From positions 7,130,001-7,194,000 of the forward strand of contig JAGUCH010000005.1 in NCBI GenBank assembly GCA_019096065.1: a stretch of 64,000 nucleotides of DNA. The letters run 5' to 3'. This document shows, piece after piece, positions 1-64,000 of this stretch. The position numbers were made by a program, and so were the translations under genes. The stretch's first letter is position 1, and every line of letters starts with the position of its first letter. Origin of the DNA: Paracyclopina nana (lineage: Eukaryota > Arthropoda > Copepoda > Cyclopoida > Cyclopettidae). Below the pieces are notes generated by a model, which did not search any database, had not been told where the DNA came from, and saw only the letters and a program-made list of their open reading frames with translations.

Positions 1-2793
1 GAATCGGCGAGAGACCCGATCGACAGTGGTGTCTCTGCCCTGATGCCCCATGGTTTCATGGACGTGCCTCACCAAGCCTTCTTCAGATGATCGGGGGACC
101 ATAACCAGGTGGCGGGTCTCGCGGCCTTGCCCTTCCTCCTTTTTGTACTTGAGCAGGCCTTGGTCGTCCAGGTAGAGGCTGTCAAAAAGGCCTAACAGGA
201 TCTTGCCCCGGTGGGAGGCCGCCTCCTTGTGCTCCGGGCCCGGTCGACGTTGCTGGCTAATCAGCTGTCGGATGAGCTGCAGGTCTTCGTCCTCGGTCTG
301 TCCTTGGACCCACTCCGCTGAGTTGCCGACATCAAGAGCGGCCTCGGCGGAGGCTACCACGGCTTGGACGCCTGCACAGCTCTCGTTAGACACATCAGTC
401 CCTTCAGTGTCGGTGACGTGCTCGGCCCGGCTGAGGGCGTCAGCGTTGGCATGCTTGGTCCCTGCTCGGTGGACAACCTTAAAGTCGAACTGGCTTATGG
501 TTTCCAGCCATCGGGCGAGCATGCTGCGGGGCTCCTCCATGGTGCGGATCCATTGCAGGGCGGCGTGGTCTGTGCGGAGTATGAAGGGCCGGTACTGGAG
601 GTAGTACCGCCACTTGCGTAGCCAAATGATAACGGCGGCGAGTTCCCCTTGAGTGGCGGAGTAGTTGGCCTGACTCCGTGTCAGCTTCTTGGCCCCGAAG
701 AGGATAACCCGCTCCTTCCCCCCTTGCACTTGGGACAGGACGGCCCCCACACATTGATTGTCGCCGCTCCAGTCGGTATCCAGGATGAACGGCTGAGGGC
801 TCTCGAAGTCGGGGAAGGCCAGGATGGGTGCCGTGCAGAGTCGCTTCTTGAGCTCCTCGAAGGCAGCGACGTATTCCAGGGGCGGTTCGAACTCGGCTGT
901 GTCGGGGACATCCTCGTCCTTGCTGAGTTTGTCCGTGAGGGCTTTGGCCACCTCCTGGTAGTCCTTGATGAAGGATTGGTAGTAGCCGCATTTCCCAAGG
1001 AAGATGCGCAGCTGCCGCCGAGTGCGCGGTAGGGGCCATTTCTTGACCACGTCGATGTACTCGGGGACCACGGAAAGGCCCTCGGGGGTGATGACGTGCC
1101 CCAGGTACGTGATGCGGCGGCGGAACAGGTGGCACTTGGATGGCTGTAATTTGAGGCCAGCCCGCTGGTGGGTGTCCAGTACCCGCCGTAGGTGGTTAAA
1201 ATGGGACTCCACGTCGCGGCTGTGGATCAAGACGTCGTCGAGGTATGGCAGGGCGATGTCGTAAGGAATCCCTTCCAAGACCCGCTGGATGAGCCGGGCG
1301 TACGTTCGGGGTGCGTTGGTGAGCCCGAATGGCATGTACGCGAACGCATAGGTGGAGTTGTTGGCGGCGAAGGCCGTTTTGGGCACATCCTCAGCCCGCA
1401 CGGGGACGTGGTGGAACGCCCCCGTGGTATCCAAGGTGGAGAATACCTGCGAGTGGGCCAGCCGATTGAGGTTGTCCCGGATGTCGCCGATAGGATGCGT
1501 GTCGACAATGGTCACCTTGTTGAGAGCGCCATAGTCAACGCACCACCTGGTCTTCCCGTTCTTCTTAGTGACCGGGACCAGGGGTGCGCACCAAGGTGAC
1601 TGTATAGGGACAATGATGCCTTCCTTGAGCCACTTCTGGACTTGCTCTTCTAGTGACGTCTGCAGGTGCGGGTTGACAGGCCTCCGCCGGATGTTGATGG
1701 GCCGGGTACCCGGGATGACATCGATGCGGTGCTCGGCCAGGTCAGTCTGGCCCGAGGACCCGTCGAGGCTGAAGGTGTCCTGGTATTGCAGTAGCAGTGC
1801 CATGGTGCGGGCTTTCAGTTGAGGGGTGTTCAGAAGGGCATTGTCCTCTAGCCCGAACTCTTGAATGAAGGTTTGAGCCATTTCCGCTGTGTACGGGCTC
1901 TGGGCCTTAGTCTGGGCCCCCTCGAGCTTGGCCATGTAGCTGCCGGCTGCCAGTTTGGCCACGGTTGGTACCCGTCTCAAACTCTCCACCTGTCCATACC
2001 TGGTGTTGTGACGGATGATGAGGGGCTCAGCAGTGGTGTTGATGACCCCAACGAAGCAATTGCCTTTCTCGTCGGGCCGGATGAGGGCCCGCTGCCATGG
2101 GTGGAGCTCTGTGGCTTCCATAAAGTCCCCTGATCCCTCGATGATTCCATCTACGTGTGGCGATCGGTGCCAAGTAGGGATCTTCGCAGGGATGGCGCAA
2201 CAGGACATTGGGGCTACTGTTGCTTCGCCCCGCACGTAGACTGCATGGACATCGATTGCGCGATTATCGTTTTTGTCTAGTGTCCCCCCTGCCAACTTTA
2301 TCATTCGTCCTCGAATGCGCAAGGAGTTGGCACTATGAAGCTGATCTATATCATGAGCCTTCATGAAGGGCCCCGACAGGTTGATGTCCATGGTCAAATT
2401 GGCTATAACGGCGGGCCGGAACTTGAAAGGTTGCGGGTACGTACCAATGTGGAGCATAAGAGTTTTGGGTACTTCGCCCAATATCTCCAGCGATTGGTTT
2501 TGGCCAGCCGTGTTGACAGTTTCCCCAGCCAAAGGCAAAAGTTGGGTTTTGGAGAACCCCAGCTTTGCAGCAAGTGTGGAGGAGATGACAGACCTCCACG
2601 TGTTCCCACTATCAATGAGGGCTCTTGCCTTTACGTTGTTAATTCGGATTGGAACTTCGGACTCATAAGATTTGTTTATTTTGGAAATATGGGCGAGGAA
2701 TGATTTGGCTTTGGCAGCAGTGAAGGTGTTTGGCGAGGTGATGGAGGGTTCAGTTGACGGCCGGTCCCTTAGGACCGGCTGGCTCCGTTTTTT
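1..2793 (-). CDS. pol: Gypsy-1 pol (protease, RT, RNase H, integrase start), partial
   Basis: This is the Pol polyprotein that processes the element's proteins, copies its RNA and integrates the DNA. The aspartic protease motif is IDSGNTWRS (D-S-G codons at 2605-2613). RT follows, with the catalytic YLDD at 1234-1245 in LPYLDDVLIHS. RNase H has FILDTDW near 790 and TDHAALQW near 570. The integrase zinc-binding region starts with HETMGHQGRD at the left edge. The frame is -1 relative to gag, overlaps its end, and has no stop codon. No pol ATG is needed if it is made as Gag-Pol by frameshifting. The rest of integrase lies outside the window. Confidence 0.92.
2760..2793 (-). promoter_or_regulatory. 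Programmed -1 frameshift signal, Gypsy-1 gag/pol
   Basis: Minus-strand heptamer A-AAA-AAC (2793-2787) is in the gag reading phase as X-XXY-YYZ. A 7-base spacer follows, then a perfect 8-bp hairpin, GCCGGTCC (2779-2772) with GGACCGGC (2767-2760). The 4-base loop TAAG contains the gag stop codon TAA. Slipping back one base enters the pol frame exactly. The layout matches the classic retroviral -1 frameshift design; its efficiency is unknown. Confidence 0.85.
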
Positions 2794-3701
2794 GGCGCCT
2801 CCCAGGTGTAGGCGTCCACAGAGGTGTTGGCCACGTGCGCGATGGCCGCGTTGCGGTATTTGTTATACTCTTGCGGCGAAACGGGCGGCGCTGTTGAGTA
2901 CGGCCCGCCGCTGCCTCGGCCGCGGCCTCCACGTCCTCGGCCCCGGAAGCCCCCTCGACCTCGTTGGGCGGGTTGACGGTTGTTGGTGCATTGCGCCTTG
3001 AGATGGCTGTAGCCACCACAGCCATAGCATCTCATATTGGCTCGGTCGCTTAGGGCCGCGATGATCCTGGCCACGTCGGGTTGATCCTGAGGGGCGTCCT
3101 GGGTCATTTGCATGATGCCCGCTTGTCCCAGAGGGTTGGCTTTACCACCAGCCAACCCGACCAGACATTCCTTAGAGGACGCATTAGCGGCGGCCTCTGC
3201 CAGGGTGTTGTACTTGCTGGCAATCACCAGCCAACGCGTCTGGGGGTCCCGTAGATGGATGGTGAACTTCCGTATGATCTCAAGGTCCCGTTCGACTTGG
3301 GCGCATCGCGTCGCATCATTGGCGAAAGCCCTCAGGTAGAGTGATTTGAGGCGGGCCGCCCATGTCATGACGGATTCGTGCAGGTCCTGGGCGGCGGTGT
3401 CGTAGGCTACCCTGGCAGCCTCTTGGGCTGACTCGTCCACGAAGGCCCGCTCGAGGTCGTCGAGATAGTGCCTGAACGTGTAGGTGTCATCGTCGGGTTT
3501 CTTGTCAATGGAGTTGATCATCTCCAGTGCGAGGCCTATGATGGATGACTTGATCAGGGTCTTCTTCATGCGCTCCGGCTCCGCCGAGGTGTCAAATTGA
3601 CACTCGACGTGCATGCGCCACTGCTGGAAGGATCGGCTGTCCGTCTCACGGAGCAGTTGGAGTTGCTGGGGTCGACGCTGGATGGCAGCGTTCGCCCTCA
3701 T
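2769..3701 (-). CDS. gag: Gypsy-1 gag
   Basis: The 310-residue Gag builds the particle and binds element RNA. The helical N-terminal half resembles Ty3/Gypsy capsid regions. A CCHC zinc knuckle, CYGCGGYSHLKAQC (C-x2-C-x4-H-x4-C), is near residues 224-237, followed by an RGG-rich basic stretch, both typical of nucleic-acid binding. The frame ends at TAA inside the frameshift hairpin. The ATG at 3701 is the first in its frame; an open, ATG-less extension of about 20 codons lies upstream, so the exact start is slightly uncertain. Confidence 0.88.
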   Translation of the reverse strand: MRANAAIQRRPQQLQLLRETDSRSFQQWRMHVECQFDTSAEPERMKKTLIKSSIIGLALEMINSIDKKPDDDTYTFRHYLDDLERAFVDESAQEAARVAYDTAAQDLHESVMTWAARLKSLYLRAFANDATRCAQVERDLEIIRKFTIHLRDPQTRWLVIASKYNTLAEAAANASSKECLVGLAGGKANPLGQAGIMQMTQDAPQDQPDVARIIAALSDRANMRCYGCGGYSHLKAQCTNNRQPAQRGRGGFRGRGRGGRGRGSGGPYSTAPPVSPQEYNKYRNAAIAHVANTSVDAYTWEAPKNGASRS

Positions 3702-4577
3702 TTGGCGGTTGACCTCTTGGGCTACCGCAGCAGCTATATCATGGGCTGATGGCTGGGACTATATATGGGGGAGAAGAGTAAGCTATGATTGCGACGAGAG
3801 TGTGACTAAGTTATAATTACCATGGTGGTTTAGTTTTAATTGCAAGTGTGTTGCTAGTACTGTTATCCGGGGGAAAGCTCGAAAGGAACTGATAGCTATT
3901 CCCCACCAGCGTGGCTTTATATATCCGCCACCGCGCTCGCAGGATCTGCTGCAAAGGGGTGGCGTGACATTGATTAATATTATTTGCTGACCACCAAAAT
4001 GCCACGCCGGTGTCACATTTCTCGTCAATCTGTTTATTTGAACAATGATTGTCACATGGTGACCGCTCATAACAGCTCACAGCTGTTGACCAGATCGCCG
4101 GGTCATTTGGTCACCACGTGATCAGCTTACTCTTTCTGCTAAACCCCTTTTATTTGCACATTTTTGTGGGGTGGCCGGCTCCAGCATTCACTGGAATCAA
4201 AATAGCTTGCAACTGGTGTTAGCAGTCCCGGCCATTCGACCATTGTCCCCCCACATCAATTGCTTTTTGATTGTTATTTAATCACCTGCAGCTGCAACCT
4301 TTGCAGAGTGATTTCTGTCCCCTTTTTAGTTGCTCTGGTCTGAGCTCTTATTACTTTCTTGCCATCAGCACCGTTTATAGTCAACTGCCTTTTTATGCTT
4401 TAGCATTACAATCTCTTTTTAATCTCCATATCGTGGCTTGCACGTAGGTTCATATGTGGCAGTTGACTTTCGAGCATTGAGCAGCACATTATTTAATTTT
4501 CCCTTTTATTGTACTGTATACTTAGCACTTAGTTTCCGGCAGGATGTACTTAGTAGTGGTGTGATGAAATCACAGGT

Positions 4578-4593
4578 CCTACCGACCGCGCCA
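4578..4593 (-). promoter_or_regulatory. Primer-binding site, Gypsy-1
   Basis: Two bases after the inner LTR end, the minus strand reads TGGCGCGGTCGGTAGG. The leading TGG is the complement of a tRNA 3' CCA, as expected for reverse-transcription priming. The tRNA species was not assigned. Confidence 0.7.
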
Positions 4594-4595
4594 TC

Positions 4596-4840
4596 TGTAG
4601 TAGGTCGAGATATACAACTGTGACTTATCAAGCCACTACTCGGATCTAGGCTACGTCTAGCGGGGACGGGCCTGGAAGGCTAGCAGAGGTCAATCTTGGG
4701 CCGTAGACAACACGTGTCAATACGGTGAATTTATTTCCTTTACTGATGATCACACTATACTACTCGTTATACTACCGCGCGCCCGAGGCGAGCGCGCGCA
4801 GCGAGCGGTCGACCCGTAGGCCGACACGCTCCCTGCTACA
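4596..4840 (-). repeat. 5' LTR of Gypsy-1 (245 bp)
   Basis: The block is bounded by TG and CA: on the plus strand it starts TGTAGTAGGTCG and ends CCCTGCTACA. It is closely related to the solo copy at 12817-13040. The primer-binding site directly inside it sets the minus-strand orientation. Confidence 0.88.
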
Positions 4841-5341
4841 CATTTGAGGGATTTAAAGTAATTTGATGTCCCTCATATAGGAAAGGTGAACCGATGTTTT
4901 CGGACGTCAATTCAGGCAGGGACTGCACAGGCAGGCCACGGATTCACCGAAATCTCCAGAAATTTGGCTTAAAATATCTGCATGAACAGTGTGAACAATG
5001 TGAACAGCATGAATATATATTAAAATGTGTTTTTTCCTCATTGCTTTTAAGTGTGTGATTTTTCAATGACCATTGTACCTACAATATTTGATAATAATGA
5101 AGAGAAAAAAAATAAAGGAAAACTCAAGTGTTTTGATCAGGGTTATCTAGCTAGCTTCAAAAGTGTTGAAAGCTCAACAGTTAATTGTGGAAAACCCAAC
5201 ATCAAAATGGAAAGTCCAAAGTTGAAATCTGGAAAGCCAAAACAAAGCTGCATTGGGCAATATGATGAAAATTGATACAAAACTGGTGTCCTTTAGCCAC
5301 AGAATGTAAAGCCCAACGTTTGAAAAATGGAGTTTCGATTT
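4841..5341. other. Intergenic, no gene seen
   Basis: AT-rich sequence between Gypsy-1 and the 3' end of the PAN-kelch gene. It has only short chance ORFs and no family motif. Confidence 0.6.
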
Positions 5342-5347
5342 TTTATT
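5342..5347 (-). other. Poly(A) signal of PAN-kelch gene
   Basis: AATAAA on the minus strand (plus strand TTTATT), about 100 bases beyond the stop codon at 5443, in AT-rich 3' sequence. Confidence 0.55.
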
Positions 5348-5442
5348 TTCTTGTTTCAAAAATTATTCATCAAGTTTCAATGTTTACATAGATAAATTAG
5401 TAGTGAGAACAAAAACAACAAATTATTGATGCTGAAGTTATT

Positions 5443-7398
5443 TCATTGATTTTTTGAACAATTTTTGCAAGTAGCCAGTTCATTCGGGATGTACATTGCA
5501 ACAAAGTAAGCTCTGCCTTCTTGCAGTGTTTGGTTTAGAGGGATCCATGAGCAATCATGAATCCCTGAGCCACATTGAAGTTTCCAGAAATGTGATTTTA
5601 ACTCAATAAGATCTTCTCCTCCTATCCCAAGAACTCCAAGATTGTCAGGAGTAGGTAGCATTTTCATACCACCAATGCGGGAGGGCAATGCTGGACCTGC
5701 AAAAGACATTTGGTTATGCAATTAATGCTACTTTTTGAGAAAGATTTTATTTTGTACCTTGAGTCAATATTTGGCTTTGTAGGTCAAGTATTTCTACTGA
5801 ATCCAAAGTACCACCATTACCAAACCCTCCACCAACCACAATAAACTGTTTACCGGACTTGTCTAACATTGATGAGCACGAGTGAGATGATCTGCCAGTT
5901 GCCAAGCTTGGTCCTTCAGTCCAAGTGAAGTTGGCGAGATTGAGGTACCAGACCTCATTGCTGAAACCTCTGGAGTATCCTCCAATCAGGATGGCCATGC
6001 TCTCATTGATTTTAATCATGCAGTGCCCATCCACAGGTTTGGGCAGGTCTGGGCCAGCCACTGATGGCTTCCCAATGGTGACAAATTCGCTAGAATTCAA
6101 CCTGCCTGAATTTCCACTGTAACCTCCCAAAACGAGAAGGGCATTGTTTAGCTCAATGCTCGCTGCATTAGCTCGCTCACTGATCATTGATGAGACTGCA
6201 TCAGGTTGGCCAATGATGTAGCACTGATTTGAGACCATATAGTCTTTGGAGGTTCCACCACACATCAAGGGATATGTATTATCAATAAGTCCTCCAGTTG
6301 CACCAAAAATATCTATAGGGAACAGCAATGAGACTTGAAAATTATAGAGGTCTCTGCTAGAAAGCTTGTCGGATTAATCGCTCTCATGATCTTCCTGCTC
6401 AAGAATTTCAATTTTTGATTGGCTGAAAAAGGCGAGAAATTCAACTGACTAGACTATGTGACTATGTAATTCCTGGATTGTTTTCCAACATGCTTATGAT
6501 TTGCAAAAAACATAGAAAAGCAAACGTATGAAAAAAGAACTAAGAAAACTGATTTTCTTAGTTCTACTTAGTGCTGCTACTTTTCTCAGGCTATGCAGGA
6601 AGGAAAATACTGCGCTGAATTGCTTATAGAGGGCCCAGCAATATATTTTTTTCCTTACTGTTATTAAGTATTAGAAAGTTCTCCAAGGGCTGGCAGGCAT
6701 TGTCAGGAGATTCAACATCAATCACCTCAATCATACTTGCATTTTCATTATTTGAATCACCAGTGGCAACCAAAATGAGTCTTGGAACTAAATTGGAATT
6801 GACTTGGTGTCCAAGCCTTGAGTGACCCATTGGCTCATAAGTGGCTGTTGGACACTCTTGTTGGCCAGAGATGTACTCAGTCAGGGACTCATCGATGGAG
6901 TAACAAGTGCTGAAGATGAAGCAAGTGAGAGCCTCAGTGTCAAAGGTAAACCAATTACATCCCTTTGTGGAGTGACATTTCATTAAGCACTCATCCTTGG
7001 TGTTCGTTATCTCGGTGAACTCAAGTGTTCCCTGCATAATTCACATGCTTTAAATGGATGGGGCCAAATAAAATTGAAAAATCAGGTACCTGGCAGAGTC
7101 CTGTGGCATCGCAAACGTTTGGGCTGCAGGCCACCATTCCGGATATGCAATGCTTGCAAATCTCATCTGACAAGGAATTGCAAGACTTGAGCAAATAGCA
7201 GATGCCCGAGTCGGAATTGAAGCTGAACCAGTTGCATTCGGGGTAGGTTTTACATTCCTTCAGGCAGACTTGAGGGCTTTCCACCATGGAAGTTGTGAGT
7301 AGTTCGCTGTGCTTACACTCCCCTGGCTTAAAGCACACCTGACCAGCTGAGAGACCAGCTAAGACAACTATGCAAATAGATTTCAAAATTGATTTCAT
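5443..7398 (-). CDS. Secreted PAN/Apple-domain and kelch-repeat protein
   Basis: Four exons are inferred: 7398-7090, 7031-6659, 6312-5758 and 5696-5443. All introns are GT-AG (58, 346 and 61 bases) and phases match, giving 496 residues. Residues 1-19 form a signal peptide. Two cysteine-rich PAN/Apple-like modules follow (about 22-92 and 103-165), both with a CNWF(S/T)F core. Kelch-like blades come next (about 230-430; LVLGGYSG, ILIGGYSRG, IVVGGGFG), then a short Cys-containing tail. PAN and kelch modules are usually binding domains, so an extracellular ligand-binding role is inferred. A TATA box and poly(A) signal flank it. It looks intact; the exact ligand is unknown. Confidence 0.82.
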
Positions 7399-7442
7399 CT
7401 TGTCTAACTTTAAAAATAATGCTACTCTGCATTGATCTTGTC

Positions 7443-7450
7443 TTTATATA
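7443..7450 (-). promoter_or_regulatory. TATA box of PAN-kelch gene
   Basis: TATATAAA on the minus strand, about 45 bases before the ATG at 7398. Transcription would start roughly 15-20 bases before the ATG, giving a very short 5' leader. Confidence 0.65.
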
Positions 7451-7451
7451 T

Positions 7452-8210
7452 GCCCGTTTAGTGATAAGGCCAGAGAAGTGTATTTAGAGAGATTGGCAAG
7501 CAGTCAGCTGCTACAAAAAGGTTCGAAAAATTGCTTGCTTCATTGGAGCAACTTCAAGGCGGGTCAGAAAATTTCAGGCGAATTCTTGTGGTTAACAAAT
7601 CGGGCTTGGTGCTTATTCGTTCCGTTCCCTTTCTTAAGCGGTTTTGCGTGAATTGCGCCAGTGAATGTTGCGAATCATGAGCTGACCTAACTTGCCGTTC
7701 TTTAGTTATTAACGTCTTTGGATAAGGCTTCATTCATGATAAAAAAAACCCGCCTAGCTAAGATTGCGCATAATATTTACTGACCTCATTTTTTTTCGCA
7801 CGATATCTATTCTACAAGAGGCCTGGGAAAAATTACATGTGTTTTGGTGATCCCATGGGACCAGTGATGCACCGAGCAACTAAAAATTGGGCACCTATTA
7901 GCGAAAAAAAGCAACGTCTCAATTTTGTAGAGTTGTAGCGCGAAAGGTGACACCGCCTTTAAAAAAATATGTTCAGCTTCAGGTTAGTTATAATTTTAGT
8001 GGTAATAACTACTGCTTAAGGAAAACCTTCGCAGAATTTTCAATAACCACTCTAGCGGCACCGAGAGCTTTTTGAAAAGGGGATGACTCGCGAGTGCGAG
8101 CACGGAGCGAAAAAAGTACCACATATACATACGGACTAAAACGGCCGTAACTTTGCCGTTACGTATCATATCCGCGATTCAAGCACATATTTGGAATTGG
8201 GTCAGCGCGC
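7452..8210. other. Intergenic, no gene seen
   Basis: AT-rich sequence upstream of the PAN-kelch promoter. No ORF, tandem repeat or mobile-element end was recognised. Confidence 0.5.
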
Positions 8211-8713
8211 CCTTTAATTTGAGCCCAAAAAAGTCGTCAAAATGCGGCGTATAAGAAAGTTGCAATTTTCTCCGTCGTCCTTGGGCCTACAGCAAAAACA
8301 AAGACAGTTTTGGAAATCCCAGCCCGAGCTCTACAAATGTTATTTTATAAACTTTTTCAAAAAAGTCCATTCTAGTGCCTCAAAATCGCCATTTTCGTGT
8401 TTATTAGGGAGCAGCCCCATTAATTGAGGTCAAATTGTTGAAATATCCACAGCTCATTGTAGGAACATCAATAAAATGTAATCTTTGCACCATTGCAACC
8501 GCCTCAACATGCCATTTAATTTGAGCCCAAAAAAGTCGTCAAAATGCGGCGTACAAGAAAGTTGCCTTTATCTCAGTTGTCCTTTGGTTTTAAGCAAAAC
8601 CAAAGACAGTTTTGGAAATCCCAGCCCGCCCGAGCTCTACAAATGTTATTTTATCAACTTTTTCAAAAAATTCCAGTCTTATGCCTCAAAATTGCCATTT
8701 TCGTGTTTATTTG
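8211..8713. repeat. Diverged direct repeat of about 200 bp, two copies
   Basis: Segments 8211-8408 and 8512-8713 are near-copies about 301 bases apart. Both contain TTTAATTTGAGCCCAAAAAA and a CCATTTTCGTGTTTATT end. The second runs straight into the 313-bp satellite. Short ORFs here are not genes. Confidence 0.85.
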
Positions 8714-8714
8714 G

Positions 8715-9870
8715 GTTTCCCCTGTCTCAGCAGTCTATAAAGTAAAAATGCCAGCTCCGGTGCTGAGCCCTGAGCAGCCTGAGGTAAAAAATCAGGTCAT
8801 ATCCTGAAACTACATGAAAAACTGAGCCACTTTGTGCTTCATAGGCAATTCAGTATTCTGGCACTAGGCAGGAGAAAAAACCTGCGCAAACTTGGACTGA
8901 GCTCAAATTGTCACACCAATATCTCAGCGCTGAGTTGTCCGATTTGAAAACCATTTACTGTTTTGGAATTGAAGTGAGATTAGCTAACTTTTATTACTTC
9001 ATAGCCATTTTGCTAGCTCAGTGATAAGTTTCCCCTGTCTCAGCAGTCTATTAAGTAAACATGCTAGCTCCGGTGCTGGGCCCTGAGCAGCCTGAGGTAA
9101 AAAATCAGGTCATATCCTGAAACTACATGAAAAACTGAGCCACTTTGTGCTTCATAGCCAATTCAGTATTCTGACTCTAGGCAGGAGAAAAAACCTGCGC
9201 AAACTTGGACTGAGCTCAAATTCTAACACCAATATCTCAGCGCTGAGTTGTCCGATTTGAAAACCATTTACTGTTTTGGAATTGAGGTGAGATTAGCTAA
9301 CTTTCATTACTTCATAGCCATTTTGCTAGCTCAGTGATAAGTTTCCCCTGTCTCAGCAGTCTTTTAAGTAAACATGCTAGCTCTGGTGCTGAGCCCTGAG
9401 CAGCCTGAGGTGAAAAATCTGGTCATGTCCTGAAACTACATGAAAAACTGAGCCACTTTGTGTTTCATAGCCAACTCAGCATTCTGACTCTAGGCAGGAG
9501 AAAGAACCAGCGCAAACTTGGACTGAGCTCAAATTCTAACACCAATATCTCAGTGCTGAGTTGACCGATTTGAAAATAATTTACTGTTTTGGAAATGGCG
9601 TAAGATTAGCTAACTTTTATTACTTCATAGCCATTTTGCTAGCTCAGTGATAAGTTTCCCCTGACTCAGCAGTCTATTAAATAAAAAAGCAAGCTCCAGT
9701 GCTGAGCCCTGAGCAGCCTGGGCTGAAAAATCAGGTCATATCCGGAAACTACATGAAAAACTGAGCCACTTTGTGTTTCATAGCCAACTCAGCATTCTGA
9801 CTCTAGGCAGGAGAAAGAACCAGCGCAAACTTGGACTGAGCTCAAATTCTAACACCAATATTTACTTGCG
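8715..9870. repeat. 313-bp tandem satellite, about 3.7 copies
   Basis: Units start with GTTTCCCCTG at 8715, 9028, 9341 and 9654 (TGACTC variant in the last), exactly 313 bases apart. The fourth is cut off near 9870. Copies look about 95% identical by eye. The unit is rich in CTGAGC/GCTCAG-like words and has no conserved coding frame. Confidence 0.92.
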
Positions 9871-10215
9871 CAACTTCATAGCAAATCATCCTATATTGTA
9901 GAGCATAGCACTACTGTACCTAAAACTCGGTAAGCATGCTAAAATTCGGAAAATGCTCCGTTTTTGGATCTACTTACAGTTTTGGAATCTAGAGAACAAA
10001 CTGAACACTTTTTATTAGTAAGTAAACAAGGTAATTGTAACATTAGTGGCAATTTGAAATTTTTACATATCTCAGCATCTTGTCTCCGTAAATCTCAGCA
10101 GACGTATGCTTTAAAAAAAGCGCTGCTAAACTTTGACGCACGATATCTCCAGTTCAAGATAAGATATCTTGCTCCAATTTGATTCTATGAAGTCAGGGCG
10201 ATCTCTTCTACAACC
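9871..10215. other. Intergenic, no gene seen
   Basis: AT-rich sequence between the satellite and the MITE nest. Only a 72-codon chance ORF is present. Confidence 0.5.
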
Positions 10216-10329
10216 TTAGAGCCTGTTCACCTGCTTATTATAGCCGTTATTTTGGCAAAATATTGGAGAGAAATACTGAAGGTGGATCCCACAACATAGG
10301 CCGTTCTCATATTGCCGGAAAAAGCTAAG

Positions 10330-10790
10330 CTAAGGTAAAAATAGCTGAGACAAACTCAGACCAGGACCAACTGTTTCCTAGAACCAGGACCAACAGTTCG
10401 GCGGCCGTACTTGGATCAACTAGGACATACTTTCCTTGGATAGACTGCATCGGATCGCCCTTGGATAGACAGGCAAAACTCATAGTCCCTGGATCGACTT
10501 TGTAGATAAACAGTCCTTGGATCAATGAAACGGATAGTCCTTGGATCAACTACTATGACTTAACTGGACATTGGTCAACTTGAACAAACTGTGACTAGAT
10601 AGACTGACATAACTGACTGTCCCTGCATCAAAAAATGGATTGGACTGAGGGCTAGAACGTATTGTACATTGTTAGAATGCAGCAACAAACTGTCCATTGA
10701 TTGACTAAAACATACTGTCCTTGGATAAACTGGCAGAACAGACTATCCTTGAATAGTTTAGCAAAAGAAACTACTATGGTTGGAGAATGT
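10330..10790. repeat. CTTGGAT(C/A)GAC minisatellite, block 1
   Basis: The imperfect unit AGTCCTTGGATCGACT recurs every 24-30 bases. The same family appears around 13800-14010, 15370-15460, 17110-17270, 20490-20830 and 21040-21220, on either strand. Confidence 0.8.
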
Positions 10791-10829
10791 GCTCAGCTAC
10801 TGAATTTTGACTCTTACAGTAAAAGTATA

Positions 10830-11038
10830 GGCCGTTCTCATATTGCCGGAAAAAGCTAAGCTAAGGTAAAAATAGCTAAGCTAAGGTGAAAATAGCTAAG
10901 CAAACGCTCAACATTTCAAGCAAAGTAGCTGCTTTTTGTGAATGTTGAGCGGAATAACCGGTTTTCGTTGCATAATTTTTACCTTAGCTTAGCTAATTTT
11001 ACCTTAGCTTAGCTTTTTCCGGCAATATGAGAACGGCC
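10830..11038. mobile_element. Small palindromic MITE (209 bp)
   Basis: The ends GGCCGTTCTCATATTGCCGG and their inverse are followed by AAAAAGCTAAGCTAAGGT, giving arms over 40 bp. TA dinucleotides flank both sides (10828-10829 and 11039-11040), as for Tc1/mariner-like target sites. One further end copy lies at 10303-10350. Non-coding. Confidence 0.75.
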
Positions 11039-11542
11039 TATAGCCAGCTAAGCTTAAGCAAAAGCAAGGTAACTTTGATTGCAAATTTATCAGCAACTTC
11101 TCAGCTGATTCGAACCAAAATTGGTAGGATTCATCAGAGTTGCCTTATAATTGTTGTTGTCAAATTTAGTGAAAATCCAAGGCTGCTAAGTGGTACCCGA
11201 TTTCCCTTTGCTTAACCCAGCTTTGCTTTGCTTAAAACCTATCTTTTGAATGTGACCTCGTATTTGGACTGAATTAGGCATGAACAATTATTAGGCTACT
11301 CTGATGAATCCTACCAATTTTGGCTCGAATCAGTTGAGAAGTTGCTGAGAAATTCGCAATCAAAGTTACTTTGCTTTTGCTTAAGCTTAGCTGCCTAATG
11401 TAGTGGGATCCACCTTCTAAAACTGATAATTTTATTATTGGTGTAGGACGGCTTTTAGATCGATTCTGTAGTCAAAATCTGAAAAATAATTTGGCAAATA
11501 CCGGATATTTGCAAATATCAGCATAACATCGCGCGTTATTTA

Positions 11543-11764
11543 GGCATGGTTCACCTGCATATTATGGCTGATATTTTGTCAAAATATCGGAGCGAAATGC
11601 TGAGAAACTGAGAATTTAGATGCTGTTGTAGGATGGATTTTGGTACCAAAAGACCGAATCCGAAGAAAAAATCTAAAAAATGTTTTTGGAAGTACCTGAT
11701 ATTTGCAAATATCAGCATAATATCGCTCGATATTTTGATCATAATATCGCAGGTGAACCAGGCC
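11543..11764. mobile_element. MITE-2, inserted in MITE-1
   Basis: The ends GGCATGGTTCACCTGC and inverse GCAGGTGAACCAGGCC are flanked by TTA at 11540-11542 and 11765-11767. It belongs to the MITE-1/MITE-3 family and interrupts the tail of MITE-1. Non-coding. Confidence 0.8.
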
Positions 11765-11883
11765 TTAGTTGATAATATAGCAGGTGAACAGGGCCTTAAT
11801 TTGAAGCCCAAGACCGTAGACCGAATTTTGAAAAGTCGCCCAAAATTTGACGGTAACCCTTTTTCGCGGAAAATTTCACTTTA

Positions 11884-12105
11884 GGCCCTGTTCACCTGCA
11901 ATATTATCAGTAAAATAACGCGCGATATTATCATGAAATTTGCAAATATCTGGTATTTGTAAAATCATTTTTCAGATTTTGACTTCGGAATCGACATATT
12001 GGTGCCAAAAGCCATCCTACACCAAAAATAAAATTATCAGTTTCTCAGCATTTCTCTCCAATATTTCGCCAAAATAACGGCCATAATAAGCAGGTGAACA
12101 GGCCC
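11884..12105. mobile_element. MITE-3, complete copy (222 bp)
   Basis: The 16-bp ends GGCCCTGTTCACCTGC and GCAGGTGAACAGGCCC are inverse with one mismatch and flanked by TTA at 11881-11883 and 12106-12108. This uninterrupted copy was used to read the nested MITE-1. Confidence 0.88.
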
Positions 12106-12189
12106 TTAGAATGCAATAAAGTTCTATATAATCCCAAAACAGATCAGTTACATTGCAAAAAATACAAAAAACTTCAGCATTAACGAGGA

Positions 12190-12351
12190 ATAAGGATGCT
12201 ACTTTTTCCATGCCTCCCAACCCTCTTTGAATGGCAAGCTTCAACCTTAGCCCACAAATGTCACACTTGTTCTCTACTCTAGATTTGAGACAGAGTTCAT
12301 AACTGATAGTACTTTCTAGAACTTTTTGTAAGGGTGCTATTTTCCGCATTT
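12190..12351 (-). pseudogene. Zinc-finger gene 5' fragment (left copy)
   Basis: On the minus strand an ATG at 12349 starts MRKIA and runs 26 codons to NKCDICG, then KLAI. This parallels the start of the 22667-24148 zinc-finger gene, where the same AAATGCGGAAAATAGC lies at 22588. Only the first finger's start is kept; homology fades after about 160 bases near MITE-3. It is a truncated copy in head-to-head orientation with the intact gene. Confidence 0.75.
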
Positions 12352-12639
12352 CTAACTAGGTAAAGGCGTCCATAAATGGACAGCGGGGGGCGGGCCTACG
12401 GTTTTGAGCAAAAGTTTGTACTAATTTTGTACCATCATAATTATTTTTCTCTACCGGTAACCAAAAATCCCTGATAAGATTTCAATTTCTAGATAGTTCT
12501 TAGTTTATTTCTCTTCCAAGGCTAGCACATAATAGGGAAAAACGAAATGAAAACAAAAATATTGGGAAAAAAATTTGACCAGGGGAATCTTCTCATCTTC
12601 TTTTGAAGTTGATATTGGGCTACTTTTTTAGTCTGAATA

Positions 12640-13690
12640 GCCCTTGCAGTCTTAAGCAGCCTCAATTGACAGTCTTAAGCAGCCTCAATTGACAGTCTAG
12701 AGCAGCCTCAAATTATCAGTCTTGAGTGGCCCAAGATTATGATATGCTCATGCTAGATGCTAAATGTATAAGGTGAGCTCCATGCGCTAGCACGTCATTG
12801 CACTATACTATTGTAGTGTAGTAGGTCGAGATATACTGCTGTGACTTATCAAGCCACTACTCGGATCTAGGCTACGTCTGACGGGGACGGGCCTGTAAGG
12901 CTAGCAGAGGTCAATACTGGGCCGCAGACAACATGTGTCCATGCGGTTTATTCCTTTTACTTATGATACTACTACACTACTCAATATACTACGGCGCGCA
13001 GCGAGCGGTCGACCTGTAGGCCGACCGGCTCCCTGCTACAGTAGGGTGCAGGACGAAATTTTTATTTAAATCTGTGGATTTTTCTTTGTGTTAGAATATA
13101 TGGATTCAAAATTATCCCCAAGAACCCATAAAAACAGCCACAATCTATTTTATGAAGAGCTAAAGTTTGAAAAAGGCTGGTAACGCTTTCAGGCATGTGA
13201 TGCAAGCGAGCGTGAACGCTCACTCTCAAACTGGTTTATCCAGTTCTTGTATTTGAATTTCGCGATATTTTTATGTACTAGCGCCACTGAAGCGCTCCCT
13301 AGGGGAGGACAAAATAACTATCATAGTTTCGTGATTCAAAAGTAGAATGGTTCCATCAGGATTGCTCGTTAGAGATGCCCCTGGAGTGGCCTTAATTTTT
13401 AGTCTTGAGTGGCCTTAATTTGTAGTCTTGAGCAGCCGCAATTTACATCTTGAACAGCCTCAAATTACTGTCTTGAGCTGCCTCACTTTGTGGACTTGGG
13501 TGGCCTCAATTTTTACTTGGGTGGCGTCAATTTGTAGTCTTGAGCAGCCACAATTTGCGCCATGAAAAGTCCAAATTCTAGCAATTTGTGGTCTTGAACA
13601 GCCTCACTTTGTTGTCTTGAGCAGCCACAACTCATAGTTTTGAGCAGCCCTGTATGAAGTCTAGAACAGCTTCAAGTTACAGTTTTAGTT
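12640..13690 (+). repeat. AGTCTTGAGCAGCCTCAATTTG minisatellite (left arm)
   Basis: An imperfect 22-24-bp unit with core CTTGAGCAGCCTCAA occurs about four times at 12640-12745 and about a dozen times at 13380-13690. The solo-LTR segment separates the two blocks. The inverse block is at 21450-21775. Confidence 0.85.
12817..13040. mobile_element. Solo LTR of the Gypsy-1 family
   Basis: TGTAGTAGGTCGAGATATAC to CCCTGCTACA matches the Gypsy-1 5' LTR with some indels. A perfect 4-bp target duplication GTAG flanks it (12813-12816 and 13041-13044). No internal sequence is present, so it is probably a product of LTR-LTR recombination. Confidence 0.92.
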
Positions 13691-13799
13691 TTATATCATT
13701 GGTTAAAAATGTGCGATGCAAAATTGCAATCGCCACATGGCGTCAATCGGCAGTGGTTCAAGTTCAAACTCAGTCTTGGTATTGAGCTAGAAGTAGAAG

Positions 13800-14010
13800 C
13801 GGGCGGCTGTACTTGGATCGACTTGGACGTACTTTCCTTGGATAGACTGCAACTGATCGCCCTTGGATAGACTGCAACTGATCGCCCTTGGATAGACAGA
13901 CAGAACTCATAGTCCCTTGATTGACAAGACGGATCATCCTTGGATCGACTATGAAGACAAACAGTCCTTAGATCAATGAAACGAATAGTCTTTGGATTGA
14001 CTACTATGAC
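13800..14010. repeat. CTTGGATAGAC minisatellite, block 2
   Basis: Same family as 10330-10790. Units such as CGCCCTTGGATAGAC repeat here; the inverse block in the right arm is 21040-21220. A 113-codon minus-strand ORF is a by-product of the repeat. Confidence 0.8.
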
Positions 14011-14699
14011 TTGGTGACAAGGTGAAACAAAGGCCAAATAAGCGCCTAGTCAAAAATCGCAATTCTGCTCAAGCAATTATTCACATTTCTCGATCTGATT
14101 TTTTGACCAGAAGGTAGCAAGACTTGTCGATGCAAATACAGTATGTTTTCCCAATATGACCAAGGCTGATTTGTCCCGTTGATGTAAGTGCTACCCATCT
14201 TTTGTCTATCCAAGATAGTCCTCTAAATTGTCACAAATTAGGATGTTCCATAATACCGTCTGACTGTTCAAAATTGGACAGTGCGGGAATCAAAAGTTTG
14301 TGTTATGAATTCATGAATTTTGTGGATTAATGGGCATCAATGGAAAGCTAGAACATTTGGACATCTTTTTTGTGTTATGACAAAAAAAAGTATTATTATA
14401 AATTCCGCGTGACATCAAAAAATAAATGATGCATCAGTTTTTTCGTGACAATTTTCTGGGTTGTCTTGGGCAAAATGAATTTTCCCGGCTTTTTCCTCTT
14501 TCGATTGATTTTTTCTACTTTTACAAAAAAGATGGAAAAAGGCTCAATCTTTCCAATGATATCATTTAAAAGTCCTGTATTTCTTGAATATCTGACAAAA
14601 GTTAAGATTCCCGTACCGTCCAATTTTGAACGGACAGACTGTATATGGCCGCATGAATAATTATAAAGTAACATTCTGTGCTACATCAAGCTACATGGG

Positions 14700-15363
14700 C
14701 CCAAACATAATGTCACACAGCATTATGTCCCATAGCATTTTGTCTCATATCATTATGTCCCATAACAAATTGTCACAAAGCAAATTGTCGCATAGCATAT
14801 TGTCACATAGGCATTTGTCACATAACATATTGTCTCATGGCATATTGTCACATAGCATAATGTACCATAGCATGTTGGCTCATAGCAAATTGTCACATAG
14901 GCTTTTGTATCATAGCATATTGTCTTATAGGATATAGTCCCATAGCATAATGTCTCATAGCATAATGTCTCATAGCATAATGTCACAAAGCATAATGTCT
15001 CATACCATATTGTCACATAGCAAATTGTTACACACATAGCATTTTGGCTCATAGCATAATGTCTCAAAGTGTATTGGCACACAGCCAATTGTCACATAGC
15101 ATAATGTCTCATAGCATATTGTCACATAGCAAATTATAAAATAGCCAATTTAACTAAACATGCTAATATGAATATTGTCTCATATCAAATTGTCACATAG
15201 CATTATATCCTATGAGACAATTTGCAAGGTGACAAATGCCTATGAGACAATTTGCTATGTGACAAATGCCTATGAGACAATTTGCTATGAGCCAATATGC
15301 AATGGACATTGTACTATGTGACAATATGCTATGAGACAATATGCTACGAGACAATATGCTATA
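14700..15363. repeat. 15-bp minisatellite that flips orientation (left arm)
   Basis: Fifteen-base units such as CATAGCATAATGTCT and CATAGCAAATTGTCA run about 30 times to near 15210. The sequence then continues as their reverse complement (ATGAGACAATTTGCT) to about 15363. It therefore contains its own smaller inverted repeat. The period of exactly five codons gives long ORFs with HSIMS/HSILS pentapeptides, which are not genes. Confidence 0.9.
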
Positions 15364-15939
15364 AATTGACAAAACAGAACTGTCCTTGGATCGACTGCTC
15401 TGATGTAGAAGAGTTCTTGGATTTGCATTTAAAACATAGTCTATGGATGGGCTAGAAGGATGGACATGATTTGCCACCCATAAAGATACTATGTTATTCT
15501 AGTCTATCCAAGGATGATAGTGAACAGTATCATTACAAAAACATGCCATCAGCCTACAATTTAGTAGAATCACTTAAGGGCAAAAATGATACTTATAAAA
15601 GTTATGGGGAATGCAAAATTAGGGCTCCACGCAAAAATTCACTTCATTTGGCCAAGGCCTGCTGGAGATATTGGAGATATACTAAAAAAGCTTATAAAAA
15701 AGTACCCTTGGGGGTCCGAATCAGAAAAAAGTCATTAATTTAAATTGTAGCCCTGACAAATGGGAGCTGCACACAAAATTTCAACTCATTTTGTTTCATG
15801 AGAGCAGAGAAAAATAGAAGTCTGTCATTTGGTGGAAAAAAATGGCCCAAATAAAGATCCATTCCACCCACTCCGTAATTACTATGTAATGACAAGCCTA
15901 AGGCCTGCCCTAAAGTGTTTTATTAAGTAGCAAATAATT

Positions 15940-15966
15940 GGGGGGCGGGCCGAAGGCCCGCCCCCC
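15940..15966. repeat. Perfect GC hairpin, copy 1
   Basis: GGGGGGCGGGCC (15940-15951), loop GAA, GGCCCGCCCCCC (15955-15966): a 12-bp stem of only G and C in AT-rich surroundings. The same stem with loop TTC is at 22560-22586. Confidence 0.9.
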
Positions 15967-16084
15967 ACATTTCGCTGTGACCTACGTCAGGATCCAATTT
16001 CCAGACAGGAAACTGTACCAGGATATCGACCAGGATATCGACCAGGAAGTAAATTGTGATCCAGAAAAATGGAAAAATTTCTAT

Positions 16085-16156
16085 GACCCTTGTGGGATTT
16101 GAACCAGGTACAGTCTGTTCTGCAGCCGGACACTCTACCAGTGAGCCACCTGAGAC
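16085..16156 (-). pseudogene. tRNA-Cys-like relic, copy 1
   Basis: The minus strand has a D-arm-like GGCTCACTGGTAGAGTG, an anticodon-loop-like CTGCAGA (GCA, Cys) and B-box GGTTCAAATCC. The acceptor, anticodon and T stems do not pair fully, so it is more likely a tRNA-derived repeat than a working tRNA. It lies in the inverted-repeat centre beside the GC hairpin. Confidence 0.65.
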
Positions 16157-16179
16157 ACATAATTAATGATCAATTTTAT

Positions 16180-16680
16180 CTGCTACTTACTTAATTGAAC
16201 ACTTTAGGGCAGGCCGTAGGCCTGCCAATTAACAAGCTTCAATGGTATGCCATAGGTTTACCATTACATAGTAATTGTGGAGTGGGCCAAAGGCCCACCC
16301 TCCACATTTAGCGGAATCAAATTATCTGCTACTTAATTGAACACTTTAGGGCAGGCAGTAGGCTTGCCAATTAACATGAAGCTTCAATGGTATGCCATAG
16401 GTTTGCCATTATATATTAATTTTGGAGTGGGCCGAAGGCCCCCCCTCCACATTTAGCAGAATCAAATTATCTGCTACTTAATTGAACACTTTAGGGCAGG
16501 CCTTAGGCTTGCCATTACATAGTAATTAGGGAGTGGGCCGAAGGCACTTTCACATTGAGCGGAATCAAATTATCTGCTACTTAATTGAACACTTTAGGGC
16601 AGGCCGTATGCTTGTCATTACATAGTAATTAGGGAGTGGGTGGAAGGCCCACCCTCCACATTTAGTAGAATCAAATGAAA
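16180..16680 (-). repeat. About 100-140-bp tandem units with GGGCC-TTC-GGCCC hairpins (centre)
   Basis: About four imperfect units each carry GGCCGAAGGCC-type hairpins and the words GAACACTTTAGGGCAGGCC, ACATAGTAATT and CTCCACATTTAG. The inverse array (two or more units) lies at 22072-22375. Confidence 0.8.
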
Positions 16681-17284
16681 AAGAGACATCAACATTGGAA
16701 CTAGTATGATTATTTGTAAGCCCTGTGCACATACTGAGCAGGCGACCTGAAATTTGGCATGTGAATTCCTCTCCCAATCGAGCTTGATCTTTATTTGGGC
16801 CATTTTTTCCCACCAAATGACAGACTTCTATTTTTCTTGCTCTCATGAAACAAAATGAGTTGAATTTTTGTGTGCGGCTCCCAGTTATCAAGGCTACAAT
16901 TTGTATTAATGACTTTTTTCCGATTCGGACCCCCAAGGGTACTTGTTTGTAAGCGTTTTTAATATATGTGCAATATCTCCAGCAGGCCTTGGCCAAATGA
17001 AGTGAATTTTTGCGTGGAGCCCTAATTTTGCATTCCCCATAACTTTTATAAGTATCATTTTTGCCCTTAAGTGATTCTACAAAATTGTAGGCCCATGGCA
17101 TGTTTTTGTTATGATACTGTTTTCTATCATCCTTGGATAGAGTAGACTAACATAGTATCTTTACGGGTGGCAAATTATGTCCATCCTTCTTGCCCATCCA
17201 TAGACTGTATGTTTTACCTGCAAATCCAAGAACTCTTCTACATCAGAGCAGTTGATCCATGGACAGTTCTGTTTTGTCAATTTA

Positions 17285-17945
17285 TAGCATATTGTATCAT
17301 AGCATATTGTCACATAGCACTATGTCTATTGCATATTGGCTCATAGCAAATTTTCTCATAGGCATTTGTCACATAGCAAATTGTCTCATAGGCATTTGTC
17401 ACCTTGCAAATTGTCTCATAGGATATAATGCTATGTGACAATTTGCTATGAGACAATATGCATGTTAGCATGTTTGGCTAAATTGGCTATTTTATAATTT
17501 GCTATGTGACAATATGCTATGTGACAATTTGCTAATTGGCAATATGCTATGATACATTATGCTATGTGACAATTGGCTGTGTGCCAATACACTATGAGAC
17601 ATTATGCTATGAGCCAAAATGCTTTGTATGTAACAATTTGCTATGTGACAATATGGTATGAGACATTATGCTATGTGACATTATGCTATGAGACATTAAG
17701 CTATGAGACATTATGCTATGGGAATATATCCTATAAGACAATATGCTTTGAGACAAATGCCTATGTGACAATTTGCTATGAGCCAACATGCTATGGGACA
17801 TAGTGCTATGTGACAATATGCCATGAGACAATATGTTATATGACAAATGCATACGCAACAATATGCTATGCAAAAATTTGCTTTGTGACAATTTGTTATG
17901 GAACATAATGCTATGAGACAAAATGTTATGGGACAGAATGCTATG
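17285..17945. repeat. 15-bp minisatellite that flips orientation (right arm)
   Basis: Inverse counterpart of 14700-15363. CATAG(G/C)ATTTGTCA-type units run to about 17430, then switch to the reverse complement (CTATGAGACATTATG) to 17945. The flip is therefore a property of the ancestral arm and predates the large inversion. Confidence 0.88.
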
Positions 17946-18476
17946 TGACATTATTTGTGGGCCCATGTAGCCTGATGAAGCACAGAATGTTACTTTATAA
18001 TTATTCATGTGTCCATATACAGTCTGTCCGTTCAAAATTGGACGGTACGGGAATCTTAACTTTTGTCACATATTCAAGAAATACAGGACTTTTAAATTAT
18101 TCAAGAAATAAAGGACTTTTAAATGATGTTGTTGGAAAGATTGAGCCTTTTTTGTAAAAGTAGAAAACATCAATCAAAAGAGGAAAAAGCCGGGAAAATT
18201 CAATTCTCCCAAGACAACCCAAATCTTGTCACGAAAAAACTGATACATCATTTATTTTTTGCTGTCACGCGGAATTCACAATAATACTTTTCATTTTGTC
18301 ATAAAACAAAAAAGATGTCCAAAGGTTCTAGCTTTCCATTGATGCCCATTAAGCCACAAAATTCATGAATTCATAACACAAACTTTTGATTCCTGCACCG
18401 TCCATTTTTGAACAACCAGACGGTATTATGGGACATCCTAATGAGTAACAATTTAGAGGACTATCTTGATAGAATT

Positions 18477-20820
18477 TTTTTCCTGGAGCTGGACACATGC
18501 GCGTTCAGAATTGGGAAAAAAGTTGCTAATACAAATTGTAGCCCTGACAAAATAAGAGTCATTATCAAAAAATTCAGCTCATTTTGTTAATTGGGAGCAG
18601 AGAAAAATGAAAGTCTGTCATTTGGAGGAAAGTCAAGAAATGGCGCCAATAATGATCATGCACAATGAGGAGAGGAATGCACTTGCCAAATTTTAGGTTG
18701 CCTGCTGAAAGTATACACACAGGGCTCCCAAATAATTGTACTTGTTCCAATGAGGACAGCTACTTTTCAATTATGACCCCACTTGACCAATTTGAAAAAT
18801 CTAGATGCAATATCTGGGCAGATTACTATGTACTCTGGAAGTTTCACGAAATCATCGAAAAAGTGCAGCACTATCTTGGCAGATTTTTCATCGATACCAA
18901 AAGTAGATGACGTCATCAACTACGTTATTGGTTGATGATAAATCTGGCCAGATCATGTACTTTATTTCAACAAAAATCTAGCTTACTCATGCCGACCCAA
19001 AAAATGGCAAAGCTAGCTACTTTTCATCTACATTTCATGTACAAGTTAGTTTTAAAAGACGGTTTGACCAATCAGAAGCTGATGCCAACAGCCAATCATT
19101 GCACAGAGTTTACGCGGAATCTAACCGTCGGCCGCCATTCCGTCACTAGTCTCACTACGAGCTCGGCACTGCTGAAATCAACTCGGAGCCGGCCATTTTG
19201 GACTAAGGGAAACACAAGCTCAGGGGCCTTGGACTTTTGCAAAAACTCAGGCTTGGCTTGGAGACTTGGCGCTGCCAAAATCGACTCGGGAGCCGGCCAA
19301 TTTTGGATGGGAATGCAAGTTTGGATTCGAATAAGACAAGCTCAGGGGCCATGGACTTGGACAAACACTCAGGCTTGGAGACTACGAGCTTGGCGCTGCC
19401 GAAATCGACTCGGGAGCCGGCCAATTTTGGACGGGAATGCAAGTTTGGATCGAATAAGACAAGCTCAGGGGCCTTGGACTTTGGCAAAAACTCAGGCTTG
19501 GCTTGGAGACTACGAGCTCGGCGCTGCCGAAATCGACTCGGGAGCCGGCCAATTTTGGACAGGAATGCAAGTTTGGACTCGAATAAGACAAGCTCAGGGG
19601 CCTTGGACTTTGGCAAAAACTCAGGCTTGGCTTGGAGACTACGAGCTCGGCGCTGCCGAAATCGACTCGGGAGCCGGCCAATTTTGGATGGGAATGCAAG
19701 TTTGGATTCGAATAAGACAAGCTCAGGGGCCATGGACTTTGGCGAAAACTCAGGCTTGGAGACTACGAGCTTGGCGCTGCCGAAATCGACTCGACGATTA
19801 TTTAAAGTGCAGAATTGCAACTAACAATGACAAATACAATATTTTTATTGTAAAACATGTCCGTTTCAATTATATTGCCATATCGAGGTTGCTATGAGGC
19901 TGCGAGGTCAAAAAGGATCAGCATTTGAAGGTATCAAATTCTTAAAAAACTTCTCCATTAACTCGAGACGTAAAGCATTAAAAAAGGTTGAATCGATCAC
20001 TTCAATTGTTGTTCGTTCTGATACGGTACAATACCGGTGTTTTTTTTGCAACATTTTATGTACAAATAATGTATTTAAAAAGTAGTAGAAATGTAGTAAA
20101 AACAGCTGACATCAACATTTCTTTCTAACATTTCAGCGGCATTTTTATACCATAGGAGCCGATATTTTTTGAGATAATGGAGTAAATTAATGTCCATGTT
20201 TTCCGTGCGACAGCTGCAATTCTCACTCAAATTGGTCAAGTGGGGGACTGAGAGGGTTCATCAGAAACAATTCATTTAATGATTATTCATCAAACTTGGA
20301 TGCAGAAATTTGTGGAATAAGCTATTTGCGAGGTTCTCTAATTATTACTAACCTATCAGGGATTTGTCACGGGGTCTAACTTTTGTTGATGGTGATAGGG
20401 ATTCATTTTTCTCTAACAATCACCAAAAATCCCAGGTTGAAATAAATTCAAAGATGGACTCAACCTACTATTTTGATCCATCATAAAGTGACCCAAGTCA
20501 ACACATGCTCACTTGGCGGGTCTGTGGCTTCTATGGACTCCTACCCTTGGATCGACAATGGATCATCTGTGGATAGACTACGACAAACTGGCCTTGCATT
20601 GACAAAACATATCATCCATGGATCAACTACCGCTATGGACAGTCCCCAGATTGACAAGACAGATCATCCTTGGATCGACTGTTATAACACATAGTCCTTG
20701 GATAGACCAGGACTGACATGAATTTTGTTAGATAAGAAAAATGAACTGTACTTGGATCGACAAGACAAACGGTTCTTGGATCGACTATTAGAACATATAG
20801 TCCTTAGATCGACCAACCTT
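18477..20820. other. Segment present only in right arm
   Basis: The arms align on both sides (CTATCTTGATAG on the left, CCTTGGATAG on the right), but this 2.3-kb stretch has no left-arm match. The two junction words may be a target duplication or only the CTTGGAT repeat. It contains copies of arm sequence (18510-18640), a 126-bp minisatellite (19140-19795), AT-rich DNA without genes (19900-20470) and CTTGGAT repeats (20490-20820). Confidence 0.65.
19140..19795. repeat. 124-129-bp tandem repeat, about 5 units
   Basis: CTTGGCGCTGCCGAAATCGA-type starts occur at 19265, 19389, 19517, 19646 and 19770, with a diverged unit before them. The block is GC-rich in AT-rich surroundings. Several frames on both strands are open (up to 321 codons), which follows from repetition and lack of TA-rich words rather than coding. 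Confidence 0.9.
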
Positions 20821-21449
20821 GGATAGAAAAAAGATGGGTAGTACTTGCATCAAACAGGATGAATCAGCCTTGGTCCGTCTGGGAAAACATACTGTACTTG
20901 CATCTACAGGTCTTGCTACCTTCTGATCAGAGTTCTAGCTGATACAAAAAATCAGATCAAGAAATGTGAATAATTGCTTGAGCAAAATTGCGATTTTTAA
21001 CAGGGCCCACATTTGGCCTTTGTTTCACCTTGTTACCAAGTCATATTAGTCAATCCAAAGACTATTCGTTTCATTGATCTAAGGACTGTTTGTCTTCAAA
21101 GTCGATCCAAGGATGATCTGTCTAGTCAATCCAGGGACTATGAGTTCAGTCTGTCTATCCAAGGGCCATCAGTTGCAGTCTATCCAAGGAATGTATGTCC
21201 AAGTCGATCCAAGTACAGCTGCCCGCTTCTACTTCTAGCTCAATACCGAGACTGAGTTTGAACCACTACCGATTGACACCATGCGGCCATTGCAATTTTG
21301 CATCGCACATTTTTAATCAATGATATATACCGATTGAGTCATGAGAAACGGTATGCGCTGGCTGCACTGTCGCACTAAATAAACCGGCCGAATTGGCCAT
21401 AGCGCTTACCCGGTTTTGATGACTCAATCGGTAACTAAAACTGTAACAT

Positions 21450-21775
21450 GCTGTTCTGGACTTCATACAGGGCAGCTCAAAACTACAAGTTATGGCTGCT
21501 CAAGACAACAAAGTGAGGCTGTTCAAGACCGCAAATTGCTTATAATTTGGACTTTTCATGGCGCAAATTGTGGCTGCTCAAGACTACAAATTGACGCCAC
21601 CCAAGACTATAAATTGAGGCCACTCAAGTCTACTAAGTGAGGCCGCTCAAGACAGTAATTTGAGGCTGTTCAAGATGTAAATTGCGGCTGCTCAAGACTA
21701 CAAATTAAGGCCACTCCAGACTGATGATTTGAGGTTGTTCTAGACTGTCAATTGAGGCTGCTTAAGACTGCAAGG
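21450..21775 (-). repeat. AGCAGCCTCAA minisatellite (right arm, inverse)
   Basis: About 14 imperfect 22-24-base units of the form TGAGGCTGCTCAAGACTAC, inverse of the 12640-13690 blocks. The left-arm solo-LTR segment is absent here. Confidence 0.85.
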
Positions 21776-22071
21776 GCTATTCAGACTAAAAAAGCAGCCC
21801 AATCTCAACTTCAAAAGAAGATGAGAAGATTCCCCTGGTCAAATTTTTTTCCCAATATTTTTGTTTTCATTTCGTTTTTCCCTATTGTGTGCTAGCCTTG
21901 GACCAAAAATAAACTGAGAACTATTTTGAAATTGAAACCTTATCAGGGATTTTTGGTTGCCAGTAGAGAAAAATAATTAACAATTATGATGGTACAAAAT
22001 TAGTACAGACTTTTGCTCAAAACCGTAGGCCCGCCCCCCGCTGTCCATTTATGGACGCCTTTACCTAGTTT

Positions 22072-22375
22072 GATTCCGCTAAATGTGGAGGGTGGGCCTT
22101 CGGCCCACTCCACAATAACTATGTAATGGCAAACCTTTGGCATACCATTGAAGCATCATGTTAATTGGCAGGCCTACGGCCTGCCATAAAGTGTTCAATT
22201 AAGTAGCAGATAATTTGATTCCGCTAAATGTGGAGGGTGGGCCTTCAGCCCACTCCACAATTACTATGTAATGGCAAACCTATGGCATACCATTGAAGCT
22301 TCATGTTAATTGGCAAGCCTATGGCCTGCCCTTAAGTGTTCAATTAAGTAAGTAGCAGATAAAATTGATGATTAT
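22072..22375 (+). repeat. Tandem units with GGGCC-TTC-GGCCC hairpins (right flank)
   Basis: Two units of about 130 bp beginning TTTGATTCCGCTAAATGTGG, inverse of the central array at 16180-16680. They join the right arm to the tRNA-like relic and GC hairpin. Confidence 0.85.
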
Positions 22376-22381
22376 GTATGT

Positions 22382-22454
22382 GTCTCAGGTGGCTCACTGG
22401 TAGAGTGTCCGGCTGCAGAACAGACTGTACCTGGTTCAAATCCCGCTAGGGTCA
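22382..22454 (+). pseudogene. tRNA-Cys-like relic, copy 2
   Basis: GGCTCACTGGTAGAGTG, CTGCAGA (GCA anticodon position) and a perfect B-box GGTTCAAATCC in tRNA order. The T and anticodon stems carry mismatches. Same module as 16085-16156, inverted; probably a tRNA-derived repeat. Confidence 0.65.
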
Positions 22455-22559
22455 GAGAAATTTTTCCATTTTTCTGGATCACAATTTACTTCCTGGTCGA
22501 TATCCTGGTACAGTTTCCTGTCTGGAAATTGGATCCTGACGTAGGTCACAGCGAAATGT

Positions 22560-22586
22560 GGGGGGCGGGCCTTCGGCCCGCCCCCC
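22560..22586. repeat. Perfect GC hairpin, copy 2
   Basis: GGGGGGCGGGCC, loop TTC, GGCCCGCCCCCC. It ends four bases before the ATG at 22591 of the original zinc-finger start region. Confidence 0.9.
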
Positions 22587-22666
22587 AAAAATGCGGAAAA
22601 TAGCAATGGAAATCAAAGACGAATGGTTGGCACTGTATGTTTCAGTTTCAATTCAGCAGTTGAAGA

Positions 22667-24148
22667 ATGAACAAGTGCGATATTTGTGGGCAAACGTTCA
22701 AGCTTGCCATTGCTTTGAAGAAGCATCATGAAGCAAAGCATGAGCTTGGGAAGAGCATGCAAAAGGCGGTGTCTTTTAAATGTGACATTTGCAATAAGCA
22801 ATTTGTCAATGAAAGTGGCCTTTCTCGTCACAAAAACAAAGTGCACGGAAATCCTCTCCATTGTGACATTTGTGACAAATCATTTGGTGAAAAGGGTAAC
22901 TTTTCAAAGCATATCAAAATGGTGCATGAGGGACTAAAGCCATTCAAGTGCGACATTTGCGACAAATTATTTGGTGAAAAATGTAACCTTTTTACGCATA
23001 TCAAAACAGTGCATGATGGGCAGAAGCCATTCAAGTGTGATATTTGTGACAAATCATTTGGTGAAACACATAACCTTTCAACGCATGTCAAAACTGTGCA
23101 TGAGGGGCTCAAGCCATTCAATTGTGACATTTGTGACAAATCATTTGGTGAAAAAGGTTCACTTTTGAAGCATATCAAAAGTGTTCATAATGGCCAGAAA
23201 AGATTCATGTGTGACATTTGTGACAAATCATTTGGTGAAAAACGTTACCTTTCAACACATGTAATAACCGTGCATGAGGGACAGAAGCCATTCAAGTGTG
23301 ACATTTGTGACAAGCATTTTGGCCAAAGATCACACCTTTCTACGCATATCAAAACTGTGCATGAGGGACTGAAGAGATTCATGTGTGACATTTGTGACAA
23401 AACATTTTGTGAAAACAGTATCCTCGCTACACATGTTGAAACTGTGCATCTGGGACTGAAGCCATTCAAATGCGACATTTGTGACAAGCAGTTTGGCCAA
23501 AGATCAAACCTTTCAACGCATGTCAAAATGGTGCATCAGGGACTCAAGCCATTCAAGTGTGACATTTGTGACAAGCAGTTTGCCCAAAGACAACACCTTT
23601 CAACACATATCAAAATGGTGCATGAGGGACTGAAGCCGTTCAAGTGTGACATTTGTGACAAATCATTTGGTGAAAAACGTTACCTTTCAACACATGTAAT
23701 AACCGTGCATGAGGGACAGAAGCCATTCAAGTGTGACATTTGTGACAAGCATTTTGGCCAAAGACCACACCTTTCAGCGCATATCAAAATTGTGCATGAT
23801 GGACAGAAAAGATTTAAGTGCGACATGTGTGACAAGCAGTTTGGCCTAAAACCAAACCTTTCTTTACATATCAGCAGGGTGCATCAGGGACGGAAGCCAT
23901 TCAAGTGTGACATTTGTGGCAAATCATTTGGTACGAAGCAGTACCTTTCAATTCATATTAAAACTGTGCATGAGGGACTCAAGCCATTCAAGTGTGACAT
24001 TTGTGACAAGCAGTTTGGCCAAAGACCACACCTTTCAGCACATATCAAAATGGTGCATGAGGAACTGAAGCCATTCAAGTGTGACATTTGCGACATTCAT
24101 TTGGGCACTAAAAGCTGCCTTTCAAGGCATGTCAGTGTTGTGCATTGA
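22667..24148 (+). CDS. Seventeen-finger C2H2 zinc-finger protein
   Basis: The 493-residue protein consists almost only of C2H2 fingers in a 29-residue period. Most read C-D-I-C-D-K-x-F-x8-H-x4-H with linkers such as EGLKPFK. The two-residue Cys gap and H-x4-H spacing are regular, so most fingers should fold and bind zinc; sequence-specific DNA binding is inferred. No ZAD, KRAB or BTB domain is present. Fingers 7-8 (about 23206-23345) and 12-13 (about 23640-23780) are nearly identical, pointing to a recent two-finger duplication. The ATG at 22667 is just before finger 1. An older start (MRKIA, ATG at 22591), shared with the left copy, is one base out of frame, so the N-terminus is probably altered. 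Confidence 0.88.
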   Translation: MNKCDICGQTFKLAIALKKHHEAKHELGKSMQKAVSFKCDICNKQFVNESGLSRHKNKVHGNPLHCDICDKSFGEKGNFSKHIKMVHEGLKPFKCDICDKLFGEKCNLFTHIKTVHDGQKPFKCDICDKSFGETHNLSTHVKTVHEGLKPFNCDICDKSFGEKGSLLKHIKSVHNGQKRFMCDICDKSFGEKRYLSTHVITVHEGQKPFKCDICDKHFGQRSHLSTHIKTVHEGLKRFMCDICDKTFCENSILATHVETVHLGLKPFKCDICDKQFGQRSNLSTHVKMVHQGLKPFKCDICDKQFAQRQHLSTHIKMVHEGLKPFKCDICDKSFGEKRYLSTHVITVHEGQKPFKCDICDKHFGQRPHLSAHIKIVHDGQKRFKCDMCDKQFGLKPNLSLHISRVHQGRKPFKCDICGKSFGTKQYLSIHIKTVHEGLKPFKCDICDKQFGQRPHLSAHIKMVHEELKPFKCDICDIHLGTKSCLSRHVSVVH

Positions 24149-24399
24149 GAATTCAGTGTGTGCAGTATCGCTGCAAGAATACTAAGTTCTTGAGAGAACT
24201 ACTGATGACTACTAAGTATGTTTTTTAAAGGTTTTTTATGAAACTCGTAGAAGTGTTTTCGATAAACACGTGTAAACGATGAATGCTGGAATATAACTAA
24301 GGTTTTATTTCAGCTGAAGCTGACGAGTTTAACGAGGGGGAGGGAAAAATACAAAGAGCGGGAATATTCAAACATAGTAGCGAGATAATATTTCAGTCA

Positions 24400-25099
24400 T
24401 TCAGTTGGAATTCCTGTAACATTTGTGGTACAAGAATATACATCAAACGAAGATCTCAAGAAAATATTCCTGTCTTAAACGCTTGCAATATCTTTAAGAG
24501 AGAAAATATAAAGGTGCTGCCTTAATTTAAGCTGGAATTGATTAGGTGAAAGAATTTAATCACAGATGGCGCCACTCTAACTGCCTGAGAGAGTGTTAAA
24601 AATAACACACTTCCCCCTTTTATTGCACTTTTCGTATTTTAGCATCAGTTAACAAAAACATCTTAAAGCCTTTTTGTTAATTGAATCCAGTGATTTTAGG
24701 TCACCAGTAGATAAATATTTGAGCAACTGTTTTTCATCCGAGCATAGCGAGGAAATGAAAAATGTGATGTTACCTTTCAACACATGTTACTACTGTACAT
24801 GAGGGACTGAAGCCATTCAGGTGTGACATATGTGACAAGCAGTGTGGCCAAAGATCAAACCTTTCCAGGCATATCAAAATTGTACATGAGGGACTGCAGA
24901 GAATCCAGTGCGACATTTGCGACATTCATTTTGGCTCTAAAGATCGCCTTTCAGAGCATGTCGGTGCTGTGCATTGATAATTCAGTTTGAATTCCTGTAA
25001 CATTTATCGTGCAAAAATAAACATCAAAAGAAGATCTCAAAAAAAATACTACTTTGTTTAGTGCATCATAAACAAGGCTGAAAACTTTCAGTCTTTAAT
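24400..25099 (+). repeat. Duplicated zinc-finger 3' flank
   Basis: Words such as GAATTCCTGTAACATTT and GAAGATCTCAA occur near 24409 and again near 25000. Sequence 24475-24750 (CTTAAACGCTTGCAAT... to TTTTTCATCCGAGC) reappears at 48800-49065. Thus 24990-25099 plus 48800-49065 form a second copy of the gene's 3' flank, split by Gypsy-2. Region 24149-24400 is AT-rich 3' sequence without a gene. Confidence 0.8.
24765..24976 (+). pseudogene. Zinc-finger 3' fragment (last two and a half fingers)
   Basis: The frame from LSTHVTTVHEGLKPF reads two more fingers to VGAVH and a TGA. One finger has a Phe-to-Cys change (DKQCGQRS) and the linker is altered (EGLQRIQ). It has no start of its own. AATAAA near 25015 may be a poly(A) signal. 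It is a tandem copy of the end of the 22667-24148 gene and its 3' flank. Confidence 0.8.
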
Positions 25100-25295
25100 G
25101 TAGAAGGTTCGTATCGACCCCCCAAGGGTGACACGCGCTCCCGCGGGTAGCCAGGGAAGCCTAGCTACCAAAGAATAGTCGAGGTGTTTACTCGAGCATG
25201 TCCGTTTATTAACTAGCTCTACAATCAGTCATTCACCGGGACGGGGCGCTCCCGCGCGCCCACGAGCATACCCGTATACCCGCGTTCCTGCTACA
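25100..25295 (-). repeat. 3' LTR of Gypsy-2
   Basis: TGTAGAAGGTTCG to TTCCTGCTACA on the plus strand (196 bp). On the minus strand it is preceded by the polypurine tract AGTAGGGGGAAGT (25296-25308). Its partner is at 48603-48799. Confidence 0.9.
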
Positions 25296-25303
25296 ACTTC
25301 CCC

Positions 25304-27735
25304 CTACTGAAGGGTTGTCGTGTCCTCACGACGGGGGCCCATGATCCGTTGCCTTGGCGTAGCAGGTCGAACCGGGGAGATGGGTGGCGCCGCGGCCGCT
25401 TCGTTCTCTTGGAAGGGCTTCAGAGGCGTAGAAGTAGCCGAGGGCACCGTGGCGGCAGGCAGTACAGTCATGAGGTAGTTATGCATGGATTCATTCTGCC
25501 GGGCCAGCACATCCACTTGAGCCTGCAGGTTCTTATAGACCGAGTCTTGTTCCTGAGAGAGGGCTTCCTGCAGTCGCTGTCACCTTCACCTGCGGCTCCC
25601 GCGGCTGCAGTTGCGTACTTGGGCGGGGCATCCTCATCGTCGTCCTCGTCATCGGAACTGCCCAAGTTAGCCAACCGGAAAGCTTGGGTGGTGCCACCCC
25701 CAGGGTGGCGGCGTCCGCGCCGTGCGGGCCGCTCATCGTCGCTTTCGCCTCCCGGGAAGAGAATCTGATCCTGTCCGAGGTTCGTCACCATTCTCCTCGG
25801 CATCTCTACCATCAGGAAGGCCGTGTGCCAAATAGCTAGCAGCATCCACCACCCAAAGCCGCGCCGACGGTACAGGATAATCATGCGCAACACCGCGCCG
25901 AGAATCAGTTTCAACAGGCCCACGGTGATGAGGAACCCGGTGAAGTACGAGTAGTATTTCCCAACGGAGCTGAAGAAGGGAATGATCGCACTCCCGACGT
26001 GGTCGACCATCTGATCAATATCCTCTTGCGACCAAAAGGTAGTAGAGCGACTGCCGGTGATCAAGGAGTTGTGCAACACGTTGCTGGTGATCGTGTTGAC
26101 CACCGCCTCCCGGCTGCTGAAGAGGTGGAGGTAGAGAATATGGTTTGCCCTCTGTTCTGCGGAGAACACGCCACCGCCCAGCCCGCGGCTGATGTCGTAC
26201 TGATGGCTGCGCGGGGCGGCATCAGACATGGGGTTGAGTTGCGATGGAGCAATGCAGGCGTGGATCTGGGGCGTGGCGCACATCCACTGATTATGTATGC
26301 GCCACTTGATGGGCGTGATGGAATCACATGGCACCACGCTGGGCCGGTCGGTCAAAATGAATGACAGCGGATCAGCAAACTGGGTCTCATTGTTCACTAA
26401 CACTGGAATCTCCTGGGTGCAGTTGTCGATGGACCGGGTGACCGCCTGGACCGGGTAGCAGGAAGTCACGTAGGCCACGGCTCCGGCCCTCGTGACAAGA
26501 TGGCCAGGTCCGTGGCTGTCCAGCGTGGCATACGATGATGATCCCGAGGCCATGCTCTGTAGCTTGGAGTGGAGAATGGCGCGCTCGTTCTTGCAGATCA
26601 GTTCTTGGAGGAACTTGAATCGGTCCTGGATGTGCAATGCGTGTTGCGAGTGTACGAACGCAAGCTGGGTCTGGATGTTGGCACCGTCCATGTCCTCCGG
26701 GTGCAAGTACTTGGCTTGCAGAGGTCCCTCACCTGGCCCCACCAGGAGGATGGCGAAGTCCCGCAACTGAGTGGTAAACAGCTTCCGCTGGCACATTGAT
26801 TGCACGCCTTTGAGGACGAACCCAGCAAATCGCGATTCTTCTTCGTGGGCCAACAGGAGGAGGTCGCCCAGATGCCCAGTTCCTCCCATCAGACTGGTGG
26901 CATTCCGGTGAGGGTAGAGCACCGCGGGCCCCCGATAGACCTCACTGAGTTCATCCTCACAGCGGGGCGACTTACGCTTGGGCCACACGATCGTTCCCTC
27001 AGCATCGTCTTGCACAATCAGGTCCTGGAAGTTGGCTGTCAAGTGGTTGGAGAAAACCACCCTTCCGTTGGCCGTATTCAATTTCCCGTAAATCGGCTCG
27101 ACCAGTGTATGGATCGTGGTGGTTTCGTAAGACTTGTAGAAAGTCACTCCGCCGCTGGTGAAGGTGGTCGTGGTGCACTTGTGGTCCTTGTCCAGCCCTC
27201 CTTTGGAGAAGTAAGAAAGGGAGGTCGGGTTGTTCAGTGCCACCTCCACCTTCTTGTTTTCCACAATCAAGTAGTGCTTCTCCGCGGCCTCCCGGCAGGC
27301 TTGCGGGGTTACCAGGTACGGCCTGTTAACGTCGGTCATCTGGCTGCCGTAGCTGATACTGTCGTACCCGCACCTGGTTACTTGCCGGGACAAGTGCACT
27401 CGGCATCGAAAGGCCTTGATCGAGAGCGTCGAAGCCGTTTGCAGTACTTGGACCGTGATGTTGACTGGGGCCTGATATGCACTCCTAATGTCCTCGCAGA
27501 GTTCCGGCTGGCTTAGGTCGATAGCCTCATGGATAGCATCAGGGTGCGCACAGTCATACGTCGTGAAGGAAGTGACCTTTGCGTCCGGGGTGTAGAGGTC
27601 GGCGTTACGACTTCAAGGTGGCGCCCCCTGGATGACGGCGGCCTGAGCCAACTCGCTGAACAGCACCCAGTAGGCGTACATGAAGAAGGCCATCAGGTAC
27701 ACCGAGGGGGATAGAAAACAACTTAGAGGTGTCAT
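25304..27735 (-). pseudogene. env: Gypsy-2 env-like glycoprotein gene, broken
   Basis: It lies after pol, where env genes sit. The ATG at 27735 starts a hydrophobic signal peptide, followed by a Cys-rich ectodomain with several N-x-S/T sites, one strong membrane-spanning stretch (about 25870-25950), a second hydrophobic patch and an acidic, Ser-rich tail. The ectodomain style (YDCAHPD near the start, TRCGYDS further on) recalls the chuvirus-like glycoproteins known in arthropod retroelements; that is recollection, not a search. Breaks: an in-frame TGA at 27613-27615 and a frame change near 25575, after which a heptad-like stretch continues in another frame to 25304. Such proteins mediate entry in intact viruses; this copy should not give a full product. 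Confidence 0.72.
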
Positions 27736-27948
27736 GATTCTTACTAGTTCTTTCTTTTATAGCAGGTGATGTTTATGATCAGCACTGGCGCTTTAGAACT
27801 GTAAGAGAGAGAATGATGGGTTATTGAGCTGTTGTAATTTGCGGCCAGAATGCGAAAGTTTTAATGTTTTTGTCTTTTTTTCTGTGTTTGTGCCAGGTTG
27901 TTGCGGTGCCACCCCCCCAAACTTTTGTATGAGGGGCAGCAATATGCA

Positions 27949-30900
27949 TTATTCAGATACATTATCGGAGTTTGAAGTGGATGAGCTTGAATGTTGTTGG
28001 TGAGATGATGATGACGATGATGAGTGCGATAGTTCACGTATCGTCGATGGAATCGATGGTCTGATTGGAGGAGGCCGAGGTTCGAGCGGCGGCAGGAGAT
28101 ACCTTGTCGTCTCAGGCAATTCAGGCGTAGCTGGTTGCTCTTGATGTAGTGGCAATAATGGTACATCATGTTGTGGTTGCTTGTCGCCACTTCTAGTTCT
28201 GGAGCGTGAGGCTTGTTCCAACTTTTCTGGGCCTCCTAGGATTTGCTGTGAATATTCTTGCAGCATTTCCGTGCCTGTCCTTCTTTTCCTGGTTGCCGGC
28301 TGGGTTCTTGGTGACTGCGTTGGAATGTCGTCATTTCCATTATTGATTTGATATTGATCATCGTGGTGATCTGGCAAATCATTGTTACCATTGTCTGAGT
28401 GATCGGAGGGAGGCTCAAACATGGTGCAATCGTACTCCGGGATGGTTGGATCGTCATTAAATGGCGGAATAGGATCATCCTTGGCTTGCGGAAATCCGTA
28501 CTCACAATCCGTGGGCGCTACTGCATACTCGAAGGAGTGCGTAGTGTCCGGAGTTGGCTCCTCGGGTGGCGTCTCAGGGGAGCGAATGTGTTCGGCGGAT
28601 TCGTCTCCTGGCATATCGAAGTCCATGTCTTCCATTGGAGGTGCAGAGACTGGTTCCGATTGCGGATCAGCGGGCGCAACGTAAAGCTTGAGCCGATCGA
28701 CAGAGACGACTTGCTTTTTGGTCGGTGGCCATGCAGGGTCTGGCGAGATTTCATACGTGAGCTCGTTGATTCTCTTTTCGATGGTCCACGGGCCCGTCCA
28801 AAAGGTTTGCAGTTTCTTAGAGACCAGCTGCATTACTTTTGGTGTGAACAACCATACCTTTTGTCCTGGCACAAATGCTTGTTTGTCCATATGATAAGCA
28901 CGCCGTTGCCTTTCGATGGAGGCTGATATGTTCTTGCGAGCCCACTCGTGCGCCAGTTGTATTCGTTCGCGCAGTTGCTTGGCGAAACGGCCAGCTTCAG
29001 TGGCCTTGTGCACAGCAGGCTGCGGATCGCCAAATATGAGGTCGAGATTGGTGGTAGGTTGCCTGCCAAATACAATTTCATACGGGGCCAGTCCCGTTGA
29101 ATGGTTCTTAGTGGTGCGTAAGATGAATAATGCAAATGGAACCACTTCAGCCCATTTGGAGTAATGTCCTTTGATCATCTTGCGTATGAGCTCGTTGAGG
29201 TCACGATGGGCTCGTTCCACAGGATTACTTTTCGGATTATATGACGGCGTGGTCGTAGCTTTAATGCCCAAAGCAGTGCACACCTCTCTCATGAGGTGTG
29301 CGGTGAAATGCGTGCCTTGGTCCGTATGGAGCTGCTCTGGCAGTCCGAATCTGGGAATGATCTCAGCGGTGAGGAATCGCACGGCGGTCTCGGCGTCGTT
29401 CGATCGACATGGGAAGGCTTCGATCCATTTGCTGAACACGCACTTTGCAGTGAACAAATACCGGTGCTGGTTGGACGTAGGCTTGAATGGCCCGACGTAG
29501 TCGAGGCTGAGAACTTGGAACGGGAACCCCGCAAGCCGAGACATCAGGGTGTGTCGTTGGTCTGGCACGGCCGGTTTTGCTTTTTGGCATAGCAAACACG
29601 ACTTGACAACCTCGTCGGCCATCTTGGCCATGTTAGGGAAGTAGAAGTGTTGAGTTGCTCTCTGGATCAAGTCGTCGCGACCTCGGTGTCCCATGGATTC
29701 GTGCACATGCCTCAGGCTAGCCTCTTCCCACTTCCGGGGCACGATGAGCCGAGCGGAGGTTCCGCCTTGAGGATCCCGCAGCCGGAGGGCTCCCAGCGGG
29801 TCTAGGTACAGGCTATCAAATTGTTCCATGAGGACCCGCCCCCGGGCGGAAGCGGCATCAAGGTGGGCCCTCGAGGGGGTTTGTTGGAGCCTGACCAGCT
29901 GACGGAGCGTTACCAGGTCATCGTCCTCCTCCTGGGCTTCAGCCCACAACTCTGGCTTGGTGGGGATGAGCTTCAGGTTCGCCACTCTAAAGAAGTCGTC
30001 GTCGGAGACTTCGGCGCTGATGTGGTCCCCCGCTTGGTCAAGGTGGGGCGCTCGACTGAGGGAATCGGCATTGCCATGCTTGGTGCCTGCCTGGTGGACA
30101 ACCTCAAAGTCGTAGTTCGAGATGTTGTCGAGCCACCTGGCCAGCATGCCTGTCGGGGCCTCCATGGAGCGAATCCATAACAGGGCCCGATGATCGGTCC
30201 GGAGGATGAACCGTCAATGCTGCAAATAGTACTTGAATTGCTTAATGAAAATAATGACGGCGACCAGTTCCCCTTGGTTGGCGGAGTAGTTGCTTTGCGC
30301 TGGAGTTAGCTTCTTTGCTCCGTATAATATGACTCTTTCCTTGCCTCCCTGCACTTGGGACAAGACAGCTCCTACGGCTCGGTTTTCCTGAGAGAAGTCC
30401 AAAATGAACGGGTTCGGAGACGCGAAGTCAGGGTACACGAGAACCGGGGCTGACACCAACCGCTTCTTGATTTCTTCAAAGGCATCGCGATATTCTTGCG
30501 AGGGCTCGAAGGTCTGGCTGTCGGAGGTGCCATCATCCTTAGACAACCGTGCAGTAAGAGGGGCAGCGATGTGCTGGTACTTCTCGATGAAGGCCCTGTA
30601 GTAGTTGGCCTTGCCCATGAACACCCGCAGCAGCTTGCGAGTGTTTGGCAGCGGCCACTTGCGGATGAGGTCTATATAGGCCGGCATGACCTCGAGGCCT
30701 TTGGGCGTAACAACGTGTCCAAGGTAAGTGACCCTGGTCTGGAAGAGGTGGCACTTGGTGGGCTTGAGCAGCAGTCCCGCCTTCTGGTGGGCTTGGAGGA
30801 CCATCTTGAAATTTTGCAAATGCGAGTCGAAATCAGGGGAGTGAACCAAACAGTCATCCAGATAGGGTAAGGCCACTTCCCACGGCACACCTTCCAGCAC

Positions 30901-32394
30901 TAAGCGGTTCAAGCAACTGTAGGTCTTGGGGGCATTGGTCAGCCCAAAGGGCATCATCAGGAAGGGGTACGAGCCATCCCCGGTGGAGAAGGTGGTCTTT
31001 TCCACGTCTTCCGCACGGATCGGCACCACGTTGAAGGCGCCCACGGCGTCCAAGGTGGAGAACACAGTGGAGCGGGCTAGCCGACTTAGGTTATCCCTGA
31101 CGTCTCCGATGGGGTGGGAGTCGATTACTGTGACCTTGTTGAGCTCACGGTAATCCACACACCACCTTAGTGCACCGTCCTTTTTGTGGACCGGAACCAG
31201 CGGGGCGGACCATGGAGACGAGATTGGGGTGATAACTTCTTCCTTCAATCACTTCTGGATTTGCTCCTTCAGGGACGCTTCCAGGTTAGGGTTGATAGGC
31301 CTCCGTCGTATGTTGATCGGCCGTGCGCCAGGTTTGAGATCAATCGCGTGCTCCACCAAGTTGGTCTGCCCGGTACGGCCGTCGAAGGAGAAAGCCCCCA
31401 AATATGCGGCCAGAAGGGATGCAGCGGCCCGCAATCGTTCGAGGTGCCGCCGAAGGAGATCGTTCTCCTTGAGCTTGAAGGCTTGGATGACGAACTCGAT
31501 CTTTTCGCGCGGGCCAGTTTCAGGTGGAAGTCCTGGCGGCGGCTCCGCTGCCTGAATGGCCTGCAGATGTGGGGCAGAGGTGGCTGGTGCAGTGGCCTCC
31601 ATGGGCTCATATTCCCGCAGGATGCCGTAACGGGTGCCTCCCTTCACCTGTAGCAGGTGGTCCAGGGGGTTCAACATGCCCACCAGGAGGTGGCCTCCGG
31701 CGGCAGGTTGGACCACGGCGCTCAGCCATGGGGCTAGCTGGGTTTTCTCAACAAACCGTTCTTCGGCCTCCAGGGCTGCGGGCCTGGCGTCGCCGTGAGG
31801 CCACGAGGCTGCAATGGCGGCGATGAGGACGGTGGTCCGCGGCGGAATCTTAGCCGGCCGAAGGATGCATATTGGGTATTCCTCTGGGGCCGGTGGGGCA
31901 GGAGCCCGCAGGGCCCCGACCAGCGGTACGCATTGGCCGTGAATCTTAATGACGCCCCGTGAGTGGAGCTGGTCGATCCGGTGATGGCTCTGGAACGGCC
32001 CGGAGAGGTTGAAGTCCATGGACAGGTTGCGCACCACCGCCGGGCGGATGGAGAACACGTGGGGGTGCTCCCCAAATTGCACTCGCAGGGGTTGCTTAAG
32101 CTCTCCCAGTACTTGCAGGCGGTGGCGGGCGTGGGCGGTGCCCACGGCTGTCATGTCTTCCAGGGGTCGTAGCCCATGTGGGAGAACTCCTAGCCGCTGG
32201 GCGAAGTCCTCAGAGATGCAGGTGCGCCAGCTGTTTCCGCTGTCCACTAGCGCTCGGGTCTTAACACGACCAATGCGGACTGGCACTTTCGTGAGAAATT
32301 GTTTATGATGTGTGATGTGATCTAGCGCGGCCAAGATGAGGGAAGCTGGAGTGACCCGGGCGGAGCCCTCTACAACCGGGTCGGGTCGTTTCCC
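27949..32394 (-). pseudogene. pol: Gypsy-2 pol with two in-frame TGA codons
   Basis: Order: protease (LVDSGNSWRT), RT (YLDD at 30853-30864), RNase H, integrase with H-H-C-C finger (HESMGHRGRD) and D,D-35-E residues (LDYVGPF, HTDQGTHF, ERAHRD), a GPW-type C-terminal module, then about 200 acidic, disordered residues. TGA codons interrupt RT at 31249-31251 (TGG in Gypsy-3) and RNase H at 30214-30216 (CGA in Gypsy-3). A 6-base in-frame loss near 30407 removes Thr-Asp of the first RNase H catalytic motif (FILDFSQ against FILDTDFSQ in Gypsy-3). Otherwise the frame is unbroken over 4.4 kb. It is entered from gag by a -1 shift. Confidence 0.9.
32353..32394 (-). promoter_or_regulatory. Programmed -1 frameshift signal, Gypsy-2
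   Basis: Minus-strand heptamer G-GGA-AAC (32394-32388) lies in gag phase. A 5-base spacer and a 7-bp stem GACCCGG (32382-32376) with CCGGGTC (32359-32353) follow; the gag TAG (32372-32370) is in the 16-base loop. The same arrangement occurs in Gypsy-3. Confidence 0.83.
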
Positions 32395-34148
32395 GCCGGC
32401 GCGTCTCTGGAGGCTTCAGGCCCGGCCTCTGGGCCGGCCTCGCTGATCTCGTTGACCTTGGGTCGTTTGCCGGCGGATTGCTTGCCGTTGGTTGAGTTGG
32501 GGTCCGAGGACCGCTTGCGGTCAGAGGGCGGGGCCGAGCCCCACTTGCCCGCAGTGGAGGAGCGCTGTTGAAGTTGGCTTGCAGCTCGGTACCATTTGTT
32601 GGTCTTGGGGTTGTAACGGCCGTTACGCATGTCCCGCTCGAGGGCGCGGCATTCAGCCTTGCGATGGCCTTTCCGCTCGCAGTAGAAACACGTAATGTCG
32701 GCGTCGGCGTCCGACGAGTGCAAAGCGGCGACCCGGCCTTTGCTCTGCCCGATGGTCAGCCAGCACTCGCCCTGGCAGGCTGCCTCCAAGGCGTCAGCCA
32801 TGGTAGTGAATTTGTGGCCCGCAAGGCCCATCACCACGTCCTTGCGGTGCATCTTGGTGACGAAGATGTGGATGAGGTCGGGATAGGTTTCCACCTCTTT
32901 GGCGAGTTCCGGTCGGGCCCGCACGAAGATGCTCCTCATGCGGGCGTGCCACTGAGGGATAGCCTCGTCCGACTTCTGCTGAGCGGTTTCCAAGGTTATA
33001 CGAGCCACCTGAGAAGAGGTGGCCGTAACAAAGAACTTCTCGTAGGCGTCCAACAGGTGCATGAAGGTGAACGCCTCGTCGTTAAGTCGGAGGTCGACCT
33101 CATTGACCGTACGGAGCGCTACCCCGACCATGGCATGCTTGATTTCCATTTTCTTGGTGGCCTCCGGGGCCGTTGATCCCAAGAAGGTGGCCTCCACATG
33201 CAGGCGGAAAGTGAGCCATTTATCGGCCTCAGTATCCTCGAACTTTTCGAGCTTCCGTTTGCGCCCCGCGCGTGCGGCGGCGGCCTCGGCCTCGAGGCGG
33301 CGGGTCTTGGCTTCCACCTGCCGTAGCTCGGCCTCCCTTTGTCTGGCCTCGAGGTCGGCGTGGCGCTGGGCCTCAAACCCTTGAAGGATCTGGAACATCA
33401 TGGCCTGCATATCCCCCGTAGGCGGAGGAGCGCCGCCTGGCCCGGCCGGTCGAGGCGGCTGGGGTCCCCCAGCGGGTTCGGTGCTCATCCCGGAGGGCGT
33501 GCCCGAGCGGGGTCGGACCCCACCTTGAGCCCCGAGGGGATTGCCCCCTTGGGCCCCACCACCTCCGGATGGCATGAGGACCTCGACCGCGTCTCGATGG
33601 GGGTCGATGGGCTGATTCGCATCGGATGGGCTGGTCTACCAATGGGAAGACAGGTACTCCTCTGGAGGATCCACAACCACAAAGGTGAAGAATCTACAGC
33701 CTAGCTGCAAATCTAGCAGGACAACTAATGGTATTGTGAGACAACACCAAAGAGACCAATAAAGATCCTTCTAAAAGACTTCACTTCACATATGGTGTGA
33801 GCATTGCTCACCTAAGACAAGACTACACATTTCATAAGACAAAGGCCAAAGCATAGCTCTAGCAAATTACAATTGCACATAAAACCTCAATATAAATGAC
33901 ATGATACACTCAATATATAAAATAGATCATTCTGATCTCAATAACTAAATCAATAATACTCAATCATGGTGTTTCTTATTCAACTTCTTCTGGTGCACTG
34001 CAATTCTTACAAAAATTAGCAATGGCTACCGCTGAGGTCTCGCAACGCTGAGAGAAGGAGAGCGCGCCTGGCACAGCACACGGGCCAAAACAGTGTCAGC
34101 CCCTTCATTGGTGGAGGCGGAGTGCAGCGGCGATCGGCTGACAGGCAT
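32370..34148 (-). pseudogene. gag: Gypsy-2 gag, split by a solo LTR
   Basis: The start (ATG 34148, MPVSRSPLHSAS) matches Gypsy-3 gag (MLRSPIHRPSS). After about 65 bases it is cut by the LTR at 33627-34080 and resumes to the stop at 32370. The downstream part has a charged coiled-coil-like segment (about 33240-33400), a capsid-like helical region and one zinc knuckle, CFYCERKGHRKAEC (C-x2-C-x4-H-x4-C). The insertion length does not keep the frame, so only an N-terminally truncated Gag could be made. Confidence 0.85.
33627..34080 (-). mobile_element. Solo BEL/Pao-type LTR inside Gypsy-2 gag
   Basis: It is related to the BEL-1 LTR along most of its length (CTGGTCTACCAATGGGAAG at one end, a GCAATGGCTACCGCTGAG block near the other) but shorter (454 bp). 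Ends are TG/CA; flanks CGGA (33623-33626) and CGGG (34081-34084) look like a 4-bp target duplication with one change. It is a diverged relative, older than BEL-1. Confidence 0.78.
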
Positions 34149-34332
34149 GATCGTATCTAATACTCTGTACAAGAAAGGGTTGGTTTTTAAGCTTATAACC
34201 AATCGGAAATATTTGCGTTTTACCAGCGGTGAGATGGTGCAAAGCGAGAGAAATCGGGGTTGCAATAGCTTTGGAAGTTTCCAACGAACTGTGCTCGACC
34301 CCCGATCAGCTCTCCCTTTATAGTATCACCAT

Positions 34333-34925
34333 TGTCGTAGGCCTTCAGGCTGCCCGACTCGAATCCTCTGAGGACGAAGATGAGCCCGAAGTCTATGACT
34401 TTGAGGTCCTGCAAACTTGGACAGGATCGCGATCCCAATGGCTGGTCTACCAAATGGGAAGACAGGTACTCCTCTGGGGATGATCCACAGCCTCCAATCC
34501 AAGGAGAAGAATCTACAGCCTTGCTGCAAATCTAACTGGACAACTAACTCTGGTATTGTAAGACAACACCAAAAGACCAATAAAAGATCCTTCTAAAAGA
34601 CTAAGACATTCACATATGGTGTGAGCAAAGCTCACCTAAATAAATCTACACATTGCATAAAATAAAGGCCAAAGCTTAGCTCTGACAAGTACAAATTGCA
34701 TAAAACCTTCACATAAATCACATAATATACTCAATAAATAAAATAGATCACTTTGACCTCAATAAATCAATCAGTAGAATTCAATCATGATGTTTTCTTA
34801 TTCAACTTTTCTCTCACACTGAAATTCTTACAAAAATTGGCAATGGCTGCCGCTGAGCTGATGGCGTCGCTGAGGAGGAACGGGTGCGCGTGCGCCTCGC
34901 GCAGCAGCGCAAGCAGGCCGCGACA
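34333..34925 (-). repeat. 3' LTR of BEL-1
   Basis: TGTCGTAGGCCTTC to GGCCGCGACA on the plus strand. Near-identical copies: 47349-47939 and 56357-56949. Confidence 0.93.
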
Positions 34926-34962
34926 GAGTCCCCCCTTGGAGGCCACGCAAGGCCTTAAAGGC

Positions 34963-37900
34963 CTAAGGCCAGCGACTGGCCACGACTAAGGCGTGGTCCT
35001 CCAAGACATGAGTTGTCTTGAAACTCCCGTTTTCTTCCTCCTCGCGCTCCAGGCTGTTGAAGATCTTGATGTCAACATGTCCCTGGGCTCCGTACACGAC
35101 GTCAATATAGAAGCTCTCATGCCGGCTGATCCCTTTGAGGCTGAGGATAGACCCAATGGTGGCCTCCTCGATCTGGGTCACCCAGGGCTTCGTGAATGGG
35201 AGCAAATGATGAAGGATGGCATGGCCAAGCTCTTGACAGCGAGGGCATCTGCTGATGACTCGGGTACACGTGAAGATTGTGTGGCCGTCCTCTCCGCATA
35301 GCGGAAGAGCGCAGCGCAGCTTCTCCACGCAGTCAGCCCTCAAATGGTCGAGGCTGCCACAGCGGCCGCAGTAATGCGGGCACGTCCTGCCGAGGCTGCG
35401 CCTGAAGAGTGCCACGACGACGTGGCTCCAATGAGCCCTATGGGGCGGCACTCTGGTGATGGTGGTGAAGGCGCTGGCCAGGCCAGGATCCACATTGTGG
35501 AAATCAAGCTTATAAAGCTTCCCGCTGCGCCAGTAATCTCGGGTGGCCTGCACTGCATTGACGCCTCGACTTTCATTGGGCCGCAGCATCATCCATTCAG
35601 CATCCATACCATCCTCGGCCTTGGTGCCTCCAATCCACTCCTTTTTGTTGAATGGCCTCAGATTGGTGTCGTCTCTGGGCAGTTTGCCAGGCCCTGGACG
35701 ATTGCGGACTCTATCGCAAGCAAAGTGCGCATGGCGCAGCACATCAGCCTTCGGATCAAATCCATGCCTGCGGAGGCCTTCGGCGGCAATCCTGACAGGC
35801 AAGGACAGGGAGAGGACGTGCTGCAGGCGAAGGTACTCCCACATGTCGGTCGTCCATTGAGAGGAGGGGAGGCTAAAGTCAGCCTGGTCCTTATAGAAGT
35901 GAAACACTTCTTGGCCAGGCAAGAGCGGCGGCGGAGCAGGGGCCTTGCCCTTTTGATGCACAATGGGCACCCTTGGTGCACCTAGCCTGGAGGCGACGTA
36001 GGTCATGTTTGTCACCATGTCCGAGGTCCAGGTGCCGTCCTGAGGGAAGGCGATCAGCCCTAGGCTGTTCGAGTCGCACTTGGCGCTGACTTTCATGTTG
36101 AGGTAGTCAAATCTTCTCTCTTCGACCACGTTGAAGCCTTCAACTCGGACTGAATTCATTTTCAGTAGCTCCAGGATCTTGTTGGGAATCTTGGCCCCAA
36201 GGTAGTCTTTATCCTTGCCCCCATACTTGCTCTGGACCAAAAGGATCGGCGCGCCAATGACCCCGAACGTCATGGATGCGTAACATCCTTCTCTTGGGCT
36301 GCGATCAGTGATGATCCCTTCTCTTCTGAGCGCTTCGATGGTCCAGCTCTGGATGTGGCAAGACATCATGCCCTTTTTTTCAGCCTTGCTGAAGAACCCG
36401 GCCTGCTCCAACTTGGCCCGCACTGTGGCCCAGTCGGCATCATCATCTAGGACTATAAAATCCTCGGCTGGATCTCCCTGAAGATTGAAGGGGCCCGGTC
36501 CATACTCGCAATCCTTGATGGCTTGTCCAAAGGAGTAGGTGTCGTAACAGTTGTCACCGAACATCCTAATCTGCCAATCGCTGGCCTGCAAGTCTGGCTT
36601 CCCTGTCAAGCAATGGTCAGCGTCGCAAGTACCCACTTGTGAGGGGCCATGCTCCAGCCTGACCTGAGCCGTGGAGCAGGGTGGATCTTCGGATGGCAGG
36701 CCCTTGGCTTTGGCGGGGCAGATCAGGGGTGCTCCTGGGGCAGGCTCTTCTTGCTCCACAGGGAGCTGCGGCTCATCAGAGTATTGGTCGCTGCCTAGCT
36801 GTGCCAATCCTCTCCAATACGTCTCAACCCACTCTGGCAGAGGATCCCCAGCTGAGACCAAGGCTCCATAACTTGCCATGACAGCGGCGATGCCCATGTC
36901 GGTGGCGTCTTCAGCCAAGATGGGCAGCCTGGCTGCATAAATGCGCTTCGCGAAGTTTTTGCGTTGCTGCCAGGCCTGGAAGGCCTCTTCTCTCTTGCGG
37001 GGAGTCAAGGAGGGTGTGGGCTTGATCGGGTTCTTCCTGGGATGGGCGATCAGGCAGCTGTTGCAGTACAAAATGTACTTGTCGTGGAGCTTCGGATGAC
37101 ATAGCTTCATGACCTTGATGGGTGGCACACCCTGGACCAGGCAGGACATCCTGAGGCCGTCCATCTTCTCAGCCAGTGTGCAGGCCATCGCCCTTTCAGC
37201 TGCCGATCGAGAGTCTTCTTTCTCACGAGGCCCGTAATCCCATGAATGGCCGAAAAATGAGGTGTGAGGGTCGCAATAGTTTAAAACTTTCGTGGGCACA
37301 GCCATCTTGCCCAGGACTTGATCCTCAAAAAACCCTCTCTTGCATCCATGGGCGGCCTTGATGGCCTTGACAGCGGGATCGACCCATCTTCTCCTGGCGG
37401 GATAGAAATCGGTGCAGGGTCCTGAAACAAGTAACCCTAATTGGTCATATGATCGAAGCCAATTATCGTCCCCCAATGTAGAGTGTCTAACAATATTAGA
37501 GGCCACCCCTGGAGTTAGGTCCGCGCCAGAGGTTTCGTCATCCGAGGCCCCTTCTTTTGGCCACTCGACTGACGACGAGGCTTCCGGCGCCCCTGGCTTG
37601 GCTGACTTCCCGTCGTCAGCCCGACTCGGAGCTATGGGCGACAACGAGATGTTGCGCAAGCCTCGAGATGTTGAGGCCGGCTCGCTCTTGGACGTGGAGG
37701 CTACAGGAGTGGGGGAAGACTCTGCTTGAGACTCCGCTTGATCTTCAAGTCTTCTCCTCCTGCGGGCGGGTGAGTGGATTGAGCTGAGGGTGACATCCCT
37801 TGCTCTCACTCTGGGAGCCGACTTCTCTCCATCTTCCGCTCCCGATTGGGTTTCATCCAGCAGAGCCAAGTCCACGTCAAGGACTACTCCTTCCCATTCC

Positions 37901-38811
37901 ATCTCATTTTCTTCACGACTCTCCAACAGCCCAGCTTGGCTGGACTGCAAGTCTCCTAACTCCAGGGAGGCTTGGCCTCCACTGCTTTCCTCCCCACTAA
38001 CTAAAGTCGAAATACCTTTAGAAGCGGCTTGGCCACGCAGCTGACTCTCGTCAGCGTCCTCCATCAAGGATGGGGCCAGCTGCCCCTCTTCGCCGCTCGC
38101 GGCCATCATGGGGTCCACGGCCATCGTGGGCACCGCGGTCGCCTCGCCTCCTGAGGTGGAGTTGGTTGAGGTCGACCTCTCTTCTTCGCCGACGCCGACG
38201 GCGACGGCCGTCGCTTCTTCCGCCATCGTCTTGCTCACAACAACAGGGGCGGGGTATTGGGCTACGTTGACCTCTTCACTGGGTCGGCCTTCGGGCACGA
38301 ATCCCTCAAGGTTCGACGGAGCCAGATCTTGATCTTCCATTTCGTCTTGAATTGAAAATTCGCTTGAGCACTGTAGAACGCTAGTTCCAAGATTGGACTG
38401 GCCGATCGTTGAGTTCTCAGCAGATGAGTGGAAACGGAAGGTAGTACTCGCGCACATCTCAGTTTTGGCGCAAGAATTCAGGGCCGAGGTTGCGTGAGAC
38501 ATCTCAGAGTGTTGCGTCATTTCGCGGAAAATATGTTCCCGTTGAAAATAAAAACAATTACACCAAGTGTAAACAAAAATGACGTCATGAAAACTTGACT
38601 TTAAAAGGAATGTTAAAAAAGTGTAGTGAATAATACGGCGAGCATTGCTCGTCCAGACTAAATTGGGAAAGAAGAATTGAAAGTGCGAAGCCTGGCTTCT
38701 TTTCCTTCCCATGGTGGCTCCAAAATTTTTGGAGTGCGAGCCTGGCTCGTAAACTGCTCTAGTCATGGCTAGTTTGGGCTGACCCTGAGGACCTCGCATG
38801 AAGTCCCCCAT
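34963..38811 (-). CDS. BEL-1 ORF2: unrecognised protein in env position, CCHC zinc knuckles
   Basis: A 1282-codon open frame between pol and the 3' LTR. The first ~95 codons cover AT-rich DNA and overlap the pol end by 53 bases in another frame; ATG 38520 (MTQHSEMSH), giving 1185 residues, is a likelier start. No signal peptide or membrane span is evident after that start, so it is not a typical Env. The N-terminal third is acidic, Ser/Ala-rich and probably disordered, with a basic patch PARRRRRLE. The middle has a Cys/His cluster (LCHPKLHDKYILYCNSC). Near the C-terminus (35210-35370) come CGRCGSLDHLRADC, a C-x4-C-x4-H-x4-C variant and CPRCQELGH, resembling nucleocapsid knuckles. I do not recognise the fold. 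RNA binding is inferred; it could be a second gag-like or regulatory protein, or captured host sequence. Confidence 0.75.
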   Translation of the reverse strand: MGDFMRGPQGQPKLAMTRAVYEPGSHSKNFGATMGRKRSQASHFQFFFPNLVWTSNARRIIHYTFLTFLLKSSFHDVIFVYTWCNCFYFQREHIFREMTQHSEMSHATSALNSCAKTEMCASTTFRFHSSAENSTIGQSNLGTSVLQCSSEFSIQDEMEDQDLAPSNLEGFVPEGRPSEEVNVAQYPAPVVVSKTMAEEATAVAVGVGEEERSTSTNSTSGGEATAVPTMAVDPMMAASGEEGQLAPSLMEDADESQLRGQAASKGISTLVSGEESSGGQASLELGDLQSSQAGLLESREENEMEWEGVVLDVDLALLDETQSGAEDGEKSAPRVRARDVTLSSIHSPARRRRRLEDQAESQAESSPTPVASTSKSEPASTSRGLRNISLSPIAPSRADDGKSAKPGAPEASSSVEWPKEGASDDETSGADLTPGVASNIVRHSTLGDDNWLRSYDQLGLLVSGPCTDFYPARRRWVDPAVKAIKAAHGCKRGFFEDQVLGKMAVPTKVLNYCDPHTSFFGHSWDYGPREKEDSRSAAERAMACTLAEKMDGLRMSCLVQGVPPIKVMKLCHPKLHDKYILYCNSCLIAHPRKNPIKPTPSLTPRKREEAFQAWQQRKNFAKRIYAARLPILAEDATDMGIAAVMASYGALVSAGDPLPEWVETYWRGLAQLGSDQYSDEPQLPVEQEEPAPGAPLICPAKAKGLPSEDPPCSTAQVRLEHGPSQVGTCDADHCLTGKPDLQASDWQIRMFGDNCYDTYSFGQAIKDCEYGPGPFNLQGDPAEDFIVLDDDADWATVRAKLEQAGFFSKAEKKGMMSCHIQSWTIEALRREGIITDRSPREGCYASMTFGVIGAPILLVQSKYGGKDKDYLGAKIPNKILELLKMNSVRVEGFNVVEERRFDYLNMKVSAKCDSNSLGLIAFPQDGTWTSDMVTNMTYVASRLGAPRVPIVHQKGKAPAPPPLLPGQEVFHFYKDQADFSLPSSQWTTDMWEYLRLQHVLSLSLPVRIAAEGLRRHGFDPKADVLRHAHFACDRVRNRPGPGKLPRDDTNLRPFNKKEWIGGTKAEDGMDAEWMMLRPNESRGVNAVQATRDYWRSGKLYKLDFHNVDPGLASAFTTITRVPPHRAHWSHVVVALFRRSLGRTCPHYCGRCGSLDHLRADCVEKLRCALPLCGEDGHTIFTCTRVISRCPRCQELGHAILHHLLPFTKPWVTQIEEATIGSILSLKGISRHESFYIDVVYGAQGHVDIKIFNSLEREEEENGSFKTTHVLEDHALVVASRWP
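38579..38588. promoter_or_regulatory. CRE/ATF-like palindrome upstream of ORF2
   Basis: ATGACGTCAT, a full CRE palindrome, lies 59 bases before ATG 38520 in AT-rich non-coding sequence. It could be an internal promoter element; function is unproven. Confidence 0.35.
38657..38685 (-). promoter_or_regulatory. Candidate 3' splice site before ORF2
   Basis: The minus strand reads TTCTTCTTTCCCAATTTAG, a pyrimidine tract ending in AG at 38658, about 140 bases before ATG 38520. A spliced subgenomic mRNA, as used for retroviral env, would explain expression of ORF2. Confidence 0.45.
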
Positions 38812-41800
38812 TTGTAGGGCGTGAGCTCAGAGCTTGCGAGGACGACGCGTCTTCTGACTGTCTCCAGAAGTGGTAAGAGGCTCCTTCTTCTTTACTGGCG
38901 ACCATTTCTCTCTCCAGTCTTTCCAGGCTTGCCCAATCTGAGTCGATCGCCAGCTCCTCCATTATGGGAGCCTCGCTCCTAGCCTTTCTTGGGTACTCGA
39001 GGTAGTAATCCGAGTCTCGAAATACGTCGAGTGGAACGAGATTCATGGCTGCCTTTTCGTAGACTACTGCTACCTTTGAAGCCTCACTTGGTCCTGGCGG
39101 CACCATTCTCACGTAAGCCCTTCTTACTTCTCCGTCAATATCTCGTTTGACTTTCTCTACTATTCCCAGAGGCCAGTAATATCTTCGCTCGGAATGTACT
39201 TTGTCGATGACAGCAACCACATCTCCTTTGGTAAGGCTCTTTATGTGATTGATCCATTTTGGCATCTTCTTTAATTGAAGCACCAATTCCTCGGTAAAAT
39301 GCTCCCACATCCTCTGCAATGCAGAGTCGATGAGTACATATCTTTGCTCCAAGGTTTCCAAGGCTTCTTTTCTAATGATGGGCAGTGAGTCCCCTGGGGG
39401 GCCCCGAGTAAGGAAGTGGTTAGGGGTCACGAAATGTCCATTCACTTCTCCAATGGGGCGACTGTTTATGAAACCTTCAGATTTAACCATTATGTATCGG
39501 AAGTCTTCCAGCTTGGTAACCTTCTTGTTATACTGGCGATAAAAAGTCTTTTTGAATATGCGGACCGCTGCCTCTGCGAGCCCGTTGAAATGAGGGGCCC
39601 AAGGGGGGGAGAGTGTCCATTCAACCACGCCCATGTGTCCCCCAAACTGCCTTAGTCGATCCCAATCAATCAACTTGAGACTTTCCTTAAGCTCCGCATA
39701 TCTTTCGTTCACTCGAAGGTCTTCTCGGCATCCTATAAAGTTAGAGCCGTTGTCGCTCCTGATGGCATAAGGGCAGCCTCGCCTAGCGATGAACAACTCC
39801 AAAGCCCTCATCAAGGAGAGCGAGCTCATGTCATAAACTTCTTCGCAGTGTATAGCTTTAGAATGCAAGCAAATGAACACTATCACGTACATATGGTACT
39901 CGGCTCTATTGAATGTTGTCGTGAAGGGTCCACACATGTCAATGCTCGTGTAGCGGAAGGGCAAAAATTCAGTGATGGGAATTGCATGTGGAGGCAGTAG
40001 TCCCATGTGAGGAATAAGAGGCTTCAATGTCCATCTCTTGCACATAGCACAGTCCTTTAGAATTTTCGCGATGATGGGCTTGGCGTTCGGGATCCAATAA
40101 AGCTTTTGGGCTTCACACAGATACCTGTTGCGACCGTACCCATGGCCAACTAATTTGTGCATGTCTTCCAACACGAGCCGCCTGGCGGCCCCTGGAATTA
40201 TCAGTTGTCTGCGACCTACCCAGGCTGCCAAGGTGGCATCTAGCCTGCCCCTAGTCCTAATTTCCCCTTGGGGGCCGAGCACGGGATCCAAAGGCCCCAA
40301 TTTCGAGCCCTTGGGCCATTCACCAGTACTCATGAAGTGATCGAGTTCATGAGCATAATGCTCCTGTTGGATCCAGATAGCTACCTGGTTTTCCACCCAT
40401 CGATATTCTTCGTCTTGAGGCGTGCCCACGGGGGTTTCTTCCCATGGTGATATGATCTTCAAGGCTGCTCATCTGGCGAGGCAGATCACTCGTATCATCC
40501 GACTCCACGAAGAAAAGTCATCCAGCGGTACATGCTTCCATTGGAATTCATGGTTGCCTTCAAAGATGACGGTGACTCGCCTGGCGACATACCCTTTCCA
40601 ATTACCAGCGGGCTTGCATATCCAAGTCAGTGCGCATTGAGAATCTGTCCAGAGCGTGACCGAGTCTATTTTATCCAGACTTTTGATGAGATCTTGGCAA
40701 AGCTCGGTGCCTAGCACGCAGCCATTCAATTCCATCTCTGGCATTGATCGGACCTCCCTCAAAGATGCCAAGTTCAGCCTGGCTGCCATCAGCATGCATT
40801 CCACGGAGCCATCAGGGTACACCGATCTAATGTAGGCTGCTGCGCCCTTGGCCATTTCACTTGCATCGGTAAAGATGTGGAGCTCCAGCCTGGCTGCGGC
40901 TCTTGCTCTCACGGCTCGGGGCATTCTGAAGACCTCTACTCGCTCCACTTGCTTTACGTAGTCGCTCCACTCGGCAATTATCTTCTCCATTTCTGGGTGT
41001 TCTAACATGTCTAACGCAGTGTCCCATTCGATGGCAAATAGCATTCGCATTTGCCAGACTCTTTGAATGAGTCTCTTGCCTTGGAGAACGAATGGTGCCA
41101 GCAATCCCAAAGGATCATGAAGCCTAGGCACAAACTGAGCCATCATTCGCATAGTGAGGGGCGCCTGGCGCATGTACTCTGCATCGGTGGGTTGAAAAAC
41201 TATCTGATCTGCAAGGCAGTCTACGTACAAGCCTAAGGCTTTAGTGATATCGCTATTTTCAGCGTGTAGCTGAAACCCAGGGAGAATCAAATCTGGATCG
41301 ACATCTGCTAATGCGCCTGGCGCATTGCTTCCCCATTTCCTAAAGGGCATGGCCCCTTCGTCTCCTACCTCGAGAATCTGTTTGATAGCTTCTCTGGCCT
41401 CCTGCTCGTCCTCCACGGAGGCGAAGACATCGTCTACATAGAGAAACTTATCCAAGATGTGGAAGGCGAGCGGATGTGAATCTTGAAATTTGGATATATG
41501 ATGCTTCATGGCAAACGTTGCCATGCATGGGGCTGAAGCAGTTCCAAACACCACCGATGAGGGCTCGTAGCATATTCCTTGCCACACAAATCTGTGGAAC
41601 TTCCTGGATTCCGGATCAAGCTTAAAGCGTAGAAACATCTTGCTTATGTCTGCGACGATCATCACGGGCTTCTCTCTCGCCCCAACGAGAATCTCGAAGA
41701 CATTTCGCTGCAGCTTAGGGCCTGGCAAAAGCGCATCATTTAGACTTTTGCCAAAATGCTTTCTGGCTCCATCAAATACTACTCTGACGGGCATTGACGG

Positions 41801-44800
41801 TTTGTCTGCCCTGACTACCAGCAGCCAATCAAGATAATTCCCTTCATCCAGATTGTCGACTTCGGGATCCAGCATCCTGACGAATCCTTGATTCAGCCAA
41901 TCAACTATCTCTTGAGTTGCCTTGTTGTACAGATCTTCGTCATACAGAAACAGTTTCCTCTCCAGCTTGGCTGTATCTTTGGCTACCCTGTTCCTATTGC
42001 AGAGGAAGACTGGCTCGCCATCCAACCACATAGGGCTCAGTTGATATGACTTGTCTTCGAGTTGTGTGATGGTGCCAATTAGAATATCTAGCGCTTTTTG
42101 ATCATTAATACTTAGAGCAGGCGGCCTTTCAATTTGCGGTCTATCAAATTCCCACATGGCTTCAATGCATTCGATGGGTGCTCCTGGCAACTGAGTGGTG
42201 TCCGGGGTTTGACCCGAGGTTTGACCACAGTGGTCGCAGAGAGGCACTCCTGGAGGCTCAGCTTTTGAGTCCTCGCCTGGCGAGGGTAGTGCTGCCACAC
42301 AAACTACTTTTTCTTTTTGTGGTTGTGCTTCTGGGTCATAATAAGTCATGACTCTTCCCAGTGCACAGTCATATATATAGGGGTCCCCTTTCTCTTTGTG
42401 GATAATTGATTGCGGCATGATCAGGTTGAAGCAGTCCAAACCCAGCAAAATGTCCGGCCTCGGCGTTCTTGCGTACTTGGGCAACTCTACATTTTTTAGG
42501 AACTCGAATTTTTGTTTTAGCTTGGCTACTGGTGGAGTGACAATGGTGGCTGGCAACTCCTGTATAGTGTGGACAGGGATGTCATGCCATTCACTTCCCC
42601 CCACTGCTTTAACCCTGATCTTGACCAGCGAGCTGGAGATAGTGACGGATGTGGCGATCATTTTTAAGACTTGGTCTTCTTTTACGCCTGCTAACTTCAG
42701 TCTCTCTTTTAGCCTCTCTGTGGCCATTGAGAGCTGCGCTCCTGTGTCGCAGAAGGCATTTACTTTGATATATTCTCCAGTCTCAGGGTTCGCCACCATA
42801 ATTGGGACGACGCAATAGCTCAAAAGTCCATCCTCTGCAGTGGCTAACATTGCTGTTACTTCCATTGGTTCTTTTGATTGTTGCAGAAGCTCTTGCTTCA
42901 TTGGGTCTATATTGTCCCAGTCGTCACCTTCAATCTCTTCATTAGAGCTCCTTGGCTCGTCTTCTTTTTCCTCATCTTCCAATTGAAGATCCGGTAATGC
43001 TTTGAAATTGTCTCTTATCGTTGCCGTTGCGAGCTGGGAAACTGGCTGCATATAATCATTGCCTTGCAATCTATGCACGCTTATTGCGCTAAATGCACCC
43101 ATGGTGTTGGATGCTTGGCTTCCCCCCATCCTACTTACTGCCTGGGAAGCATTGCTTCCCCCCATTTGGATATGGTTTGCAGATTTTGCTTGATTGAGTA
43201 GCATGGCTACAGTGTTTTCCAGCTCTTTAATCTTTTTGTCTTGTTCTTTGCTGACTTGTACTCTTGGTTCTTCGTCCTGGAATTTCTTTTCCGGCTTTTG
43301 ATTTCTCGTAGCCCATGCTTCGTGCAGCAGGTAGTGGTGTGATTTTTCACCACATTCCTTGCACTTCCAGTTCTTTTTACATTCGTATACGTTGTGAACC
43401 CCGCCAAGGCATCGAAAGCATGCATTAAAGTCGCGCGCCCTTTTTATCCTCCCTTTACAGTGCATGGCTAGTAGGTGCGGGCAATTGTACAAAGAATGAT
43501 CCTTGACTTCGCATATTGGGCATTTGGTAAAGTACCTCTGGTCCCCCGTAGACACTGTCATTACGGTGAAACCGCCATCTTCTCTGCATGCTGGATATTC
43601 CATTTCTGCAAAAGGATCCTCCTCTGAGGAGGGCGTATCGTTTGGTTCGTACGGGTCAGGAACAACATTTTTAGTGGCTTCGGTTTGATGTACGTGATGC
43701 AAGCCTTGCTTGTTGGCGAGGGGTTTTTTGGCCTTTTCAGTTTTTCTGACCTTGTAATTCCCTTGGCACCTGGTGATCTTTTGGTACTGGCTCGTCCAGT
43801 CGATGAATAACTGGAAGGTGAGGTGAGTTTTTCTCTCCGTGAGCAGTAGTTGGTTGATGTGATGCCTGGCATTGTCTGTCAATCGCAAGTTCCTGAACAC
43901 ATTGCTGTCTTGCAGCTCTCCATAGTAAGAGTTAGTATCGTTGAGATGACGTCGAATACTTTTAATGAGAGCTCTGGCATTCATCACGTTTTCTTGATCA
44001 TCCATGTCCAATGGAGGAAGCTCAGCCAACTGTTGCATGTAATAGTTGTACTGCAGAGTGTCATTTCCATACTCTTCTTCTAGTAGGGTCAGTGCATGAT
44101 AGTACCCTGTTTCAGTTTTGGGTAGCTCATTTATGAGCTCTCCTGCTGGCCCACCCTTGGTGGCATCTAACAATCTCGCCCACTTTTCGAACGTCGGCAT
44201 GGCCGGGTCGTTGTGCACAAATGAGCGAAAGCGGTCCCGAAAAGTATAATACTCTGTTGGATACCATCCATCAAACGATGGAATTTCCACAGTATTCAGC
44301 TTGATGCTTGATTTTCCGTAGACGCCCATTTGGCGTGGAGGAACATACGGCCATGGTTCTTCCATGTGGGCTTGGCCCTCAAAGTGGTCATTGTTTTGGC
44401 TATTGGACCTTCTGCCTATGTCGGGCCCGCCTGGCGGGCCTCTTTCTACCCTACTGTTTGGCCTTGGCCATCTCAGTTGGAAGACTCGATGGTCCAGACC
44501 TCCAGGTGGATGAGCGGGTTGGAAGACTCGATGGTCTTGACCTCCAGGTGGATGAGCGTTTCCCCCCATGGGTTGACCCGGTGGTGGATACACATCATAG
44601 TTGTATGGAGGAGGCACGTTGCCTGTAATTCCTGGGATTCTGCTGCTTGGGGGTGGTACATTGTAGGGCGGCGCAAGTGGTCCCGGAGGAGCGTAATGAC
44701 CCGCAAACATATTAGTCGCCATGGGATTCGAAAAGCTTGTCACCGTCGAAGGTTGTACATGAGGTGCGTTCAGCCTTGGAGCTGACCAGCCTGGCTGACC

Positions 44801-47287
44801 CCATGAAGCCATATGGTCGATGCTTCCAACCTGACTAGGCATCACGAATGGGGAAGCGTTGCTTCTCAGATCCGACTGAGACATTAGTGCACCTGAACCG
44901 TGAGCCCATGTGGTCCTGGTTATTGGATTTGCCTGAGTGAACGTTGTCACTGCCTCTGAGGGGACAACCATGGACGAAGCGCAAGGAATGGCTTGGGCTG
45001 ACGTAGTAGTAGACATGAACTGCCTGGCAGTATCATGCTGGATCCTAAGTGATTCAAGCCTGGCTTGGTCGGTCCTAACTCTTATCTCTTGTTCCGCCGC
45101 AGTTTGTGCATCTAGCGACATGCGCATTAGCTCGTCATCCTGTTGAGGAGCTTCTTCTCCAGTTTCAATCAGATGCTCTCTTGCACGCATGTAATCATTA
45201 ATTCCTTCGCAGAGAGTATCATAAAGTTCACGCATGGCTTGTGTAGTCTGGTGCTCTTGAATGGCTTGATTCATTCGCCTAGTGGTGTCCAGAAGCTGAG
45301 TTAGTGCTCCGGAGTACGCCATTGCTACTCTCATGTAGTTTCTTCTTGTAGTAGAGCTGACTACAGATGCCGAGTTGTGCCCTGGAGTTGTCTGAACAAC
45401 AGAGCTTCTTCTTTCTTGAGAGTCCTGCGCGGCAGCCCCCTCACCACGAAGCAGTGCCGCAACCTGTTGTGGGCCTGCGCCAGGATCCAGCCTTGGAGGA
45501 GGTTGTCTGACAGCGTGATGCCTACTGAGTGCCTGATCAATCTCGCCGGCTCTTGCTCTGGGAAGACTTCGCAGCCATTCTTTAGTAATTGGGAATTGAG
45601 CTTGTTCTGCGTTGAGGGTGAACACCTCCATAGAGTCCCTTCTCAAGAGCCTGACTCCTTGGTCTGGGCCCATTGTCTCGACAAGATAGTTTCCAGTATT
45701 GTTGCCTTGTTCGTCCCAATCTTGTGGCAGCGGAGTTCCAATAGAGAAATCGTTGTTTTCCTGTTGCAACCGTGCTATTTGTTGCATGTTCATTCCATTG
45801 TAGTGCGCTTGGCTCGCAGCTCCGCCAGTTTGCGGTGGCAGCCCGCTGGAAGCCGCGCCGGAGCTCGTTTGCGCCATCCCGACGTTGCTACTTGTCAAAT
45901 TGTTGTCGGTGTTCTGCGCCGCGTTTCCCCGTTGAGAAGTCGCCGCTGGTTCGGGCAGAGACCTGCTCATGCGATTGCTTACTAGCCTGTTGCGATGCGC
46001 AATCAAGTCATCAATGGAATGCATCAAGCGTTGAGCTCCATTGTAGGCTTTACTGAAGTTCGATCTCAAGGAAGTCGAGGGTTCAACTCTTGCTACTTGT
46101 GCGGCATTATTGTAGTCTGCTTTCAATCGGTTGAGCTCCCTCAGCATGGCTTCCAGGGTGTCTTTGTCCTTGGCAAGCCTTTCATTCGAGGCCCTATCTT
46201 GAGACTCAAATATTTCTTTCCTGGTTTTGGTGCAGAAGGGTACGACCTCTTTGAATTTTTGTTGCATGTAAGTTGCGACTCTCTCTGTCTGCTCCTGAGA
46301 CTTCCTTATGGCTGCAGCCCTTTCAGGTGTTACCTTTGCAGCATTCGGTCTGGTTTTGGTGCCAGTTGGCCTGTATTCCCCAGACTTGCTGGTGGGAACG
46401 GCTCTTTGTCGAGTACCAGCCAATGAAGGGTCCCTTCTGGGAGTGATTCCAGATGAGGTTGAAGGGTTGGGATTATCTACAACCTGTTCAGACCCAGACT
46501 GAGCCTTAGGCCTCTTGTTTCTCCTCAGATTATAGGGTTGAAAGATCGAGGGTTGGAAGTCCGCGGACGAGCTAGCCGCGACATGGAATTGTATGTTTTC
46601 CGCAGATTTTCCTTGAGCTTGAGATCCAGCTTGGCTGGCCGCTCCCATTGTTCCAGGGTAGATGAGTGGTATGTATGGCTCCGGTGCCGCTCCATAGCTC
46701 TGATCTCGGGGCATCGGCACAAATGGCGCAGCTCCAACGTTCATGGAGCTGGAGGTGCCCTGAGCTTGGCTCAAATACGAGCCATCTACTTGCGAGTTGG
46801 ATGGCATGGCAGCCTGCCTCAACGAGCCCGCAGAAGCTTGGATAGGTTCAAGGTTTCCTCCGCCAATTGCTTGGGACAAGTTTTGGGCGGCGTTTGAGCC
46901 TGGAGGTGTACGGTACATCTCGTTGGAGTGGAATCCGTGAAAGAGAGATGTCTCCGAAGGTAGATTGAGCGGATCCAGCGTCACCAAATTCGCGGCCGGA
47001 TCAGGACCCTCTTGAATGGTCCTTGCAAAACTTTCGATCTCGTTAATCCACTCGTAGGAGTCAGTGCTTGGCTCTACGAATATGAAAGACTCAGAGGTCC
47101 CTCCCAATGTGTCAGAGCCAAATTCCTCTCTCTGATTCCTCCAAATATGCCTGGCTTGCGTAAATGGAGAAATTTCCAAATTGGGAAAAGAGTTGCCGTG
47201 GTTCTCAGGAGGTTGCCCTCGGACTCTTCTGCTAATGCGCTGAGGTTGTGGCGTGGATTCGGAGTACCGTGTTGGCAAGCCTGACAT
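38759..47287 (-). CDS. gag-pol: BEL-1 gag-pol polyprotein with one in-frame TGA
   Basis: From ATG 47287 (MSGLPTRYSES) a single frame runs 2272 codons to a TGA at 40469-40471, then reopens in the same frame to 38759 (about 569 more). Gag is Gln/Pro/Ser-rich, with three Cys/His knuckles near 43340-43500 (CPICEVKDHSLYNC, CFRCLGGVHNVYEC, CKECGEKSHHYLLH). Protease FCDTGAQ has D-T-G at 42740-42748; RT has YVDD at 41429-41440; RNase H has IFTDASE and LWTDSQ. After the TGA comes integrase: zinc finger (HKLVGHGYGR to CAMC) and catalytic motifs SIDMCGPF, IRSDNGSNF and NGLAEA. The TGA separates RNase H from integrase, so this copy lacks integrase unless the stop is read through, mutated only here, or an error. 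Confidence 0.9.
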
Positions 47288-47327
47288 TGACTTGCTCAAT
47301 TCAAGGTTGAGATTTAGGGCCTGTCGT

Positions 47328-47345
47328 GCCCCACGTTGGGCGCCA
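47328..47345 (-). promoter_or_regulatory. Primer-binding site, BEL-1 (tRNA-Lys type)
   Basis: The minus strand reads TGGCGCCCAACGTGGGGC three bases inside the 5' LTR. This is the familiar tRNA-Lys-type primer site of many retroviruses and Gypsy elements. Confidence 0.88.
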
Positions 47346-47348
47346 CTT

Positions 47349-47939
47349 TGTCGTAGGCCTTCAGGCTGCCCGACTCGAATCCTCTGAGGACGAAGATGAG
47401 CCCGAAGTCTATGACTTTGAGGTCCTGCAAACTTGGACAGGATCGCGATCCCAATGGCTGGTCTACCAAATGGGAAGACAGGTACTCCTCTGGGGATGAT
47501 CCACAGCCTCCAATCCAAGGAGAAGAATCTACAGCCTTGCTGCAAATCTAACTGGACAACTAACTCTGGTATTGTAAGACAACACCAAAAGACCAATAAA
47601 AGATCCTTCTAAAAGACTAAGACATTCACATATGGTGTGAGCAAAGCTCACCTAAATAAATCTACACATTGCATAAAATAAAGGCCAAAGCTTAGCTCTG
47701 ACAAGTACAAATTGCATAAAACCTTCACATAAATCACATAATATACTCAATAAATAAAATAGATCACTTTGACCTCAATAAATCAATCAGTAGAATTCAA
47801 TCATGATGTTTTCTTATTCAACTTTTCTCTCACACTGAAATTCTTACAAAAATTGGCAATGGCTGCCGCTGAGCTGATGGCGTCGCTGAGGAGGAACGGG
47901 TGCGCGCGCCTCGCGCAGCAGCGCAAGCAGGCCGCGACA
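47349..47939 (-). repeat. 5' LTR of BEL-1
   Basis: Bounded by TGTCGTAGG and GCCGCGACA, 591 bp, adjacent to the primer site. The 77-96-codon ORFs inside it are not genes. Confidence 0.93.
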
Positions 47940-48602
47940 CCAAATCAGCACAACGGCTGCTCTCACGGCCAGCGGGGATTTTTGGCCCCCTGACAAATTG
48001 TTTCAGAAGACACTCTCAAGATTGTTTACGCGATCTGGTTTACGACCGGAGATTTAGACGGCCAATTTTAGCTATTTGGCCATTAGCAGAGCTCCATTAG
48101 CAACAGGATGTGAAGCTTAGTTTACAACTTCTAGTAGTTGCAATGGCAATTGATCCTCCCTTGTTACTGGGGCCGCCTTGAGATCTCGCCCATAAAGAGG
48201 CCAGCGACTTGGCTGTTTTACGACCATATTTGTGTGTGCAACAATGCCTGGTCTCAGAGCAGCATTTTATGGCTGTATTTTGTGCTAAACAATGCGGGGT
48301 CCCGAAAGTGACCGTGGGCAGGATCATTTGATAAGCAGCTGGAGCGGACCCATCGACGGGTCGAGGAGGGATTAACCTCCTTGTCAATTAACGACCTTGA
48401 GTAACTCTTGTTGTTCCTATTGTGTTCCTTGGGTATGAGGGCAACGGCTCGCTGTCGGCGTCGCCCGTGGCTTGTGGTGTGCCCCCCCGGCCACGCCTGT
48501 TACTGGCGGTTTACTTGGCCATATTGCTGTCCCTTGTTTGCGGGTTTTGCTTGGGCAAAGGTGTCGGTAACTCGGGGAGTTGTCCTCAGCACCGTGCCAA
48601 CT
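47940..48602 (-). other. Gypsy-2 5' leader, separated by BEL-1
   Basis: In reverse complement it matches the Gypsy-3 leader (58490-58930), for example GATTGTTTACGCGATCTGG against GATTGTTTACAAGATCTGG. It continues at 34332 on the other side of BEL-1. It contains the primer site TGGCACGGTGCTGAGGA (48599-48583). ORFs here are not supported. Confidence 0.85.
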
Positions 48603-48799
48603 TGTAGAAGGTTCGTATCGACCCCCCCAGGGTGACACGCGCGCCCGCGGGTAGCCAGGGAAGCCTAGCTACCAAAGAATAGTCGAGGTGTTTACTCGAG
48701 CATGTCCGTTTATTAACTAGCTCTACAATCAGTCATTCACCGGGACGGGGCGCTCCCGCGCGCCCACGAGCATACCCGTATACCCGCGTTCCTGCTACA
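48603..48799 (-). repeat. 5' LTR of Gypsy-2
   Basis: TGTAGAAGGTTCG to TTCCTGCTACA, 197 bp. It differs from the 3' LTR by a few bases (for example GCGCGCCC against GCGCTCCC). The right flank starts TTAA. Confidence 0.9.
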
Positions 48800-49065
48800 T
48801 TAAACGCTTGCAATAACTTTAAGAGAGAAAATAAAATGGTGTTACCTTAAGTTAAGCCTGAATTGATTAGGTTAAATAATTTAATAAGAGATGGTGCCAC
48901 TCAAATTGCACGAGCGAGTGCTCAAATTTACACACTTCCCCCTTTGATTGTTCTGTTTTTATTTTAGCTGAAAAAAAGCTGAGAACTTCTTGAATCAAGT
49001 AATTTTAGGATACTGGCAGTGAAAAATTTCAGCAACTATTTTTCATCCGAGCGTAGCTTGTCGCT
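48800..49065 (+). repeat. Zinc-finger 3' flank copy beyond Gypsy-2
   Basis: TTAAACGCTTGCAAT through TTTTTCATCCGAGC matches 24475-24750. It is the far side of the Gypsy-2 insertion site. Homology stops where Gypsy-3 sequence begins. The duplicate is at 57810-58075. Confidence 0.82.
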
Positions 49066-49608
49066 TGTCCTCGGCTGAGGCTGCGCCACAGAGAATGGCG
49101 GGCATCACCAGGAGAGCACGGGCCCTCAGGCAGCAAGATCGCTGGACACCTGAGCCGCCATCACAGCCTCGCCCTCGCAACAAGGCCACCATGGAAGCCT
49201 TGGCAGGGAGGCCGCGTTACTTTGCAGAAAAACGCGCATTTGTCAGAACGATTCATGTTAATGATTGCATTAAGATCAATAAACAACAACTAACTACACG
49301 CTCCCAAATACTGCGCGCGCGCGCAGTCGAAAAAAAGAAATCAGGCCACGACTATCGATTACCCCCGAGAAGTATACCTCGGGAAGCCGTCAGGCGGACC
49401 CCAGCGGCGGGCCGCCAGGCGAAGGCCGGAAAAGGCTTGGCTCTTGAGGATCGGTCAAGGATCACTGAGCAATGTACTAATAGGGAAGTTAATCCCTTGA
49501 CCCGTAGATGGGTCGGCTCAACTGCTTATCGCTAATCCGCTCACGGTCACTTTCGAGATTCGATATTGCCAGGCACAAAATAGGGTCATAAATGGTCACC
49601 CTGAGACC
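49066..49608 (+). repeat. Gypsy-3 leader, truncated copy in unit 1
   Basis: Identical or nearly so to 58076-58618. The sequence stops at the duplication junction and has no gag. A 156-codon Arg-rich ORF (49065-49535) is present in both copies but has no motif and is not called as a gene. Confidence 0.8.
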
Positions 49609-52600
49609 CTTTCCAATTACCAGCGGGCTTGCATATCCAAGTCAGTGCGCATTGAGAATCTGTCCAGAGCGTGACCGAGTCTATTTTATCCAGACTTTTG
49701 ATGAGATCTTGGCAAAGCTCGGTGCCTAGCACGCAGCCATTCAATTCCATCTCTGGCATTGATCGGACCTCCCTCAAAGATGCCAAGTTCAGCCTGGCTG
49801 CCATCAGCATGCATTCCACGGAGCCATCAGGGTACACCGATCTAATGTAGGCTGCTGCGCCCTTGGCCATTTCACTTGCATCGGTAAAGATGTGGAGCTC
49901 CAGCCTGGCTGCGGCTCTTGCTCTCACGGCTCGGGGCATTCTGAAGACCTCTACTCGCTCCACTTGCTTTACGTAGTCGCTCCACTCGGCAATTATCTTC
50001 TCCATTTCTGGGTGTTCTAACATGTCTAACGCAGTGTCCCATTCGATGGCAAATAGCATTCGCATTTGCCAGACTCTTTGAATGAGTCTCTTGCCTTGGA
50101 GAACGAATGGTGCCAGCAATCCCAAAGGATCATGAAGCCTAGGCACAAACTGAGCCATCATTCGCATAGTGAGGGGCGCCTGGCGCATGTACTCTGCATC
50201 GGTGGGTTGAAAAACTATCTGATCTGCAAGGCAGTCTACGTACAAGCCTAAGGCTTTAGTGATATCGCTATTTTCAGCATGTAGCTGAAACCCAGGGAGA
50301 ATCAAATCTGGATCGACATCTGCTAATGCGCCTGGCGCATTGCTTCCCCATTTCCTAAAGGGCATGGCCCCTTCGTCTCCTACCTCGAGAATCTGTTTGA
50401 TAGCTTCTCTGGCCTCCTGCTCGTCCTCCACGGAGGCGAAGACATCGTCTACATAGAGAAACTTATCCAAGATGTGGAAGGCGAGCGGATGTGAATCTTG
50501 AAATTTGGATATATGATGCTTCATGGCAAACGTTGCCATGCATGGGGCTGAAGCAGTTCCAAACACCACCGATGAGGGCTCGTAGCATATTCCTTGCCAC
50601 ACAAATCTGTGGAACTTCCTGGATTCCGGATCAAGCTTAAAGCGTAGAAACATCTTGCTTATGTCTGCGACGATCATCACGGGCTTCTCTCGCCCCAACG
50701 AGAATCTCGAAGACATTTCGCTGCAGCTTAGGGCCTGGCAAAAGCGCATCATTTAGACTTTTGCCAAAATGCTTTCTGGCTCCATCAAATACTACTCTGA
50801 CGGGCATTGACGGTTTGTCTGCCCTGACTACCAGCAGCCAATCAAGATAATTCCCTTCATCCAGATTGTCGACTTCGGGATCCAGCATCCTGACGAATCC
50901 TTGATTCAGCCAATCAACTATCTCTTGAGTTGCCTTGTTGTACAGATCTTCGTCATACAGAAACAGTTTCCTCTCCAGCTTGGCTGTATCTTTGGCTACC
51001 CTGTTCCTATTGCAGAGGAAGACTGGCTCGCCATCCAACCACATAGGGCTCAGTTGATATGACTTGTCTTCGAGTTGTGTGATGGTGCCAATTAGAATAT
51101 CTAGCGCTTTTTGATCATTAATACTTAGAGCAGGCGGCCTTTCAATTTGCGGTCTATCAAATTCCCACATGGCTTCAATGCATTCGATGGGTGCTCCTGG
51201 CAACTGAGTGGTGTCCGGGGTTTGACCCGAGGTTTGACCACAGTGGTCGCAGAGAGGCACTCCTGGAGGCTCAGCTTTTGAGTCCTCGCCTGGCGAGGGT
51301 AGTGCTGCCACACAAACTACTTTTTCTTTTTGTGGTTGTGCTTCTGGGTCATAATAAGTCATGACTCTTCCCAGTGCACAGTCATATATATAGGGGTCCC
51401 CTTTCTCTTTGTGGATAATTGATTGCGGCATGATCAGGTTGAAGCAGTCCAAACCCAGCAAAATGTCCGGCCTCGGCGTTCTTGCGTACTTGGGCAACTC
51501 TACATTTTTTAGGAACTCGAATTTTTGTTTTAGCTTGGCTACTGGTGGAGTGACAATGGTGGCTGGCAACTCCTGTATAGTGTGGACAGGGATGTCATGC
51601 CATTCACTTCCCCCCACTGCTTTAACCCTGATCTTGACCAGCGAGCTGGAGATAGTGACGGATGTGGCGATCATTTTTAAGACTTGGTCTTCTTTTACGC
51701 CTGCTAACTTCAGTCTCTCTTTTAGCCTCTCTGTGGCCATTGAGAGCTGCGCTCCTGTGTCGCAGAAGGCATTTACTTTGATATATTCTCCAGTCTCAGG
51801 GTTCGCCACCATAATTGGGACGACGCAATAGCTCAAAAGTCCATCCTCTGCAGTGGCTAACATTGCTGTTACTTCCATTGGTTCTTTTGATTGTTGCAGA
51901 AGCTCTTGCTTCATTGGGTCTATATTGTCCCAGTCGTCACCTTCAATCTCTTCATTAGAGCTCCTTGGCTCGTCTTCTTTTTCCTCATCTTCCAATTGAA
52001 GATCCGGTAATGCTTTGAAATTGTCTCTTATCGTTGCCGTTGCGAGCTGGGAAACTGGCTGCATATAATCATTGCCTTGCAATCTATGCACGCTTATTGC
52101 GCTAAATGCACCCATGGTGTTGGATGCTTGGCTTCCCCCCATCCTACTTACTGCCTGGGAAGCATTGCTTCCCCCCATTTGGATATGGTTTGCAGATTTT
52201 GCTTGATTGAGTAGCATGGCTACAGTGTTTTCCAGCTCTTTAATCTTTTTGTCTTGTTCTTTGCTGACTTGTACTCTTGGTTCTTCGTCCTGGAATTTCT
52301 TTTCCGGCTTTTGATTTCTCGTAGCCCATGCTTCGTGCAGCAGGTAGTGGTGTGATTTTTCACCACATTCCTTGCACTTCCAGTTCTTTACATTCGTATA
52401 CGTTGTGAACCCCGCCAAGGCATCGAAAGCATGCATTAAAGTCGCGCGCCCTTTTATCCTCCCTTTACAGTGCATGGCTAGTAGGTGCGGGCAATTGTAC
52501 AAAGAATGATCCTTGACTTCGCATATTGGGCATTTGGTAAAGTACCTCTGGTCCCCCGTAGACACTGTCATTACGGTGAAACCGCCATCTTCTCTGCATG

Positions 52601-55600
52601 CTGGATATTCCATTTCTGCAAAAGGATCCTCCTCTGAGGAGGCGTATCGTTTGGTTTCGTACGGGTCAGGAACAACATTTTTAGTGGCTTCGGTTTGATG
52701 TACGTGATGCAAGCCTTGCTTGTTGGCGAGGGGTTTTTTGGCCTTTTCAGTTTTTCTGACCTTGTAATTCCCTTGGCACCTGGTGATCTTTTGGTACTGG
52801 CTCGTCCAGTCGATGAATAACTGGAAGGTGAGGTGAGTTTTTCTCTCCGTGAGCAGTAGTTGGTTGATGTGATGCCTGGCATTGTCTGTCAATCGCAAGT
52901 TCCTGAACACATTGCTGTCTTGCAGCTCTCCATAGTAAGAGTTAGTATCGTTGAGATGACGTCGAATACTTTTAATGAGAGCTCTGGCATTCATCACGTT
53001 TTCTTGATCATCCATGTCCAATGGAGGAAGCTCAGCCAACTGTTGCATGTAATAGTTGTACTGCAGAGTGTCATTTCCATACTCTTCTTCTAGTAGGGTC
53101 AGTGCATGATAGTACCCTGTTTCAGTTTTGGGTAGCTCATTTATGAGCTCTCCTGCTGGCCCACCCTTGGTGGCATCTAACAATCTCGCCCACTTTTCGA
53201 ACGTCGGCATGGCCGGTCGTTGTGCACAAATGAGCGAAAGCGGTCCCGAAAAGTATAATACTCTGTTGGATACCATCCATCAAACGATGGAATTTCCACA
53301 GTATTCAGCTTGATGCTTGATTTTCCGTAGACGCCCATTTGGCGTGGAGGAACATACGGCCATGGTTCTTCCATGTGGGCTTGGCCCTCAAAGTGGTCAT
53401 TGTTTTGGCTATTGGACCTTCTGCCTATGTCGGGCCCGCCTGGCGGGCCTCTTTCTACCCTACTGTTTGGCCTTGGCCATCTCAGTTGGAAGACTCGATG
53501 GTCCAGACCTCCAGGTGGATGAGCGGGTTGGAAGACTCGATGGTCTTGACCTCCAGGTGGATGAGCGTTTCCCCCCATGGGTTGACCCGGTGGTGGATAC
53601 ACATCATAGTTGTATGGAGGAGGCACGTTGCCTGTAATTCCTGGGATTCTGCTGCTTGGGGGTGGTACATTGTAGGGCGGCGCAAGTGGTCCCGGAGGAG
53701 CGTAATGACCCGCAAACATATTAGTCGCCATGGGATTCGAAAAGCTTGTCACCGTCGAAGGTTGTACATGAGGTGCGTTCGGCCTTGGAGCTGACCAGCC
53801 TGGCTGACCCCATGAAGCCATATGGTCGATGCTTCCAACCTGACTAGGCATCACGAATGGGGAAGCGTTGCTTCTCAGATCCGACTGAGACATTAGTGCA
53901 CCTGAACCGTGAGCCCATGTGGTCCTGGTTATTGGATTTGCCTGAGTGAACGTTGTCACTGCCTCTGAGGGGACAACCATGGACGAAGCGCAAGGAATGG
54001 CTTGGGCTGACGTAGTAGTAGACATGAACTGCCTGGCAGTATCATGCTGGATCCTAAGTGATTCAAGCCTGGCTTGGTCGGTCCTAACTCTTATCTCTTG
54101 TTCCGCCGCAGTTTGTGCATCTAGCGACATGCGCATTAGCTCGTCATCCTGTTGAGGAGCTTCTTCTCCAGTTTCAATCAGATGCTCTCTTGCACGCATG
54201 TAATCATTAATTCCTTCGCAGAGAGTATCATAAAGTTCACGCATGGCTTGTGTAGTCTGGTGCTCTTGAATGGCTTGATTCATTCGCCTAGTGGTGTCCA
54301 GAAGCTGAGTTAGTGCTCCGGAGTACGCCATTGCTACTCTCATGTAGTTTCTTCTTGTAGTAGAGCTGACTACAGATGCCGAGTTGTGCCCTGGAGTTGT
54401 CTGAACAACAGAGCTTCTTCTTTCTTGAGAGTCCTGCGCGGCAGCCCCCTCACCACGAAGCAGTGCCGCAACCTGTTGTGGGCCTGCGCCAGGATCCAGC
54501 CTTGGAGGAGGTTGTCTGACAGCGTGATGCCTACTGAGTGCCTGATCAATCTCGCCGGCTCTTGCTCTGGGAAGACTTCGCAGCCATTCTTTAGTAATTG
54601 GGAATTGAGCTTGTTCTGCGTTGAGGGTGAACACCTCCATAGAGTCCCTTCTCAAGAGCCTGACTCCTTGGTCTGGGCCCATTGTCTCGACAAGATAGTT
54701 TCCAGTATTGTTGCCTTGTTCGTCCCAATCTTGTGGCAGCGGAGTTCCAATAGAGAAATCGTTGTTTTCCTGTTGCAACCGTGCTATTTGTTGCATGTTC
54801 ATTCCATTGTAGTGCGCTTGGCTCGCAGCTCCGCCAGTTTGCGGTGGCAGCCCGCTGGAAGCCGCGCCGGAGCTCGTTTGCGCCATCCCGACGTTGCTAC
54901 TTGTCAAATTGTTGTCGGTGTTCTGCGCCGCGTTTCCCCGTTGAGAAGTCGCCGCTGGTTCGGGCAGAGACCTGCTCATGCGATTGCTTACTAGCCTGTT
55001 GCGATGCGCAATCAAGTCATCAATGGAATGCATCAAGCGTTGAGCTCCATTGTAGGCTTTACTGAAGTTCGATCTCAAGGAAGTCGAGGGTTCAACTCTT
55101 GCTACTTGTGCGGCATTATTGTAGTCTGCTTTCAATCGGTTGAGCTCCCTCAGCATGGCTTCCAGGGTGTCTTTGTCCTTGGCAAGCCTTTCATTCGAGG
55201 CCCTATCTTGAGACTCAAATATTTCTTTCCTGGTTTTGGTGCAGAAGGGTACGACCTCTTTGAATTTTTGTTGCATGTAAGTTGCGACTCTCTCTGTCTG
55301 CTCCTGAGACTTCCTTATGGCTGCAGCCCTTTCAGGTGTTACCTTTGCAGCATTCGGTCTGGTTTTGGTGCCAGTTGGCCTGTATTCCCCAGACTTGCTG
55401 GTGGGAACGGCTCTTTGTCGAGTACCAGCCAATGAAGGGTCCCTTCTGGGAGTGATTCCAGATGAGGTTGAAGGGTTGGGATTATCTACAACCTGTTCAG
55501 ACCCAGACTGAGCCTTAGGCCTCTTGTTTCTCCTCAGATTATAGGGTTGAAAGATCGAGGGTTGGAAGTCCGCGGACGAGCTAGCCGCGACATGGAATTG

Positions 55601-56295
55601 TATGTTTTCCGCAGATTTTCCTTGAGCTTGAGATCCAGCTTGGCTGGCCGCTCCCATTGTTCCAGGGTAGATGAGTGGTATGTATGGCTCCGGTGCCGCT
55701 CCATAGCTCTGATCTCGGGCATCGGCACAAATGGCGCAGCTCCAACGTTCATGGAGCTGGAGGTGCCCTGAGCTTGGCTCAAATACGAGCCATCTACTTG
55801 CGAGTTGGATGGCATGGCAGCCTGCCTCAACGAGCCCGCAGAAGCTTGGATAGGTTCAAGGTTTCCTCCGCCAATTGCTTGGGACAAGTTTTGGGCGGCG
55901 TTTGAGCCTGGAGGTGTACGGTACATCTCGTTGGAGTGGAATCCGTGAAAGAGAGATGTCTCCGAAGGTAGATTGAGCGGATCCAGCGTCACCAAATTCG
56001 CGGCCGGATCAGGACCCTCTTGAATGGTCCTTGCAAAACTTTCGATCTCGTTAATCCACTCGTAGGAGTCAGTGCTTGGCTCTACGAATATGAAAGACTC
56101 AGAGGTCCCTCCCAATGTGTCAGAGCCAAATTCCTCTCTCTGATTCCTCCAAATATGCCTGGCTTGCGTAAATGGAGAAATTTCCAAATTGGGAAAAGAG
56201 TTGCCGTGGTTCTCAGGAGGTTGCCCTCGGACTCTTCTGCTAATGCGCTGAGGTTGTGGCGTGGATTCGGAGTACCGTGTTGGCAAGCCTGACAT
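49609..56295 (-). pseudogene. gag-pol: BEL-2 gag-pol, frameshifted and truncated
   Basis: Same protein as BEL-1 from ATG 56295. Frames change at about 55719 (GGGG to GGG), 53214 (GGG to GG) and 50690 (one TCTC repeat lost). Compensating changes occur at 52640-52656 (-1, +1) and 52387-52454 (-2, -1). The frame ends in junction sequence shortly after LTWICKPAGNWKG. All breaks are in homopolymers or short repeats, so sequencing error is a serious alternative to decay. Confidence 0.88.
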
Positions 56296-56356
56296 TGACT
56301 TGCTCAATTCAAGGTTGAGATTTAGGGCCTGTCGTGCCCCACGTTGGGCGCCACTT

Positions 56357-56949
56357 TGTCGTAGGCCTTCAGGCTGCCCGACTCGAATCCTCTGAGGACG
56401 AAGATGAGCCCGAAGTCTATGACTTTGAGGTCCTGCAAACTTGGACAGGATCGCGATCCCAATGGCTGGTCTACCAAATGGGAAGACAGGTACTCCTCTG
56501 GGGATGATCCACAGCCTCCAATCCAAGGAGAAGAATCTACAGCCTTGCTGCAAATCTAACTGGACAACTAACTCTGGTATTGTAAGACAACACCAAAAGA
56601 CCAATAAAAGATCCTTCTAAAAGACTAAGACATTCACATATGGTGTGAGCAAAGCTCACCTAAATAAATCTACACATTGCATAAAATAAAGGCCAAAGCT
56701 TAGCTCTGACAAGTACAAATTGCATAAAACCTTCACATAAATCACATAATATACTCAATAAATAAAATAGATCACTTTGACCTCAATAAATCAATCAGTA
56801 GAATTCAATCATGATGTTTTCTTATTCAACTTTTCTCTCACACTGAAATTCTTACAAAAATTGGCAATGGCTGCCGCTGAGCTGATGGCGTCGCTGAGGA
56901 GGAACGGGTGCGCGCGCGCCTCGCGCAGCAGCGCAAGCAGGCCGCGACA
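56357..56949 (-). repeat. 5' LTR of BEL-2
   Basis: Copy of 47349-47939 with one extra GC dinucleotide near 56912. Confidence 0.92.
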
Positions 56950-57809
56950 CCAAATCAGCACAACGGCTGCTCTCACGGCCAGCGGGGATTTTTGGCCCCC
57001 TGACAAATTGTTTCAGAAGACACTCTCAAGATTGTTTACGCGATCTGGTTTACGACCGGAGATTTAGACGGCCAATTTTAGCTATTTGGCCATTAGCAGA
57101 GCTCCATTAGCAACAGGATGTGAAGCTTAGTTTACAACTTCTAGTAGTTGCAATGGCAATTGATCCTCCCTTGTTACTGGGGCCGCCTTGAGATCTCGCC
57201 CATAAAGAGGCCAGCGACTTGGCTGTTTTACGACCATATTTGTGTGTGCAACAATGCCTGGTCTCAGAGCAGCATTTTATGGCTGTATTTTGTGCTAAAC
57301 AATGCGGGGTCCCGAAAGTGACCGTGGGCAGGATCATTTGATAAGCAGCTGGAGCGGACCCATCGACGGGTCGAGGAGGGATTAACCTCCTTGTCAATTA
57401 ACGACCTTGAGTAACTCTTGTTGTTCCTATTGTGTTCCTTGGGTATGAGGGCAACGGCTCGCTGTCGGCGTCGCCCGTGGCTTGTGGTGTGCCCCCCCGG
57501 CCACGCCTGTTACTGGCGGTTTACTTGGCCATATTGCTGTCCCTTGTTTGCGGGTTTTGCTTGGGCAAAGGTGTCGGTAACTCGGGGAGTTGTCCTCAGC
57601 ACCGTGCCAACTTGTAGAAGGTTCGTATCGACCCCCCCAGGGTGACACGCGCGCCCGCGGGTAGCCAGGGAAGCCTAGCTACCAAAGAATAGTCGAGGTG
57701 TTTACTCGAGCATGTCCGTTTATTAACTAGCTCTACAATCAGTCATTCACCGGGACGGGGCGCTCCCGCGCGCCCACGAGCATACCCGTATACCCGCGTT
57801 CCTGCTACA
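56950..57809 (-). repeat. Duplicate of Gypsy-2 5' leader and 5' LTR
   Basis: The leader copy (56950-57612) and LTR copy (57613-57809) match 47940-48799 with no difference noticed. No other Gypsy-2 sequence is attached. Confidence 0.9.
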
Positions 57810-58075
57810 TTAAACGCTTGCAATAACTTTAAGAGAGAAAATAAAATGGTGTTACCTTAAGTTAAGCCTGAATTGATTAGGTTAAATAATTTAATAAGAG
57901 ATGGTGCCACTCAAATTGCACGAGCGAGTGCTCAAATTTACACACTTCCCCCTTTGATTGTTCTGTTTTTATTTTAGCTGAAAAAAAGCTGAGAACTTCT
58001 TGAATCAAGTAATTTTAGGATACTGGCAGTGAAAAATTTCAGCAACTATTTTTCATCCGAGCGTAGCTTGTCGCT
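57810..58075 (+). repeat. Duplicate of zinc-finger 3' flank
   Basis: Copy of 48800-49065 within unit 2; no gene. Confidence 0.85.
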
Positions 58076-59106
58076 TGTCCTCGGCTGAGGCTGCGCCACA
58101 GAGAATGGCGGGCATCACCAGGAGAGCACGGGCCCTCAGGCAGCAAGATCGCTGGACACCTGAGCCGCCATCACAGCCTCGCCCTCGCAACAAGGCCACC
58201 ATGGAAGCCTTGGCAGGGAGGCCGCGTTACTTTGCAGAAAAACGCGCATTTGTCAGAACGATTCATGTTAATGATTGCATTAAGATCAATAAACAACAAC
58301 TAACTACACGCTCCCAAATACTGCGCGCGCGCGCAGTCGAAAAAAAGAAATCAGGCCACGACTATCGATTACCCCCGAGAAGTATACCTCGGGAAGCCGT
58401 CAGGCGGACCCCAGCGGCGGGCCGCCAGGCGAAGGCCGGAAAAGGCTTGGCTCTTGAGGATCGGTCAAGGATCACTGAGCAATGTACTAATAGGGAAGTT
58501 AATCCCTTGACCCGTAGATGGGTCGGCTCAACTGCTTATCGCTAATCCGCTCACGGTCACTTTCGAGATTCGATATTGCCAGGCACAAAATAGGGTCATA
58601 AATGGTCACCCTGAGACCTAGCATTGTGTTGCGCAAATACGGTCGCAAACAGACCAAGCTGCTGGCCTCTTTATGGCCAAATTCCCAAGGTTACTCTTAG
58701 TAACAAGGGAGATTGACTGCTGTTTGCAGCTGCAAGAAGTTGTAAACTAAATCTCGCATCCTGTTGCTAATGAAGCTCCGCTAATAGCTAAATAGCTAAA
58801 ATTGGCCGCCTAAATCACCGGTCGTAAACCAGATCTTGTAAACAATCTTGAGAGAGAGTCGTTTTAAAACAATTTATCAGAGGGGCCAGAATTCCCCTGC
58901 TGGCCGTGAGAGCGGCCGTTGCGCTGATCTGGTGACAATAAAAAGAGAGCTGATCAGGGGGTCGAGCCCAGTTCTTTGGTAGCTCCCAAGACTATTGCAC
59001 CCCCAATCTCCTCGCTTTGCACCATCTCACCGCTGGTAAAAACGCAACACTTTCGATTGCTTGTACGCTTAAGCTGACCCTTTTGTATAGAACATTAGGT
59101 ATCATC

Positions 59107-60420
59107 ATGCTCCGATCACCGATTCACCGCCCATCTTCCGCTGATGAAGATCCCGAGAATCTCTCCGACGCGGGTCACCTCGCCGGCTCACGCCGAGACG
59201 AGGTCGAAGTCCTCGCGCCCTCCGGGGTTGGTGGGGCCCAAGGAGGCAACCTCCTCGGGGCCCCGGGTGGGGCTCGCCCACGATCGGGCACGCCATTAGG
59301 GGGGAGCGGTGACGCCGCTGGAGGACCCCCACGGCCCCACCAGGCCGGGCCGGACGATACACCCCCGGCGCCAGGAGACATGCAAGCCATGATGCTCCAG
59401 CTCCTCCGCGGGTTCGAGGCCCAACGCAATGCCGACCTCGAGACCAGACAGAGGGAGGCGGAGCTGCGACAAGTAGAGGCTGAGACCCGACGCCTCGAAG
59501 CTGAGGCCGCCGCGGCCCGCGCCGGTCGCAAGCGGAAACTCGAGAAGTTCGAGGACACCGAGGCCGATAAATGGCTCACCTTCCGCTTGCATGTAGAGGC
59601 CACCTTCTTGGGCTCGACAGCCTCGGAGGCCACCAAGAAGATGGAGATCAAGCATGCCATGGTCGGGGTGGCGCTCCGAACGATCAACGAGGTCGACCTC
59701 CGACTGGGGGACAAGGCCTTCACCTTCATGCACCTGCTGGATGCGTACGAGAGGTTCTTCGTCACCGCCTCGTCCTCTCAGGTGGCCCGTATTGCCCTGG
59801 AAACCGCCCAGCAGAAGGCGGACGAGGCTATTCCGCAATGGCATGCCCGCCTGAGGAGCATCTTTGTTCGAGCCAGACCGGAGCTTGCCAAGGAGGTCGA
59901 GACATACCCCGACCTCATCCGCATCTTCGTCACCAAGATGCACCGTAAGGACGTAGTGATGGGCCTCGCCGGCCACAAGTTCACCACCATGGCCGATGCC
60001 CTGGAGGCGGCCTGCCAAGCCGAGTGCTGGATGACCATCGGGCAAAGCAAAGGCCGGGTGGCCGCCCTGCATTCCTCTGATGCCGACGCCGACATCATGT
60101 GCTTCTACTGCGAGAGGAAAGGCCATCGCCGGGCCGAGTGCCGCGCCCTCGAGCGGGACAAGCGCAACAACCGCTACAACCCCAAGATCAACAAGTGGTA
60201 CAAAGCAGCAAGCCAGCTGCAGCCACGCTCTTCGTCCTCAGGCAAGTGGGGGTCGACCCAGCCTTCGGACCGGAAGCGGCCCTCCGACTCCAGCCAGTCC
60301 GGCGGCAAGCAGTCTGCCAGCAAGCGACCCAAGGTCAACGAGATTAGTGAGGCCGGCCCTGAGGCCGAGTCGGAGGCATCGGGGAACACACCGGCGGGAA
60401 ACGACCCGACCCGGTTGTAG
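59107..60420 (+). CDS. gag: Gypsy-3 gag
   Basis: 437 residues from ATG 59107, chosen because it aligns with the Gypsy-2 start; an in-frame ATG at 59017 lies in leader sequence. It has a Gly/Pro-rich N-terminus, a charged coiled-coil segment (EAELRQVEAETRRLEAEAAA, about 59455-59515), a capsid-like helical region and one zinc knuckle, CFYCERKGHRRAEC, near 60102-60143. A basic Ser-rich tail follows. It stops at TAG in the frameshift hairpin loop. Intact. Confidence 0.92.
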   Translation: MLRSPIHRPSSADEDPENLSDAGHLAGSRRDEVEVLAPSGVGGAQGGNLLGAPGGARPRSGTPLGGSGDAAGGPPRPHQAGPDDTPPAPGDMQAMMLQLLRGFEAQRNADLETRQREAELRQVEAETRRLEAEAAAARAGRKRKLEKFEDTEADKWLTFRLHVEATFLGSTASEATKKMEIKHAMVGVALRTINEVDLRLGDKAFTFMHLLDAYERFFVTASSSQVARIALETAQQKADEAIPQWHARLRSIFVRARPELAKEVETYPDLIRIFVTKMHRKDVVMGLAGHKFTTMADALEAACQAECWMTIGQSKGRVAALHSSDADADIMCFYCERKGHRRAECRALERDKRNNRYNPKINKWYKAASQLQPRSSSSGKWGSTQPSDRKRPSDSSQSGGKQSASKRPKVNEISEAGPEAESEASGNTPAGNDPTRL

Positions 60421-60437
60421 AGGGCTCCGCCCGGGTC
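60396..60437 (+). promoter_or_regulatory. Programmed -1 frameshift signal, Gypsy-3
   Basis: Heptamer G-GGA-AAC (60396-60402) in gag phase, spacer GACCC, stem GACCCGG (60408-60414) with CCGGGTC (60431-60437), and the gag TAG (60418-60420) in the loop. The -1 frame is pol. This heptamer is used by some retroviruses. Confidence 0.85.
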
Positions 60438-63400
60438 ACTCCAGCATCCCTCATTTTGGCCGCATTAGACCACATCACCCAGCATAAACAATTTCTAACT
60501 CAAGTGCCAGTGCACATCGGCCGCATCAAGACGCGAGCCTTAGTGGACAGCGGGAACAGCTGGCGCACTTGCATCTCCGAAGACTTTGCCAAGCGACTAG
60601 GAGTCCTCCCCCACGGGCTGCGGCCCTTGGAGGACATGACTGCCGTGGGCACGGCCCACGCCCGTCATCGGCTGCAAGTGCTGGGGGAGCTCAAGCAGCC
60701 CCTACGAGTGCAGTTTGGGGAGCATCCCCACGTGTTCTCCATTCGCCCGGCAGTGGTGCGCAACTTGTCCATGGACTTCAACCTCTCGGGGCCCTTCTTG
60801 AGCCACCACCGCATAGACCAGCTCCACTCGCGGGGCGCCTTGAGAATTCACGGCCAATGTGTTCCGTTGGTCGGGGCCCTGTCGGCCTCCAGCCAACCTC
60901 TTCCGGGGGAATACCCAATATGTGTCCTCCGGCCGGCCACCGTCCCGCCACGTACCACTGTTCTCGTCGCCGCCGTTGCCGCTCTGTGGCCTCACGGCGA
61001 TGCAAAGCCCGCAGTCCTGGAGGCCGAGGGGCGATTTGCCGAAGAAACCCAGCTAGCCCCCTGGCTGAATGCCGTGGTGCAGCCCTCCGCCGGAGGCCAC
61101 CTCCTGGTGGGAATGCTGAACCCACTGGATCACCCCCTGCAGGTGAAGGGGGGCACTCTCTATGGGGTGCTGCGGGAGTACGAGCCAGTGGAGGCCGCCG
61201 CCTCTGCTGCATCTGCTCCACACCTTCAAGCCATCCGGGCCGCTGAGCCGCCGCCGGGGCTGCCCCCCGAAGCCAGCCCGCGGGAGAAGATCGAGTTTGC
61301 GATCCAAGCATTCGGACTGAAAGAAAATGATCTTCTTCGCCGACATCCCGAACGCCTGAGGGCGGCCGCGTCCCTGCTGGCCGCATACCTGGGCGCCTTC
61401 TCCTTCGATGGCCGCACTGGGCAGACTAAGCTGGTGGAGCACGCGATCGACCTCAAGCCTGGCGCCCGACCGATCAACATTCGGCGGAGGCCCATCAACC
61501 CCAACCTGGAGGCCTCCTTGAAAGAGCAGATCCACAAGTGGTTGGAAGAAGAGGTTATCACTCCAATCTCATCTCCGTGGTCGGCCCCACTGGTCCCCGT
61601 GCGCAAAAAGGACGGCAGTCTCCGTTGGTGTGTAGATTATCGTGAACTCAACAAAATCACGGTGGTCGACTCCCACCCCATCGGAGACGTGCGGGACAAC
61701 CTGAGCCGGTTAGCTCGCTCCACCGTGTTCTCCACCCTGGACGCAGTGGGAGCCTTCAATGTAGTACCGATCCGCGCTGAGGATGTGGAGAAGACTACAT
61801 TCTCCACTGGGGACGGCTCGTATGCCTTCTTGAAGATGCCTTTCGGGCTCACGAACGCCCCCAAGACGTACAGCCGCTTGAACCGCCTGGTGCTGGAAGG
61901 TGTGCCGTGGGATGTGGCCCTGCCCTACCTGGACGACTGCTTGGTTCACTCCCCCGACTTCGACTCGCACTTGCAGAACCTCAAGATCGTCCTCCAGGCA
62001 CATCAAAAGGCAGGCCTGTTGCTCAAGCCCACCAAGTGCCACCTCTTCCAGACCAGGGTGACTTACCTCGGGCATGTCGTCACCCCAAAAGGGCTGGAAG
62101 TCATGCCAGCTTACATAGATCTCATCCGCAAGTGGCCGCTGCCGAACACCCGCAAGCTCCTTCGCATTTTCATGGGCAAGGCCAATTACTATCGGGCCTT
62201 CATCGAAAAATACCAGCACATCGCCGCGCCGCTGACTGCACGGCTCTCCAAGGATGACGGGACTCCCGACACCCAGGCTTTCGAGCCATCGCAGGAATAT
62301 CGCGATGCCTTCGAGGAGATCAAGAGGCGGCTTGTATCGGCCCCGGTCCTTGCGTATCCTGACTTCGCGTCCCCGAACCCGTTCATCTTGGACACTGACT
62401 TCTCCCAAGAGAACAGGGCAGTGGGGGCGGTCTTGTCCCAGGTGCAGGGCGGCAAGGAGCGAGTCATTTTGTACGGAGCGAAGAAGCTGACCCCGGCCCA
62501 GAGCAACTACTCCGCCAACCAAGGAGAGCTGGTCGCTGTCATTATCTTCATTAAGCAATTCAAGTACTACTTGCAGCATCGACGGTTCATCCTCCGGACC
62601 GACCATCGGGCTCTGCTATGGATTCGCTCCATGGAGGCCCCAACGGGCATGTTGGCCAGATGGCTTGACACCATCTCCAACTATGACTTCGAGGTCGTCC
62701 ATCGGGCAGGCACCAAGCATGGCAATGCCGATTCCCTCAGCCGGGCGCCTCATCTGGACCAAGCGGGAGACCACATTAGTTCCGAAGTCTCTGACGACGA
62801 CTTCTTCCGCGTGGCCAGCCTGAAGCTCATCCCTACCAAGCCGGAGCTGTGGGCCGAAGCTCAGGAGGAAGACGACGACCTGGTGACGCTTCGCCAACTG
62901 GTCAGACTCCAGCAAGCTCCCTCCAGGGCCCACCTCGATGCCGCTTCTGCCCGAGGGCGAGTACTCATGGAGCAATTCGACAGCCTGAGCCTGGACCAGG
63001 AGGGAGCTCTCCGGCTGCGTGATCCTCAGGGCCGGCCCTCGACTCGGCTCATCGTGCCTCGCAAATGGGAAGAGGCCAGTTTGAGGCACGTGCATGAAAC
63101 CATGGGGCACCAAGGCCGAGACAACCTGATCCATCGGGCAGCTCAACACTTCTACTTCCCAAACATGGCCAGAGTGGCCGATGAGGTCGTAAAGTCCTGC
63201 TTGCTATGTCAAAAGACCAAACCCGCAACCTCGGATCAGCGACACACCTTGGTGCCACGCCATGCTGGATTTCCATTCCAAGTGCTCTGCCTTGATTATG
63301 TGGGGCCGTTTAAGCCCATGTCTAACCAGCACCGGTACCTGTTCACGGCCAAGTGCGTGTTCAGCAAGTGGATTGAGGCCTTTCCATGCCGGTCCAACGA

Positions 63401-64000
63401 TGCCGGGACTGCGGTACGATTCCTCATGACGGAAATCATCCCCCGCTTCGGGCTGCCTGAGCGCCTGCACACCGACCAGGGCACGCACTTCACAGCACAC
63501 CTCATGAGGGAAGTATGCGCGGCCCTGGGCATCAAGGCTACCACCACGCCGTCATACAACCCGAAGAGCAACCCGGTGGAGCGGGCCCACCGTGACCTCA
63601 ACGAGCTCATACGTAAGATGATCAAGGGACACTATTCTAAATGGGCCGAAGTGGTGCCGTTTGCATTATTTATCTTGCGTACCACCAAGAACCGCTCCAC
63701 TGGGCTAGCCCCCTATGAGATGGTGTTCGGCAGGCAACCTACCACCAACCTCGATCTCATCTTCGGAGACCCACAGCCGGCAGTGCACAAGGCAACAGAT
63801 GCCGGCCGTTTTGCCAAGCAATTACGGGAACGGATACAACTTGCGCATGAATGGGCTCGTAAGAACATTTCTGCATCCATTGAACGGCAAAGACGGGCCT
63901 ACCATATGGACAAGCAAGCCTTCTCCCCAGGCCAGAAGGTGTGGCTGTTCACACCAAAAGTTGTGCGGTTAATATCCAAGAAATTGCAAACTTTCTGGAC
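60402..64000 (+). CDS. pol: Gypsy-3 pol, partial
   Basis: Open -1 frame from the slippery site to the right edge, about 1200 codons without a stop. Protease LVDSGNSWRT (D-S-G at 60546-60554); RT LPYLDDCLVHS (YLDD at 61926-61937); RNase H FILDTDFSQ (62391-62399) and RTDHRALLW; integrase zinc finger (HETMGHQGRD to CLLC) and catalytic Asp 63294, Asp 63474 and Glu 63579. The C-terminal module has just begun at the edge (KLQTFW). Every catalytic residue checked is present, unlike Gypsy-2. Confidence 0.93.

Follow-up and report, generated by a model that had tools for sequence, protein, structure and literature searches.

The 64,000-nucleotide stretch of Paracyclopina nana DNA analyzed here (the window) carries a BEL/Pao retrotransposon with a long open reading frame behind pol, termed ORF3. 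Within a large BEL/Pao clade, ORF3 is likely an accessory gene that is translated and under selection; its product would combine a catalytically dead DEDDy fold with zinc knuckles, bind RNA and be made by translational restart. The protein probably serves the element in RNA handling and not as a viral envelope. Genes located after pol are often labelled env or left unnamed; the one described here is a selected protein with a predicted nuclease fold. Apparently intact and dead versions of ORF3 occur in one genome, across over a hundred elements. Comparing them offers a natural way to learn how a retroelement benefits from an exonuclease and how it can do without the catalysis. The DEDDy ORF3s known from rotifers are extended to a different animal and to its BEL/Pao elements.

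The element lies on the minus strand. Its gag-pol (38759..47287) is a single frame encoding, in the order expected of BEL/Pao, a DUF1759 gag, gag knuckles, a DUF1758/Asp protease, RVT_1, a Pao-type peptidase/RNase region (Peptidase_A17), H2C2, rve and DUF5641, with one in-frame stop in pol at 40469-40471. The Pfam matches were PF05380 (3e-33), PF03564 (4.6e-13), PF18701 (4.7e-10), PF00078 (1.8e-7), PF17921 (7.3e-7) and PF00665 (3.9e-7, below the cut-off of that family). Direct LTRs with TG...CA ends, read directly, occupy 47348..47939 (5') and 34332..34925 (3'), the latter carrying two RAGCNNNGCTY palindromes 49 nt apart. The two LTRs align over 594 columns with 0 mismatches and a single 2-nt gap (99.66%), in keeping with the young element that a sequence-only reading of this DNA had proposed. 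The primer binding site (47328..47345) is complementary to a tRNA 3' end, which we take to be that of tRNA-Lys(CUU), and the polypurine tract (34926..34939) adjoins the 3' LTR. An empty site was also found, and the target duplication is approximate (CCAT left, CCAA right).

The large intact frame anticipated between pol and the polypurine tract is present on the minus strand, which the sequence-only reading had not specified; read on the plus strand, the region has many stops. From an ATG the longest version is 34963..38811 (1282 aa), and two in-frame ATGs (38811 and 38799) precede the probable start at 38766, as is likewise the case upstream of the restart ATG in copies L012 and L025. Begun at 38766, ORF3 spans 34963..38766 (1267 aa), with its ATG (38766-38764) beside the pol stop (38761-38759). 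The true start could instead be a conserved Met-Glu at 38340, since the N-terminal extension before it (38341..38766) is nearly unconstrained. This extension contains three RAGCNNNGCTY palindromes and TTACACNNNGTGTAA, and its 142 codons have a near-neutral pN/pS. The view that these codons are non-coding was dropped because the spacer frame is open in 12 of 12 copies; each other frame has 4-14 stops. The start-codon and open-spacer comparisons were made without L009 and L014, which are broken or truncated, and the open-spacer test also without L013. From the Met-Glu onward, an acidic, less constrained part (37489..38340) follows, and the long acidic N-terminus described earlier is reflected in a net charge of -29 over residues 101-300, numbered from 38766.

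The same ORF, in the same position, was found in relatives at 28-98% identity, and the family comprises at least 121 loci in the genome, the window's own included. The 122 entries collected (36 of the 42 rows of a first search, 14 new ones and 72 new ones from two later searches) amount to 121 loci because L009 was counted in two pieces. In the third search, which contributed the 72 and accepted rows down to E 8e-4, 29 of 101 rows were excluded, being either secondary pieces or loci that had been entered before. The three ORF3 searches scored 36 of 266, 46 of 257 and 139 of 139 candidates, and other searches feeding the pooled locus table scored 77 of 520 and 150 of 229, so that locus counts are lower bounds, scoring having covered part of the candidates. 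One locus, C4:6374033, was tallied as unlinked although an integrase adjoins it. ORF3 co-diverges with integrase (24 loci; L034 and L049 excluded), and its nonsynonymous change is far below the synonymous, the ratios being rough because pS is saturated. By this comparison of sequences ORF3 is under strong purifying selection, as had been suggested from the intact frame. Loss or random breakage of the ORF in other copies, a match to a known env and a one-off host insertion had each been named as outcomes that would speak against the idea, and none was observed. Two other readings, a frame that merely happens to be open in so young a copy and a recent host-gene insertion, could draw on the near-identical LTRs but are already refuted by conservation in over a hundred elements co-diverging with integrase and by the strong selection.

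The main domain of ORF3 is predicted to adopt an RNase H-like DnaQ/RNase D fold of the DEDDy superfamily, a model that for the window comes from a single 25-sequence prediction (a 7-sequence model had a pLDDT of 30). In this model a mostly helical core part (36790..37449, model residues 1-220) is followed by the DEDDy 3'-5' exonuclease-fold domain (35635..36546, residues 302-605), three zinc knuckles (35206..35370) and a C-terminal helix plus four-strand beta region (34966..35184), all on the minus strand. Compared by structure, the exonuclease-fold part came closest to Trypanosoma brucei RNase D (PDB 7c42-7c4c), at 10-12% identity, and other fold matches were Egalitarian and Nibbler. The T. 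brucei enzyme also has a CCHC-type stretch that matches the knuckles, but it is a protein of the cell; its structures were determined together with RNA and nucleotides, and the comparison was one of fold.

The C-terminal CCHC-type knuckles named in the sequence-only reading are indeed present, with the patterns CX2CX4HX4C, CX4CX4HX4C and CX2CX4HX4H. At least one CX2CX4HX4C knuckle occurs in 24 of 25 rows, the remaining row being a truncated copy; 19 rows have three knuckles and five have two. Searched as a profile, the knuckles best matched Lin28 (E 0.008) and T. brucei RNase D (E 0.009), and as a single sequence their sole PDB match was the CCHC-type stretch of T. brucei RNase D, weakly (E 0.25). 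Their match to PF00098 was below the cut-off of that family.

The DEDDy catalytic residues (Asp-Glu in motif I, Asp in motif II and Tyr...Asp in motif III) are not retained in the window's clade. Among 23 aligned rows, window included (of the 26 aligned, L038 was set aside as almost the same sequence as L037, and L049 and L050 as partial), Asp is found in none at motif I, where Glu occurs in 4 and His takes the motif I position in 18. Motif II has Asp in 10 and Glu in 10 (20 of 23 with either), and motif III has Asp in 0 of 23; these losses come from the alignment, in which the columns of motifs II and III can shift by one. All catalytic residues are intact in the two distant BEL relatives that were read, L059 and L060, and L059 ORF3 passes PF01612.

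These observations place an exonuclease fold, as modelled, without its catalytic residues, as in the dead adaptors of the EXD1 or Maelstrom type, in a protein with C-terminal zinc knuckles. Since the active site is lost in the window's clade, the most likely activity of ORF3 is to bind RNA and leave it uncut. It would hold the element RNA, the 3' terminus of that RNA or small RNAs directed against it, and by doing so would build, protect or move the RNP. Such a role would resemble, by analogy, that of EXD1 and Maelstrom in piRNA work; PMC5408684 cites both as dead relatives with catalysis lost and RNA binding kept. EXD1, Maelstrom, Egalitarian and Nibbler share the predicted exonuclease fold with ORF3, but they are host genes and no membership among them is claimed. 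The suggestion of a captured host gene thus holds in a deep sense, the fold being that of cellular exonucleases, but not as a recent insertion.

Among the closest known systems are the bdelloid rotifer LTR retrotransposons Juno and Vesta and the Athena/Terminon retroelements, which, according to PMC5408684, carry a DEDDy-type ORF3. As in the present element, theirs is an extra gene after pol with an RNase D-like DEDDy fold (predicted here) and without membrane parts, and Cys-His-Cys residues are noted in Vesta2 and Vesta5. The likeness drawn here is one of features; the rotifer elements belong to the Juno and Vesta clades and the present element is BEL/Pao. Catalytic residues are reported intact in the rotifers, with DEDD changed to DEED, whereas they are lost in the window's clade and kept in the two distant members sampled. 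The rotifer ORFs are reported to show no significant departure from neutrality, unlike the strongly constrained BEL/Pao ORF3, which is also distinguished by its length of about 1000-1600 codons, its N-terminal part and its knuckles.

With respect to expression, an ATG adjoins the pol stop in the window's subclade, in either relative frame (the ATG offset is -5 for the window and -1 for L010), and some ribosomes terminating on pol would restart at this ATG to make ORF3. Frameshifting from pol is unlikely because the frame of ORF3 relative to that of pol varies among close copies. In the non-LTR retrotransposon SART1 two ORFs are coupled by a stop and a start codon that overlap, and, according to PMC5972666, its stop-restart translation depends on an RNA structure located downstream. 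In the BEL/Pao element such coupling is proposed from sequence, and predicted structure downstream of the restart site was not consistently above shuffles (z of -3.10, -1.63, -0.75, -2.01, +0.15 and -0.94).

It is conceivable, though less probable, that ORF3 is expressed from a separate mRNA, either spliced or started internally, with the LTR and spacer palindromes acting as transcription-factor sites of a second promoter. In six copies, counting both of the near-duplicates L012 and L013, RAGCNNNGCTY occurs 18 times across 2,709 nt of spacer sequence and 12 times across 3,600 nt treated as LTR, but just 8 times each in ORF3 (20,196 nt) and pol (17,103 nt). Additionally, the distance from the pol stop to the opening of ORF3 is 102-545 nt in 11 sister-group copies. 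However, a separate mRNA would need neither an ATG at the pol stop nor an open spacer frame, both of which are seen in the subclade, and the spacer lacks the palindrome in 5 of 12 copies.

A silencing suppressor, which the sequence-only reading had also named and which would be a decoy binding small RNAs or piRNA-pathway partners as dead EXD1 or Maelstrom might, is a special case of the RNA-binding accessory protein favored here and seems somewhat improbable as its specific form. The same type of dead DEDD fold with zinc-binding residues and the lasting selection on an accessory gene would fit it, but an RNP or packaging role accounts for the same facts. It is quite unlikely that ORF3 trims element RNA or cDNA, or destroys small RNAs, as an active 3'-5' exonuclease whose catalytic site is rearranged. 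The predicted DEDDy fold, the residues kept in two distant relatives and the intact DEDDy ORFs reported for rotifer elements in PMC5408684 would favor such activity, against the absence of the motif I and III aspartates in all 23 rows and the His at motif I in 18.

An envelope or env-like cell-entry gene, suggested by the location between pol and the polypurine tract and by the small fusogen-like protein that PMC11952523 describes for env-less insect LTR elements, is highly improbable and was rejected because ORF3 has no membrane span and has a predicted nuclease fold, with knuckles. As the earlier description of a non-envelope ORF held, there is no hydrophobic span (highest 19-residue Kyte-Doolittle mean 1.41); no signal peptide, judged by hydropathy only, no fusion glycoprotein similarity and no Pfam env match were found.

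Structure comparison, proposed earlier as a check, yielded the predicted DEDDy fold, whereas sequence and profile searches from the window's own ORF3 gave no significant match to a known protein, including protein database searches with the single sequence (residues 400-1280) or a 7-row alignment. Plasmid records held no ORF3 match, and the viral fold library none at E 0.001 or better, its best hits being exonucleases and DNA polymerases. Duplication of gag was also considered and rejected: when hhalign was used to compare the ORF3 core with gag-pol of the same element (up to the stop), the knuckle motif alone was aligned (prob 1.4). Literature searches, which covered open-licence papers, listed none that describes a DEDDy ORF for BEL/Pao elements. 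Altogether, the sequence-only reading was supported in part; the predicted dead-site DEDDy fold, the family in over a hundred elements and the rotifer precedent had escaped it. More speculatively, this one genome may hold the full history of a captured exonuclease, from BELs with an apparently intact DEDDy ORF3 to a large derived clade in which ORF3 is dead, binds RNA, is under integrase-like constraint and is made by stop-restart, a transposon-encoded counterpart of EXD1 and Maelstrom for escaping or using small-RNA machinery.

As a separate observation on the genome, no (TTAGGC)4 was found in it, and (TTAGG)5 had 9,278 matches, among them tracts close to each end of contig 1; we take this to be an arthropod-type pattern.

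ORF3, the third gene of the BEL/Pao element, lies on the minus strand; the sequence-only reading, which gave no strand, had placed a long ORF at 34963..38811, and that frame is real. The LTRs (34332-34925 and 47348-47939) are near-identical, as had been claimed, and align over 594 columns with no mismatches and a single 2-nt gap. Domain search showed that gag-pol is a single frame carrying Pao-type domains in the usual order, interrupted by one in-frame stop at 40469-40471. A related empty site was found in inverted orientation at about 58494-59130, to which the joined flanks of the element align over 566 columns (79%); the target duplication is approximate only (CCAT/CCAA).

The genome of 10 contigs (92 Mb) was searched for relatives of ORF3, with counts that are lower bounds according to the search tool itself. 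A 338-base DNA query matched eight places, and ORF3 was open in six of the seven other copies fetched, including L014, which is without the N-terminus; in the seventh, L009, a frameshift and a stop disrupt the frame. At the protein level, at least 42 matches in at least 36 main rows were obtained at 28-100% identity, the window's own included, with no stop in the matched stretch for 33 of the 36 main rows listed, and seeding with more distant members added at least 14 and 72 ORF3 entries. A one-off insertion or a frame broken at random, both envisaged in the sequence-only reading, is thus contradicted by the abundance of relatives and the six open copies. For at least 110 of at least 122 ORF3 entries, a BEL integrase or DUF5641 match lies upstream on the same strand at a distance of no more than 6 kb, compared with 1 to 5 entries when coordinates were shifted. 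Viewed from the integrase, an ORF3-like neighbour accompanies 53 of the 77 matches listed (40 of 43 best rows, 13 of 34 weaker rows), and from DUF5641, 77 of the 150 listed; other BEL elements in the genome showed no ORF3 at the sensitivity used. Because ORF3 adjoins many, though not all, of these matches, it is a mark of a large BEL clade. Two pairs of ORF3-like loci score identically or nearly so, the first 10 kb apart (C9:5657553-5658326 and C9:5668218-5668991) and the second on different contigs (C8:2784165-2787353 and C2:7972102-7975290); they hint at recent duplication or transposition.

Selection on the ORF, also suggested earlier, was supported by pN and pS between copies other than near-duplicates. 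In the core (residues 427-1125) pN was 0.087-0.282, far under pS at 0.679-0.769, and the constraint is about that of the adjoining integrase (0.096-0.173 and 0.814-0.826, window versus four copies), with ratios that are rough because synonymous sites are saturated. The corresponding values were 0.058-0.287 and 0.557-0.703 for the knuckle part, 0.239-0.494 and 0.630-0.745 for the acidic part, and 0.411-0.632 and 0.485-0.739 for the first 142 codons. Distances between ORF3 copies increase with those of the integrase (r = 0.85 for 24 loci, a value reached by 0 of 999 permutations), consistent with long common descent.

The predicted core fold is that of DEDDy exonucleases, and its catalytic positions differ among members. 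In the window's wider clade, the motif I Asp is absent in 23/23 members (His in 18, Ala in 3, Gln in 1, Gly in 1) and the Glu is kept in 4/23; motif II reads Asp in 10/23 and Glu in 10/23, and the motif III Asp is replaced in 23/23, although motif II and III columns may move by one between aligners. No Asp beside the motif I or III places was seen among the alignment rows inspected. A genome search with Pfam PF01612 gave 22 matches, the strongest scores belonging to several frames of 365-826 codons; twelve matched frames have 998-1219 codons, three of them above the cut-off. For one of these long frames, L059 (25.7 bits against a cut-off of 23.6), hhalign supports membership of the ORF3 family with probability 98 and an E-value of 1.5e-13. 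L059 sits 2 kb downstream of a pol end marked by DUF5641 and reads IDTE, DMDLRKF and YDRQD at the three motifs; a second member, L060, reads FDTE, EDIPKF and YDRED, and the catalytic residues are retained in both.

DEDDy ORF3s with intact residues are known from LTR elements of bdelloid rotifers, where no significant departure from neutrality was reported, and the same authors had pointed to Maelstrom and EXD1 as relatives that are dead but bind RNA (PMC5408684; also PMC6338049 and PMC6431247). Such an ORF in BEL/Pao elements is not described in the parts covered of the surveys of BEL/Pao (PMC3118150), Daphnia LTR elements (PMC2996953) and ostracods (PMC7998251). The BEL/Pao ORF3 represents a new form of a kind of ORF already known from bdelloid rotifers.

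An ORF3-frame ATG lies within 19 nt of the pol stop in 11 of the 12 distinct copies of the window's subclade (L013, a near-duplicate of L012, was kept apart), at offsets of -5 nt in the window, -1 in L010, -5 in L011, -8/-5 in L012, -1 in L015, -1 in L023, -14 in L025, -19 in L027, +34 in L028, +2 in L030, -1/+2 in L036 and -4 in L033. These offsets vary modulo 3, so the start and the stop stay close together in copies that differ in relative frame. Additional in-frame ATGs occur upstream in the window, L012 and L025. Over the 420 nt past the pol stop, the ORF3 frame is open in 12/12 copies, with 4-14 stops in each of the other frames and a probability of 0.000-0.011 of an open frame in shuffled sequence. 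Stop-restart translation as in SART1 is the simplest reading, in which a fraction of the ribosomes ending pol would restart at the adjacent ORF3 ATG. ORF3 opens 102-545 nt past the pol stop in 11 further copies (L032, L037-L043, L049-L051), and the first ATG lies 62-275 nt past it in L046-L048; such an overlap thus characterises the window's subclade.

Arrays of the palindrome RAGCNNNGCTY, often about 48 nt apart, occur in the LTR (34332-34925) and in the spacer following the pol stop (38341-38766), at equivalent places in L010-L013 and L015, and in the spacer of L023 and L025. Two to four per copy were counted in six spacers (shuffled mean 0.055-0.117) and two per copy in the LTR stretch. This amounts to 6.6 per kb in the spacer and 3.3 per kb in the LTR, whereas ORF3 and pol have 0.40 and 0.47 per kb. 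The outer base pair covaries (GAGC...GCTC versus AAGC...GCTT), and TTACACNNNGTGTAA is also present in 4/5 distinct copies. These motifs, which in the spacer are limited to the closer copies (7/12), could serve as sites bound by a dimeric factor or form short hairpins in the RNA.

Several other features were observed around the element. Two 9-kb units in tandem (40591-49608 and 49606-58618, 99.86% alike) form a duplication that takes in a portion of the element together with its right flank, cutting through the element and giving a third LTR at 56356-56949. The units are 2 substitutions and 8 short indels apart, largely at homopolymers and short repeats, and gag-pol is broken up in the second copy; either assembly error or recent decay may account for this. 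An LTR-like stretch (about 83%) directly adjoining the element at 33629-34078 is probably a solo LTR that is older and comes from a related family, and two flanking 4.8-kb stretches in opposite orientation with long frames (28796-33596 and 59194-64000, 82% alike) are probably another mobile element. The telomere-like arrays are TTAGG rather than TTAGGC, which was not found; this points to an arthropod host. A 493-codon frame at 22667-24148 consists of tandem units of about 87 bases, as estimated from self-match offsets.
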